Shown: positions 1 to 43,203 of the stretch, in pieces | How positions within the stretch are numbered: the stretch's first letter is position 1 | How the letters are laid out: every line of letters begins with the position of its first letter | Source of the DNA: a virus | Direction: 5' to 3' (one strand) | IMG/VR virus record: IMGVR_UViG_3300042304_000395 | Span: 1 to 43,203 of that record | DNA length: 43,203 nucleotides | Made by a program: the position numbers and the translations under genes | The notes under the pieces: generated by a model | The model's database searches: none | Told to the model about the DNA's origin: nothing | What the model saw: the letters and a program-made list of their open reading frames with translations, nothing else

Positions 1-795
1 TTCAAACTCTTGTCTGAATTGTTCTTCAGAGGTGTTACGGACAGTTTCTTCTTTCCATGCCGCATCTCGGCCAGGTACTTGTGACCAATGGACTTCAAGT
101 GGTTTGTAAGTTGAACGGCCTTCTTCAGCATCTACCCACATCTTATAGAAGTGGTTCAAACCATAAGGTGTAGAAACGATAATAACTTTTGTCGTTTTAC
201 CAGATGAAATCACAGGGTAGGTAGATGTAAAGAACTCATCAGCCATATTCTTAGGAACGAAAGCAAATTCGTCCAAGAAAATTAAGTTGTATGAGCCTCC
301 ACGAACACCAGATGCTGATGTTGCAAATGCAGCAATCTTAGATTTGTTTTCTAGTTCAATGTTACCTTTGTTCCAAACAATAATACCTTGTTGCAACCAT
401 AGAGGCAAATACTCATACGCATATTGAATGCGGCCTAGAATGTCACGAGCAAGAGAACCTTTGTTGGCCAAAATGGCAATACTGTAGTCATCTTGGAACA
501 AAACTGACCAAAGCATATAACCGACAGTTGTAGTTGTTTTACCAACCTGTCGAGGCATCTTTGCAATACAAAAACGATTGTTGTGAAATGTTCTGACCAT
601 GTCCTCTTGGAACGGCCACATCTCAAATGGAATTAAACCACGGTCAACGTTAACAATCTTAACATAAGTCTTAATGAAGTAGACCGGGTCTTCAGTACAT
701 TTTATAATTTCAGCAACTTGTTCCTCAGTATAGGACAGTTCAACGCCTGTCCTTTTGAGGTTGGAATTTCCCAGATACCCGCCAGCATCAACCAT
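1..795 (-). CDS. gp17: Large terminase subunit gp17, N-terminal part (cut by window edge)
   Basis: ATPase motor that pumps DNA into the prohead and cuts the concatemer. The 265 visible residues cover the ATPase domain; the C-terminal nuclease domain lies beyond position 1. Walker A is PRQVGKTT at residues 81-88, Walker B plus catalytic Glu is LIFLDE at 171-176, and STPYGLNHFY (208-217) matches the T4 stretch TTPNGLNHFY. NLKR at residues 12-15 matches T4 GLPNLKR, so this version lacks the roughly 65 residues that T4 has before it, as in marine T4-like phages. The ATG at 793-795 overlaps the end of the endonuclease gene by 8 bp, so translation is probably coupled; only a weak purine-rich RBS precedes it. 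The homology to gp17 is clear; the missing half cannot be judged. Confidence 0.97.
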   Translation of the reverse strand, partial: MVDAGGYLGNSNLKRTGVELSYTEEQVAEIIKCTEDPVYFIKTYVKIVNVDRGLIPFEMWPFQEDMVRTFHNNRFCIAKMPRQVGKTTTTVGYMLWSVLFQDDYSIAILANKGSLARDILGRIQYAYEYLPLWLQQGIIVWNKGNIELENKSKIAAFATSASGVRGGSYNLIFLDEFAFVPKNMADEFFTSTYPVISSGKTTKVIIVSTPYGLNHFYKMWVDAEEGRSTYKPLEVHWSQVPGRDAAWKEETVRNTSEEQFRQEFE

Positions 796-1366
796 TATTT
801 AAACCCATTCTTTTTTGGTAAGCTAATTTTGTTGCTTCAGAAATTTTTAATTTTTGTTCTAAAGTTCTTTTTTTACCTGAGTTGGATTTTGATATTTTTG
901 TTTTTGTTTCTTCTGTAATGGTACGTTTTTGTTTTTTTGAAGCTTCAGAAATTTTAGCTTTATGTTCGGCCGTAAAAGGTTTTCTTTTAATACCAATTAA
1001 TGCTTTAGATAATTTTATTCTTGTATCATTGGTAATTATTTTACCTTTTGCTTTTTCTGACATTTTCTTTTTAGAATCAGGTGTGTGTTTTAATCCAGAC
1101 ACACCTTCACCACCACTTGTAATATTTACCAATTTTATACCAAGTTTTTTATACTTATCAATAAGTTCTATTTCTATCAACAAAGAAAGTTCTTCATCTA
1201 AATTACTATATAAAATTTGAGATGAAAAACCAGCTTTATTAACAACATTGTGCCAATATCGATTTCGGTTATTTTTTTCGGAATGCCTATTATTTTTTCC
1301 TTTGCCAACATAAAATATCAGATTTTCATCTAATCGAGTATGTTGATATACATAATATAAATCCAT
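788..1366 (-). CDS. GIY-YIG homing endonuclease with NUMOD3 repeats
   Basis: Predicted free-standing homing endonuclease of 192 residues. The GIY-YIG fold is at about residues 1-90 in the divergent phage form: YYVYQHT (4-10) and FYVGKGK (18-24) stand for the two eponymous tyrosine motifs, followed by RNRYWHN (34-40), the acidic EELSLLIEIE (58-67) and NITSGGEG (81-88). Residues 93-182 hold at least four NUMOD3-type DNA-binding repeats (HTPDSKKKMSEKAKG; FTAEHKAKISEASKK; ITEETKTKISKSNSG; TLEQKLKISEATK). It begins 2 bp after the Dps-like stop and runs 8 bp into gp17. The gene looks clearly more AT-rich than its neighbours, as expected for a recent mobile insertion. No intron or intein is visible in the gp17 part present, so it is likely self-mobilising. 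Target site unknown. Confidence 0.92.
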   Translation of the reverse strand: MDLYYVYQHTRLDENLIFYVGKGKNNRHSEKNNRNRYWHNVVNKAGFSSQILYSNLDEELSLLIEIELIDKYKKLGIKLVNITSGGEGVSGLKHTPDSKKKMSEKAKGKIITNDTRIKLSKALIGIKRKPFTAEHKAKISEASKKQKRTITEETKTKISKSNSGKKRTLEQKLKISEATKLAYQKRMGLNNG

Positions 1367-1368
1367 AA

Positions 1369-1803
1369 TTATTTCGTGATACTACGAAGCATCCATGATT
1401 TCTTCTGATGAGCACCTAATAGGTCTTGCAAGAAGTTGCCAACCGCAGGTTCACCAGCCTCATCTGCCAAAACAATACCTGCACGAAGTTGCATAATGTA
1501 TCTATCATTATCCATCTTTAAAGTGGTCATCATGGTCAATGCATCAGGCACAGTAGTTGCTTCTTCTACAGCAGATAGTTCTAAGAATCTACTGAAAGAA
1601 CCTGGTGCATATGCATTTAAATAACGAATGTGTTCGGCAATCGGATCATTCTGAGCAAACACTTCAGTATAAAATGTATCAAGAAAACCATGGAATTGTG
1701 GAAAATCATTACCTTCAACATTCCAATGATAGTTGTGTGCTTTCAAATACAGGCCAAAGTTGGTGCCTAGAATAACTTTTAGTTGTTCGATTAATTGTTC
1801 CAT
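1369..1803 (-). CDS. Dps-like ferritin (DNA starvation protection family)
   Basis: A 144-residue four-helix ferritin-like protein. All five intersubunit ferroxidase ligands of the Dps family are present with the same spacing as in E. coli Dps (H51, H63, D67, D78, E82): here H26 in YHWN, H38, D42, D53 and E57. The family oxidises Fe(II) with peroxide, stores iron as a 12-mer and often binds DNA. The basic N-terminal DNA-binding tail of E. coli Dps is absent: the protein starts MEQLIEQLKV and goes straight into helix 1. The C-terminus AHQKKSWMLRSITK is basic and could contact DNA. It sits between the two terminase genes, 7 bp after gp16, suggesting late expression with packaging genes. Role in the phage (protecting packaged or host DNA, or iron capture) is inference. 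Confidence 0.88.
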   Translation of the reverse strand: MEQLIEQLKVILGTNFGLYLKAHNYHWNVEGNDFPQFHGFLDTFYTEVFAQNDPIAEHIRYLNAYAPGSFSRFLELSAVEEATTVPDALTMMTTLKMDNDRYIMQLRAGIVLADEAGEPAVGNFLQDLLGAHQKKSWMLRSITK

Positions 1804-1810
1804 AGTATCC

Positions 1811-2203
1811 TTATTTATTGTTCTTTAAAAACTTGACCAGTTCTGTGGTTGAACCAACAAATACTGCCTTATCTACATTCACATCACCACTTCTTTTAGC
1901 GGCCTGTGGGTCTAAATCTTTTTTGCGCTTCTGAATCTCCATCAAATCTTTATTCAAGTCTGATAGGTTCTTAATCAAATTGGCGGCAACTTCATATGCC
2001 CTTGGATGTTCTGACTCTTTGGCAACATTCAGAATGCCATCAACTGCTAAATTACCCTTTTCAATCAACTCACGGATATTTTGTCTAGCAAAATCAGCAT
2101 CATCATTTACCACAGTGTTTGTAACTGGTACAATCTCTGTTGCAATTGTTTCGATAGGTTCTAAATCTAAAACCTCCGATAAAGTTTCATTTAGTTTTTT
2201 CAT
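1811..2203 (-). CDS. gp16: Small terminase subunit gp16
   Basis: Regulatory subunit of the packaging motor; forms oligomeric rings that recognise DNA and stimulate gp17. The 130 residues align by eye with T4 gp16 (164): an acidic N-terminus, a central coiled coil at about 36-97 (FARQNIRELI; SEHPRAYEVAANLIKNL matching T4 NADSPRHMEVFATLMGQM), and the C-terminal signature NVDKAVFVGSTTELV (109-123) matching T4 IQNATVFMGSPTELM. It is shorter than T4 at the C-terminus. ATG overlaps the gp15 stop by 4 bp (ATGA), a coupled junction. In this phage gp16 and gp17 are no longer adjacent: the Dps-like and GIY-YIG genes lie between. Confidence 0.94.
   Translation of the reverse strand: MKKLNETLSEVLDLEPIETIATEIVPVTNTVVNDDADFARQNIRELIEKGNLAVDGILNVAKESEHPRAYEVAANLIKNLSDLNKDLMEIQKRKKDLDPQAAKRSGDVNVDKAVFVGSTTELVKFLKNNK
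1812..1818 (-). promoter_or_regulatory. Late promoter-like motif ATAAATA before the Dps-like gene
   Basis: CAATAAATAAGGATACT on the minus strand overlaps the gp16 stop. AAGG right after it is the RBS of the Dps-like gene, so a start here would give a near-leaderless message. Confidence 0.3.
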
Positions 2204-3231
2204 ATCAATGTGTCAGGCCATTCAGTAATTTCATCAATAAATCCAAATTGGTCATCTGGTGCTGTATTAGCAGGATCAGGTCTAACAATAACCTCAGCTG
2301 CATTCAACGGCGTCAAATCTAAACTGATTACTTTGTACCTTGAATTGGTGTAATCACCAAGAACAAAGTCGTTAGCAGTTACCAAACTACTTAGTTCGCC
2401 AAGGACTAGAACACCGTTTTCTGTGTTACTGAAGTAAACAACCTTACCAGTAACGTCTTTATTTTCAACTCTGATTGTTTCGCCTGTGGTGAACACATTG
2501 TTACCATTGGCATAGTCAACATACATTCGTTGAGCATCACGGCCTTGTGTATCGATAAAGATATTAGTCTTTGTGTAACCATATGCACTAGCAGTTGTAC
2601 TGTAGGCACCAATTAAACCACCACCAGATTTGACTGGTGGCCAAATGTAACCTTTGACTGTGAATGTCAAGTCCCAAACAATCAATCTGGTTGTAGAAAA
2701 GTCACCTTCATATTCAACGTTAGTAGCTACTGACTCTAATTTAATTGGAAGGTCATACTTCTGATTCATGCCAGGAATAAAATCAACTGTAACATTAAAA
2801 TCAGGTGTAAAGAATGGCAAAATCTGTTCTATGATTTGTGTACCATCTTCTGTGTTTCGCACATAGATTGATAAAGAAAACTCATAGTCATATGGTACAG
2901 GTGCATATTGTGTCTTTAGGCCATTGTTAGCATCAAGAGCAAAATTCTGTAACGTAGATACTTTTTTTCTACTTGAGTCATATGCCATACCAGTCATCTC
3001 AAATGAAATGCGTGGCACATGAGTGGCAATAGACCTTGTTAAATCGGGGTCACTTGTAATACGTGTGATGTATTGTTCTTTTGGTCCATATGAAAGAGGT
3101 ACTTTATATGTCTCATAAGATTGATTAACGTCTTTGTTGTAACGAACAATTTGAATGTCATTAAACAAAGTGCCAAAAGCCACTACGATTTTACGTATGG
3201 TTCTGTTGTAAAAGTGTTGGTTTCCTAGCAT
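2200..3231 (-). CDS. gp15: Tail sheath stabiliser and completion protein gp15
   Basis: Forms the hexameric tail terminator that caps the sheath and tube and joins the tail to the neck. The N-terminus MLGNQHFYNRTIRKIVVAFG and the segments FSLSIYVRNTEDGTQIIEQI (118-137) and LPFFTPDFN (138-146) match T4 gp15 (MFGYFYNSSFRRY; YELSIFTRYEDDMFQIVEQI; LPYFQPHFN). TTRLIVWDLTFTVKGYIWPP (180-199) matches the T4 SRRRIEWSLTFEVNGWMYPP. At 343 residues it is longer than T4's 272; the extra part at about 245-306 is a beta-rich module also seen in gp14 and gp8 here. A TAAATAA motif overlaps the preceding LamG stop just upstream of the ATG. Confidence 0.94.
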   Translation of the reverse strand: MLGNQHFYNRTIRKIVVAFGTLFNDIQIVRYNKDVNQSYETYKVPLSYGPKEQYITRITSDPDLTRSIATHVPRISFEMTGMAYDSSRKKVSTLQNFALDANNGLKTQYAPVPYDYEFSLSIYVRNTEDGTQIIEQILPFFTPDFNVTVDFIPGMNQKYDLPIKLESVATNVEYEGDFSTTRLIVWDLTFTVKGYIWPPVKSGGGLIGAYSTTASAYGYTKTNIFIDTQGRDAQRMYVDYANGNNVFTTGETIRVENKDVTGKVVYFSNTENGVLVLGELSSLVTANDFVLGDYTNSRYKVISLDLTPLNAAEVIVRPDPANTAPDDQFGFIDEITEWPDTLI

Positions 3232-3238
3232 AGTCGCT

Positions 3239-3245
3239 TATTTAT
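3239..3245 (-). promoter_or_regulatory. Late promoter-like motif ATAAATA before gp15
   Basis: TAATAAATAAGCGACT on the minus strand overlaps the stop of LamG 1, 7 bp before the gp15 ATG. May serve the packaging genes further on rather than gp15. Confidence 0.3.
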
Positions 3246-3961
3246 TATATTCCAAACCGACCCCTGTGAGCAGCAAAGTTTTGAACAACCTCACTTGCGG
3301 TTAAGCAACGGTTATACACTTTAGCAATTGCAATATTTCCTGGAAAGTGATTAGCCCAACTACCCGTTGGAATATTTAAAAACAATGGATTGGAATGAGT
3401 TACAGTATCGGTTGTTCTCACAGTACCGCTGCCATTAGTATTTAAATTGCCATCAATGTATTGAAAAACATTTCCATTTGTTCTATCAATTATTCCTACC
3501 CAATGATGCCATCGATTAGCAACAAGAATGGCTGATGTATTAAAGGCTTCTTGGCCAGTAGAATCTGCTGTTGTAAGGTGGACATATTGTGATGAATTTA
3601 ACCATGCAGCATACGTTCTTGTATTTTGGTCTCCAGCCGCATTCATTTTATTGATAATATTGCTCCACCCGCTAGAAAAACTAAAGGAATTTACTTTAAA
3701 CCATGCTTCTAAAGTCATAGTCCGTCTAATGTCTAAAGATGCTGCATTCCCACAATTCACACAATCATTTACTCCATCAAAAGAAAACGTGCCTGCATTA
3801 CCAGAGTTATAAGCTGCACCACCTACTAATGTACCATTATTTCCAAGGCCACTCATGTCGGTCCAAGTATTTCCAGTATTGGCAAAACTCTTACTATTAG
3901 CCGCATCTAGGTAAAATACTAACCCACTCTCGATGCCATTAGGTCCTGATTGTACACTCAT
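3245..3961 (-). CDS. LamG/concanavalin A-like lectin-fold protein 1
   Basis: A 238-residue single-domain protein of the LamG-like jellyroll type. Signatures in order: GLVFYLDAANSKSF (13-26), GNTWTDMSGLGNNGTL (30-45), FSFDGVNDCVN (60-70), MTLEAWFKV (82-90), RWHHWVGI (about 150), a YIDG turn and the C-terminal IAKVYNRCLTASEVVQNF followed by RGRFGI. Such domains bind glycans or act as decoration proteins on virions. There is no signal peptide or membrane segment. It is the last of three tandem paralogues; its ATG overlaps the stop of the preceding one by 4 bp. Likely a neck, capsid or tail decoration, but the attachment point is unknown. Confidence 0.85.
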   Translation of the reverse strand: MSVQSGPNGIESGLVFYLDAANSKSFANTGNTWTDMSGLGNNGTLVGGAAYNSGNAGTFSFDGVNDCVNCGNAASLDIRRTMTLEAWFKVNSFSFSSGWSNIINKMNAAGDQNTRTYAAWLNSSQYVHLTTADSTGQEAFNTSAILVANRWHHWVGIIDRTNGNVFQYIDGNLNTNGSGTVRTTDTVTHSNPLFLNIPTGSWANHFPGNIAIAKVYNRCLTASEVVQNFAAHRGRFGI

Positions 3962-4647
3962 ACGTTAAACCTTCCACGCATAGCATTAAAATTCTGCTGA
4001 ACTTCTTGTAATGATAATTCTCTATTGTAGATTCTAGTAAGTCCAACTCTACCATTTAACATTTCATCACCACCAGGATGGTTGTTACCAATTGTTAGGT
4101 AGGCACTAGCAACGGCCGGCAATGTAGTTATTCCAAATGCATTCGTGCTATTTACAAGCACACCATTGATATACATTTTTGCTGTACCGCTAGCAAACGT
4201 AACAACCACATGATACCAATTTCCTGCACTAAGAGTAGATCCATTGTAAAGTTGATACCACGTTCCTGGCCAGTTACTACTGAATACGAACTGGTTACCA
4301 CTTGAGGTCCATAATGCATATTGTTCGGCAGCATCAGTACCGTATGTTAGCACACCCCCAATGTTATTCCATGTAGTTGGATATACCCATGCTTCTAATG
4401 TAAGGTTGTTTGTAATATTTAGCGCACTATAAACAGGATGCTGAAAAAACTGCGAGCTCGCAGAAGCCATATTAAAATAGCCACCATTATTACTACTGAA
4501 TTGAGGACCGTTGGTAGCGACAGAAGATCCGCCACCAATCATATCAGTCCACGTGTTACCTGTTCCAGAATAACTTTTGGAATTAGCCGCATCCAAATAT
4601 AATACTAAACCCTTAGTTGTGATTGAGGGTGAATGTGCTAATGCCAT
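3958..4647 (-). CDS. LamG/concanavalin A-like lectin-fold protein 2
   Basis: A 229-residue paralogue of the genes on both sides. It has GLVLYLDAANSKSYSGTGN (13-31), NTWTDMIGGGSS, LTLEAWVYPTTW in the middle, WYHVVVTFASGTAKMYINGV, and the shared C-terminus LQEVQQNFNAMRGRFNV. The 33 bp encoding the C-terminal end are identical to those of paralogue 3 (3964-3996 and 4653-4685), showing recent duplication or gene conversion. The start ATG (4645-4647) shares a base with the preceding TAA. Function probably glycan binding on the virion surface; substrate unknown. Confidence 0.85.
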   Translation of the reverse strand: MALAHSPSITTKGLVLYLDAANSKSYSGTGNTWTDMIGGGSSVATNGPQFSSNNGGYFNMASASSQFFQHPVYSALNITNNLTLEAWVYPTTWNNIGGVLTYGTDAAEQYALWTSSGNQFVFSSNWPGTWYQLYNGSTLSAGNWYHVVVTFASGTAKMYINGVLVNSTNAFGITTLPAVASAYLTIGNNHPGGDEMLNGRVGLTRIYNRELSLQEVQQNFNAMRGRFNV

Positions 4648-4685
4648 TATATGTTAAACCTTCCACGCATAGCATTAAAATTCTG
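3964..4685 (-). repeat. 33-bp exact repeat at the ends of two LamG genes
   Basis: Positions 3964-3996 and 4653-4685 are identical and encode the QNFNAMRGRFN C-terminus of LamG proteins 2 and 3. Confidence 0.85.
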
Positions 4686-5375
4686 TGACACTTGATTTTG
4701 AGTAAATCCTATATTATAAGCTGTGACTACTGCAATCCTACCATCTAACTCAGGCGTACTAATGGTGGATCTAGTTCCTATTGTAATGGGAGAACTATTC
4801 TCACTTCTGGCCACTGTTAAAGAAGAAAATAAAATAGAATTTATAAAAACTCCATTTATATACAAGCTTGCGGTTGTTCCATCTCCAGTCCACACAACGT
4901 TATACCATTGCCCTGGAGTAGCATTGTAATATACTCTTGCAGTGCTTCCGGCTGGATTACTACCAACGTTGGATGCTGATATTCCTAGAATTTCATTTGT
5001 TGCCTCCATCCAAATGCCATTGGTGGAATTTGAATACGACCCTCCATTTGCTTTTTGTATGAGTGTAGCATAATCTACATATTCATCTACAACAAACCAT
5101 CCACTTAGGGTGAATGTTGTTGAAGCTCCAAACACTTGGCTTGAGATTGCTGCATCATGAGGAATCGTAGCATAACTATCGGTTGTTCTGTTAAAATCTA
5201 AACAACCACTTTTTTCTGAGCTATACGCTACTCCGTTAAGTAACGTAGCGTTACGACCATTGCCGCTTATATCAAACCATGTGTTACCTGATCCGGGATA
5301 GGATCGTAAGTTAGCAGCATCAAGATGAAGCATCAATCCACTCTTTACTATTTTTGGATTATATCCAACACCCAT
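4647..5375 (-). CDS. LamG/concanavalin A-like lectin-fold protein 3
   Basis: A 242-residue LamG-like protein, first transcribed of the triplet. Signatures: GLMLHLDAANLRSYPGSGN (13-31), TWFDISGNGRNATLLNG (32-48), TFTLSGWFVVDEYVDY, WYNVVWTGDGTTASLYINGV, and C-terminal QVSQNFNAMRGRFNI. Start chosen at 5375, with AAGGAG 7 bp upstream and the gp14 stop 11 bp away. It continues the neck operon without a promoter gap, so it should be made late together with gp13-gp15. In T4 gp14 and gp15 are adjacent, so the triplet is an insertion into a conserved cluster. Confidence 0.85.
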   Translation of the reverse strand: MGVGYNPKIVKSGLMLHLDAANLRSYPGSGNTWFDISGNGRNATLLNGVAYSSEKSGCLDFNRTTDSYATIPHDAAISSQVFGASTTFTLSGWFVVDEYVDYATLIQKANGGSYSNSTNGIWMEATNEILGISASNVGSNPAGSTARVYYNATPGQWYNVVWTGDGTTASLYINGVFINSILFSSLTVARSENSSPITIGTRSTISTPELDGRIAVVTAYNIGFTQNQVSQNFNAMRGRFNI

Positions 5376-5386
5376 ATTAAAACTCC

Positions 5387-6268
5387 TTATGGTTCACCAA
5401 AAGGATTATGTTCTGTGAAGTCTATAATTCCATCAGCTTCAGATTCAATTCTTGCATTGTCAACCACATCTTCAAACGCATTGTTCATTGTGGCAGTATC
5501 AGAAATTGTATTGATAATCCATTGAGCACCACTTGTGTTACCAACCACATTGCCAGAAACAAAATTGCCTTGTACTCTAATCACATCAACGTGGATGTTT
5601 GGAGTCAAATCATGTACTACAGCCTGTGCTGTTGAGAATGACAAATTAGGACCTTGATAAATGATTTCGTCATTTACAAACTTACCTGTACCTGTACTGA
5701 GAGCAATACGTGTTCTTGGATAAGCATCTCTAATTTGTTCATCAACTTCTTTAATACCAGTATCAACAATCTCATTAGAGAATACGAACTGTTTGAGTTT
5801 CAAGGCATAAACATAAACGTTGGCACCACGACCACGGCCTAATGTATAGAACATTGCTTGGTCGTTCTCATGTTCCACCATAGTAATCTCAAAGAAGTTT
5901 TGCACCAAAGGAATATAAATTAAATCGCCTTCAAAAGGTCTAGGTTGTGGAACTGTAGATTTAAACCTTCTGCGGGAAACTAATAGAGTAATTTCATCTC
6001 TGATTTCTAAGCCAAACTTAGAGATAAAGTCGCCTTCACCATCCATACCTGTAATGTTTTCCATATACAATTCAATAGCATACGCCTCGGTATACTGTTT
6101 GAGTGTATCTTCACCATAGATATAATCTACTTGGTCACGACTAGACCTTGGTAAGTAGAATACATCCATGCCATTGATTTTTAAGGCCTCAATTAAGAGG
6201 TCTTCAACCAGCAATTGCTCAGAAGTAATCTGAGTTGGAAAATTATTAAAGTATAGATTTGTTGCCAT
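5387..6268 (-). CDS. gp14: Neck protein gp14
   Basis: Head-completion/neck protein that with gp13 seals the portal after packaging and gives the docking site for the tail. The N-terminal half (MATNLYFNNFPTQITSEQLL; EALKINGMDVFYLPR at 28-42; LYMENITGMDGEGDFISKFG at 67-86; VSRRRF at 97-102; PFEGDLIYIPL at 111-121; FEITMVEH at 126-133) is typical of T4-family gp14. At 293 residues it exceeds T4's 256; residues about 193-255 hold an extra beta-rich module (GTGKFVNDEIIYQG ... GNFVSGNVVGNTSGAQW) related to those in gp15 and gp8 here. It starts 3 bp after the gp13 stop. Confidence 0.94.
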   Translation of the reverse strand: MATNLYFNNFPTQITSEQLLVEDLLIEALKINGMDVFYLPRSSRDQVDYIYGEDTLKQYTEAYAIELYMENITGMDGEGDFISKFGLEIRDEITLLVSRRRFKSTVPQPRPFEGDLIYIPLVQNFFEITMVEHENDQAMFYTLGRGRGANVYVYALKLKQFVFSNEIVDTGIKEVDEQIRDAYPRTRIALSTGTGKFVNDEIIYQGPNLSFSTAQAVVHDLTPNIHVDVIRVQGNFVSGNVVGNTSGAQWIINTISDTATMNNAFEDVVDNARIESEADGIIDFTEHNPFGEP

Positions 6269-6271
6269 GTT

Positions 6272-7225
6272 TTAACCAATAAACATCTCGCCTGGAAGTA
6301 CATTGTAAGATTGCATTTCTTCTTCAATCTTATCAATCTCCGTCTGTGCTTCTGCCATGATTCTTGGACCATCAAGTGTGACACCACCAGGTAATTGAAT
6401 GCCAGCAAACTTACTTAGGTTTGAACCCCATTGGTATTTAATTTTGGCTGTTGCATACTGCTTCAAGAACCTATCGTTCCAAACATCTGAAACACCAATC
6501 TTAGTGGCAGTTACATTAGTTAAATCTGAGCCTAATGGATTCATCAATTGTATCTCAGTTGGGTTCTTAATGTGTCTCACTTGTTTCTCAACACCACCAA
6601 TTGTGATAATGTCGTTCTCAAGGATTTCTTGGTCAAAGATTGTACTAGTTCCTGTAACTGTATTAGAAGTGGCATTACCTGTTAGTGTACCAGTTAGTGT
6701 GATTGTATCTGGTACCAATGAGCGGTAGCATTCAACAATAACATATTCGCCAACTTCTCTATCTCTTGACCAATCAATGTCAAGGAATAGTTTGTTTTGG
6801 TGGCGATTAAATCTAAACTGTGGAGTACCAGAGAACAACATATTCAATGTCTGAATGTGTTGCATCGTAATCTCATATGACACATACGATACCGATGTGA
6901 AGTCATATAGGTCGTGCAGACGCAACTGGTAACGCAAGTCGAACATATTGATTGATGAATTAGAATCATCAAATGGTAAAACTTTTGTAACAAAGATGAC
7001 CGAATCTGGACAATAAATCCAGCGGCGTTCAATATCTTCTGCCGTGATTCTGTGCTTCATAAAAATCTTCTCACAACCATCAAAGTGATAGTCATGGAAA
7101 AACTGTAAAGCATCATCAATACGATCCTCAATTTGGTCATCATCAACGTTAATGTCAATCACAGGCCAACCGAGTCGGCGCAGGCAATAATCTTTGAATA
7201 GTTTTCGTGTTGTAGGTTTTGCCAT
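6272..7225 (-). CDS. gp13: Neck protein gp13
   Basis: Neck/head-completion protein that binds the portal ring; works with gp14. The 317 residues begin MAKPTTRKLFKDYCLRRLGW, followed by VDDDQIEDRIDDALQFFHDY (27-46), both typical of T4-family gp13 (T4: 309). A beta module (GTLTGNATSNTVTGTSTIF ... NDIITIGG) is inserted at about residues 174-243, after which the conserved helical part resumes (DRFLKQYATAKIKYQWGSNL). Preceded 3 bp upstream by the stop of the 1032-residue fibre gene. No promoter is evident, so expression is by read-through. Confidence 0.93.
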   Translation of the reverse strand: MAKPTTRKLFKDYCLRRLGWPVIDINVDDDQIEDRIDDALQFFHDYHFDGCEKIFMKHRITAEDIERRWIYCPDSVIFVTKVLPFDDSNSSINMFDLRYQLRLHDLYDFTSVSYVSYEITMQHIQTLNMLFSGTPQFRFNRHQNKLFLDIDWSRDREVGEYVIVECYRSLVPDTITLTGTLTGNATSNTVTGTSTIFDQEILENDIITIGGVEKQVRHIKNPTEIQLMNPLGSDLTNVTATKIGVSDVWNDRFLKQYATAKIKYQWGSNLSKFAGIQLPGGVTLDGPRIMAEAQTEIDKIEEEMQSYNVLPGEMFIG

Positions 7226-7228
7226 TTT

Positions 7229-10200
7229 TTATCCTAAAGCGATTGATAGTGCCAATACATCAGCAATTCCTGCACCAGCTGATGTTTGTTTTGTGCCATC
7301 GGTGAATGTGATACCATTACTTGTAGCACCAGTCAAGTAGATTCCACCACTATAAACGTTGCCTCTAATACCAGCACCACCATACACAATTAAAGAACCT
7401 GATGTGTTTGTTGTGGCGGCTTGAACGTTGGCAACATTAACACCTGATGCTGCATTAAAAAAGACACGTAAATCACCAAAATCATTATAAATTTGGCCTC
7501 TTATTACTAAGTTATAACCAGTTTCAACATATGTATTGGTTAATAGAGACAGATATGTTCCAGTGAACTGAACACCACCAAATTGATTGCTTCTATGAAA
7601 ATAGTTATCAGTCCAACCTAATCGATAAGAACTACCACTACCTGAACCTGTAAAATTGTTTGCAGAGGACATGAACAGATTACCTGTTATGCCTAAGCCA
7701 CCATTCAGTACAAGAGAACCAGTTGTATTTGAAGTCGATGCAACTGTGGAGTAAATGTTTACTTTACCATTAATACCTTTTGGTACAATGTTAATGTCTG
7801 AGTTAGCATCAACACCTTCAACAGTAATGAAAACACCGTTAGCATTTACACCAGTATTTCCTGGTCTAACTTGAATATAGTTATTAGCAGATACGCCTGT
7901 ATTATATGGAGGTGCAACTGTAAACGCAAATGTTCCGTTTTGTGGTCCAAATGAAATAACACTTGTGCCATCAGATAAACTGAATCCTAAATTACCTGCT
8001 GTCGTTTTATGGAGAGCTCTAGGAGTATCAGAACCATTTATTCTCAACCCTGCTAAGTTTGAATATCCATTAACAAATAGTGACCAAGGTTGATTTCCAC
8101 TCCAACCATTTGTTTGATTGATGTAAACTAATGCATTTGCACCAGAGTTTGTACCACCATCACCAAAAGTATTAGCAGAAATATAAAGTGCTGAACCACC
8201 CCTATTGTAGAAGTTGCCACCTATACCAGCACCACCATTTAATATCAACGCACCTGATGAGTTTGAAATAGCCGCATTAGTGCAAGCAACATATACACCT
8301 CTGTCGGTGAAAATCGTTGCGCCATTATATGTTGCTGTCAAGAATAGGTTAGCAGTTGTGGAATTAGGTGAACTTAGTTTACCGCCAACCAACAAATCTC
8401 CATTATAATATACTTGACTAGCATCAAAATCAAAATTGGATGTTGAACCACCTTGTAATGCTCTTAATGTTCTGCCGTTTGTTCCACCAAATGCAATTGC
8501 ACCACTTGTAGAAGTATTAGTAACAATCAAACCATGTGAACCGGTTGCATTGATAACCAAGTTGCCGGTCATCGTATCGCCAGTTTTTAATACTCGATTA
8601 TTAGCTGCGGTAAATGCTGCCGTAATGCTATTGTTCTGAGTTGTATCAATTAATAAACTTTGGTTAGCAACTGCAAACGCTGCAGTAATACTATTGTTTT
8701 GAGTTGTATCAATCAGTAAAGATGCGTTAGCTATTAAGAAGGCCGCATTAGCATAATTTGAAGCCGCTAGAGCATTCACGACAGCAAGGTTAGCCTGTGT
8801 GAATGAGGCTGTGATGCTATTGTTTTGTGTAATGTTTGTTGTACCAGCCGCATTAGCTGCTGCAAAAGCACCGTTAGCATAAATGCCAGCCGACTCTGAG
8901 CCAATAAAATATGCACCAGTTGCTGAACCACTATTTGCTTGCCACTTACCAGCAGATTCTATCCATAATAGAGATGCATTTGCTAGTGTGTTGCCTCTGT
9001 TAATTTCAAAACCAGCATTTTCAGATGGTGTTACTGAAACAGGGAGTTCAGCATTCAACGTAATGATGTTGTCACCAAGTTGGACATTTATGGTGTTTGC
9101 ATACGTTGTTTGACCACTAATTGTCAAATTACCAGTAACAACTAAATCACCAGTAATTGTGCCACCTGCATTAGCACTGATAGAGTTATTGGCTCTAGTG
9201 AAGGCAGCTGTGATACTATTATTCTGTGTTAAGTCTGTTGCAGCTGATAGTGTAGCTGCTGAATTGGCTGCTAAGAAAGCAGCTGTGATACTATTATTCT
9301 GTGTTAAGTCTGTTGCAGCTGATAGTGTAGCTGCTGAATTGGCTGCTAAGAAAGCAGCTGTTATGGAATTGTTTTGAGTTAAATCGGTAGCAGCTGATAA
9401 TGTAGCCGCTGAATTGGCTGCTAAGAAAGCAGCTGTTATGGAATTGTTTTGAGTTAAATCGGTAGCAGCTGATAATGTAGCCGCTGAATTGGCTGCTAAG
9501 AAAGCAGCCGTGATACTGTTATTCTGTGTTGTATCTATGCCATTAATTAAGTTGGCTGAAGTAAATGCGGCGTTAGCATGGTTGAATGCTCTGCCTGCAA
9601 AACCAATGATGTTGACACCAGTGTCGTAAACACCACCAGAATATACGTTACCTGAAACACCAAGACCGCCAGCAACAGTCAGAGCACCCGTTGTATTGCT
9701 AACCGAAGTAGAAGTACCTTGAACAGTCAGATTTCCTTGCAGAGTTCCATTGCCTGTTGCATCAGCAATAGTAAGACGATTTACACCCTGAGTTTGAAAA
9801 AAGATGTTTGAATTATCTGCTTGATTAAACACAGCGCCAGATCCAGTAGCAGTAATTTTTAATCTAGCTGCTGAGTCATTTGGTGCAGAAATTCCCAATT
9901 GGCCATTAACTGTGGCGTTTGTAACACTAAGGTTACCTGCAATACCAACACCACCAGCAACAGTCAGAGCACCCGTTAAATTACTGGTTGATGCAATAGT
10001 ATTAGAAATGTTTACACTACCGTTAATTGTAACATTACTTGTAATTTGAGATGCTAATGCAATGCTACTATTTGACTGGCCAAGTGTTAATGTTTTTCCT
10101 GCCAGCGCTCGAACTGAACCATTTTGTTCAAAAATAATATCAACCGAGGTAATACCATCGCCGACATAGATGTCAGAAGCAGTATCACCCAGAGAAATAT

Positions 10201-10327
10201 CTCCACCGGGGTTAAATATTTGCAAATTGCCAAAGTCATCAAGTTGAATATAGGCGTCAACATTGCCGCTATCATCCTTGAAGTCTATAAGACCGCTTGC
10301 CGGGGTAATTACTACATTTTTTGGCAT
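7229..10327 (-). CDS. Long repeat-bearing tail fibre / stalk protein (1032 aa)
   Basis: Predicted fibre. The N-terminus (VVITPASGLIDFKDDSGNVD; IQLDDFGNLQIFNPGGDISL; GDTASDIYVGDG) is the form often seen at the particle-bound end of marine T4-like fibres. Residues about 273-372 are four perfect-length 25-residue tandem repeats built around TQNNSITAAFLAANSAATLS. Then follows a module shared with two other fibres here (AGGTITGDLVVTGNLTISGQ; GDNIITLNAELPVSV; GKWQANSGSATGAYFIGSES), more QNNSITAAF units, then VLKTGDTMTGNLVI and blocks of the form SNTTGSLVLNGGLGITGN. The C-terminus ends SNGITFTDGTKQTSAG then LALSIALG. The AAF/AN periodicity suggests a long trimeric stalk. Starts directly after the upstream TAA. 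Receptor unknown. Confidence 0.85.
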   Translation of the reverse strand: MPKNVVITPASGLIDFKDDSGNVDAYIQLDDFGNLQIFNPGGDISLGDTASDIYVGDGITSVDIIFEQNGSVRALAGKTLTLGQSNSSIALASQITSNVTINGSVNISNTIASTSNLTGALTVAGGVGIAGNLSVTNATVNGQLGISAPNDSAARLKITATGSGAVFNQADNSNIFFQTQGVNRLTIADATGNGTLQGNLTVQGTSTSVSNTTGALTVAGGLGVSGNVYSGGVYDTGVNIIGFAGRAFNHANAAFTSANLINGIDTTQNNSITAAFLAANSAATLSAATDLTQNNSITAAFLAANSAATLSAATDLTQNNSITAAFLAANSAATLSAATDLTQNNSITAAFLAANSAATLSAATDLTQNNSITAAFTRANNSISANAGGTITGDLVVTGNLTISGQTTYANTINVQLGDNIITLNAELPVSVTPSENAGFEINRGNTLANASLLWIESAGKWQANSGSATGAYFIGSESAGIYANGAFAAANAAGTTNITQNNSITASFTQANLAVVNALAASNYANAAFLIANASLLIDTTQNNSITAAFAVANQSLLIDTTQNNSITAAFTAANNRVLKTGDTMTGNLVINATGSHGLIVTNTSTSGAIAFGGTNGRTLRALQGGSTSNFDFDASQVYYNGDLLVGGKLSSPNSTTANLFLTATYNGATIFTDRGVYVACTNAAISNSSGALILNGGAGIGGNFYNRGGSALYISANTFGDGGTNSGANALVYINQTNGWSGNQPWSLFVNGYSNLAGLRINGSDTPRALHKTTAGNLGFSLSDGTSVISFGPQNGTFAFTVAPPYNTGVSANNYIQVRPGNTGVNANGVFITVEGVDANSDINIVPKGINGKVNIYSTVASTSNTTGSLVLNGGLGITGNLFMSSANNFTGSGSGSSYRLGWTDNYFHRSNQFGGVQFTGTYLSLLTNTYVETGYNLVIRGQIYNDFGDLRVFFNAASGVNVANVQAATTNTSGSLIVYGGAGIRGNVYSGGIYLTGATSNGITFTDGTKQTSAGAGIADVLALSIALG
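9211..9510 (-). repeat. Four 75-bp tandem repeats in AABB order
   Basis: Four head-to-tail 75-bp units inside the 1032-residue fibre gene (starts at 9211, 9286, 9361, 9436). Units 1 and 2 are identical, units 3 and 4 differ at one base, while the two pairs differ at many silent sites. All encode the same 25 residues. Confidence 0.9.
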
Positions 10328-12793
10328 TTATTTTAATCTTCCACCTAGTCTTAATCTTCTTTGTAGTTGTGCCAGTAAACTTCCAGTTCCAATCAAGGCC
10401 TGGTTAGATTGGCTACCATTAATTGAAGCAAATGCTGGTACAGCATACGGTTTATCTAATGTAACATTAATATTTTTCATCCAGCACCCCTCAGAAGTGG
10501 TAGCAGAGTCATGATGAACACCTATGTTTATGAAACGAGAAAATGCAACTGGAGCAATTGTTAACTCAAGGGTTTCATAAGCACTGGTTGCTGCAGCACT
10601 AAATCGTGTGGATTGTGTACCTCCAGCCATCCAAGTACTGTAATTTCCTCCTGCATTGCTTAGCTGATTAGGTGTAGTTCCAGAAACAACATCTCTTGCT
10701 TCGAATGTAGGATATGCACCAGAAAATCCTGGTGCTAATTTAATTTGCGCTCTTGCTCTTGCCGTAACACCTGCTGGAATAAAAACTGATTCAAACCACC
10801 CACTCCCGTAGTCGGCTCCATCCGCTATCCAATAAACTCTCCATGCGTTTTCAACCGCATCCCAAAATCTTACCGAAAGATAATTTTGTTGATAGATAGC
10901 ATCGTATTCCATATTATGTTCAATAACATTTCCAGAAGCACCATTGTGCCCTCTATCAATATGACCACCGTGATAACTTCCTCTAACCTGAAGATTATTA
11001 GCTGCAGGCGAATAACCACTGGCAAAATTAAATATAGAATATATTAAAGTGTTAGCATTGTACGGATCCATTTCCATACCTCTTCTGTTACCTGTGTGTT
11101 TATGTTTATAGTAGGCTCTAAAAAAACCACTAACAAAATTAAGGTAGTCAGTACCATCAGAAATATAATGATGAATTCCTATATTACCATCATACCAATG
11201 GAATCTACCTGCTCTAACTGAACGAGAAACATAAACATAACCAACTTCTGCCCACTCACTACCTCCTTCTAATCTACACCCCCATGCTTCACTAGCAACT
11301 GATATACTGTTGTAGAGAGCCATACCTTCTCGATACCATAAAACATATGAAGCGTTAAATCTACCTTGTACATGACTACATCTTATCTGGTCATATCTAC
11401 CATAAATCCAAAATCCACCTAAATCACGGGTAGAGTTTGAGCCTGTCATTACAATGCCTTCTAACCAAGAATTTTGACTGTGTGCTGGTACAGTATTTGT
11501 TAAAGTAACAGACAAACTCACATTGGCTTTCCAATTACCAGCAGCTAGATATAGACCTCCTTCTGCTTGACCTTGACTACTGCCTGCATACTTTAAATAA
11601 ACATCTTTAAAAATTATTGCTCTTGAGTAATTGGTGCCACCTGGTTCAATATACACTCCATAATAGTCGGTGTTTGGAGTAACTGGTTCTATAACTACAT
11701 CTCGTGTCAAACGATTGACCAATGCCCCAGAAACTACATTGTAACCAATAGCGGCAGTGAGGGTAATAACATTCCCAGAAACGGATGAAATAGTATGTTT
11801 ATATCTCGGACCAGGGGTTTCATTCCCATACGCGCTTTGAGCATAATCGGTTGTTCCTCCACATTCACTTCTGGCTTCAATCCAAATATCATTACCTGCC
11901 ACAAACATATTTGCATTAGCAACTGTGATTGTTGTGGCTGCTGCAAGAGAAGAAACTGTTGTAACAGTAGCACACTTTCTAACCTTGTTATTGATAGTGT
12001 GAATCTTATCAGACCCGGTTTCATAAACAGTTAACCCGGTTACAGTACCAGTAACAGAACCAGATAATATTAATCTATTAGAAAAATATTCAATTGCGCT
12101 AATTGTGTGTATATTTCTATTTGCACCTGTGCCAAAAATAATAATCTGACCAGCACGAAATACTTTTGAATTAGCAACTGTTAGTATGGTTCCTGATGCT
12201 GAAACCACAGTGGACTCAGGACCGACAAACTGTCTAAAATAAACCGTATTACTGTCTATATCGTGAATCCAAAACCCTTCATCTCTAAGAGTTGATGCAC
12301 CTGCATTTCCTGCTTGTGTGGTTGTATTGTCAAATATAGCGAACCATTCACCTACCGCAAAATTGGTAGCGGATGTAAAAGCAAAACTTGTTGCTCTTTC
12401 ATTTGCCCCAGCTGAAAGGGTGGTAGTTGGCATGCCATCACTACCTTCCATAATAACACTCGCCCCAGTCTCTCCTACCCCATATAGAATATGTGAAGAT
12501 GTAGCTGTTCCTCTAAATTGTAAGGTATGACCTGCCCGGGCATGATAAGTACCTGCAGTTCTTACACGTAGTCTACCGTTCATTCTAAGTACAGTAGTTG
12601 TATTTAATTGGGTCTGTAGAATTCCACGAATATCGCTATCATCAAACCCATTGGTAACAGGTGTAGATACATTGTATATAACAGTATGACCGGCTGCGAT
12701 ACTGAACGAATCACCATCAACAGGGACAACCCCGCCTACCCAAGTACCTGTTGCATCAAAATTACCAGAAGCGGTTGATGTTATTACTGCCAT
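10328..12793 (-). CDS. G8-like / beta-helix virion protein (821 aa)
   Basis: Large beta-rich protein. Residues about 9-40 (GNFDATGTWVGGVVPVDGDS ... AAGHTVIYNV) resemble the start of a G8-type domain, the W-GG-P-GD-GHTV pattern found in secreted carbohydrate-associated proteins. The middle has repeated turns rich in Gly, Asn and aromatic residues consistent with a right-handed beta-helix or pectate-lyase-like fold (GGLYLAAGNW; GGFWIYGRYDQIRC; GCRLEGGSEW; GNVIEHNMEY). The end, TGSLLAQLQRRLRLGGRLK, is strongly basic. No catalytic residues can be assigned. Translation is coupled to the 55-residue gene upstream by a TAATG overlap. Likely an adhesin or a depolymerase-like tailspike; enzymatic activity is not shown. 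Confidence 0.75.
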   Translation of the reverse strand: MAVITSTASGNFDATGTWVGGVVPVDGDSFSIAAGHTVIYNVSTPVTNGFDDSDIRGILQTQLNTTTVLRMNGRLRVRTAGTYHARAGHTLQFRGTATSSHILYGVGETGASVIMEGSDGMPTTTLSAGANERATSFAFTSATNFAVGEWFAIFDNTTTQAGNAGASTLRDEGFWIHDIDSNTVYFRQFVGPESTVVSASGTILTVANSKVFRAGQIIIFGTGANRNIHTISAIEYFSNRLILSGSVTGTVTGLTVYETGSDKIHTINNKVRKCATVTTVSSLAAATTITVANANMFVAGNDIWIEARSECGGTTDYAQSAYGNETPGPRYKHTISSVSGNVITLTAAIGYNVVSGALVNRLTRDVVIEPVTPNTDYYGVYIEPGGTNYSRAIIFKDVYLKYAGSSQGQAEGGLYLAAGNWKANVSLSVTLTNTVPAHSQNSWLEGIVMTGSNSTRDLGGFWIYGRYDQIRCSHVQGRFNASYVLWYREGMALYNSISVASEAWGCRLEGGSEWAEVGYVYVSRSVRAGRFHWYDGNIGIHHYISDGTDYLNFVSGFFRAYYKHKHTGNRRGMEMDPYNANTLIYSIFNFASGYSPAANNLQVRGSYHGGHIDRGHNGASGNVIEHNMEYDAIYQQNYLSVRFWDAVENAWRVYWIADGADYGSGWFESVFIPAGVTARARAQIKLAPGFSGAYPTFEARDVVSGTTPNQLSNAGGNYSTWMAGGTQSTRFSAAATSAYETLELTIAPVAFSRFINIGVHHDSATTSEGCWMKNINVTLDKPYAVPAFASINGSQSNQALIGTGSLLAQLQRRLRLGGRLK

Positions 12794-12960
12794 TATATGC
12801 CTGTCATTATTTTAATATTAGGGTCAAACATTTCAGGATCCGGTCTAGATAATTCAAGTATGAGCTTACCCTCGACTACCCCGATTTCATTTACAGATAT
12901 TGTGGAATCTTCACACTCTGCATCTAAAGTGTCTAGGTTTATAATTAGTTTTATTAACAT
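12793..12960 (-). CDS. Small acidic protein of unknown function (55 aa)
   Basis: Short gene filling the only gap between two fibre genes. It encodes MLIKLIINLDTLDAECEDST then a beta-like acidic stretch and ends FDPNIKIMTGI. The stop TAA shares its last base with the ATG of the 821-residue protein (TAATG), and a late-promoter-like ATAAATA lies 6 bp before its start. No signal peptide or known motif. Tight coupling suggests a partner or chaperone of the following beta-helix protein, but this is inference. I do not recognise the family. Confidence 0.6.
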   Translation of the reverse strand: MLIKLIINLDTLDAECEDSTISVNEIGVVEGKLILELSRPDPEMFDPNIKIMTGI

Positions 12961-12965
12961 AATAG

Positions 12966-12972
12966 TATTTAT
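12966..12972 (-). promoter_or_regulatory. Late promoter motif ATAAATA
   Basis: CAATAAATACTATT on the minus strand just after the 1056-residue fibre gene and 5 bp before the 55-residue gene. Too close for a normal leader to that gene, so it may mainly serve the 821-residue gene. Confidence 0.4.
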
Positions 12973-12979
12973 TGTATAA

Positions 12980-15900
12980 TTAAATTTCTACCTGGAGCTT
13001 ACTCACATCAACTCGCTCGGCAAATATTGTGTAGAAACATTTAAGCTTATCTACTGTATTATCTTCAATACCAATTGTTACTGTATTGTTGACTATATTT
13101 TCAACAAATAATTTCTGATAATTACCAATAGATGATAATTGCACAGTTATAGAATTCGGATCAATCAGTTTAACCCAGTAGTCAGGTAACTCGATAGTGG
13201 TTGTTCCTTCTAATTGACCACGAACATAAACTCCGTTCTCTGGACCTTCAAGAGAACCATATCGTAATTGCATACCTTCTTTTAGTGGATGTTTAATTAC
13301 GAATGACTTAGTTGTGGCAGATAAAGTACCTACAATAACCAAGTTACCGGTCATCGTATCGCCAGTTTTTAATACTCGGTTATTGGCTGCGGTAAATGCC
13401 GCTGTAATACTATTGTTCTGAGTTGTATCTGTAGCAGTAGCTGCATTGGCAGCTGCGAAGGCACCGTTAGCGTAAATTGCGGCACTATTAGCCGTAGTAA
13501 ACGCAGCCGTGATACTATTGTTTTGAGTAGTGTTTGTTGTAGTGGCTGCGTTAGCTGCCGCAAAAGCACCATTAGCATAAATTCCAGCAGAGTTAGCTGC
13601 AATGAAAGATGCTGTAATACTATTGTTCTGTGTTAAATCGGTTGCAGCTGATAGTGTTACAGCTGCATTGGCTGCCGTAAAGGCACCATTAGCGTAAATG
13701 CCGGCACTATTTGCAGCAATAAATGCGGCAGTGATACTATTGTTTTGTGTAGTATTAATTGTAGACTGCAATGTAGCAGCAGTATTACCTGCTAAGAAAG
13801 CAGCTGCAGCCGTATTTGTTACCGATGTGATGTTGGTGTTTTGTGTTGCATCAGTAGCAGCTGATAATGTAGCTGCTGAATTGGCTGCTAAGAAAGCAGC
13901 TGTAACAACGGCTTCATTAGCAAGGAAATAAGCACCAGTTGCAGAACCACTATTTGCTTGCCACTTACCAGAAGCCTCAATCCACAATAGTGATGAGTTA
14001 GCAAAAGTATTACCACGATTGATTTCAATACCAGCATTTTCTACTGGTGTTACTGATGTTGGTAACTCAGCATTCAATGTGATAAGGTTGTCACCAACTA
14101 AGAGTTGTACTGTATTGGAATAAGTTGTTTGACCACTAATTGTTAAGTTACCAGTAACAACTAAATCTCCAGTGATTGTACCACCCGCATTTGCGCTAAT
14201 AGAATTATTAGCTCTGATAAAAGCGGCCGTTATGGAATTGTTCTGTGTTAAATCGGTAGCAGCTGATAGTGTAGCAGCTGAGTTAGCCGCCAAGAAAGCA
14301 GCCGTTATGGAATTATTTTGAGTTACATCAGTTGCAGCTGATAATGTAGCAGCTGAATTGGCTGCTAAGAAAGCAGCTGCAGCCGTATTTGTTACCGATG
14401 TGATGTTGGTATTCTGAGTTGCATCGGTAGCTGCTGATAAAGTGGCTGCTGAATTAGCAGCTAAGAAAGCAGCTGTAATACTATTATTTTGCGTTGTATT
14501 AATTGTAGACTGCAATGTAGCAGCAGTATTACCTGCTAAGAAAGCAGCTTCAGCCGTATTTGTTACGGATGTAATGTTGGTATTCTGAGTTGTATTGATA
14601 CCAGACTGTAATGTTGTAGTTGCATTGGCTGCCGTAAAGGCACCATTAGCGTAAATGCCGGCACTATTTGCAGCAATAAATGCGGCAGTAATACTATTAT
14701 TTTGTGTTGTATCTACACCATTGGCCAAGTTGGCAGAAATGAATGCGGCATTTGCAGTATTGAAAGCTGCATTGGCAAAAGCAATGACCTCAACGCCTCC
14801 ATCATAAACTGCGTCTGCATATACGTTCCCTCTTACCCCAACGCCTCCATCGACAACCAATGCGCCTGTTGAGTTAGATACAGAGGTGGCTGCATTGTAG
14901 ATGTGGACGTTACCGCCATACTGTGCCATGGAAATCCATCCATTGGCATCAACATCAATAACAGGCAAACCAGAAATGTCATTAACTGAGAATATACTAC
15001 CTGCAGCCATGCTGTCGGTAATAGAGAACAACTCGCCAGCATTACCTGAGAACGACAATGTTCCACCATTCAACATTCTCATGGTGATGGTGTTTTGTGT
15101 ATTTGGACTTACGAATGCAGTATTAGACTGGATGGTTAATGATGCACCATTACCAGTAATTGTTACATTACTTGATATGATGACGTTACCGGTGATTGTG
15201 CCACCAGTGTTAGCATTCAGACTATTGTTTGCTCTTGTGTAAGCGGCATTAGCCTGAACAAAGGCCGCTGTTAAACTATTGTTTTGTGTGAGGTTTGTTG
15301 TTGTAGCTGCATTAGCAACTGCAAAAGCACCATTAGCATAGTTACTTGCTGATAATGCATTAACAATAGCAAGATTGGCCTGCGTAAAAGAGGCCGTGAT
15401 ACTATTGTTTTGTGTAACATTAATTGCATCAGTAGTTGTTGTGTTTGCAAATGATGTGCTGTTTAAACCATCCAATAAGTCAGCATCAAGACCAGAACCT
15501 GCACCATCAACTGAGGTAATAAAACCAAGAAGTTGAGTATTGGAGATTGCACCAGATACACCACCAACAGATGTAACTGTACCACCACCTGAACCAGCAT
15601 TGGCAGTATATTGTCTTGTACCATCGGAGAACTGGACATAACCAGTTGTCGCAAGTGCAGGTGTACTTAAAACACCAGCATCTGTTAATGAAAGAATAGT
15701 GGCTGTATAACCACTATTAACAACTTCCATATCACCAATGCTGTTCACACGGAAATGTTTAGAACCATTTGCCGCAGTTGAGTTATGAGCCTCTAAGAAA
15801 CCATGATAATTTGCACCACCTTTTTGATTGGTGCCTCTTGATATAAAAGAGGAATCGCCAGGAGAACCAGCTGACCTGACACTACCACCAACTGTGAGTG

Positions 15901-16150
15901 TGCCATTGGCCTTTATGATAGAAAGGTTCGCAGTTGAACCTAGAACACCTGAATCATTAAATTGGACTTCACCATTCAGACCAGCAGGACCAGTTGCGGT
16001 ATCTGTTGATATAAAAAATATTGCACCATTGGGTTTCGCATAGAAAATCTTACCATCAGCTGAGTTGATGGAAATCTCACCATTGGCCAAGGTTGCAGGA
16101 ACATTACCTGCAACCGTTGAGTGCTTAATCTGAATTGTTGTATTTGCCAT
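12980..16150 (-). CDS. Long repeat-bearing tail fibre protein with KxFVIKHP C-terminal domain (1056 aa)
   Basis: Predicted fibre. The N-terminus MANTTIQIKHSTVAGNVPAT then LANGEISINSADGKIFY is a common baseplate-proximal start in marine T4-like fibres; TGPAGLNGEVQFNDSGVLG follows. The middle contains many QNNSITAAF...AN units and NTNITSVTNTAAAAF units, plus the module shared with the 1032- and 463-residue fibres (AGGTITGDLVVTGNLTISGQ; GKWQANSGSATGAYF). From about residue 945 comes KSFVIKHPLKEGMQLRYGSL, EGPENGVYVRGQLEG and IELPDYWVKLIDPNSITVQL, a widespread fibre-tip domain. It lacks an attached S74 peptidase chaperone, so I do not predict self-cleavage. Long exact DNA repeats inside (54 and 69 bp) offer recombination points. 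Confidence 0.85.
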   Translation of the reverse strand: MANTTIQIKHSTVAGNVPATLANGEISINSADGKIFYAKPNGAIFFISTDTATGPAGLNGEVQFNDSGVLGSTANLSIIKANGTLTVGGSVRSAGSPGDSSFISRGTNQKGGANYHGFLEAHNSTAANGSKHFRVNSIGDMEVVNSGYTATILSLTDAGVLSTPALATTGYVQFSDGTRQYTANAGSGGGTVTSVGGVSGAISNTQLLGFITSVDGAGSGLDADLLDGLNSTSFANTTTTDAINVTQNNSITASFTQANLAIVNALSASNYANGAFAVANAATTTNLTQNNSLTAAFVQANAAYTRANNSLNANTGGTITGNVIISSNVTITGNGASLTIQSNTAFVSPNTQNTITMRMLNGGTLSFSGNAGELFSITDSMAAGSIFSVNDISGLPVIDVDANGWISMAQYGGNVHIYNAATSVSNSTGALVVDGGVGVRGNVYADAVYDGGVEVIAFANAAFNTANAAFISANLANGVDTTQNNSITAAFIAANSAGIYANGAFTAANATTTLQSGINTTQNTNITSVTNTAEAAFLAGNTAATLQSTINTTQNNSITAAFLAANSAATLSAATDATQNTNITSVTNTAAAAFLAANSAATLSAATDVTQNNSITAAFLAANSAATLSAATDLTQNNSITAAFIRANNSISANAGGTITGDLVVTGNLTISGQTTYSNTVQLLVGDNLITLNAELPTSVTPVENAGIEINRGNTFANSSLLWIEASGKWQANSGSATGAYFLANEAVVTAAFLAANSAATLSAATDATQNTNITSVTNTAAAAFLAGNTAATLQSTINTTQNNSITAAFIAANSAGIYANGAFTAANAAVTLSAATDLTQNNSITASFIAANSAGIYANGAFAAANAATTTNTTQNNSITAAFTTANSAAIYANGAFAAANAATATDTTQNNSITAAFTAANNRVLKTGDTMTGNLVIVGTLSATTKSFVIKHPLKEGMQLRYGSLEGPENGVYVRGQLEGTTTIELPDYWVKLIDPNSITVQLSSIGNYQKLFVENIVNNTVTIGIEDNTVDKLKCFYTIFAERVDVSKLQVEI
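13664..14689 (-). repeat. Exact dispersed repeats within the 1056-aa fibre gene
   Basis: A 69-bp stretch is identical at 13664-13732 and 14621-14689, a 54-bp stretch at 13752-13805 and 14496-14549, and a 47-bp stretch at 13791-13837 and 14364-14410. They encode GAFTAAN, TTATLQSTINTTQ-like and NTNITSVTNTA units of the stalk. Confidence 0.85.
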
Positions 16151-16650
16151 TAGAACGAACTACCGTCTTTTACTTCTTGTTTTTTGGTGATTGGTGGTTC
16201 TTCAAGTAAAAGTACAGGCGCTGGTGTTGGTTCTTCAAACTTCTTGTCAGGATTAATCTTCTTCAATTTAGAAATAGGAACTGCTTGCTCAAGTTTATCA
16301 ATGTATTCTTTAAGCTTGCCAATTTCTCCATCTCTCTCTGTTATCACTGCTTGCAAATCTGCATGTTTACGCATGTAATCATTTAGCGCAGATTGTATTC
16401 TATCTTTTTCCTGATGTGCTGAAGTATTCTGTAAAGCTCTCTGTTTATACGATTCTATTTCCTCGACCAATGGACGAATAGCATTGTATTGATTTTGAGC
16501 TTCAGCCAACTTTGCCTCTAATTCTGCCTTCTGTGTACCAGTGTCCTCAACCATTTTTAGTTGAGTTTGAAACATGAAATTCTGCTTAATGATTGACATT
16601 AAATTGTCAAGCAGAATCTCCTGATAAGTGTTTGAAAATTCCACACTCAT
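16150..16650 (-). CDS. Coiled-coil protein with proline-rich tail (166 aa)
   Basis: Unrecognised protein. The N-terminus YQEILLDNLMSIIKQNFMFQ is helical and residues about 35-135 form a long predicted coiled coil (AELEAKLAEAQNQYNAI; AVITERDGEIGKLKEYIDKL). The C-terminus is Pro/Glu/Lys-rich (EEPTPAPVLLLEEPPITKK). A clear AAGGAG lies before the ATG. It is sandwiched between two stalk fibres and coupled to the 1056-residue fibre by TAATG, which fits a fibre-specific assembly factor or a structural linker. No enzyme motif is seen. Confidence 0.75.
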   Translation of the reverse strand: MSVEFSNTYQEILLDNLMSIIKQNFMFQTQLKMVEDTGTQKAELEAKLAEAQNQYNAIRPLVEEIESYKQRALQNTSAHQEKDRIQSALNDYMRKHADLQAVITERDGEIGKLKEYIDKLEQAVPISKLKKINPDKKFEEPTPAPVLLLEEPPITKKQEVKDGSSF

Positions 16651-16673
16651 AACAACTCCTTTTCACGATAATA

Positions 16674-18065
16674 TTAGAATGTTCCACCTTGCAAATGTGA
16701 GAAGGTTGGAACACCTGCATTATTTATAGTCAATACATGGCCTTCTGTTGAAGACGATGCTGTAGAAACTGCACCAGTACCTTGACCTAACAAGACACCG
16801 TTTGTTGTAAATGTGGCTGCACCTGTACCGCCTCGAGCGACACCTAGTGTACCAGAAGTAATAGCAGAGGCCGAAATTGCAATAGAAGTAGAGTTAGCGG
16901 TACTGATACGACCGTTTGCCTCAAGTTTAAATGATGCAACAGAAGATGCAGAACCGAAATCGGCAGCCGAAATCGCAATGTTTGTAACGTCTGTGTTAGC
17001 CCTAGTAAATGCACCGTTCGCATAGATTGAAGCACTATTAGCTGCAGCAAATGCACCGTTAGCGTAAATTGAAGCAGTATTGGCCGCAGCAAAGGCACCA
17101 TTTGCATAGATTGAAGCACCACCAGCATTTGCTACCGCAGTATTTGCTTGAGTAAATGCAGCTGTAATGCTGTTGTTTTGTGTAAGATTAACTGCTAAAC
17201 TTTGGTTAGCAGTTGTAAATGCGGCATTGGCCTGAATGAAAGCACCGTTAGCATAAACACCATTTGACTCAGAACCAATAAAGTATGCACCTGTTGCAGC
17301 ACCGCTGTTGGCTTGCCATTTACCAGAAGCTTCAACCCATAGAAAAGAAGCATTCGCTAATGCATTACCACGATTGATTTCAAAACCAGCGTTCTCAGAT
17401 GGTGCAACTGAAACTGGAAGGTCAGCATTCAATGTGATAATGTTATCACCAAGTTGAACGTTGGTTGTATTAGCGTAAGTAGTTGCGCCACTAACTGTAA
17501 AGTTACCAGTAATTACCAAATCACCGGTGATTGTACCGCCTGCATTAGCACTAATAGAATTATTAGCACGGGTGAATGCGGCTACGATACTGTTATTCTG
17601 TGTTAAATCTGTTGCAGCTGATAATGTAGCTGCTGAATTGGCTGCCGCAAAGGCACCGTTAGCATAAATTGAAGCGCTACCTGCATTTGATACAGCAAGG
17701 TTGGCCTGTGTAAATGCAGCTGTAATACTATTGTTCTGTGTAGCATCAATTAATATGGATGCATTAGCAACTGTAAAGGCAGCATTTGCCTGATGGAATG
17801 CATTGTTGGCCTTAGTGTAACCGTCTTGTGCAAACGTTGAAGTTCCTGCCGCATTAGCAGTTGTAAACGCAGCGTTAACTAAGTTGAAGATACCTGCTTG
17901 TTGGTCAAGGTAGAATTTACCACCAATAGCAATTGCACCGGTACCTGCTGGAGAACCAATGTATGCAACGTTACTTACATACGAATACGCTGGTTCTGCA
18001 ACGTTTAGCGTTGTTGGCGCCGCATTTACCGTGGAAAATTTAAGTTGAATTACAGTATTGGCCAT
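16674..18065 (-). CDS. Repeat-bearing tail fibre protein (463 aa)
   Basis: Third member of the stalk family. The N-terminus MANTVIQLKFSTVNAAPTTL is similar to the 1056-residue fibre, followed by GAIAIGGKFYLDQQAGIF. It carries QNNSITAAFTQANTAV-type units, the shared module (AGGTITGDLVITGNFTVSGA; GDNIITLNADLPVSVAPSEN; SGKWQANSGAATGAYFIGSE), three GASIYANGAFAAAN-type units, and a C-terminal segment GTLGVARGGTGAATFTTNGV common in phage fibres. It ends LQGGTF; the next gene also ends GGTF. It starts 1 bp before the small neighbour's stop triplet... the two genes abut without overlap. Likely a short fibre or an accessory stalk. Confidence 0.82.
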   Translation of the reverse strand: MANTVIQLKFSTVNAAPTTLNVAEPAYSYVSNVAYIGSPAGTGAIAIGGKFYLDQQAGIFNLVNAAFTTANAAGTSTFAQDGYTKANNAFHQANAAFTVANASILIDATQNNSITAAFTQANLAVSNAGSASIYANGAFAAANSAATLSAATDLTQNNSIVAAFTRANNSISANAGGTITGDLVITGNFTVSGATTYANTTNVQLGDNIITLNADLPVSVAPSENAGFEINRGNALANASFLWVEASGKWQANSGAATGAYFIGSESNGVYANGAFIQANAAFTTANQSLAVNLTQNNSITAAFTQANTAVANAGGASIYANGAFAAANTASIYANGAFAAANSASIYANGAFTRANTDVTNIAISAADFGSASSVASFKLEANGRISTANSTSIAISASAITSGTLGVARGGTGAATFTTNGVLLGQGTGAVSTASSSTEGHVLTINNAGVPTFSHLQGGTF

Positions 18066-18323
18066 TTAAAAAGTGCCTCCAGTTATTATTGTTATTGTGC
18101 CTGTGAGGTCTGTTGTTGGTTGAACCTCGAAAGTGTTTGTTGTTGAGTTAAAAACAAAAGTGTAACCATTGGCAACACCCGCTGTCGAAACTCCACCAAC
18201 TTCATTAATAGATACGTTTGGTTTTGGTCGAAAATTATTGGAAACAATCGTGGTCCTATTTGACTGGTTGAGTGTTGTTCTTCCAATAGAACCTGTTGTA
18301 TTAATTTTAGCTATTATAGCCAT
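18066..18323 (-). CDS. Small virion-associated protein (85 aa)
   Basis: Unrecognised small protein, MAIIAKINTTGSIGRTTLNQ at the start and TDLTGTITIITGGTF at the end. The GGTF terminus matches the end of the 463-residue fibre that follows directly, and GYTFVFNSTTNTFEVQPT has the look of a fibre tip beta-hairpin. The start shares a base with the preceding stop (TAATG). Its small size and its place before a fibre gene fit a minor structural or attachment protein; no function can be assigned from the sequence. Confidence 0.7.
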   Translation of the reverse strand: MAIIAKINTTGSIGRTTLNQSNRTTIVSNNFRPKPNVSINEVGGVSTAGVANGYTFVFNSTTNTFEVQPTTDLTGTITIITGGTF

Positions 18324-18658
18324 TATATGCGTGTTACTCCAGGTGCTACTACCACAATTCCTTCAACTACTCTGGTTGTCACAGATTGTGGAGAAGTAAT
18401 AATAACATCGTACATATAACGACCAGGAGTTAAGTTGGCTGTGTTAGCCGAGGTCATGGAAATAGTTACTTCACCGTTTGCTGTGCCTGTGACAGAAGCG
18501 GTGAAGTTAGTTGCTGTTGTTGAATAGAACGATTTACGCAGTTGTGATGATGCGCTATAACCATATAGATTAATAGCATCGCCAGCAGTATCTTCTACAT
18601 TGATTGTAGAGGAAAAAGATGCGTATTGTTCAATCGTTATCTCGGAATAAGCGGCCAA
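18323..18658 (-). CDS. Ig-like small structural protein, TTG start (111 aa)
   Basis: Beta-rich small protein (EITIEQYASFSSTINVEDTA; YGYSASSQLRKSFYST; GRYMYDVIITSPQSVTTRVV) similar in style to BppU-like or Ig-like phage baseplate accessory domains. The start is TTG at 18656-18658 with GGGAG 7 bp upstream; the next ATG would remove most of the domain. The RBS lies in the 3' arm of a hairpin whose loop holds a late-promoter motif, so read-through messages should be translated poorly and late messages well. Coupled to the following 85-residue gene by TAATG. Confidence 0.75.
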   Translation of the reverse strand: MAAYSEITIEQYASFSSTINVEDTAGDAINLYGYSASSQLRKSFYSTTATNFTASVTGTANGEVTISMTSANTANLTPGRYMYDVIITSPQSVTTRVVEGIVVVAPGVTRI

Positions 18659-18662
18659 AATT

Positions 18663-18702
18663 AACTCCCAATTTAATTACCTATTTAGTCAAACTGGGAG
18701 TT
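18663..18702 (-). promoter_or_regulatory. RBS-sequestering hairpin with a late-promoter motif in its loop
   Basis: AACTCCCA (18702-18695) pairs with TGGGAGTT (18670-18663), an 8-bp stem with a 24-nt loop. The 3' arm contains the GGGAG ribosome-binding site of the TTG-started gene, and the loop contains CTAAATA. A transcript started from that motif would begin in the loop and lose the 5' arm, freeing the RBS. Confidence 0.65.
18682..18688 (-). promoter_or_regulatory. Late promoter motif CTAAATA in hairpin loop
   Basis: CTAAATA followed by GG on the minus strand, 24 bp before the TTG start of the 111-residue gene and inside the loop of the hairpin at 18663-18702. Confidence 0.5.
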
Positions 18703-18712
18703 TGGAACTGTG

Positions 18713-18967
18713 TTATTCTAATGCTTCGATTTTAGCAGTAAGTGCTTGAAGTTGAGCCAACAATTCTTCTTTTGTTGGTGTTGGTGTAACAACAGGTTCA
18801 GGTACAACTGGTTCAGGTGTTGTGAATGTATTTCCATTCCATGAATCACCAATGTTTCCAACTTTACCTTGACTGTCTGTGTCTGTTATTAAGTTTGGTA
18901 AAACATCTAATGATTCTACCAAAATAGCATTAACAACAATTCCATTTTTGATTACTAAAGCTCTCAT
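18713..18967 (-). CDS. Tail fibre assembly-like protein (84 aa)
   Basis: Starts MRALVIKNGIVVNAILVES, continues NIGDSWNGNTFTTP, then a Pro/Val linker (EPVVPEPVVTPTPT) and a short C-terminal helix (KEELLAQLQALTAKIEALE). This N-I-V-x-N...W-x-G-x-x-F-T-x-P layout is common in small phage proteins next to fibres that act as assembly chaperones. I chose the ATG at 18967, which gives the TAATG overlap used throughout the window; an ATG 24 bp upstream would overlap the adhesin by 25 bp. Its partner is probably the glycine-rich adhesin encoded just before it. Confidence 0.72.
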   Translation of the reverse strand: MRALVIKNGIVVNAILVESLDVLPNLITDTDSQGKVGNIGDSWNGNTFTTPEPVVPEPVVTPTPTKEELLAQLQALTAKIEALE

Positions 18968-20331
18968 TATACAATCCCCCAAATAATACAAAGTCCGTTT
19001 CCACCAGCACCGCCAGAACCGCCATTACCACCGCCAAAGTTTGCACCGCCTCCTCCGCCACCTCCACCTGGAGTTGCGCCAGAACCGCCACTTACACCAC
19101 CAGAAGCACCTCCGCCGCCACCGCCTCCACTGCCACTACTTAATACTACACCGTTAGTGCTGTGCAAAGCTCCATTAGTGTAAGCTGTTGTGTAACCAAT
19201 GCCACCGCCTTGGAAACCTACACCGCCGTTGCCGGGGTTACCAGACCCATCCATTTGTTCTCCTGAACCCCCACCTGTAGCACCAAATATACTATTCGAT
19301 CCTCTAGAAGAATTGCTACCACCAGCTGACCCACCATATTCAGTATAGCCTAGATTTCCGGAACTAGGAGCACCACCGCCAAATCCAAAATTCATACAAA
19401 AATTTTCACTTGTGCCTCTATCACCATAAACAATAACACCAGTAGTACTGGAACCAGGCATTTTAGGATTACCACCAGTGGTTGAAGTACCAGCACTCAA
19501 TATACCTCCGCCGCCGCCGCTTAGGCCAGAAGCGCCTGAGCTTGCGGTGTGGCCAAAATAACCACCATAAGCATAGAACTGTGTGCCAAAAGAAGTATCT
19601 CCACCAGCTGTACCATCAGAAGAAGAAGATAGGCCACCTGCTCCAGCTGTGCCGCCGGCACCAATAGTTACTGTAGTGGATGTTCCTGCTGTACTTTCAA
19701 AAGTTGCAATATGTTGGCCACCGCCAGCGCCACCGGCACCTGAGTAACGACCGGGTGCACCTGCGCCTCTACCACCTCCACCACCTCCACCGCCACCCCA
19801 CATTCTTAAAGACAATTGTGTGTAACCAGGTGGAGTAATAAATGCTCCTGTTGAAGTTATTGTTTTTTTAAACGTATCTAAAACTATAGAAGTAAATGCT
19901 GTTCCTGTACATTGAACCAATCGAACTTCGCCAGGATACATTACAAAACTTGTTAAGCCATCAATCGTTTCGCTTGCGTTTGGATCAAGTGTAATGTCAC
20001 CTGAACCACCATTCTTTAGGTAACAGAACCAACCGTCACCTAAAGTTGCTGCAGCGGTGAATGTTTGTGTAAATGTACTACTGAGGTTAATTACATAAGA
20101 GTTATCATTTACACCTAATATTGTATTAGATGAACGTGAAGATAATTTTACACTACTGCCGCTAATTGCAACATTAGCTGCACTTGTCAGTCTACCAACA
20201 GAATCGACTGTGATAATTGGAATAGCACCAGCACCACCATAAACACCGGATGTTACGCCAGTGTTGGCCAGAGCTGCAGATGTAATCGTGTTTGCTGTAA
20301 TACTATTAGCTGTAATTCTTGAGATTGGCAT
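18967..20331 (-). CDS. Glycine-rich tail adhesin (454 aa)
   Basis: N-terminal fibre segment (MPISRITANSITANTITSAA; TGVTSGVYGGAGAIPIITVD) shared with other fibres here, a middle beta domain (SSTFTQTFTAAATLGDGWFC; GEVRLVQCTGTAFTS), then from about residue 160 a domain starting ITSTGAFITPPGYTQLSLRM and passing into long polyglycine runs interspersed with Ser, Ala and Tyr to the C-terminus. Glycine-rich tips of this kind occur in gp38-type adhesins, where polyglycine-II helices carry receptor-binding loops. A CTAAATAG late-promoter motif lies 29 bp before the ATG. Probably a receptor-binding tip; receptor unknown. Confidence 0.8.
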   Translation of the reverse strand: MPISRITANSITANTITSAALANTGVTSGVYGGAGAIPIITVDSVGRLTSAANVAISGSSVKLSSRSSNTILGVNDNSYVINLSSTFTQTFTAAATLGDGWFCYLKNGGSGDITLDPNASETIDGLTSFVMYPGEVRLVQCTGTAFTSIVLDTFKKTITSTGAFITPPGYTQLSLRMWGGGGGGGGGRGAGAPGRYSGAGGAGGGQHIATFESTAGTSTTVTIGAGGTAGAGGLSSSSDGTAGGDTSFGTQFYAYGGYFGHTASSGASGLSGGGGGILSAGTSTTGGNPKMPGSSTTGVIVYGDRGTSENFCMNFGFGGGAPSSGNLGYTEYGGSAGGSNSSRGSNSIFGATGGGSGEQMDGSGNPGNGGVGFQGGGIGYTTAYTNGALHSTNGVVLSSGSGGGGGGGASGGVSGGSGATPGGGGGGGGANFGGGNGGSGGAGGNGLCIIWGIV

Positions 20332-20359
20332 AGTTTTATTGTTCTATTGGTTGTTTACT

Positions 20360-20367
20360 CTATTTAG
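20360..20367 (-). promoter_or_regulatory. Late promoter motif CTAAATAG
   Basis: CTAAATAG on the minus strand followed by AGTAAAC, 29 bp before the ATG of the glycine-rich adhesin. The CTAAATA variant is frequent in marine T4-like phages. Confidence 0.55.
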
Positions 20368-20394
20368 TTAATATAGGATGCTTTCTACATTAAC
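20367..20394 (-). terminator. Hairpin after the glycosyltransferase cassette
   Basis: GTTAATGTAG (20394-20385) pairs with CTATATTAAC (20376-20367): ten pairs including one G-U, loop of 8 nt, beginning one base after the stop of the 114-residue gene. No T-run follows, so it may be a weak terminator, an RNA-end protector or a processing site. It abuts the CTAAATAG late-promoter motif. Confidence 0.5.
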
Positions 20395-20395
20395 A

Positions 20396-20740
20396 CTAGC
20401 TTGCATCAAGAGCTGTTTTTCGTGCCCAGACCCAATCAGCCGCAGCAGAAGGATCAAAAGGAATAGTTGCTTGTGGGTCACCAGGTTGTGTTGGATCTGG
20501 TTGAGTCCAATTTGCACCTACATCGGTCAAATAAGTTAACAGGTCAGCTTTTGTAGGAATAATTTCAGCGTCTCCTACATCATCATTTTCTGATAGACCA
20601 ATCATAACCATATCACGAGGACTTGGTGTTGAAGGATCACCAACTACATATACACCACCAACACCCTCAGGATGTAGGCAAAGAAATGTTGGGACTGTAC
20701 CTTCAGCGGTTAGACGATATTTAATGCAATGGTGTGCCAT
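20396..20740 (-). CDS. Conserved small protein of unknown function (114 aa)
   Basis: Not recognised. Visible features: MAHHCIKYRLTAEGTVPTFL, a Gly/Val-rich strand (GVGGVYVVGD), an acidic centre, and a Pro/Trp-rich C-terminal part ANWTQPDPTQPGDPQATIPF then AADWVWARKTALDAS. It may be a small fold related to fibre assembly proteins. It overlaps the glycosyltransferase gene by 20 bp and has AAGGAG before the ATG. It is the last gene of the cassette started by the sigma70-like promoter at 22331-22359 and is followed 1 bp after its stop by a 10-bp-stem hairpin. Confidence 0.68.
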   Translation of the reverse strand: MAHHCIKYRLTAEGTVPTFLCLHPEGVGGVYVVGDPSTPSPRDMVMIGLSENDDVGDAEIIPTKADLLTYLTDVGANWTQPDPTQPGDPQATIPFDPSAAADWVWARKTALDAS

Positions 20741-21455
20741 TTAAAACTCCTTGTTGAGCATATTGCCCTGAAAAAAGATAAGAGCCAAAATGACCGAGAA
20801 CGCACCAAGGAGCAGCCCAGATTGTTCCTCCATGTTCACGGTACATGTGGCAGAAATTGTAATCCTCAGATAGTAATTCGTTATTTACATTCTGAACTTT
20901 GAAATAATCATAAATTTTTTCATTCGCATTAATAGTATTACCTGCATTAGTATACCAACCAACATGTGGTTTGATTTTCTCAAACACATCTTTGCGAATA
21001 AGCATAAACCCTGTGCCTATATGTTTAACCTGAAAGGGTAAATTAGGAGCAATCATTTCATGGTCCTTTAATTTATTTATATTAAATATACCTGAAAGAG
21101 ATGAAAGATTTGGATGATTTAGAACAGCACCTTGTCGCACTCTTTCCCAATTTATTCCTTTCATAGGAACAGGTCCACCAATAATACCTTTGTCCGCTTT
21201 TATCATCAAAGCAATGTCATTTGCTAAAAATTTTTGATCCGCATCGATAAACATAAGATGAGAAGCATCTTGCATATTCATAAAGTGATGAGCAATGGTA
21301 TTTCTACCTCGCTGTATTAAACTTTCATTACCAAGAAAGATACAAGTAAGTTTAATATTATTAGTTAGACATGCTTCTTTTAAATCAAGAATGGATTGTG
21401 TGTACTCTGTACACATCATTCCGCCATAACAAGGAGTACCAACGACCAGATGCAT
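20721..21455 (-). CDS. GT-A type glycosyltransferase
   Basis: A 244-residue cytoplasmic glycosyltransferase. Start MHLVVGTPCYGGMM is the nucleotide-binding first strand and loop; QRGRNTIAHHF (48-58) is the usual donor-contact segment; MFIDADQKF (68-76) contains the metal-binding DxD (D71, D73); GTGFMLIRKDVFEKI (147-161) and LSEDYNFCHMYREHGG (195-210) carry the acceptor-side and catalytic acidic residues; LGHFGSY (220-226) supplies a late His. No membrane segment. Acceptor and sugar unknown: could modify virion fibres, host surface glycans or DNA bases. It is TAATG-coupled to the upstream coiled-coil gene and sits in a cassette with its own promoter, suggesting expression apart from the fibres. 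Confidence 0.88.
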   Translation of the reverse strand: MHLVVGTPCYGGMMCTEYTQSILDLKEACLTNNIKLTCIFLGNESLIQRGRNTIAHHFMNMQDASHLMFIDADQKFLANDIALMIKADKGIIGGPVPMKGINWERVRQGAVLNHPNLSSLSGIFNINKLKDHEMIAPNLPFQVKHIGTGFMLIRKDVFEKIKPHVGWYTNAGNTINANEKIYDYFKVQNVNNELLSEDYNFCHMYREHGGTIWAAPWCVLGHFGSYLFSGQYAQQGVLNGTPLH

Positions 21456-22297
21456 TATTTTTCCTCTGGTGCTGTAGAAGATTCTTCCAACAAAGGCACA
21501 TTAGTAAGAGAAGATTTATCAAATACAGAAAAGCCTCTGCGGCCAGCAAATTTAGCAGGATCTTCTGCCCATTTATTTGCACATGCCTCTAACCAGCGAA
21601 CAGTCATCTCATGAGTTGGAGCCTGACCATTGGAAATTAATTCATTCTCCATATTTAAATATGCAAAAACTTCAGCCTGTGCTTGTGCAGCATTGATACC
21701 TAAGTCAAACAAGTAAATCAAATTACCTTCATCAATCATACCATTGCGACTACGAGCAGCATTGAGAGCTTGCTTCATACAAGTCATAATGTGATACTTA
21801 GATTCTTCTAGTTCATAGTCTTCTTCAGTAATTTCATTCTTACCAACCTTCTCTAGCAATTGTGCATGTTGGTTGACCATGAAATTCATTTTACGTAAAG
21901 CACCATTGACATGGTTTTGCGTGCCTTCTAAATGGCCATTAATTTCCAGAATTTCTACTTCAAGTAACTCTATATCTAGAGGATCGGTAGCAGCTGCAAG
22001 TTCGACAGTCTTGCGCTTTAGCTCAATCTGTTTTTTACGTAGACCAATATAAGCTTCTTGTAATGCCGATTTTGTTCTATCAATCTCAGCCAATGTGTGC
22101 TTGATAGAACGTATTGGTGTGATTGCCGTTACGTCTAGTGTTACCGACATGAACTGGCTGTGAGACTTGTGGAAGTTGCTTGTGTCTCTGACAATTGCCG
22201 GCATTCTCGCATCAATATTCTGCAACATTACCCCATACTCAGGTTTACTGGTAGTTGCAAGTGCGGTATTAATATTTTTAATAATCAAATCATTCAT
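21455..22297 (-). CDS. Coiled-coil protein of unknown function, first gene of glycosyltransferase cassette (280 aa)
   Basis: Not recognised. Residues 64-150 are rich in charged heptads (SIKHTLAEIDRTKSALQEAY; LRKKQIELKRKTVELAAA), predicting a coiled coil. A helical domain follows (YELEESKYHIMTCMKQALNA; GNLIYLFDLGINAAQAQAEV), and the acidic tail ends LLEESSTAPEEK. No signal peptide or enzyme motif. An AAGG precedes the ATG. The start lies about 27 bp after the predicted transcription start of a near-consensus sigma70 promoter, so this is the only gene in the window with an apparent early promoter. A scaffold or partner for the glycosyltransferase is one possibility; this is inference. Confidence 0.8.
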   Translation of the reverse strand: MNDLIIKNINTALATTSKPEYGVMLQNIDARMPAIVRDTSNFHKSHSQFMSVTLDVTAITPIRSIKHTLAEIDRTKSALQEAYIGLRKKQIELKRKTVELAAATDPLDIELLEVEILEINGHLEGTQNHVNGALRKMNFMVNQHAQLLEKVGKNEITEEDYELEESKYHIMTCMKQALNAARSRNGMIDEGNLIYLFDLGINAAQAQAEVFAYLNMENELISNGQAPTHEMTVRWLEACANKWAEDPAKFAGRRGFSVFDKSSLTNVPLLEESSTAPEEK

Positions 22298-22330
22298 TTA
22301 TTTTTCCTTAATATAAACATAGTGTATTCT

Positions 22331-22359
22331 ATTATATATGATGTTGTAAAAGAAGTCAA
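22331..22359 (-). promoter_or_regulatory. Sigma70-type promoter (TTGACT-17-TATAAT)
   Basis: On the minus strand TTGACT (22359-22354), a spacer of exactly 17 bp, then TATAAT (22336-22331). This matches the bacterial housekeeping consensus at 11 of 12 hexamer positions. The expected transcription start is near 22324, leaving about 27 bp of leader with AAGG before the ATG at 22297. In T4-like phages such promoters serve early genes, while the fibre genes around it should be late. Confidence 0.75.
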
Positions 22360-22371
22360 TGGTTTTTTTAC

Positions 22372-22432
22372 TTATAATTGACATTAAAGCTCGTTCAAAG
22401 AATTCTCCTGTTTGTGGAGAAGTCAATTATAA
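22372..22432 (-). terminator. Nested inverted repeats at the end of the propeller unit
   Basis: Outer arms TTATAATTGAC (22432-22422) and GTCAATTATAA (22382-22372) are perfectly complementary over 11 bp. Inside, TTCTCC (22421-22416) and GGAGAA (22408-22403) form a 6-bp stem with a 7-nt loop, followed by TTCTTT. It overlaps the stop of the upstream gene and lies before the sigma70 promoter. It could be a Rho-independent terminator, a processing site, or an operator. Confidence 0.55.
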
Positions 22433-23467
22433 ACCACCGTGGACCGCAGACGCTGAAAACATTTGTTTATTGGCAGTCAACAAGTCGCCAAAATCTGTGG
22501 CCGAACCACCTGCGGCGAACGTCAGGAAGTCAATCACGTTGGAATCGGAACCAGTAGTACCTCCAGCAAATAAAGCTCGTGTCGAACTGGAGACTCCGTT
22601 CACATAATTTCGGGCCACAGTTAACGTACCAAAAGAGGAGGAGTCTCCTGTACTAGCAATTGTTATTGTTTGCACATCGTCCGTAAGCACACTACCAGGT
22701 AAAAGATATCCTCCCCCAAACACTCCTTTTGTGGAGTTTGAACATGCGCCGGCGCTTTGTCTGGAAGAGTTTAAATCACCAAAATCAACTGCATTTCCAA
22801 CAGAAGCGATTGTTATATAATTGATTGTGTTATAGGTTAAACCTGAAGAACCAGCGAAGACGCCACGAGTTGTGGACGCAACTCCAGAAAGACCTTCCCA
22901 CACCTGCGTCAAATCGCCAAAATCCGTGGCGTCACCAGTTGTAGTAATTGTGATGTACTCAACGATGTTGACTCGGCCTGTGCCAGAAACATCTCCACCA
23001 GCAATGATGCCACGGGTGGCGTTAGAACAACCTCCAAGAATAATTTTTCTGCCGCTGCAATCTCCAAAGTCAAACGAAGTGCCAGTCGTGGCAAGTGTCA
23101 TGTACTGGATCGTGTTGGAATAACCACCGGCATCACCGCCAGCGGCCAAGATGCCGCGAGTACCTGAAGAAATCGTTCCGTTAGCCCCTCGACCTTGAAC
23201 CACAGCCAAGTCACCTACATCAACGGAATTACCAGTGGTCGATATATTGACGTACTGAATAACGTTGGTCATGTTGCCCCCCTCATTGCCGCCGGAAAAT
23301 ATTCCAAGTGGGAACACGTTTCCTGCAGTAGGCCATAGACCTTGCTTAGTCCAAAAAGCTGCCTCATCCAGCGTCCACACACCGGGAGCCGCTCCGTCTT
23401 GATAAGGACCAGCAGGTGCTACAGCTACGGGTCTAATAATCCCTGCGCTCCATGATGAAATTGCCAT
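22427..23467 (-). CDS. Six-repeat, propeller-like tail protein C (346 aa)
   Basis: Third transcribed of three tandem paralogues. After an N-terminal region ending APGVWTLDEAAFWTKQGLWP come six repeats of about 48 residues with the pattern RG(V/I)FAGG...N-I-x-Y-(I/V)-T-I-A-S-T-G-N-A-x-D-F-G-D-L...CSNST. In this copy the repeats are more diverged (e.g. GDCSGRKIILGGCSNATRG). Four-stranded units of this kind, repeated six times, fit a Kelch-like beta-propeller. Ends AVHGGL. TAATG-coupled upstream with GGAGG before the start. Its stop lies inside the 11-bp inverted repeat that ends this transcription unit. Likely a receptor- or glycan-binding tail tip. Confidence 0.8.
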   Translation of the reverse strand: MAISSWSAGIIRPVAVAPAGPYQDGAAPGVWTLDEAAFWTKQGLWPTAGNVFPLGIFSGGNEGGNMTNVIQYVNISTTGNSVDVGDLAVVQGRGANGTISSGTRGILAAGGDAGGYSNTIQYMTLATTGTSFDFGDCSGRKIILGGCSNATRGIIAGGDVSGTGRVNIVEYITITTTGDATDFGDLTQVWEGLSGVASTTRGVFAGSSGLTYNTINYITIASVGNAVDFGDLNSSRQSAGACSNSTKGVFGGGYLLPGSVLTDDVQTITIASTGDSSSFGTLTVARNYVNGVSSSTRALFAGGTTGSDSNVIDFLTFAAGGSATDFGDLLTANKQMFSASAVHGGL

Positions 23468-24429
23468 TATTGAGTTCCTCCGTTGGCATTAGATACAGCA
23501 CCAACACCTAATTGTGAAATTATAGAATCACCAAAATCTATGGCGTTTCCTGTAGAGGCAATTGTAACGTAGTCCATCACATTGACAGATTGGTTAGAAT
23601 AACCATCTATAAAAATACCTCTAGTTGAATTTGAGGCAGCGCCTCCATAACGCCTACTAACAGTCAAGTCTCCAAAATCTGTTGCATTTCCTGTAGAGGC
23701 AATTGTAATATAGTCAATAATATTGTGACTAACGTATGATACATGTCCACCTCCAAAAAGCAACCTAGTAGAATTAGAACAAGCAGCGGTACCGGATTTG
23801 GCTATTGTTGCATCTCCAAAATCTATGGCGTTACCTGTGGAAGCAATTGTAATGTATTCAATAACATTCTTTAAACCAGTAGAATTGGTTCCAACTGCAA
23901 TTATTCCTCTAGTTTGAGATGAAGCTGATGAAGTTTCATAAGCTAATATAGTAGTATCGCCAAAATCTGTGGCGTTACCTGTTGTAGCGATTGTAACGTA
24001 ATCAATCACATTACTTTCATTATTAGACCCCTGAGAAGGTGCAAACACACCTCTTGTTGTACTGTTACAACCACCACTATGATATTCACGACCTCTAGTA
24101 AGGTCACCAAAGTCAATAGCGTTACCAGCTGTAGCAATTGTGATGTACTGAATTACATTAGAACTAAAAACTTCTCCAGAAAATAATCCTCTAGTAGTAG
24201 ATGCACATGTACCCCAATTACCCCAAGGGTTTAATAAATCACCAAAATTAGCAGAGTTAGATAGTGACGAAATATTAATATACTCACTTGTAGAAACAAG
24301 CTTATTTGCCTGTTGTCCAGCAAACACCGCTACGGACCCAGTAAGAAGTGGGGGTGGGAAAGGCCAATTACCAGAACCCTTGGCTTGATACTGAGCAGTG
24401 AGTGTCCATACACCTGAATAGCTTGGCAT
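23467..24429 (-). CDS. Six-repeat, propeller-like tail protein B (320 aa)
   Basis: Second of the tandem paralogues. I place the start at the ATG 24427-24429 (MPSYSGVWTLTAQYQAKGSG), which gives GGAGGAG at proper spacing and the TAATG overlap; an ATG seven codons upstream has no such support. Six repeats of about 45-50 residues follow: each has ...NVI(Q/D/E)Y(I/V)TIA(S/T)TGNA(I/T)DFGD... and ends CNSTTRG-like. The first repeat is atypical (YINISSLSNSANFGDLLNP). Ends SNANGGTQ. Predicted six-bladed propeller at a fibre tip. Confidence 0.82.
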   Translation of the reverse strand: MPSYSGVWTLTAQYQAKGSGNWPFPPPLLTGSVAVFAGQQANKLVSTSEYINISSLSNSANFGDLLNPWGNWGTCASTTRGLFSGEVFSSNVIQYITIATAGNAIDFGDLTRGREYHSGGCNSTTRGVFAPSQGSNNESNVIDYVTIATTGNATDFGDTTILAYETSSASSQTRGIIAVGTNSTGLKNVIEYITIASTGNAIDFGDATIAKSGTAACSNSTRLLFGGGHVSYVSHNIIDYITIASTGNATDFGDLTVSRRYGGAASNSTRGIFIDGYSNQSVNVMDYVTIASTGNAIDFGDSIISQLGVGAVSNANGGTQ

Positions 24430-25631
24430 TATTGGACTCCTCCAGAGCAATTAGAGCAGGATGTTAGGGCATTTGTTGCTCTGGTTAAATCGCCAAAATC
24501 TGTTGTATTACCTGTTGAGGATATGGTTATATATTGCAACACATTAAAACTCGTAAATGTGTTATAACTAAACCCTCCACCAAAGACTGCACGAATTTGT
24601 GAAGAACAAGCGGTAAGAAAGTTCAGAATATCCGACAAATCACCAAAATCTGTGGCGTTTCCTGTGGAAGCAATTGTGACGTATTCAATAACATTAGTAC
24701 CATTTGCTGCATTACCGTCATACCCACCGCCAAAAATGCCACGAGTAGATGAAGAACACCCAGCACCAGTAGCGGTTGGAGATGTTAATGACCCAAAATT
24801 GGTTGCGTTTCCAGCAGACGCAATAGTTACATAATCAATCGTGGTTAATCGGTTAGCACCGTTATATCCGCCAGCAAAAACTCCCCGAGTTGGTGACGAA
24901 CACGCCATTGGCCCTTCAGAAGTGTTTGTCATATCTCCAAAATCAATGGCGTTACCGACTGAAGCAATAGTTACGTAATCAATAATATTATATCTAAAGT
25001 AGGGACTATCAGTCATTACTCCACCGGCAACCAATCCTCGGGTACTGGAACTTGCCCCAGCCGAAGACTGGCGGTTCACAGTTATATCGCCAAAATCTGT
25101 GGCGTTTCCTGTAGAGGCAATTGTAATATATTGAATGACGTTTGTATTACTTCCACCAGCAAACACCCCTCTTGTTGTGGATCCAAACCCGGACTGATAA
25201 ATTTGTGATGAAAGCAAATCGCCAAAATCTGTGGCGTTACCTGTTGAGGGAATGCTTATATAATCAATAATGTTAGAACTTCCACCTGCAAAAACACCAC
25301 GGAACAATTGAGCCGGAGTAACGCTATTGCTTGCCGCACTAAACGCACTTGGCCCATACGCATTCAAAGCCCACACCTGAAAGGTGTATGCTGTGTCGTT
25401 GGTCAACCCTGTAACAGAAATCGGAGACGTTGTGTTACTTGAAATAATTTTACCGGGTGTTGATTGTAACACGTATGATGTAATAGCCGAACCGCCAACA
25501 TTAGGAGGTGCTGTAAACGGTACAGAAGCAGTTGCATCACCACTCGTAGCCGTCCCAATGGTCGGCGCACCAGGGTTTTTTAAGGGATCATAAAAGGCCG
25601 AGATAAACCCGGATGGGTATCGTTTAGACAT
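24429..25631 (-). CDS. Fibronectin III plus six-repeat, propeller-like tail protein A (400 aa)
   Basis: First of the tandem paralogues and the only one with an extra domain. Start is taken at MSKRYPSGFISAFYDPLKNP (25629-25631) because a longer reading to 25676 would overlap the upstream gene by 41 bp. Residues about 20-108 form a fibronectin type III domain (GAPTIGTATSGDATASVPFT; GGSAITSYVLQSTPG; ISVTGLTNDTAYTFQVWALN). Six repeats of about 48 residues follow (e.g. RGVFAGGSNTNVIQYITIAS then TGNATDFGD), ending CSGGVQ. Predicted: Fn3 spacer carrying a six-bladed propeller, exposed on the tail, binding a surface sugar or protein. Confidence 0.85.
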   Translation of the reverse strand: MSKRYPSGFISAFYDPLKNPGAPTIGTATSGDATASVPFTAPPNVGGSAITSYVLQSTPGKIISSNTTSPISVTGLTNDTAYTFQVWALNAYGPSAFSAASNSVTPAQLFRGVFAGGSSNIIDYISIPSTGNATDFGDLLSSQIYQSGFGSTTRGVFAGGSNTNVIQYITIASTGNATDFGDITVNRQSSAGASSSTRGLVAGGVMTDSPYFRYNIIDYVTIASVGNAIDFGDMTNTSEGPMACSSPTRGVFAGGYNGANRLTTIDYVTIASAGNATNFGSLTSPTATGAGCSSSTRGIFGGGYDGNAANGTNVIEYVTIASTGNATDFGDLSDILNFLTACSSQIRAVFGGGFSYNTFTSFNVLQYITISSTGNTTDFGDLTRATNALTSCSNCSGGVQ

Positions 25632-25635
25632 TATA

Positions 25636-26010
25636 TTAAGAAATTTCTTCCCAAGAACATAAAACGGATAAACCATTTGCTGTTCCAGATTTAATTCCTA
25701 TTGAGCGATTTTCTTCCAAGTAAAAAGCTGTAGATTTATCCGACAAAATCAAAGTTGCATCCGCTGGAACAGAAATAGTAGAAGCAATTGGAAAACCAGT
25801 TCCTGCTAAAGCTGCTTGTGAGTATATATTACAACTCACATCAACAGCAGCTGTACCATCTCTGTTTGCTACTATAATAGTATTAACTTTATAGACTTTA
25901 CCACTAGATGCTGGATTGCTTAAGAGTCCAATCTCTGATGAAGTGGAAAGAATTTGTGTGTTTGAGTTAGCATTAATTAGTGCTACGTTGACAATATTAG
26001 GTGCGGCCAT
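25636..26010 (-). CDS. Small beta-rich virion protein (124 aa), paralogue of the 106-aa protein at 32528
   Basis: MAAPNIVNVALINANSNTQI start, KVNTIIVANRDGTAAVDVSC in the middle, TISVPADATLILSDKSTAFY and a C-terminus ending SVLCSWEEIS. The layout (N-terminal strand, VYKVNTIIVAN, a GG or AD turn then LxLSDKxTAFYLEEN) is that of small phage structural proteins, and the end matches SVLEIS of the 106-residue protein. No signal peptide. It lies between a TF-type short fibre and the propeller trio, so it may be a connector, but position on the virion is not known. Confidence 0.75.
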   Translation of the reverse strand: MAAPNIVNVALINANSNTQILSTSSEIGLLSNPASSGKVYKVNTIIVANRDGTAAVDVSCNIYSQAALAGTGFPIASTISVPADATLILSDKSTAFYLEENRSIGIKSGTANGLSVLCSWEEIS

Positions 26011-26016
26011 TTATTT

Positions 26017-26517
26017 TTATCCTCCAAATACAATAGCCATTGCTATTGCCTTTCCTGTTGATGCACCTGGCGATGCAAGTTTTGCGTTTGTAATTGTTCC
26101 GTCAACAATATTATTAGCATTGATAGAAGTCAATCCTAATTTATTGCCAGTAATAGAAGCATCAACAATATTGTTTGCATTGATTGATGTAAGACCCAAC
26201 TTATCACCGGTTACTGCACCAGTAATAATCTTTATTGTTGATACAGACCCATCAGAAGGAATAGAAGCACTTGCACCTAAACCTAAGAATATAACCTCAA
26301 CGTTATTTGTTCCCAACGGAGGTGCTTCAGAGAACACAAGAGTTGAACTGCTAAGACTATATGAGTCTGTTTGTTGACGGACACCACCAACAAAGACAAT
26401 AATAGAACTTGTTGCCAATGGTGCTTCACGTAAGGTGAAGTTAACAGTTGTATTGTCACCACTAAAGGTGTCAATAGCAAATGTTGCTGAGCTGGGAGAA
26501 TTTCCGATGTAAGCCAT
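26017..26517 (-). CDS. Short tail fibre domain protein (166 aa)
   Basis: N-terminal half MAYIGNSPSSATFAIDTFSG, NTTVNFTLREAP, SIIVFVGGVRQQTDSYS and TLVFSEAPPLGTNNVEVIFL is the compact beta domain that starts many phage fibres. The second half has two near-identical LGLTSINANNIVD(A/G) repeats separated by SITGNKL and ends SPGASTGKAIAMAIVFGG. The same N-terminal domain opens the 287-residue protein at 31665. A late-promoter motif (ATAAATAG) lies 31 bp before the ATG, overlapping the preceding stop. Probably an adaptor or short fibre for the downstream propeller proteins. Confidence 0.8.
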   Translation of the reverse strand: MAYIGNSPSSATFAIDTFSGDNTTVNFTLREAPLATSSIIVFVGGVRQQTDSYSLSSSTLVFSEAPPLGTNNVEVIFLGLGASASIPSDGSVSTIKIITGAVTGDKLGLTSINANNIVDASITGNKLGLTSINANNIVDGTITNAKLASPGASTGKAIAMAIVFGG

Positions 26518-26547
26518 AATTCTTTATTTATGTTGTTGGGTTTATTC

Positions 26548-26554
26548 TATTTAT
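26548..26554 (-). promoter_or_regulatory. Late promoter motif ATAAATA
   Basis: GATAAATAGAATAAAC on the minus strand overlaps the stop of the 661-residue fibre and lies 31 bp before the 166-residue gene; the downstream bases resemble those at 20360 (TAAATAGAGTAAAC). Confidence 0.5.
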
Positions 26555-28539
26555 CATGCAATTGCAAGGAAGATGTAAGTACCGCCATTTGCATTAATGG
26601 CGGCTGGTGCGGTGGAGGATAATTCAAACCCTGCGCTGTATGGGTCAATGTAATCTGTATTGGTTACTTCAGCAACTGTACTGTTAATCAGAAGATAAGG
26701 ATCATTTCCAGAAATAATACCTCGAACAGTGTCCCAGACATACCAATCAGCAACGTCATCGGTTCTCTTAATAAGAACAAACCTAGCACCAGCTGCAAAG
26801 CCACAATCAATTGTTTGTGTTGAACCATTACCTGTGTATGAGCCTACTTTGGAAACACCAGGACAAGAGGCGAAAAGATAAACAATATATTCGTAACTAT
26901 TTCTATTTGCAGTAGTAGATGAACCAGTGGAATAAGCTATTGATGATGGTGTAGAATACCAGTTTTGAACACTACTTGCATTTGTTGTATCCAAATATAA
27001 ACCATAAGTCCATCCAAGCAACCCAATACCAACATGCCAATTGCCCGTTTGGTTACTTGACTTAGTAATAATTAATTCTGGTGTTACACCCAAATTATGA
27101 TTAATTGACCTATTTGTTGTTGCGTCTCCAACAAAAGTGAGAATACTAAAGAAACCTGGAGCTCGGCGAAGAAACCAATTTACAACCGGATCACCAGAAC
27201 TATTAAATCCAGATTGAGCTACGTCAGTTCCTACACTTATTCCATCCATGTCATACGAGGTTATCTGTTGTGTTGAACTACTAGCTCCTGAAGAAGTAAA
27301 ATTTGAGTATAGTTGAGCACTACCTCTAAGTCTTGCCATCCATGTAGTATTTAATCCAGCCGTAGCTTTAGCTCTTGCGATTACCAAATCTGGTGGAAAG
27401 CCAACTCCAGTAACTGTAGTTGCTGAGCCTGTACCTGTTCTACTAATAGTTTTGAACACACTAGTCCCAGTCGTAGGCACTTTCATCGGGCCACAGCGGA
27501 TGGCGATGTAGATGTAGGTGTAGCTGCTGCCGTTATTGATTCCGCTTGATCCGTCTGATGCTGTTGCGGTAAAGCCTGTTGATGTTAAATCAACCCAATT
27601 GGAGCTAAATTCTTGATTACTACTGTTTGGGCTCAATCGCGGATCATTGCCGCCAGTGACAATCCCACGCATATTGTCAAATATAAACCAAGCGTTAGTG
27701 CCTGTAGCTTCTTTAATAAGCAGCCATTGAGGCTCAAACCCCAAAGTCGTGGTTACTGCATCGTATGTAACCCCATTAAAAGTGCCGCCCGTATAAGACC
27801 CACACGTAATCACATTGTCTGAGCCAGTCAGACCGAAGCCACCTGCGTTATGGGCAAATAGGTAGGCAACATATGTGTTTCCGGCTTCTCCACTATCAGC
27901 GTTGACTTGTGAGTTGTTGCCAACCGTAAATGTTGTGCTTGTTGGATTAACTGTGGTAGAGTTATTTCCAAAATAGTTAGCTGCGCCACCTGTGGTTTGT
28001 GCGGCCGTACTATTAAGTTTTATGTAGTTTCCTGCTGTTAAACTTCTATGCCAAACATTCCAATCTCCCGTGTTACCACTTCTTTTTACAATTATCATAC
28101 CCGGTACAGAGCCAAGGTTATGTGACAAGTTCTGTGTAGTACCGTTTCCCGTCCATGTCACAATATCAAAGAACTTTGGTTGCTTGCGGAAGGTCCATGA
28201 AACTTCAGTTGCTCCAGATAAGTTGGTGTTTCCAGTGACGTATCCAAGAGTAAAGCCGGAAGAAGTAAAACCAGTCAAATCTGTAGAAGACGAACCATTA
28301 GTGCTGTTAGTTCGCAGTGAGTTTGAAACGCCCTGTACGGTGTTTGTTAACTCATGCGGATCCGCGCCGGCTCGGCTTTTCAGCCAAACCAACCCACCTT
28401 TACCAGACAAATCGATCCCGTTGACAATGGTCTGTGTAGCGCCATTGCCCGTGTATAGGTAAGTGCTGAACACATCTTCAATATATGTTGGCGTTGCTGC
28501 ACCACCGGCCGCATAAACATTATAAGCAGCTTTACTCAT
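26554..28539 (-). CDS. Six-repeat tail fibre protein, DUF7483-like (661 aa)
   Basis: After AATPTYIEDVFSTYLYTGNG the whole protein is six repeats of about 105 residues. Each starts with a Y-x-G-(N/D)-G-type strand, has a P-(G/E/P)-x-(I/V)-(I/V)-(I/V)-K segment, a W-x-(V/I)-(W/F/G) segment and an RG or LG, and closes with a (Y/T)-(I/V)-(Y/F)-(L/I)-A strand leading to the next (WTFRKQPKFFDIVTWTGNG; LFAHNAGGFGLTGSDNVITC; IAIRCGPMKVPTTGTSVFKT; WFLRRAPGFFSILTFVG; LFASCPGVSKVGSYTGNG). The last ends exactly at TYIFLAIA. This looks like the DUF7483-type marine phage fibre family (recalled, not searched). TAATG-coupled to the 182-residue protein. Confidence 0.8.
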   Translation of the reverse strand: MSKAAYNVYAAGGAATPTYIEDVFSTYLYTGNGATQTIVNGIDLSGKGGLVWLKSRAGADPHELTNTVQGVSNSLRTNSTNGSSSTDLTGFTSSGFTLGYVTGNTNLSGATEVSWTFRKQPKFFDIVTWTGNGTTQNLSHNLGSVPGMIIVKRSGNTGDWNVWHRSLTAGNYIKLNSTAAQTTGGAANYFGNNSTTVNPTSTTFTVGNNSQVNADSGEAGNTYVAYLFAHNAGGFGLTGSDNVITCGSYTGGTFNGVTYDAVTTTLGFEPQWLLIKEATGTNAWFIFDNMRGIVTGGNDPRLSPNSSNQEFSSNWVDLTSTGFTATASDGSSGINNGSSYTYIYIAIRCGPMKVPTTGTSVFKTISRTGTGSATTVTGVGFPPDLVIARAKATAGLNTTWMARLRGSAQLYSNFTSSGASSSTQQITSYDMDGISVGTDVAQSGFNSSGDPVVNWFLRRAPGFFSILTFVGDATTNRSINHNLGVTPELIITKSSNQTGNWHVGIGLLGWTYGLYLDTTNASSVQNWYSTPSSIAYSTGSSTTANRNSYEYIVYLFASCPGVSKVGSYTGNGSTQTIDCGFAAGARFVLIKRTDDVADWYVWDTVRGIISGNDPYLLINSTVAEVTNTDYIDPYSAGFELSSTAPAAINANGGTYIFLAIA

Positions 28540-29087
28540 TAAAATTGTCCTAGAACTGAAGTAGCGTAGTAGTTTGTTCCACCATCAATAGTGTATAGAG
28601 CAATCGTATCAACATAACCAGCAGTTGTGGATAGTGTTGGTGCTGTGTTTGATGGCCATTGAATACTAGATGGCCATGTAAGTGCATAACTTCCAGTTTG
28701 TGACAACTGAATTAAAAAACTAAATCCTGTCAGACTAGGTGGTGGGCTAGTAAAGATAACATTGGCCGCAGAGGTCACTACAGTTTTAAAAATTGTTGCA
28801 CTAGCCAAGTTGCAAGTAATGTTACCAGATGCAATAGAAACGTTAGAGAATGTTTCTTGATATGTCTGTGCTTTAACGTTGCCGCTAATATTCACATTAC
28901 CTGTAATACTGTTCAGACTTAAAGCTATGTTTGAAGCATAACTCACACGACCATCAGTTCCAACAGTAATTGTAGGAATAGAAGTAGTACCACCATAACT
29001 ACCAGCAGAAACACCAGTTACCGCTAATTGAGTGGCAGTTAAGGTACCACTTGAAATTAAATTACCACTAACTCTAGTTAAAGCCAT
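28539..29087 (-). CDS. Short tail fibre protein (182 aa)
   Basis: MALTRVSGNLISSGTLTATQ then LAVTGVSAGSYGGTTSIPTI and TVGTDGRVSYASNIALS, a fibre N-terminal segment found in many marine phages. The rest is a beta domain (FSFLIQLSQTGSYALTWPSS; IQWPSNTAPTLSTTAGYVDT) ending YYATSVLGQF. It is homologous to the C-terminal two thirds of the 287-residue protein at 31665, so one copy exists fused to the TF-type domain and one alone. Coupled to the following six-repeat fibre by TAATG, suggesting a shared assembly. Confidence 0.8.
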   Translation of the reverse strand: MALTRVSGNLISSGTLTATQLAVTGVSAGSYGGTTSIPTITVGTDGRVSYASNIALSLNSITGNVNISGNVKAQTYQETFSNVSIASGNITCNLASATIFKTVVTSAANVIFTSPPPSLTGFSFLIQLSQTGSYALTWPSSIQWPSNTAPTLSTTAGYVDTIALYTIDGGTNYYATSVLGQF

Positions 29088-29098
29088 TTTTTATTCTC

Positions 29099-29605
29099 TT
29101 ATTCTGGTTTAGTTGGCCACACAATATTGAATGGGTCAGATTGTTCTGTAACATCTCTTAATGCTTGGCGATATGTAGACCACTCTGTTGGCATTGGAGT
29201 AACTGTATCTGCGGCACGGATGGATAACCAATCTGTATCTTTCAACAAAGAATCTCTCTGTGAACGGACTTGTGTCCATCTCTCAGTATTACGTCTGGCC
29301 ATGAATGCTTCTTCATGCTGAACCTTAGTTGTTGTTACACCTTCTACTGTGGTATCTGCGAATAGGTCTACTACTTCCCAGTTTTGTACCCAATTGCCTA
29401 GGCTATCCTGCACAACTCCATTCAAACGGATTGTTTTCAATGGGTCTGTATTAGTTGGTTGTGGTGCTTGTAGAACTGGATCAATTCCAATAAACTCACA
29501 AACAGATGCATCCCATACTGCTGGGAAAGATGTGTTCCAATGTAGGCGTCTTACTTCGCCTTGACTTAAAACTTGGCCTGTTTCTCTGATTCTATAGTCT
29601 GACAT
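29099..29605 (-). CDS. Tail fibre assembly chaperone (Phage_tail_APC-like, 168 aa)
   Basis: The C-terminal third has the chaperone signature: RWTQVRSQRDSLLKDTDWLS (113-132), MPTEWSTYRQALRDVTEQ (138-155), then NIVWPTKPE at the end; this is the PF16778-type pattern (R-x-x-LLxxTDW ... W-x-x-YRQALRD ... WP-x-P). The N-terminal part (YRIRETGQVLSQGEVRRLHW) is typical of marine T4-like versions. It probably helps fold or trimerise the six-repeat fibres on each side. A late-promoter-like ATAAATA and a small 5' hairpin lie in the gap upstream, and AAGGA precedes the ATG. Confidence 0.85.
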   Translation of the reverse strand: MSDYRIRETGQVLSQGEVRRLHWNTSFPAVWDASVCEFIGIDPVLQAPQPTNTDPLKTIRLNGVVQDSLGNWVQNWEVVDLFADTTVEGVTTTKVQHEEAFMARRNTERWTQVRSQRDSLLKDTDWLSIRAADTVTPMPTEWSTYRQALRDVTEQSDPFNIVWPTKPE

Positions 29606-29627
29606 TTTTATTCCTTGATATTTGGAT

Positions 29628-29650
29628 AGTTAGATTGATATTCTCTAACT
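29628..29650 (-). promoter_or_regulatory. 5' leader hairpin before the assembly chaperone
   Basis: AGTTAGA (29650-29644) pairs with TCTAACT (29634-29628), 7 bp with a 9-nt loop. It lies between the late motif and the RBS and does not cover the RBS; it could stabilise the 5' end of the late message. Confidence 0.35.
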
Positions 29651-29654
29651 GTAT

Positions 29655-29661
29655 TATTTAT
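29655..29661 (-). promoter_or_regulatory. Late promoter motif ATAAATA
   Basis: GCATAAATAATAC on the minus strand overlaps the stop of the 667-residue fibre, 50 bp before the assembly chaperone gene. Confidence 0.45.
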
Positions 29662-31661
29662 GCGATTGCTAAAAAGATGTATGTGGCGGATGCTACATTA
29701 ATTGGGAAATTAGTAGCATCGTTGTTGACAATGAAACCTGAGTTAGCTGGATCAACAGCATCATAAGCTGTTGCTTCAGCATCTGTAGTGTTTAATTTTA
29801 AGAATGGATCGTTTCCAGAAACAATACCTCGAGCAGTATCAAATGTATACCAATCGCCTGATGAGTCTGTACGTTTAATTAAAACAAACCTAGCACCAGA
29901 AGCAAAGCCACAATCGATAGTTTGTGATGAACCATTACCTGTATATGAACCAACTTTGGAAACACCAGCGCAAGTGGCAAAAAGGTAGGCTACAAATGTC
30001 TCCCCCGTAGGATAGTTAATATCTGGATTTTGAAAATACGTTGATGTAAGCGTGTAAGTGCTTCCGGCACTTTTTGCACTTGCGTTAAAAGCAAGTTGAA
30101 AGTTAGTCCCAATTAAAGGACTGTTGATATACCATGCGCCTGTAGTGCTTCTAACTTTTGCAATAATTAGTTCTGGCGCTACGGTTAAATTATGTGGGAT
30201 TTGAGGGTTCCCTGCGTAATTTCCAGTATAGCAAACCTCATCAAAGAAGCCGGGAGCACGTTTTAAGTTGTACATAACAAAAGAAGTACCAGTCTCATTT
30301 AAGCCTGAAAAATTGCCAGTAGTTCCAATTACTATGGCTTCCATTTTATTTGAAAAACTAACAGATGCTTGTGAAGTGCTTTCATTGCTAGTGCCTCCCG
30401 TCCATAGCTTTGCAAGTGATCCACGCAATCTATCTACAAAACTTATACTGACTGGTGCAGTTGGGTAGTTTCTACTAATAAACCAAGATAAATCAGAATA
30501 CTGTAAAGGAGATACATCAAATTCTCTATTTAGCGTGTTGGTTCCATTATAAGTTTCTGCCACAAAAACACTTGTACCAGTCGTAGGCACTTTCATCGGG
30601 CCACGGCGGATGGCTATGTAGATGTAGGTGATACTGGATACCAATACTCCACCAAACCCTGTGTTTGTGACGTATGGGCCGCCAAAGTCCGCTTCGGCCG
30701 TGCTGGTGTTTGGTGACAAATAACGACTGTTAACATAATTGACACTTGTACTATTACGAGCAGGCCATCCACGCATGGTGTCCCACACATACCAATCACT
30801 ACCCGCCTCATTGGTTGCTTTTGCAAGAACCCATTGCGGTTCATAACCAAGGTTCACAGAAAAGTTACCGCTTCCGTCTGTTGTAAACGACCCACACGTA
30901 ATCACATTGTCTGAAGCGGACGGGCCAAAGCCTCCTGCGTTGTGGGCGAATAGGTAGGCGACATAAGTGTTGCCGTTAACGTTTAGATAGTTGTTTGGGT
31001 CAGAACTTCCAAGGCTATTTAACACCCTAAAAAATCCGTTATACGACCCATCCACTGAACCCCAAGTGATTGTTTCAGAATTAACAGTTGAGGCACTAGC
31101 AGTTGAGTTAAGAATCAGGTTTTGATTTACAACTGCTAAGCTTCTATGTACCACCATCCAATTTGTTGAACCAGTGGACGTGCACTTAACCATGATGCAA
31201 CCGGGAGTGCTTCCAAGCGAATGTGTTACATCCTGATAAGTTGCGCCATTCCCCGTATAAGTCACAATATCAAAGAACTTTCGTTGCTTTCGGAATGTCC
31301 ATGAAACCTGAGTTTGCCCTGAACTATTAACTACGGTACTTGAATTTGGTCCAAGAGTGTACCCAGTTGTTGTGGCAGAGGTAATGTCATTTGAGCCTTG
31401 AAAAGCACTACCCTGACTTCCAGACGTTGTGTTGGAAATCAAATACTGGGAAGCGACGGTATCGGCAAGATAGTTGTTTTGGGCATTACTTCTGCTTTTT
31501 GTCCAAACCAATCCACCCTTAGTAGACAAATCAATACCATTGGTAATATTTTTTGTGGTGCCATTGCCTGTATAAAGGAATGCACTAAACACATCTTCAA
31601 TATAAACCGGTCTAGCAGAACCAGCTGCGCCTTGCTGCAATAATTTAGGAGTTAATGACAT
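29658..31661 (-). CDS. Six-repeat tail fibre protein, DUF7483-like (667 aa)
   Basis: Paralogue of the 661-residue protein. N-terminus LQQGAAGSARPVYIEDVFSA, then six repeats of about 105 residues, with joints WTFRKQRKFFDIVTYTGNG, LFAHNAGGFGPSASDNVITC, IAIRRGPMKVPTTGTSVF, YNLKRAPGFFDEVCYTGN, LFATCAGVSKVGSYTGNG; the last repeat ends TYIFLAIA. First, second, third and last repeats are most alike between the two proteins, while repeats 4 and 5 differ more. A 28-bp stretch is identical in both genes (27467-27494 and 30577-30604). Likely trimeric or multidomain receptor-binding fibre. Confidence 0.8.
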   Translation of the reverse strand: MSLTPKLLQQGAAGSARPVYIEDVFSAFLYTGNGTTKNITNGIDLSTKGGLVWTKSRSNAQNNYLADTVASQYLISNTTSGSQGSAFQGSNDITSATTTGYTLGPNSSTVVNSSGQTQVSWTFRKQRKFFDIVTYTGNGATYQDVTHSLGSTPGCIMVKCTSTGSTNWMVVHRSLAVVNQNLILNSTASASTVNSETITWGSVDGSYNGFFRVLNSLGSSDPNNYLNVNGNTYVAYLFAHNAGGFGPSASDNVITCGSFTTDGSGNFSVNLGYEPQWVLAKATNEAGSDWYVWDTMRGWPARNSTSVNYVNSRYLSPNTSTAEADFGGPYVTNTGFGGVLVSSITYIYIAIRRGPMKVPTTGTSVFVAETYNGTNTLNREFDVSPLQYSDLSWFISRNYPTAPVSISFVDRLRGSLAKLWTGGTSNESTSQASVSFSNKMEAIVIGTTGNFSGLNETGTSFVMYNLKRAPGFFDEVCYTGNYAGNPQIPHNLTVAPELIIAKVRSTTGAWYINSPLIGTNFQLAFNASAKSAGSTYTLTSTYFQNPDINYPTGETFVAYLFATCAGVSKVGSYTGNGSSQTIDCGFASGARFVLIKRTDSSGDWYTFDTARGIVSGNDPFLKLNTTDAEATAYDAVDPANSGFIVNNDATNFPINVASATYIFLAIA

Positions 31662-31664
31662 AGA

Positions 31665-32528
31665 TTATGCTGTGTAACCAATCAATGAAGAACCACGCCA
31701 TGTTGTTCCAGTATTAGCTGTTGAGAAGATTAACAAGTCTTTACCTGAAGATGTGAGTGTTGGTGCCGTGTTGGCTGGCCACCTAACAGCTGCTGGGAAT
31801 GTAACAGTATATGCACCGCCATTTGCCAACTCAATAACAAAAGAACTATCTCTTGCGACAGGAGCACCAGTGAATACAAATGCTGTTGTTCCTGCTGGAT
31901 TTACAACAAAGTAATTTGCAAGTGCTACGTTAATCGTATTACTTGAGGTTGCCAATGTTACTACGTTCATAGCAACACCGCCATATACATCTAATGAAGT
32001 ATTGGCAATTGCACCAGATGTGTTACCAACCGCAAATGGTCCACTTGAGTATGTTGGTACCGCACTAAACGCTACGTTAGCTGCATAAGTCACACGACCA
32101 TCTATGCCAACTGTAACAACTGGAATCTGTGTTGCGCCACCATAAGAGCCGAATGTTACACCAGTATTACTTAAATCAGAAGATGGAATTGTATAGGCTG
32201 CAATTTTGGCACCAGTGATTGCACCATCGGCAATAGATGCCGTTAAAACTGTACCATCACTAGGTACAAATTTACTTATGATACTGTTTCTATATGTGAC
32301 AAGAATGTTACCAGTACCGGACGATGGAGCACCGTCAAACGTAAGTGTTGTTCCACTTACAGTATAAGCCGTAAATGGGTCTTGTTGGACATTGTTAACG
32401 ATAACTTCAATATCACCAGTAGCAAAAACTGTTCGTGATAATGTAAAAGCCGTTGTCGTATTATCACCATTAAACCTTTCGGTCAATGATACGAAAGCTG
32501 ATGTGGATGGTGTATTACCGATATACAT
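31665..32528 (-). CDS. Tail fibre protein with TF-type N-terminal domain (287 aa)
   Basis: MYIGNTPSTSAFVSLTERFN, then GDNTTTAFTLSRTVFATGDI, VIVNNVQQDPFTAYTVSGTT and TLTFDGAPSSGTGNILVTYR form a common phage-fibre N-terminal beta domain (about 1-95). KFVPSDGTVLTASIADGAIT links to a second part, TGVTFGSYGGATQIPVVTVG, homologous to the 182-residue protein, ending in SFVIELANGGAYTVTFPAAV, VRWPANTAPTLTSSGKD and RGSSLIGYTA. It is a fusion of domains that occur as separate genes (182 and 166 residues) further downstream. TAATG-coupled to the 106-residue gene. Confidence 0.82.
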   Translation of the reverse strand: MYIGNTPSTSAFVSLTERFNGDNTTTAFTLSRTVFATGDIEVIVNNVQQDPFTAYTVSGTTLTFDGAPSSGTGNILVTYRNSIISKFVPSDGTVLTASIADGAITGAKIAAYTIPSSDLSNTGVTFGSYGGATQIPVVTVGIDGRVTYAANVAFSAVPTYSSGPFAVGNTSGAIANTSLDVYGGVAMNVVTLATSSNTINVALANYFVVNPAGTTAFVFTGAPVARDSSFVIELANGGAYTVTFPAAVRWPANTAPTLTSSGKDLLIFSTANTGTTWRGSSLIGYTA

Positions 32529-32848
32529 TAACTAATCTCCAGCACCGATAAAATAACGTCTGCGTTGGCGGTTGCTGAAACCTTAATTGCATCAGTTGCT
32601 TCCAGTACCAATTTTTGGTCTCCGCCAATTGGAACTAAAGCACCACCAACTGCAATAGTTGCTTCTTTAACCATAAAATAGTCTGTGCCACTAACCGTAA
32701 TGAATACGTTAGCGCTAATTGGTGATGTAGTCATATTAGCAATACTCATGCCAATGACTGTTGCTTGAACACCAGCGCCAGCAGTAAATATAGTCTGTGC
32801 AGCTGTGTTTGCATTTTTAACGTGATAATTTTTAAAAGAATTGGCCAT
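32528..32848 (-). CDS. Small beta-rich virion protein (106 aa)
   Basis: MANSFKNYHVKNANTAAQTI, then GAGVQATVIGMSIANMTTSP, YFMVKEATIAVGGALVPIGG, and ATDAIKVSATANADVILSV with end LEIS. It is a small jelly-roll-like structural protein family seen in marine myoviruses and is a paralogue of the 124-residue protein at 25636. The best late promoter in the window (TATAAATA at 32870-32877) lies just upstream, with AAGGAT as RBS, so this gene probably starts a late transcription unit covering the six-repeat fibres. Confidence 0.78.
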   Translation of the reverse strand: MANSFKNYHVKNANTAAQTIFTAGAGVQATVIGMSIANMTTSPISANVFITVSGTDYFMVKEATIAVGGALVPIGGDQKLVLEATDAIKVSATANADVILSVLEIS

Positions 32849-32869
32849 GTTTTGATATCCTTAATGCCG

Positions 32870-32877
32870 TATTTATA
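32870..32877 (-). promoter_or_regulatory. Late promoter, exact TATAAATA
   Basis: Exact T4 late-promoter octamer on the minus strand, 22 bp before the ATG of the 106-residue gene, with AAGGAT between. The best late motif in the window; expected to start a unit covering the six-repeat fibres. Confidence 0.65.
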
Positions 32878-33138
32878 TTAGCCTAATGCTATTGCAAAGG
32901 CAAGACTGTCGCCAGTTGATACTGTTGCCGCATTCGCAATGTTAGCGTAAATTGCTGTATTAGCAGAACCTGAAAGCTGTGTAACATTTAAATTGCCACC
33001 AATTGTCACATTTGTGTTGGCATAGAATGTTGCTGAGTTACCACCATCTGTTAGGTTGTTGGTCGTAGTGATTAAAGACTGTGAAGCACCCAGCCATTGT
33101 TGGAATGTATTTGCCGTGGTTAGTTGATTAATTGCCAT
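32878..33138 (-). CDS. Small fibre-like protein (86 aa)
   Basis: MAINQLTTANTFQQWLGASQ, then SLITTTNNLTDGGNSATFYA and NTNVTIGGNLNVTQLSGSAN, ending TGDSLAFAIALG. The last residues resemble the LALSIALG end of the 1032-residue fibre, and the T-I-G-G-N-L-N-V strand repeats the building block of the long stalks. It may be a minimal short fibre or a fibre connector. It shares a base with the preceding stop (TAATG) and its own stop lies by the TATAAATA motif. Confidence 0.75.
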   Translation of the reverse strand: MAINQLTTANTFQQWLGASQSLITTTNNLTDGGNSATFYANTNVTIGGNLNVTQLSGSANTAIYANIANAATVSTGDSLAFAIALG

Positions 33139-33350
33139 TATTGTCCCTTAGACGCAATCTGTTGTAACAGAGATTTGATTTCTCTGAATTCATCTTTTAT
33201 TGATGCTATTTCATCAGATAAGGATTCGACAGTTGTTTTCATATCTTTTTTATACTTATGTTCCATCATAGCACCACGATTGATATTAATAATCGCTTTG
33301 CTTTTAGAATCCCTGACCAGGTCAGGGTGGCCTTCTACTTTGTATTCCAT
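33138..33350 (-). CDS. Conserved small coiled-coil protein (70 aa)
   Basis: Begins MEYKVEGHPDLVRDSKSKAI then INRGAMMEHKYKKDMKTTV and a C-terminal coiled coil (SLSDEIASIKDEFREIKSLL). I recall similar short proteins with the EGHPxLVRDxxxxAIINxD start in T4-like marine phages next to large structural genes; no function is known to me. The ATG at 33348-33350 lies just after the giant gene's TAA; the in-frame ATG 15 bp earlier would overlap it. Confidence 0.8.
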   Translation of the reverse strand: MEYKVEGHPDLVRDSKSKAIININRGAMMEHKYKKDMKTTVESLSDEIASIKDEFREIKSLLQQIASKGQ

Positions 33351-33351
33351 A

Positions 33352-36300
33352 TTATGCCAATGCAACTAAACGTAGGTTTTTACATTTTGGTATCTGAGAA
33401 CTATCATCAGACAAGAATACAATCTTAAATACGATTGCATCAAACTGTGGAAGGTTTTCTACCAATTTTTCTACTTCATTAAATTCGCCACCAAGAGAAG
33501 CTTGAACAGTTATGCCAGTAATTTCGGTATACTCTTTTTCTCTCAAATCAACTGTATCGCCAACTTCACTAATCTTGTAGAAGAACTTGATGTTAGCGTT
33601 TGTTGGTTTGGCCACATCTACGTAGAACTTAAACGAAGTAGATGGGTTGGTAAAATCGATTTCTCTTGTAATGTATTTAGAATAGGCTGATCCGTCATAT
33701 GCAGCTTCTTCTGCAATGAAGTTTCTACCATTTGTGATAGTGTATGTTGCAGTTGCATTTGTGGATACATTTTGTGTACTTACATTATAGATGGAGATGT
33801 TTGCACCAGCATCTGTAACATCAATCACTCGGTATTGACCAGCATTCACACCGTTATTAGCGGTAACATTAATATATGTACCCTTAATAATTGATGTAGC
33901 ATTAATCTTGTCTTGTGAACCTGATAGTGTAATTAGGCCTTGAGCACCAGACACTTGAGTAAAGATGATGTTATTAGCATTAGCAATAGTAACAATATCA
34001 TTTGCAGAGATTTTATTTTGTGTGCTGTAAGTTGGGTTGTTAATCAAGTTACGAGCAAACACACCACCAATTTGTTTAGTGTCAATTACTGGTGAAACCA
34101 AGCTAGAAGACGTTGAGAATTCAATTCTATGAATAAACGGATTAGTGTTGCTCATTGCAACTTGTTTATTCACATTACTTGCCAATGTCTTAGTAGAATT
34201 GAAGTTTACATCATCTAATGCAATTGTAGTAAATGCAGAATCAACGCCATACGTGGATGAACTGGTTGTCTTAATCTTATTAACCAATGTTGTACCGGAT
34301 GGAACAACGGCAGAGATTACAGGATAGTAAGTGTCATATGCAAAGTCTGTAGAAACTTGAATACTAGCACCACCAGTACGTGTTGTTTGCGTAATAGCAT
34401 TCGACACATTAGATGGCAATGTAATTGTGTATGAGTCTAATGTTGTATTATCAATTGTAAAGGTTTGAGCATTTAATGAACTTACATTGATACCAAAGAA
34501 ATTAGAGTTAGCAGATGAATTAATCAGATTACCATTTAATGGGAAACCATTAAGTTTGATTGAAGAACCTGTAACTTGGCCATGTGCTGGATGAATCACA
34601 CGCATGATGTTGGAGTTTGCGTAAACTTCAAATGGGTCAATACCCAAAGAAATTTGGTCATAATATTCATCATCAACATTAAACTCAACAACACCAGTTA
34701 CAGACGTATCAAATTCTGCACGATACAAATTAAACTTCATATCTTGGAATTGGTCAGCCTGCCACGTTGAAGCATTTTGTGATTTGAACAATACACCAAT
34801 ATATGGTTGTTCAGCAATAAATGCATTAGTTAGAATGTCGAATTCACCAACTTGTGCAATCCAAACTCTATAGTTGATAGAATCGGACAATAGAACAAAA
34901 GCGTATTCACCAGAATCTAAGAATACTGGACTCCCAAAACTAATTGATGTTGCTGTGCTACCATCAGTTGATGTATTAATGTTAGTAGGATAAACAACAA
35001 CTTCAGATGATGGCAAAATAAACGAACCAGGAACACCGTTTTCCATTTTGCGAATTTGAACACGCATTGGAATAGTATCATCTTTACTTGAGAAATAAAC
35101 ATCAAGTTTAGACAAGTAGATTGGTGTATTGATAAAGAATGATTGCGCTAATGGATCCATGCCACCAGCAGACAAACAGTTTGCACCATAAGAATAACCA
35201 GCAGTTGGCTCTGCCTTAACTGTTGTAAGTACAGCTGACTGAGCATCACCTTTCCAATAATTACTTGTATTAGTTGCCTCAGGTACAGCACCGTTTATAG
35301 CTGCAATTGCATATGTAATTTGTTTAGCTGTAAAATCAGAAGCTACTTCTTTTGTTCCGCCATTGTTTAAATGGATTTCTGTAATGCCATTAACACCATT
35401 TTTGCCTTGTTCGTTATTTCTAATACCCGCATCAGTAATTTGTTTTGTGAGTGCATACAAATCAGCAGCTGCTGTATTATAATCGCCAATTGTAATTAAG
35501 TCAGGAGAAATTGCACCAACGTCAACAAAAGCGCCACCATTAACACTAGAAGCGCTAATCAAAGCATTAATACTTGCATAACCTTTGTTGGTAACTTGCT
35601 TAGAAAAAGAATCATACCAATATTGTTTTTCACTAGGCGCAGGATTGCGGCCAAAGGCATAACGATAAGTCACATCCAGATAATCTGGCGTTGGTGGCAC
35701 AGGAGCTGGAGCAGGATCTGGTTCAACATATTCAGGAACATATGCCGATGCAACATAAGTTGGAGGTGGTTCCAAAATAACTTGTGGAGCTGGAACCGGT
35801 TTCTTAATCAACTGGCCATTTGAATTAAATTTCGCAACAGCAAAAGTTTCAAAGTCAGTACCACCAGCTGTAGAATCTGTTACAACAAACGTTGATTCAC
35901 CAGTTGGCAAGTTAAACAAATTAGCCAAGTAATGGAACTCACCTGTAAGTTTACCTGTTTCATCAGTAATCAAGTTTTGTGAGTTTGCAGTAGCTGCAGC
36001 GGCCAATGCAGAGTTAGCGCCAATAGGATTTGTATTGATGCTATTACAATAGTTTGTAACATTGATGTTATCGAAGAATATATTAACTCTTGTCTTAGGT
36101 TTCATGCCCTCAGCAGTAAATGTAATTTTCACTGAGCGCATTTTTGGAACAAGAGCAGAATTTGTTACCAAATCATTGTTTGTTTTAGTATCTTGTCCCT
36201 CTGAAACAGCATAGTCAAGACCTGTCCTATCGTCTGTTCTTTGGCTGCCGTAATAGTTGGTTCTCCAATTACCCCAAACTGCATTATATGTACCCTTAGA

Positions 36301-39300
36301 TTGTGAGGTAGCACCGAATTGGTCATAGTTGCCATTTTCATTTTTAGCAACCATCGGCAATTCTTCTTCACTAAACCAGATATCTGATGGTGGATCCAAC
36401 TTGATAGAACCAGTCCATGTGATAACACTAAATGGGTTAATGTTTTCTGTCTTACTTGCCTTTTCATTTTTAATGTATGAAACGTCAGTATATGGCAAAG
36501 TAATCAAATCGTTTGTTAAAACATAATTGTTTGCAGTTCTTGCTGGTGTTGTTAAATTAATTTCTTGCAACGGAACAAATTGTGTTTTGGAAAGAGGTCT
36601 CAATTCTTTCTTAGTGTAATCAATAGAAACACCATAGTCACGGTTATAAACATCACCAACACCATGGCCAGCAAAGTTATCTACAACAAAACCATTTTTG
36701 AATCGGTCAAAACCATTTGAATCTTGAATCTGTAAAGACTGTGTATCTTTCTCCAACAAATTCAATGTTGTGTAATATTCCAAATTCTTAACACGGTTTT
36801 CGATACGACCAATGTCACGCATTGTGTATCTACGATTATCAATAGTGGTTACTTCAATATCAGAAGTAATATCAAACACATATGGTTTTTGTTTAATTAC
36901 AAACAAAGGCATTGTATCATCAGACACATTTGGCTCTTTAGGATTTAAAGAACTAATACCTTCAACAATAGAAAATATGCCATTCTTATCGAGGACAATC
37001 TTATCAGTTCTTGGCAAGTAATAAGAATAATCAGTTAGAACATCGCTAGATGGATCAATGAAGTCGTTTACAACAGCACCAGCTCCAGTGAATCCTGTGC
37101 CAGCATCATTGATTCTTGGTCTGAAGTCCAAGCAATCTCTTAGTTGGTAAGTTTTTCTGTTATCGGTAAATGTAGGAATATCTTTATAGGCAATTCCAGT
37201 ATATGAGTTTACCGAAAAGTAATCACCAGAACCATGGGTAAAGTAATCAAAGGTAATACGAATTGGGTTAGTTGGTTTTGGTGAACCAGTTTTCAGTCTA
37301 ACTTTGCCAAGGCCATAATACGTTAATTTTTGGCCATTGTCTAATTCATATCTGTCAGTAATGTCAACGTCTCCTGTCGTGTTATACGCAGTTCCAAACG
37401 CATCTGGAGACATCATTACAGATGTTAGTTTATAGACGTCAGCCTTACCTAAAGACACGACAGTTGCCTGAGCAGTATTGGCATCGGTATAATCAATTGT
37501 GGCACCAGACACCAAAGTTTTAGTTTTCTTGTCTGCCGCAGTATTTGTCTTTGTAAGTTTGCCAACAAGTGCCACGTCAGCAGTAGCATAGGCTGATACA
37601 TTGGCAGGCGAGTTTGACAAAGCAGCAAGGTTAATAGTAACAGAAGTGCCGCCAACTGCTCGTGTCACAAAAGTTGTTGGATTCAAATATTGACCAGCGT
37701 TTGTACCACTCTTAACAACCAAGATGTAAGACGATGTGGAGATACTGTCAAAGGTCTCATCAGTACCAGCTGAAATGGTTACAGTATTAGAAGATAGCGT
37801 TCTTGCATATGAACGCTTAACATCATAAGAAGTTTCAATGTTTGTTGGGTCAACAGTTTTAATTGTTGAATATGGCAACTCAAACAAATGTGACAAGTAT
37901 TGTGTTTCATTATATGCAGCTGTATCGTAAAATGCAATGATACCAGTTTGATTAGATGTTGGTGCAGTAGCTACCACTAAACTCACAGCATTTGTAACAG
38001 AAGTAATTCTATAACTTATACTGTTAATTGAAATAAAATCATTAGTTGTTACTTCATTGGTAAACAATGTAGCAGCACCAGTAATTACATTACTTCCGTT
38101 TGTTGTTGAAACAGAACCAGATAATGCAATTTGTGTTGGCGAAATGTTAGCAGTAAAATCTGCATAACCAGTATTGTCAACATACAACTGTTTAACATCA
38201 CGCTCAAAGACATAACCAGGCGTCATAGAAACGTCAAATAACCAGCACTTGTAAATTGCAGTTGTAGTGCCTGCTGTGCCAGAACTGAATTCCATGGCTC
38301 TAATTTTACCAGTACCAATTGCAGTACCACTAGAAGAACCAGCAGTCACAGTATATTGGTCATAGAATGACACAGATGGCAACAACGACAAATCGGGAAT
38401 TGAACTTAAACCAGTGATGTAGATATAGTTACCAATTGTTGTACTAACTACACCATTGTTTACGTTAGCATATTCTCTGGCTTTATTTCCAATAGTATAT
38501 TTTGTTCGAATGTTCTCAACTTCATAACCACGAACGTATGCTTTTCCTGGCTGAATGATAGTCATTAACTTGTTATCATCACCACCATTAGCAGCCTCAT
38601 AGTAACCATTACTTGAGACATTACTGCTCTTCAAATGGTTAATGATATTCAAGGTGTAAGGTTTTACAATGTAGTTGCCAGATTCGTCATATGTTCTTCT
38701 AGCAAATGTGTCACCCAAGATACTGTATCGTGGATCCAAGTTCTGAGAAATGACTTCACCATTTTCAATTTTAATTAATTCAATGAAGTTGGGGTCATCG
38801 TTAGCATTAAATGTGACAGGACGTGTGGCCAAGTCCAATGCAATTTTATAACGGTCGGCACCAGGCGCAATATAGTTACTTGCACCAACAGCTGGGTCAA
38901 GTAGTGAAGTATCTTGTGAAGAAGTTGTTGTAGATTCTGTTACTTGGAAACCAATAATAGTATTGTTAGCCAAAGCATATTTTCCTGCAACCAAAGTTTG
39001 ATTGTCAAAATAAGCAAACACACCTTTAGTGAAGATAACACCAGATGATACAGAGAACGCAGTAGCTACACCAGTTGGAGTAGTAGCTGCAACTTGTAAT
39101 GTCACATTGCCTGATTGTGTGGTAATTAACTCACCAGCCTGAAAGACTGTGTTAGAACCACCAGAATATGGTTGTGATGCTGTATATTTTACGTAAATGG
39201 TTGATGGGTCACCACCAGATGTTGAACTGATAGAATTAACAACAATAGCTTTTACGTTAGAAGTTAAACCTGTAATCGTTTCATTAATCAACGAAGAAAT

Positions 39301-39567
39301 TTTAGTGTCAGAAGTATTAGCACCATATGATGCCGTCAATTTAACATAGTTGTACTTATTATCAACAGCTTGACCACCAGGAACAACGATTGAACCTTCT
39401 TTATAGATGCCTTGGCCAAAACGCTCAATTTGTTTTTGTAGTGATGTTTGTAACTGTGTTAATTCACGAGCCTGGACTGCACGACCTGGTCTAAACAAGA
39501 TACGATAAAACTGTTTCGTTTCATCGTAGTCGTCATAGTAGGGATTAACATTATAGTTCTGCGCCAT
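33352..39567 (-). CDS. Giant DUF4815-type baseplate/tail structural protein (2071 aa)
   Basis: The N-terminus NVNPYYDDYDETKQFYRILF, RPGRAVQARELTQLQTSLQK and QIERFGQGIYKEGSIVVPGG is the DUF4815 signature of marine T4-like phages. The next ~1240 residues include many beta strands, a G-T-x-x-V-T-G-type module (about 475-545) and a conserved RRYTMRDIGRIENRVKNLEY segment. A Pro-rich linker lies at about 1250-1292 (PAPAPVPPTPDYLD), followed by a DUF4214-like segment (VTYRYAFGRNPAPSEKQYW). The C-terminal part has FINTPIYLSKLDVYFSSKDD and PMRVQIRKMENGVPG, domains seen in receptor-proximal tail proteins. It sits where T4 has gp9-gp12 and probably fills the role of the peripheral baseplate and fibre network. 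Confidence 0.88.
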   Translation of the reverse strand: MAQNYNVNPYYDDYDETKQFYRILFRPGRAVQARELTQLQTSLQKQIERFGQGIYKEGSIVVPGGQAVDNKYNYVKLTASYGANTSDTKISSLINETITGLTSNVKAIVVNSISSTSGGDPSTIYVKYTASQPYSGGSNTVFQAGELITTQSGNVTLQVAATTPTGVATAFSVSSGVIFTKGVFAYFDNQTLVAGKYALANNTIIGFQVTESTTTSSQDTSLLDPAVGASNYIAPGADRYKIALDLATRPVTFNANDDPNFIELIKIENGEVISQNLDPRYSILGDTFARRTYDESGNYIVKPYTLNIINHLKSSNVSSNGYYEAANGGDDNKLMTIIQPGKAYVRGYEVENIRTKYTIGNKAREYANVNNGVVSTTIGNYIYITGLSSIPDLSLLPSVSFYDQYTVTAGSSSGTAIGTGKIRAMEFSSGTAGTTTAIYKCWLFDVSMTPGYVFERDVKQLYVDNTGYADFTANISPTQIALSGSVSTTNGSNVITGAATLFTNEVTTNDFISINSISYRITSVTNAVSLVVATAPTSNQTGIIAFYDTAAYNETQYLSHLFELPYSTIKTVDPTNIETSYDVKRSYARTLSSNTVTISAGTDETFDSISTSSYILVVKSGTNAGQYLNPTTFVTRAVGGTSVTINLAALSNSPANVSAYATADVALVGKLTKTNTAADKKTKTLVSGATIDYTDANTAQATVVSLGKADVYKLTSVMMSPDAFGTAYNTTGDVDITDRYELDNGQKLTYYGLGKVRLKTGSPKPTNPIRITFDYFTHGSGDYFSVNSYTGIAYKDIPTFTDNRKTYQLRDCLDFRPRINDAGTGFTGAGAVVNDFIDPSSDVLTDYSYYLPRTDKIVLDKNGIFSIVEGISSLNPKEPNVSDDTMPLFVIKQKPYVFDITSDIEVTTIDNRRYTMRDIGRIENRVKNLEYYTTLNLLEKDTQSLQIQDSNGFDRFKNGFVVDNFAGHGVGDVYNRDYGVSIDYTKKELRPLSKTQFVPLQEINLTTPARTANNYVLTNDLITLPYTDVSYIKNEKASKTENINPFSVITWTGSIKLDPPSDIWFSEEELPMVAKNENGNYDQFGATSQSKGTYNAVWGNWRTNYYGSQRTDDRTGLDYAVSEGQDTKTNNDLVTNSALVPKMRSVKITFTAEGMKPKTRVNIFFDNINVTNYCNSINTNPIGANSALAAAATANSQNLITDETGKLTGEFHYLANLFNLPTGESTFVVTDSTAGGTDFETFAVAKFNSNGQLIKKPVPAPQVILEPPPTYVASAYVPEYVEPDPAPAPVPPTPDYLDVTYRYAFGRNPAPSEKQYWYDSFSKQVTNKGYASINALISASSVNGGAFVDVGAISPDLITIGDYNTAAADLYALTKQITDAGIRNNEQGKNGVNGITEIHLNNGGTKEVASDFTAKQITYAIAAINGAVPEATNTSNYWKGDAQSAVLTTVKAEPTAGYSYGANCLSAGGMDPLAQSFFINTPIYLSKLDVYFSSKDDTIPMRVQIRKMENGVPGSFILPSSEVVVYPTNINTSTDGSTATSISFGSPVFLDSGEYAFVLLSDSINYRVWIAQVGEFDILTNAFIAEQPYIGVLFKSQNASTWQADQFQDMKFNLYRAEFDTSVTGVVEFNVDDEYYDQISLGIDPFEVYANSNIMRVIHPAHGQVTGSSIKLNGFPLNGNLINSSANSNFFGINVSSLNAQTFTIDNTTLDSYTITLPSNVSNAITQTTRTGGASIQVSTDFAYDTYYPVISAVVPSGTTLVNKIKTTSSSTYGVDSAFTTIALDDVNFNSTKTLASNVNKQVAMSNTNPFIHRIEFSTSSSLVSPVIDTKQIGGVFARNLINNPTYSTQNKISANDIVTIANANNIIFTQVSGAQGLITLSGSQDKINATSIIKGTYINVTANNGVNAGQYRVIDVTDAGANISIYNVSTQNVSTNATATYTITNGRNFIAEEAAYDGSAYSKYITREIDFTNPSTSFKFYVDVAKPTNANIKFFYKISEVGDTVDLREKEYTEITGITVQASLGGEFNEVEKLVENLPQFDAIVFKIVFLSDDSSQIPKCKNLRLVALA

Positions 39568-39576
39568 AAATTGCCT

Positions 39577-41142
39577 TTAAAACTGTATTACAAATTTAAT
39601 ATTTTCTGCTTGGCCATCTGCTCTATCAGTTTTGGCCGCATTCTCAACATAGAGAATGTCACCAGAATACGGTTCGAATTCTGGATTTATTTGTGAAACG
39701 ATTGTTCTCGATACACCTGAAGTTGTTCCAGTTAAAGAAGCACCAACCACAAATGTTCCTTGTGTATTTGTCATTTTAACTGAAGTAGAGGTCTGAGAAT
39801 AAACATAACCATATGCTGTTGCTGTATTTACTGAAGCACCTTGGTAAACATACTCATTAAGGGAATATGATGAACCCGCAGTCAATGTAATAGTTCTCGC
39901 CTGTGAAATAACAGCATTTGCTGTTGAATTATTTGCTACTGATGTAACGCCATATTTATGTGGGTTCCTAAGCAAACCAAATTGTCTAAAAGCAGTATCT
40001 ACAGAAATTAAACCACTTTCTGTAGAATCAACTTCTCCAATTTTACTTGCAACCATAACATTAGTAGCAAGTAAGTCTTTAACTGGATTCTTTGCATGGC
40101 CATATTTTGGCGCAATGATACAACGAGCATTTGCATTAGTTCCAGAACCAAAGATGATGGCGTTAGCATACGTATAACCAGCACCAATTGTAGTTACTGT
40201 AATCTTATTGATTGCACCATTAGATACAGTTGCTGATGCAGCTGCCAAAGTGCCATCTCCGTCAAAGTAAATTCTTGTGGAGATTGACAGGTTGTTTGCA
40301 GTTGCGGCACCACCGCCATTAGCAGTAGTGGCAGAAGACAACGTAATCTTATTGTTTGGTGAATCTAAGTTGGAGATAAAAGCACCAACTGGAATACCAG
40401 TTCCTGTAACAGACATGTTGGAAGAAACATTAGTTGTATTGGCCAATGTAAGAATTGTGCAACCTGTTCCAAATGCGGAACAAGTAATAACGTTATGGTA
40501 ATAACCTGTACCGCCAGTTTGAATAACCACAGTTGTCAATTCGCCAGCAACCACACCCGTATCATCTAAACTATAGTCAGACAATGTACTAGCGGTGTCA
40601 GACCTTCTTGGTGTTGGAATCCAATCGTTAGTTAAAAACTTGTTGGAAGAACGAACATTAAACATGTACTTCCAAATATAACTGTCGGCTGTTGAGATTA
40701 CACCATTTGAAGTGGTATAGTCTCCTGTTGGTTCAACTGTCGAATTAGCCGTTGCATTATTAGACAAACATTTGTAAACATTTTTAGTCGAAGTAATGAC
40801 ATACATCGGTTTCAAGTTTTGACTAACGTTTGCGGTAATTAAGTTTTCCAAGCCAATAGTGTCGTCATACTGGCGGTACTTTGTGTTTGCCGTCCAGTTG
40901 ACCCTTGGAATAACATGTTCTACGTCATTTGCAGTAACTTTCTTAGCTGCAAACATATTGTCCCAAACTTCTTTTTCATTTGAGATGGTTTCTACGATTG
41001 AATCTGGAGATGCCTCATTAGCATATGCCACGTGGCCACCAATGAAGACGTATTCAATTGATGGAGTAGTATCGCTAAAAGAGTTTTTAAATCTCTCAGC
41101 GCTATTCAAAGGTAGTTTTTTTGATGTGTAATTTGTTGCCAT
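39577..41142 (-). CDS. gp8: Baseplate wedge subunit gp8
   Basis: Wedge protein linking gp7 to the outer baseplate. T4 gp8 similarity is visible in VWDNMFAAKKVTANDVEHVI, PRVNWTANTKYRQYDD (T4 AVIPRRDWGDTRYPDPYTF), VEPTGDYTTSNGVISTADSY then IWKYMFNV (T4 TIEPGDGYVWEYLFEI), and the C-terminus SGDILYVENAAKTDRADGQA then ENIKFVIQF (T4 SGEMIYMENRPPIIMAMDQT, EEINILFTF). It is much longer than T4's 334 residues; the extra length is beta-rich insertions at about 195-330 and at 425-482. A late-promoter-like motif overlaps the stop of the preceding gene. Confidence 0.92.
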   Translation of the reverse strand: MATNYTSKKLPLNSAERFKNSFSDTTPSIEYVFIGGHVAYANEASPDSIVETISNEKEVWDNMFAAKKVTANDVEHVIPRVNWTANTKYRQYDDTIGLENLITANVSQNLKPMYVITSTKNVYKCLSNNATANSTVEPTGDYTTSNGVISTADSYIWKYMFNVRSSNKFLTNDWIPTPRRSDTASTLSDYSLDDTGVVAGELTTVVIQTGGTGYYHNVITCSAFGTGCTILTLANTTNVSSNMSVTGTGIPVGAFISNLDSPNNKITLSSATTANGGGAATANNLSISTRIYFDGDGTLAAASATVSNGAINKITVTTIGAGYTYANAIIFGSGTNANARCIIAPKYGHAKNPVKDLLATNVMVASKIGEVDSTESGLISVDTAFRQFGLLRNPHKYGVTSVANNSTANAVISQARTITLTAGSSYSLNEYVYQGASVNTATAYGYVYSQTSTSVKMTNTQGTFVVGASLTGTTSGVSRTIVSQINPEFEPYSGDILYVENAAKTDRADGQAENIKFVIQF

Positions 41143-41148
41143 GAACTA

Positions 41149-41155
41149 TATTTAT
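41149..41155 (-). promoter_or_regulatory. Late promoter-like motif ATAAATA
   Basis: ACATAAATATAG on the minus strand overlaps the stop of the gp7-like gene, 6 bp before the gp8 ATG. The leader would be almost absent for gp8. Confidence 0.3.
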
Positions 41156-43203
41156 GTTACAATTATCAAAGATTGTGAGTTGGCATTGGTTGTAAATGCA
41201 CTGGATACAGTTAAAGATGTATTACTTGTAATAGCATTAACTGTTCTGATTTGATTATTTACAGAGATGTTTGAACCAACTGTTAGAATGCCACGACTGT
41301 TGGCCGTAACAAATTTGGTCAAAGTACCTGTTACGTGAATTGAACTATTGACATTGACTCTGCCGGAAACAGAAACTTGTTTATCCGAAGACAAACTAAT
41401 ATTTGTGTCAATAGTTCTGTTAATTGGATATTCAGCATACTGTTTGAAACCAGCTGGGTGTAACAATCCTTTTAAAATCTCTCTATACTTAGAGAATTCA
41501 ACTTGTACGGATGTCACATAAACAAAGTCCGTGTAATAGTTTAGGCCTTCAAGTTTTCTATCCAATGAGGACAGAATACCTTCTGAACTATTCCATTTAC
41601 CTGGGAATGAAACATAAGACCTTTCAATTACGGCCTCAGCAGTCGCAGTTCCATCTCCAGACTGTGATAAATCAACCGCAGGCAAAAACTCATAACCTGA
41701 ACCGGTGTCAGTAACACGAATTGATTGAATCTGGCCAACAACTGTAGATGTGTTACCACTAATGAGCTCTGAGTCACCCATAATAGAAACAATCTCCACG
41801 TTAGCATTTACAGCTGATGTGTTTGCAGAAGAAATGGTAATAGATGGGAAATTGTCTTGTACGTAACCTTGGCCACCAATTAAATCTCGGTCATATACAC
41901 CAACTTTTGCAAATGTGGATGTTTTAGTGAATGCTACGTTGACATTGAATGATGTTGATGATGTGATACTGTTAATGTAACGAGCTTCCAAATTAATCAT
42001 AATCTGGTCACCAACGAACAAATCAGATGTGAAGTTTGTTCCAGTACCAGTAACTATAATATCACCAGATGATGCGTTTGCGGTACCTGGAATTCTGGAA
42101 GGACCAAATTCAATCCTAGTAATTGCACCAGTTGAACTGACGTTAGTTACCGCAGCTGCAGCACCTGCACCTGTTGTTGATGGTGGGTTTGCACCAAAGA
42201 CAACTTCATCGCCTTTTTTATAACCTTGGCCGCCAGCATTAATTCTGATTCTACCTAAAGAACCAAAGTCTTTTAATCTAACGTTTGTGTTAGCAATAGC
42301 CAAAGGACTATTAGCATTATACGTTATAGTATTACTTGATGAATTTGATGAAAGAATGGATACATTGGTGATTGGACCTAATGAGGTCAATGTTGTTCTG
42401 GACAACGCATCAACAATTCTTGTACTTGCATTTTCACCAGTTGGAATTACATTAGCTGGAAATCCATAATCTGTATTTGAAAGTTGTATACTAGAATATG
42501 TCGAGATAACATCAGTAAACAAGGTGAATGTGTTTGGACTAAGTGTACCGCTTGTGTCAACCGTATTAATCGCACCAGTAACAACTGTGCCACCTGGACC
42601 AAATCCTTTAAAATCATCACCTGATTGGAATCCTGCACCACCAAAACGGACATTCATTACGTCCACAAAACCTGTTGAAATAGAATCAACTACAGCTTCT
42701 GCTCTGGTTGTAAAACCACCACCATTAATTGGAACTTGGTCGCCAATATTGTAACTTGCGCCGCCATTGATAACATTGATTAGGTTAACAGTAGAGATGG
42801 TGTTAGAACCAATGGTGATTAATGTTGTTCCATCATCACCAATAATCTCACAGGTAATTTCTTCAGCATTTAGGAATGTGCCATCTAAATTCTTGGTATT
42901 GATGTATAATTCAATTGCTGTTTGTTGTGTAATCAACCTTGGTGCGGCACGTTCAACAATTGCACTGGCACCAGATGTTGTACCAATAATTCTTCTGGAA
43001 TTAAATGCGTCAAAGTCAAAGCTTGGATAATATACTTTGATAACCATGCCAACTGGCGGTGCGGTATAAAAGATTAACTTTTTAGTTTCTTTACGTACAG
43101 TATATCCACTATTCAACAAAACACCATTTTCATACACACGAAGGTCTGTTATAAGTGCTTGCTGAGCCAAATAGAATGTGGTGGTTTCACCATCACCAAC
43201 ATA
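41152..43203 (-). CDS. gp7: Baseplate wedge protein, gp7-like, N-terminus cut by window edge
   Basis: Open to the window edge: the frame continues upstream of the TTG at 43168-43170 (YVGDGETTTFYLAQQALITD), so no start is present; 683 residues are visible. The N-terminal part seen is a phage-fibre type domain (RVYENGVLLNSGYTV; IFYTAPPVGMVIKVYYP), followed by several GG-x-x-Y-x-x-GD repeats (NGGASYNIGDQVPINGGGF; FGGAGFQSGDDF; NAGGQGYKKGDEVVFG). The end, WNSSEGILSSLDRKLEGLNY then YTDFVYVTSVQVEFSKYREI and LLHPAGFKQYAEYP, is the typical C-terminal region of marine T4-like gp7. Placed directly before gp8, as in T4. It could instead be another wedge protein. Confidence 0.72.
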   Translation of the reverse strand, partial: YVGDGETTTFYLAQQALITDLRVYENGVLLNSGYTVRKETKKLIFYTAPPVGMVIKVYYPSFDFDAFNSRRIIGTTSGASAIVERAAPRLITQQTAIELYINTKNLDGTFLNAEEITCEIIGDDGTTLITIGSNTISTVNLINVINGGASYNIGDQVPINGGGFTTRAEAVVDSISTGFVDVMNVRFGGAGFQSGDDFKGFGPGGTVVTGAINTVDTSGTLSPNTFTLFTDVISTYSSIQLSNTDYGFPANVIPTGENASTRIVDALSRTTLTSLGPITNVSILSSNSSSNTITYNANSPLAIANTNVRLKDFGSLGRIRINAGGQGYKKGDEVVFGANPPSTTGAGAAAAVTNVSSTGAITRIEFGPSRIPGTANASSGDIIVTGTGTNFTSDLFVGDQIMINLEARYINSITSSTSFNVNVAFTKTSTFAKVGVYDRDLIGGQGYVQDNFPSITISSANTSAVNANVEIVSIMGDSELISGNTSTVVGQIQSIRVTDTGSGYEFLPAVDLSQSGDGTATAEAVIERSYVSFPGKWNSSEGILSSLDRKLEGLNYYTDFVYVTSVQVEFSKYREILKGLLHPAGFKQYAEYPINRTIDTNISLSSDKQVSVSGRVNVNSSIHVTGTLTKFVTANSRGILTVGSNISVNNQIRTVNAITSNTSLTVSSAFTTNANSQSLIIVT

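Follow-up and report, generated by a model that had tools for sequence, protein, structure and literature searches.

A tail-less Dps-type mini-ferritin gene at a fixed position between the terminase genes of uncultured T4-like phages

The analysed window, a stretch of 43,203 nucleotides corresponding to positions 1 to 43,203 of the IMG/VR virus record IMGVR_UViG_3300042304_000395, starts with a closely spaced block of genes on the minus strand, in which a gene for a Dps-type mini-ferritin lies downstream of the small terminase subunit gene (TerS) and upstream of the large one (TerL). The features of this locus are the following.

1..795, minus strand: terminase large subunit gene (gp17-like), truncated by the window end (Terminase_6N, 3e-23; phrog_5989, 1e-61)
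788..1366, minus strand: homing endonuclease ORF of 192 residues, NUMOD3-containing and of GIY-YIG type by its N-terminus (phrog_314, 1e-23; NUMOD3, 8e-5)
1369..1803, minus strand: Dps-type mini-ferritin gene, 144 residues (PF00210, PHROG 3636, AlphaFold2, Foldseek)
1808..1812, minus strand: Shine-Dalgarno-like AAGGA for Dps, overlapping the TerS 3' end, read from the sequence
1811..2203, minus strand: terminase small subunit gene (gp16-like; phrog_445, 1e-35; PF11053, 5e-9)
2200..3231, minus strand: gp15-like tail sheath stabiliser gene, the start of the conserved block gp15-TerS-Dps-TerL (PF16724, 1e-68)

The gp16-like and T4-type gp17-like genes flanking Dps constitute a T4-type terminase pair, and the Gp23 capsid gene is found in the same genome. 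The initial annotation had placed the ferritin between the two terminase genes, which is correct for TerS on the upstream and TerL on the downstream side, but it had omitted the homing endonuclease ORF separating Dps from TerL in the window. This ORF is a recent insertion, because the near-identical contig L006, encoding an identical Dps protein, lacks a homing endonuclease at this boundary. Relative to L006, 574 additional bases separate the stop of Dps from the start of TerL in the window. Differences also cluster within the first ~50 bases of TerL, which beside a homing endonuclease is the usual mark of co-conversion. Similar homing endonuclease ORFs are located at the same Dps-TerL boundary in four further contigs (L159, L238, L311, L338). 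Beyond gp15, at 3245-5375, the window contains three adjacent paralogous ORFs of 229-242 residues, sharing a start motif of approximately 'LDAAN..S(F/Y)..(T/S)GNTW.D' and the end '(M/H)RGRF', whose products are probably structural or adhesin-like.

The window belongs to the same genome as contig L007 (157,713 bp), to which it is 100% identical over 5.5 and 29.9 kb at the two contig ends. It bridges these ends, with positions 5479-13262 supplying the ~7.8 kb missing there, resulting in a genome of ~165 kb that carries 23 tRNA genes besides the capsid gene. Photosystem genes, considered as a guide to the host, gave none: psbA/D had no match in this genome, and eight related records contained no Photo_RC. 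The TerL protein shows 63-66% identity to its counterparts in cyanophages and Pelagibacter phage Mosig, and we therefore place the phage near the Kyanoviridae.

The assignment of the ORF as a Dps-like ferritin, initially made from the sequence letters, was corroborated by profile searches as well as by the predicted fold. Pfam Ferritin (PF00210) matches the protein over its full length (residues 5-142) at 2e-21, PHROG 3636, annotated as 'DNA binding protein', matches it at 8e-31, and the comparison with solved structures retrieved 46 sequences, almost exclusively of Dps type, with a best value of 4.5e-23. The AlphaFold2 model of the monomer, calculated from an input of 61 family members, reached a pLDDT of 97.4 and a pTM of 0.92 and displays the Dps subunit fold, comprising a four-helix bundle and a short helix between helices B and C (helices 2-28, 34-61, 70-76, 88-115 and 119-143). 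The closest solved fold identified by Foldseek was P. aeruginosa Dps PA0962 (8ff9) with a TM of 0.96, and dozens of Dps structures matched the model with Z values of 21-23, among the fold matches A. tumefaciens Dps (1o9r), whose title describes protection of DNA without binding. Hundreds of homologues at one locus, evolving under purifying selection, confirm that the gene is real, far beyond chance.

The protein begins at its first helix and, in line with the initial reading, is devoid of the basic N-terminal DNA-binding tail of E. coli-type Dps. An alternative upstream start adding such a tail was considered and ruled out, as the frame is closed by a stop 8 codons before the ATG and offers no start codon. 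The window protein is thus a tail-less, Dpr-like mini-ferritin, and an acidic one, with a pI of 5.1 and a net charge of -7. Because of the missing tail and the acidic charge it is unlikely to coat DNA, and we expect that any DNA protection would proceed without DNA binding.

We next consider the ferroxidase site. H26, H38, D42, D53 and E57 occur at the exact spacing of E. coli Dps (51/63/67/78/82), so that all five canonical ligands proposed initially are present in the window copy. In the canonical centre, one subunit contributes two His and one Asp, and its partner an Asp and a Glu. Their codons, with conservation among 175 distinct full-length phage relatives and 82 close bacterial Dps proteins, are the following.

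1726..1728, minus strand: H26 codon, ferroxidase ligand (E. coli H51), invariant in 175/175 phage and 82/82 bacterial sequences
1690..1692, minus strand: H38 codon, ferroxidase ligand (E. coli H63), invariant in 175/175 phage and 82/82 bacterial sequences
1678..1680, minus strand: D42 codon, site-B ligand (E. coli D67), variable among relatives
1645..1647, minus strand: D53 codon, ferroxidase ligand (E. coli D78), invariant in 175/175 phage and 82/82 bacterial sequences
1633..1635, minus strand: E57 codon, bridging ligand (E. coli E82), invariant in 175/175 phage and 82/82 bacterial sequences

The description of the site as complete therefore holds for the window copy but does not extend to the family. 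Position 42, whose equivalent in canonical centres contributes to iron binding at the weak site B, is acidic in only 28 of the 175 phage relatives and non-acidic in 84% (Gly 82, Asn 58, Asp 27, Glu 1), making the five-ligand site a minority state among these relatives; the 82 bacterial sequences carry Glu (66) or Met (16) there. An acidic residue (Asp/Glu) at position 39 is present in 114 of the 147 phage relatives without an acidic residue 42, versus 1 of the 28 with one, a strong anticorrelation (Fisher 5e-14). A shift of the site-B carboxylate by one helical turn, from 42 to 39, compensating for the loss of D42, is suggestive at this stage, because the tree provides only ~5 independent pairs (4 opposite, 0 same, p 0.125) and residues 39-63 appear to have been shuffled as a segment. 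With D53 invariant, none of the 175 phage proteins has the His at the E. coli D78 position that defines a His-type centre. Ferroxidase competence of the window protein can fairly be inferred from its ligands, and the invariance of the core ligands together with purifying selection suggests that the protein is maintained for its iron chemistry. Since most relatives have lost the site-B ligand, however, efficient peroxide-driven activity should not be assumed for the phage family.

To describe the position of the gene across phages, we searched viral contigs using the Dps protein as well as alignments derived from it and obtained at least 486 relatives. Among the first 80 loci, every contig of sufficient length showed the order gp15-TerS-Dps-TerL, and in the pooled set 148 of 184 distinct Dps genes were arranged directly as TerS-Dps-TerL, the rest lying mostly at contig ends or beside an inserted ORF. 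The gaps at these junctions were mostly between -4 and +8 bases. A second survey of 80 loci was seeded only on TerS, with a query built from Dps-bearing phages, so that its figures describe that clade and not T4-like phages generally; it recovered Dps in 63 of 69 intact TerS...TerL junctions (~91%), TerS and TerL abutting in the six junctions from which it was absent, and in five further loci Dps was located at the contig end. The survey of gp16-gp17 spacers advocated in the initial annotation thus reveals a gene that is near-universal in this uncultured clade and absent from the same junction in two cultured relatives, Pelagibacter phage Mosig, which has a 70-residue ORF there, and cyanophage S-CREM1, which has five other genes. 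The marine setting assumed in the initial annotation found no support, as the names of the contigs pointed to no habitat. A collection of phage isolates contained no close Dps homologue, the best full-length match showing 35% identity and residing elsewhere in the genome of S-SRM01. Mapping the presence of Dps onto the TerL tree requires at least 4 changes, and the gene was therefore gained or lost several times.

The junction also accepts further genes, as ORFs of 152, 258 and 270 residues (contig L180, 453-2451) and of 176 residues (L306, 2469-2999) are inserted between TerS and Dps. In contig L054 (6440-8518), ~1.3 kb interrupt the TerL gene after residue ~86, possibly an intron or an inserted element. 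Three genomes (G008, G009 and G010, from the contigs of L166, L343 and L298) contain a second, weaker ferritin match elsewhere.

Such a setting raises the question of whether the gene is a passive passenger, derived from a host, caught in an insertion hotspot and of little benefit to the phage. A hyperplastic region of cyanomyoviruses in which host genes accumulate was reportedly described by Millard in 2009, and the junction contents differ between the cultured relatives. The purifying selection, the invariant ligands and the retention of Dps in ~91% of the intact junctions of the clade argue against this explanation, which we regard as quite improbable.

Assessing the evolution of the gene, we obtained dN/dS values of 0.07-0.18, similar to those of TerS and gp15 and above that of TerL. 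In the phylogenetic tree the phage proteins occupy one side and the 82 bacterial proteins the other (SH-aLRT 90); the bacterial relatives were identified by a contig search with a mixed alignment, the first contig search, with a phage-only Dps alignment, having yielded none. Distances between phages correlated only weakly between Dps and either terminase subunit (rho 0.10-0.14), as compared to 0.66-0.69 between TerS and TerL, which rules out a co-evolution of Dps with the terminase. One pair, L011 and L243, shares 99.8% identity in TerL and 98.4% in TerS but only 67% in Dps, with the drop in identity beginning and ending inside the Dps gene. For all pairs with TerL less than 3% different, a difference above 20% was found in 11% for Dps, 1% for TerS and 2% for gp15. 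The slot itself is fixed, whereas the Dps alleles within it are exchanged between otherwise near-identical phages, a pattern taken from metagenomic contigs, for which chimeras are a caveat, and recurring in contigs from different samples.

These data bear on two further explanations. The near-perfect adjacency to both terminase subunits could reflect a physical partnership, in which Dps would contact TerS or TerL and aid the packaging motor. A binding partner should co-vary with its target, however, and the weak distance correlations, together with phages of almost identical TerL carrying strongly divergent Dps proteins, disfavour this idea, as do the six relatives in which the terminase genes abut without Dps; we consider it very improbable. 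The allele exchange itself suggests an anti-defence or host-matching role, with Dps as a late gene that diversifies through conflict with the host, keeping its iron site while its remainder is swapped between lineages. Whereas the excess of divergent Dps alleles in pairs with similar TerL and the swap boundaries inside the gene are consistent with this scenario, the low dN/dS speaks against it, and the exchange could stem from neutral recombination, helped by the homing endonucleases recurring at the Dps-TerL boundary, or in part from chimeric contigs. A role in host conflict hence appears unlikely to us.

Of the three roles put forward in the initial annotation, namely protection of DNA during packaging, iron in the virion and the taking of host iron, the present observations single out none. 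A location in the virion has also to be weighed, with a Dps shell or subunit in or on the head carrying iron or protecting the packaged DNA. The fixed position within the head and packaging block is in agreement with such a cargo, as is the observation that some Dps genes of other uncultured phages have head genes in their vicinity, of the virion structural family phrog_1645 and the head closure family phrog_460. BFVD moreover contains fusion-like Dps-fold proteins of 333-763 residues that are 'Prohead protease' by name only. Three of these, A0A6J7WPK9, A0A6J7XDU5 and A0A6J7WIS1 from uncultured Caudovirales, are possible fusions bringing Dps into heads; among the viral contigs that we fetched, no fusion of Dps with a prohead protease was present. 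The window protein, however, possesses neither a tail nor a fused domain for head targeting, and the Dps gene of Salmonella phage 7-11 is located among nucleotide-metabolism genes and not head genes. We regard virion cargo as rather unlikely.

The reading to which we lean, with moderate confidence, is that of a late-expressed, non-DNA-binding Dpr/Dps-like ferroxidase that clears the infected cell of Fe2+ and peroxide. Twelve subunits would form a shell with ferroxidase centres at the subunit-dimer interfaces, at which Fe2+ would be oxidised, by O2 or by H2O2, for storage as mineral. Fenton reagents would thereby be removed from the cell in the late phase, during packaging of the phage DNA, and the tail-less, negatively charged protein would protect this DNA without binding to it. 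Because the genes are adjacent and the Shine-Dalgarno sequence overlaps the TerS stop, Dps would be produced together with the terminase from the same closely spaced block, and the proposal of the initial annotation that expression is linked to packaging is supported by gene order and the short gaps. Late-promoter motifs, T4-type (TATAAATA) as well as CTAAATA, were not enriched over shuffles, and no late promoter was located. The weak coupling of Dps to TerS and TerL sequence evolution disfavours a binding role in the motor, and the location of the gene may instead reflect the known insertion-prone, hyperplastic stretch, whose limits are g15-g18, and late timing. Iron and ROS detoxification late in infection would be the simplest reading, against which it counts that the mobile genes usual in hyperplastic regions would not be expected to come so close to fixation at a single junction across hundreds of genomes.

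More tentatively, and with considerable doubt, the observations might be combined into a mini-ferritin that is near-core in the packaging block of a common uncultured T4-like clade, has a reshaped ferroxidase centre with the site-B carboxylate lost or moved from 42 to 39, and exchanges its alleles faster than the flanking genes do. It would then serve late in infection as a host-tuned module for iron/ROS handling or anti-defence and not as a generic auxiliary gene. The locus places iron handling within the late gene block of a phage group that hundreds of contigs represent, and phage-mediated ROS defence becomes directly testable with one small gene. The family further offers natural variants of the ferroxidase centre (D42, N42/D39, G42/E39), in which four ligands are fixed and the fifth varies.

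Dps-family ferritins in lytic phages are already known. Besides the window phage they occur in Lactobacillus phages (PMC6669764), in the 'Gratiaviridae' gut phages, where DPS was likewise read as a ROS defence (PMC8008677), in Salmonella phage 7-11 and its kin and in Synechococcus phage S-SRM01; for 7-11 and S-SRM01, whose surroundings we inspected, the gene does not lie between terminase genes, and the window protein is at most 35% identical to Dps proteins of the phage collection. The closest parallel in role comes from uncultured aquatic phages, as freshwater phages carrying ferritin and other oxidative-stress genes were interpreted as phage-mediated ROS defence (PMC6802176), in a main text that mentions neither Dps nor terminase and contains no locus or ligand analysis. 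In the literature that we searched, which largely left out subscription journals, we found no description of Dps between terminase genes, of the relaxed site B or of the allele exchange.

Regarding the ferroxidase centre, NpDps4 of Nostoc punctiforme has Asn at the equivalent of E. coli D67 and His in place of Asp78, and it oxidises Fe2+ with O2 with no evidence of H2O2 use (PMC6675082). It shares a non-acidic residue at the D67 position with most relatives of the window protein, but is only a partial guide to them, because its site A is His-type, in contrast to the Asp of the phage family at the D78 position; in the window copy, position 42 is the canonical Asp. Closest in structure are the bacterial Dps/Dpr proteins, including PA0962 (8ff9) and those of Listeria innocua and A. 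tumefaciens, with which the window protein has in common the four-helix Dps fold (TM up to 0.96, Z ~23) and the core ligands. The phage proteins differ from these in forming their own side of the tree, in an N-terminus ~9-22 residues shorter than in the 82 close bacterial relatives and in mostly having no acidic residue at position 42.

Follow-up and report, generated by a model that had tools for sequence, protein, structure and literature searches.

Gene organization of the locus

The window, a 43,203-nt stretch of viral DNA, is a fragment of a T4-like phage. A viral contig of 157.7 kb, G001, matches it without differences at both of its ends (window positions 13263-43203 and 1-5478), and this overlap indicates that G001 lacks approximately 8 kb of the genome. 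The fibre genes are located between the gene for a 2071-aa phrog_358 protein, which is unnamed and adjoins baseplate wedge genes, and the gene for the tail sheath stabiliser. Within this region, the minus strand carries three overlapping genes: gA (22297-21455), encoding a 280-aa helical/coiled-coil protein with an ATG start in the window phage; gB (21455-20721), encoding a 244-aa predicted GT-A glycosyltransferase that matches phrog_1574 (E 1.1e-37); and gC (20740-20396), encoding a 114-aa protein that accompanies gA also in phages without gB. The ORF positions give overlaps of 1 nt between gA and gB and of 20 nt between gB and gC, in agreement with the three coupled genes reported in a preliminary description of this DNA.

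The gene upstream of gA on the same strand (22427-23467) encodes a protein with ITIASTGNATDFGDL-type repeats and the C-terminal end ...AVHGGL; judging from its position and repeats, the product is a putative adhesin, and we call it adhesin-like below. Downstream of gC, also on the minus strand, is a gene for a Gly-rich protein with PF21722 (18967-20331). In the related phage L006, a fibre-assembly gene and genes for a head-tail adaptor and for head closure come after the cassette.

Properties of the gA and gC proteins

The gA protein is conserved (mean column identity of 78% over 47 sequences) and weakly matches phrog_1409 (E 2.8e-7). Its structural model is all-helical with a long hairpin (pLDDT 79.9), and a fold search with this model gave no PDB match at E 0.001 or better. 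No family match was obtained for gC in Pfam or PHROG. The cassette lies directly behind an adhesin/fibre gene, which is the position expected for tail fibre chaperones; neither protein matches a chaperone family of the gp38/TFA type in Pfam or PHROG. Searches of the INPHARED phages by tblastn gave no match for gA or gC, a divergent gA (L071) had none at E 1, and PDB sequence profiles yielded nothing credible for gA, gB, or gC. All three proteins lack a transmembrane-like stretch (maximum 19-residue hydropathy of 1.07, and 0.96 for gB alone).

Distant relatives of gA were detected by the phrog_1409 profile in P-SSM4 (E 2e-116) and S-SKS1 (E 4e-6); the gA profile itself found the former (E 9e-9) and not the latter. 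The P-SSM4 relative is located two genes past a sericin-like gene, and the same stretch of S-SKS1 that encodes its gA relative holds a remote relative of the window adhesin. No gA relatives were found at E 1 in Cr30, phiM12, DLP6, MW202753, HTVC027P, ACG-2014f, ACG-2014a, OC, or I1_18, a loose limit at which 3 of 14 control genomes matched (none at 0.001). The literature searched mentions none of the PHROG numbers, and the accessible parts of PMC3037559 and PMC11404850 contain nothing on the three genes.

Conservation of the cassette and its optional glycosyltransferase

Loci of close relatives were drawn with the window's own proteins (the best 80 of 125 for gB, the best 80 of 290 for gA, and all 74 for gC), a sampling that inflates the co-occurrence of the genes; here, in the wider set, and in the gap counts below, loci too short on the needed side are omitted. 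Among distinct proteins, gA is followed by gB in 77 of 80 cases, and in the other three gB is 357-477 nt away; gB is preceded by gA in 81 of 86 cases and followed by gC in 80 of 91, and gC is preceded by gB in 81 of 84. The identical 1-nt gA/gB overlap occurs in 75 of the 77 adjacent pairs. Compared with L005, the dN/dS ratios are 0.15 for gA, 0.06 for gB, and 0.04 for gC. Thus, in close relatives, the three genes do travel together.

For a wider set, we added two gA seeds without a neighboring glycosyltransferase (the best 80 of 134 and the best 80 of 382 loci). Among 178 distinct gA genes with 1600 nt of downstream sequence, 83 are directly followed by gC (class A-C) and 73 by gB and gC (class A-GT-C), the remainder being 7 A-GT, 2 A-x-C, and 13 solitary genes. 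The glycosyltransferase is thus present in 80 of the 178, a proportion that reflects the seeded sampling, which enriches the class without the enzyme, rather than natural frequencies. The two added seeds go back to a search of bacterial genome assemblies, which gave two contigs, one from a Pirellulales MAG and one from an Epulopiscium single-cell genome, with the adhesin-A-C order and no glycosyltransferase match; this arrangement, with no gB match, is that of L328 and L329. The three-gene unit therefore holds for close relatives, but in the wider set the glycosyltransferase is an optional component and not part of the core. Judging from a tree of 61 wider-set gA proteins and the P-SSM4 relative, the enzyme was gained or lost few times, since its presence requires three changes on this tree (mean of 19.6 for shuffled labels), in which the bootstrap had not settled.

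The adhesin-like repeats are shared by both classes. Among close relatives, 75 of 81 distinct gA genes have them upstream, as do 58 of 65 loci of the A-GT-C class and 57 of 62 of the A-C class in the wider set. Ahead of the clamp-linked gB paralogue described below, the two repeat patterns had no matches (0 of 65 and 0 of 62 stretches), nor did they match any of 57 tiles covering 25-110 kb of G001.

Fold of the gB protein

The preliminary assignment of gB to the GT-A glycosyltransferases agrees with its predicted structure (pLDDT 89.5), which matches 50 PDB chains at E 0.001 or better, most of them named glycosyltransferases. The best matches are STIV A197 (Z 16.5), LH3 (15.7), and Mnn9 (15.3), and the collagen hydroxylysine galactosyltransferase is matched with Z 14.0; we take STIV A197 and LH3 to be GT-A enzymes. 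Residues D71, D73, E197, D198, and H222 are invariant in all 36 gB sequences compared, and this DXD motif and the acidic and histidine residues presumably have catalytic roles. At E 0.1 or better, 11 of the 36 members reach PF00535 (best 4.5e-5) and 9 reach Anp1 (best 8.7e-5), the window protein being in neither group. By the fold of its model, gB is a GT-A glycosyltransferase. The fold leaves the acceptor unsettled because the matched structures span polysaccharide synthases and teichoic-acid and protein glycosyltransferases.

The sigma70-like promoter site

A near-consensus sigma70 promoter had been noted ahead of the cassette, and the site is present: TTGACT-17-TATAAT on the minus strand at 22359-22331 (-35 element 22354-22359, -10 element 22331-22336), with 11 of the 12 consensus bases. 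It is the only site in the window, on either strand, with at least 11 of 12 bases and a spacing of 16-18 nt. When the 129-nt intergenic stretch is dinucleotide-shuffled, 50 of 5000 sequences contain a site this good. Over the whole coding strand of the window, the one site observed compares with 1.3 expected, so the site by itself is modest evidence. Additional support comes from two related phages, L005 and L006 (first gA copy), that retain the hexamers and their spacing.

The coding strand of G001 has 20 such sites against 4.7 expected (maximum of 11 in 30 shuffles). Six of the 20 are inside long ORFs, and many others are directly 5' of genes that do not belong to the virion region and have a context in common, with GC or similar ahead of TTGACA and TGT ahead of TATAAT. 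The cassette site lacks this context. On a matrix built from 13 such G001 sites it scores 15.2 (leave-one-out range 8.4 to 29.5) and ranks 21st on the coding strand, with three other-strand positions scoring equally high. Because of the missing context and the low-end score, we consider it a plausible host-sigma70 promoter that is not typical of this phage. The earlier statement that all other nearby promoter-like signals are of the late type was not upheld: positions 14000-30000 contain 38 sigma70-like sites, including that of the cassette, against 41.3 expected, so the remaining sites are at the chance level. The exact string TATAAATA occurs three times on the coding strand of the window (32877, 21081 inside gB, and 16728) and never on the other strand; as a possible family trait after gC it was rejected, being present there in 4 of 91 relatives, exactly L003-L006.

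Among close relatives, a site with at least 11 of 12 bases precedes gA in 2 of 89 distinct 5' flanks, those of the window phage and L005 (the better gA copy of each locus was examined). In the wider set, 5 of 218 gA flanks have such a site: those of the window phage, L005, the first gA copy of L006, L363, and L386, the last two with TTGACA-16-TATAAT. The expectation is 1.05 (range 0 to 4 in 20 shuffle runs), and 0 of 357 control stretches inside gA, a set that was not de-duplicated, carry one. Three of the five promoter-bearing flanks are homologous, and those of L363 and L386 look independent. A degenerate promoter string was found in four contigs, namely two of the window phage, L005, and L006. 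Judged across these flanks, the promoter is not part of the conserved trio and appears as a rare addition in few relatives.

Gene spacing differs between the two classes. The gap between the upstream stop codon and gA has a median of 27 nt in the glycosyltransferase class (at most 36 nt in 71 of 82 loci) and of 62 nt in the A-C class (at most 36 nt in 26 of 71). In the former, the preceding ORF is long and usually an adhesin-like repeat gene. Since these gaps are short, the cassette is probably co-transcribed with the late fibre genes as a rule. The proposed independently expressed module is thus not supported as a general design, given the spacing and the rarity of the promoter, although in the window phage itself the sigma70-like site does precede gA.

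Inverted repeats at the cassette ends

The cassette had also been described as bounded by nested inverted repeats upstream and by a hairpin downstream. The nested repeat (22373-22432, minus strand) is present and folds better than shuffled sequences in a tight cut (-14.2 kcal/mol, z -3.6, equalled by 1 of 200 shuffles) and less markedly in a 121-nt context (z -2.65, 2 of 200). Its inner stem (22421-22403) was included among the terminator-like sites of a scan that listed 16 against 11.2 expected. As shown below, this stem corresponds to a decayed gA start rather than a designed boundary, and the outer right arm of the repeat is within the new leader. The 10-bp hairpin one base past the gC stop (20367-20394, minus strand) is present as well; it folds better than shuffles in a tight cut (-10.6 kcal/mol, z -3.0, 1 of 200), and less so in an 81-nt context (z -1.5, 13 of 200). 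It has no U-tract and is not among the terminator-like sites of the scan. Terminators after gC were rejected as a family trait, since terminator-like sites were found in 4 of 91 relatives and in 5 of 194 background stretches. In L005, a strong GGACC hairpin is visible by eye after gC and is not counted by the terminator rule.

Origin of the gA leader

In relatives, the sequence ahead of gA reads CCACAAACAGGAGAACCCTTTG, in which TTG is the gA start. In the window, CCACAAACAGGAGAATTCTTTG is located within the inner hairpin; three codons and a stop come after it, and then the new leader and the ATG start. The remnant covers 22384-22409 on the minus strand (AGGAG 22405-22409, TTG 22396-22398, in-frame stop 22384-22386), and in relatives such as L109, L021, and L034 a near-identical string serves as the live ribosome-binding site and gA start. 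From this comparison, the inner stem of the nested repeat is recognized as the decayed old gA start. L005 has a longer dead stub ahead of the same leader.

The L006 locus contains tandem cassettes in the order A'-B'-A-B-C, with TTGACT-17-TATAAT before A'. The A' leader is identical to the window leader at 55 of 70 positions, and none of the 12 hexamer bases differs, whereas identity over the coding sequences is 63.5%. The L005 leader is identical at 67 of 70 positions (96%). We had considered this identity as a sign of selection, and this was withdrawn since sliding identities showed that the adjoining first ~430 nt of gA are 89-97% identical too, the remainder of the gene being 64-83% identical. 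Because the block of identity extends into the first part of gA, the similarity between L005 and the window may reflect recent recombination rather than selection. The sigma70-like leader of the window phage and these two relatives was probably gained via recombination between tandem cassettes. In the simplest history, the A' leader would have moved onto gA by recombination between tandem gA genes, its source most likely being a divergent first cassette copy such as that kept in L006; the old ribosome site and TTG would then remain as a fossil before the new leader in the window and L005.

The clamp-linked paralogue

G001 encodes a second phrog_1574 protein (33994-34809), and one small gene separates its gene from the clamp gene gp45 that follows; gp45 and gp44 were confirmed by profile. 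In Cr30, DLP6, phiM12, OC, and I1_18, phrog_1574 copies are likewise near the clamp gene, with 0 to 4 small genes between, and these copies group with the G001 paralogue (support 90/82). The cassette gB copies form their own clade (100/99) apart from the clamp-linked ones, in a tree where two long branches meet. Among 66 clamp-linked loci on viral contigs, part of the best 80 of at least 599, gp45 is at most 1500 nt downstream in 60 and about 1.5-1.6 kb (less than 1.7 kb) away in the other six. Cr30 and DLP6 encode TET/JBP oxygenases, both annotated as SNF2 proteins. The 157.7 kb of G001, which is short of about 8 kb of the genome, has no match to TET/JBP (PF12851) or to PF00303 (thymidylate synthase / dCMP hydroxymethylase). 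According to the accessible part of PMC13216743, the alpha-glucosyltransferase of T4 co-purifies with gp45, although this contact is not the main cause of alpha-GT dominance, for which expression strength matters more. The adjacency to gp45, the oxygenases of Cr30 and DLP6, and this co-purification suggest a DNA-modifying role for the clamp-linked branch, and a DNA-modifying ancestry of gB may be considered as well.

Interpretation of the cassette

We interpret the region as a host-recognition cassette of an adhesin-like gene, gA, an optional gB, and gC, in which gB acts on the adhesin or fibre and the leader was acquired via tandem recombination; we give this reading a probability of about 0.5. 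The gA and gC proteins would be a constant pair accompanying the adhesin, probably an assembly factor or adaptor, and the glycosyltransferase would have slipped into this portable adhesin-gA-gC module. The most likely acceptor of gB would be the adhesin or another fibre protein from the same transcript. Judging by gene spacing, the cassette would normally be made late with the fibre genes, and the new leader of the window phage could provide extra or earlier expression. The 13 of 178 gA genes without nearby gB and gC speak against this interpretation, as do the variety of enzymes matched by the gB fold, the lack of a PDB match for gA and of chaperone-family matches for gA and gC, the block of identity shared with L005, and the chance expectation for the promoter-like site in a stretch of this length.

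The promoter-like site might instead be inert and the cassette transcribed only late by read-through, a possibility that deserves weight even though we hold it to be less probable than its opposite. The number of such sites expected by chance on the window strand, their absence from 213 of 218 gA flanks, and the lack of a U-tract terminator between the cassette and the next fibre gene are in line with inertness; the hexamers and spacing kept in the divergent L006 leader, and the five flanks against 1.05 expected, three of them homologous, argue for function. The presence of a promoter and of hairpins at both ends would also fit a moron, a foreign transcription unit that sits among phage genes and brings its own promoter and terminator. 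We regard such an insertion as very improbable because relatives have the same genes in the same place with no promoter, so that the genes are more widespread than the promoter, and because terminator-like sites after gC, where the window has no U-tract hairpin, are found in few relatives.

Two further alternatives concern the acceptor of gB. The enzyme could modify host surface glycans (O-chain/LPS) and so exclude competing phages, a task that an early promoter would suit; the window phage has a sigma70-like one. This phage also encodes a GHMP kinase, a DegT aminotransferase, an epimerase, and another family-2 glycosyltransferase, and pelagimyophage host-recognition clusters contain several glycosyltransferases for which the authors propose a host-surface role (PMC7029224, in its accessible part). 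We find this acceptor doubtful, given that the gB gene is enclosed by gA and gC downstream of the adhesin, lacks a promoter of its own in most loci, and encodes a protein with no transmembrane-like stretch. Glycosylation of phage DNA, as by the alpha- and beta-glucosyltransferases of T4, is suggested by the paralogue close upstream of the clamp gene in the same genome and five named phages, by gp45 within 1.7 kb in all 66 viral loci, by the oxygenases of Cr30 and DLP6, and by the T4 co-purification. It seems improbable for gB: the cassette copies branch apart from the clamp-linked ones, the incomplete G001 has neither PF12851 nor PF00303 matches, and the gp45 contact is secondary for alpha-GT dominance. 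A more speculative scenario, in our view rather unlikely, combines DNA modification with adhesin glycosylation: the gB family would have begun as a clamp-linked DNA glycosyltransferase, one branch of which would have been taken up between gA and gC, where it would now glycosylate the receptor-binding adhesin. If true, a portable adhesin-glycosylation module would exist beside bare adhesin-A-C modules in other phages.

Comparison with known systems

By fold, gB resembles STIV A197, the LH3 GT domain, Mnn9, and mimivirus R699 (Z 14.2 to 16.5), although its identity to these GT-A enzymes is 10-19%. The T4 alpha-glucosyltransferase, which we take to have the GT-B fold, binds the clamp, and the gB paralogue likewise adjoins the clamp gene; in contrast, gB is of the GT-A type and its cassette copy is not near that gene. 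The host recognition cluster of pelagimyophages and cyanomyophages, located between VrlC and the neck gene gp14 in T4-like aquatic phages, resembles the present locus in being a variable region where glycosyltransferases occur among the fibre genes, but GT8 is its most represented family and the accessible part of its description contains no fixed adhesin-A-(GT)-C unit (PMC7029224). No VrlC was recognized in the present case. The tail fibre and cognate chaperone modules shared by distantly related Alteromonas phages, as described in the accessible parts of PMC10579305 and, for V22, PMC7289586, also combine an adhesin with a dedicated downstream partner and are exchanged between families. The present cassette differs in its helical gA and in having two partners plus an optional enzyme.

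Thus, glycosyltransferases in fibre regions (PMC7029224) and adhesin-plus-partner modules across phage families (PMC10579305) have already been reported, as far as these partly accessible sources show, whereas the literature searched contained neither the fixed A-(GT)-C unit with its optional enzyme nor the origin of the promoter. Our analysis distinguishes three elements: a widespread adhesin partner pair, gA/gC, to which the searched libraries assign no named function; an optional glycosyltransferase; and a rare promoter. In addition, it draws attention to a GT-A family whose genes stay near that of the replication clamp in T4-like phages, and the natural modules with and without the enzyme make the glycosylation of phage adhesins testable.

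Cassette flanks and layout in related loci

Signal-like sequence elements occur in several 5' flanks of gA, the gene of the 280-aa protein. The adhesin-gA junctions of L363, L364 and L386, loci in which gA is followed by gC (114 aa) without the glycosyltransferase gene gB, contain TTGACA-16-TATAAT, and this promoter-like site is apparently independent of the window's TTGACT-17-TATAAT. Inspection by eye revealed a shared, conserved block of intergenic sequence, TAGTATAAA...CATGATCATATACATG, ~65 nt 5' of gA in L330, L332, L340, L347 and L360 of the same class, and an AT-rich inverted repeat with a T-run after it ~80 nt 5' of gA in L003 and L004. The latter element, which separates the upstream gene from gA, looks terminator-like.

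The tandem cassette in L006 (2565-6060) has the order A'-B'-A-B-C, where A' and B' are divergent first copies of gA and gB. The gA/gB junction, elsewhere fixed, bears an insertion of ~350-480 nt in L113, L143 and L149. In the window, related adhesin-like repeats were seen by eye in three successive genes (22427-25676), and an ORF resembling a homing endonuclease (phrog_314; 791-1366) adjoins tail genes.

Sugar- and DNA-related genes

Consecutive genes for a transketolase-like domain, a GHMP kinase, a DegT aminotransferase and an epimerase (L227:503-4116, on the phage's contig G001) likely constitute a sugar pathway. TET/JBP (PF12851) matches above the cut-off were found within genes annotated as SNF2 DNA repair proteins in KF301602.1 (59584-60027) and KU682439.2 (27833-28279).

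A GT-A paralogue of gB (L227:13994-14809; G001 33994-34809) lies shortly upstream of the sliding clamp gene gp45; the small protein encoded between them (L227:14806-15156) matches dGTP_diPhyd_N (PF18909). Of 66 viral loci from the best 80 of at least 599 matches, 60 have the paralogue at most 1500 nt from the clamp gene, and in the remaining six the distance is 1.5-1.6 kb. These clamp-linked paralogues possibly represent a DNA glycosyltransferase family. The sliding clamp gene is likewise closely preceded by a GT-A paralogue in the T4-like phages Cr30, DLP6, phiM12, OC and I1_18.
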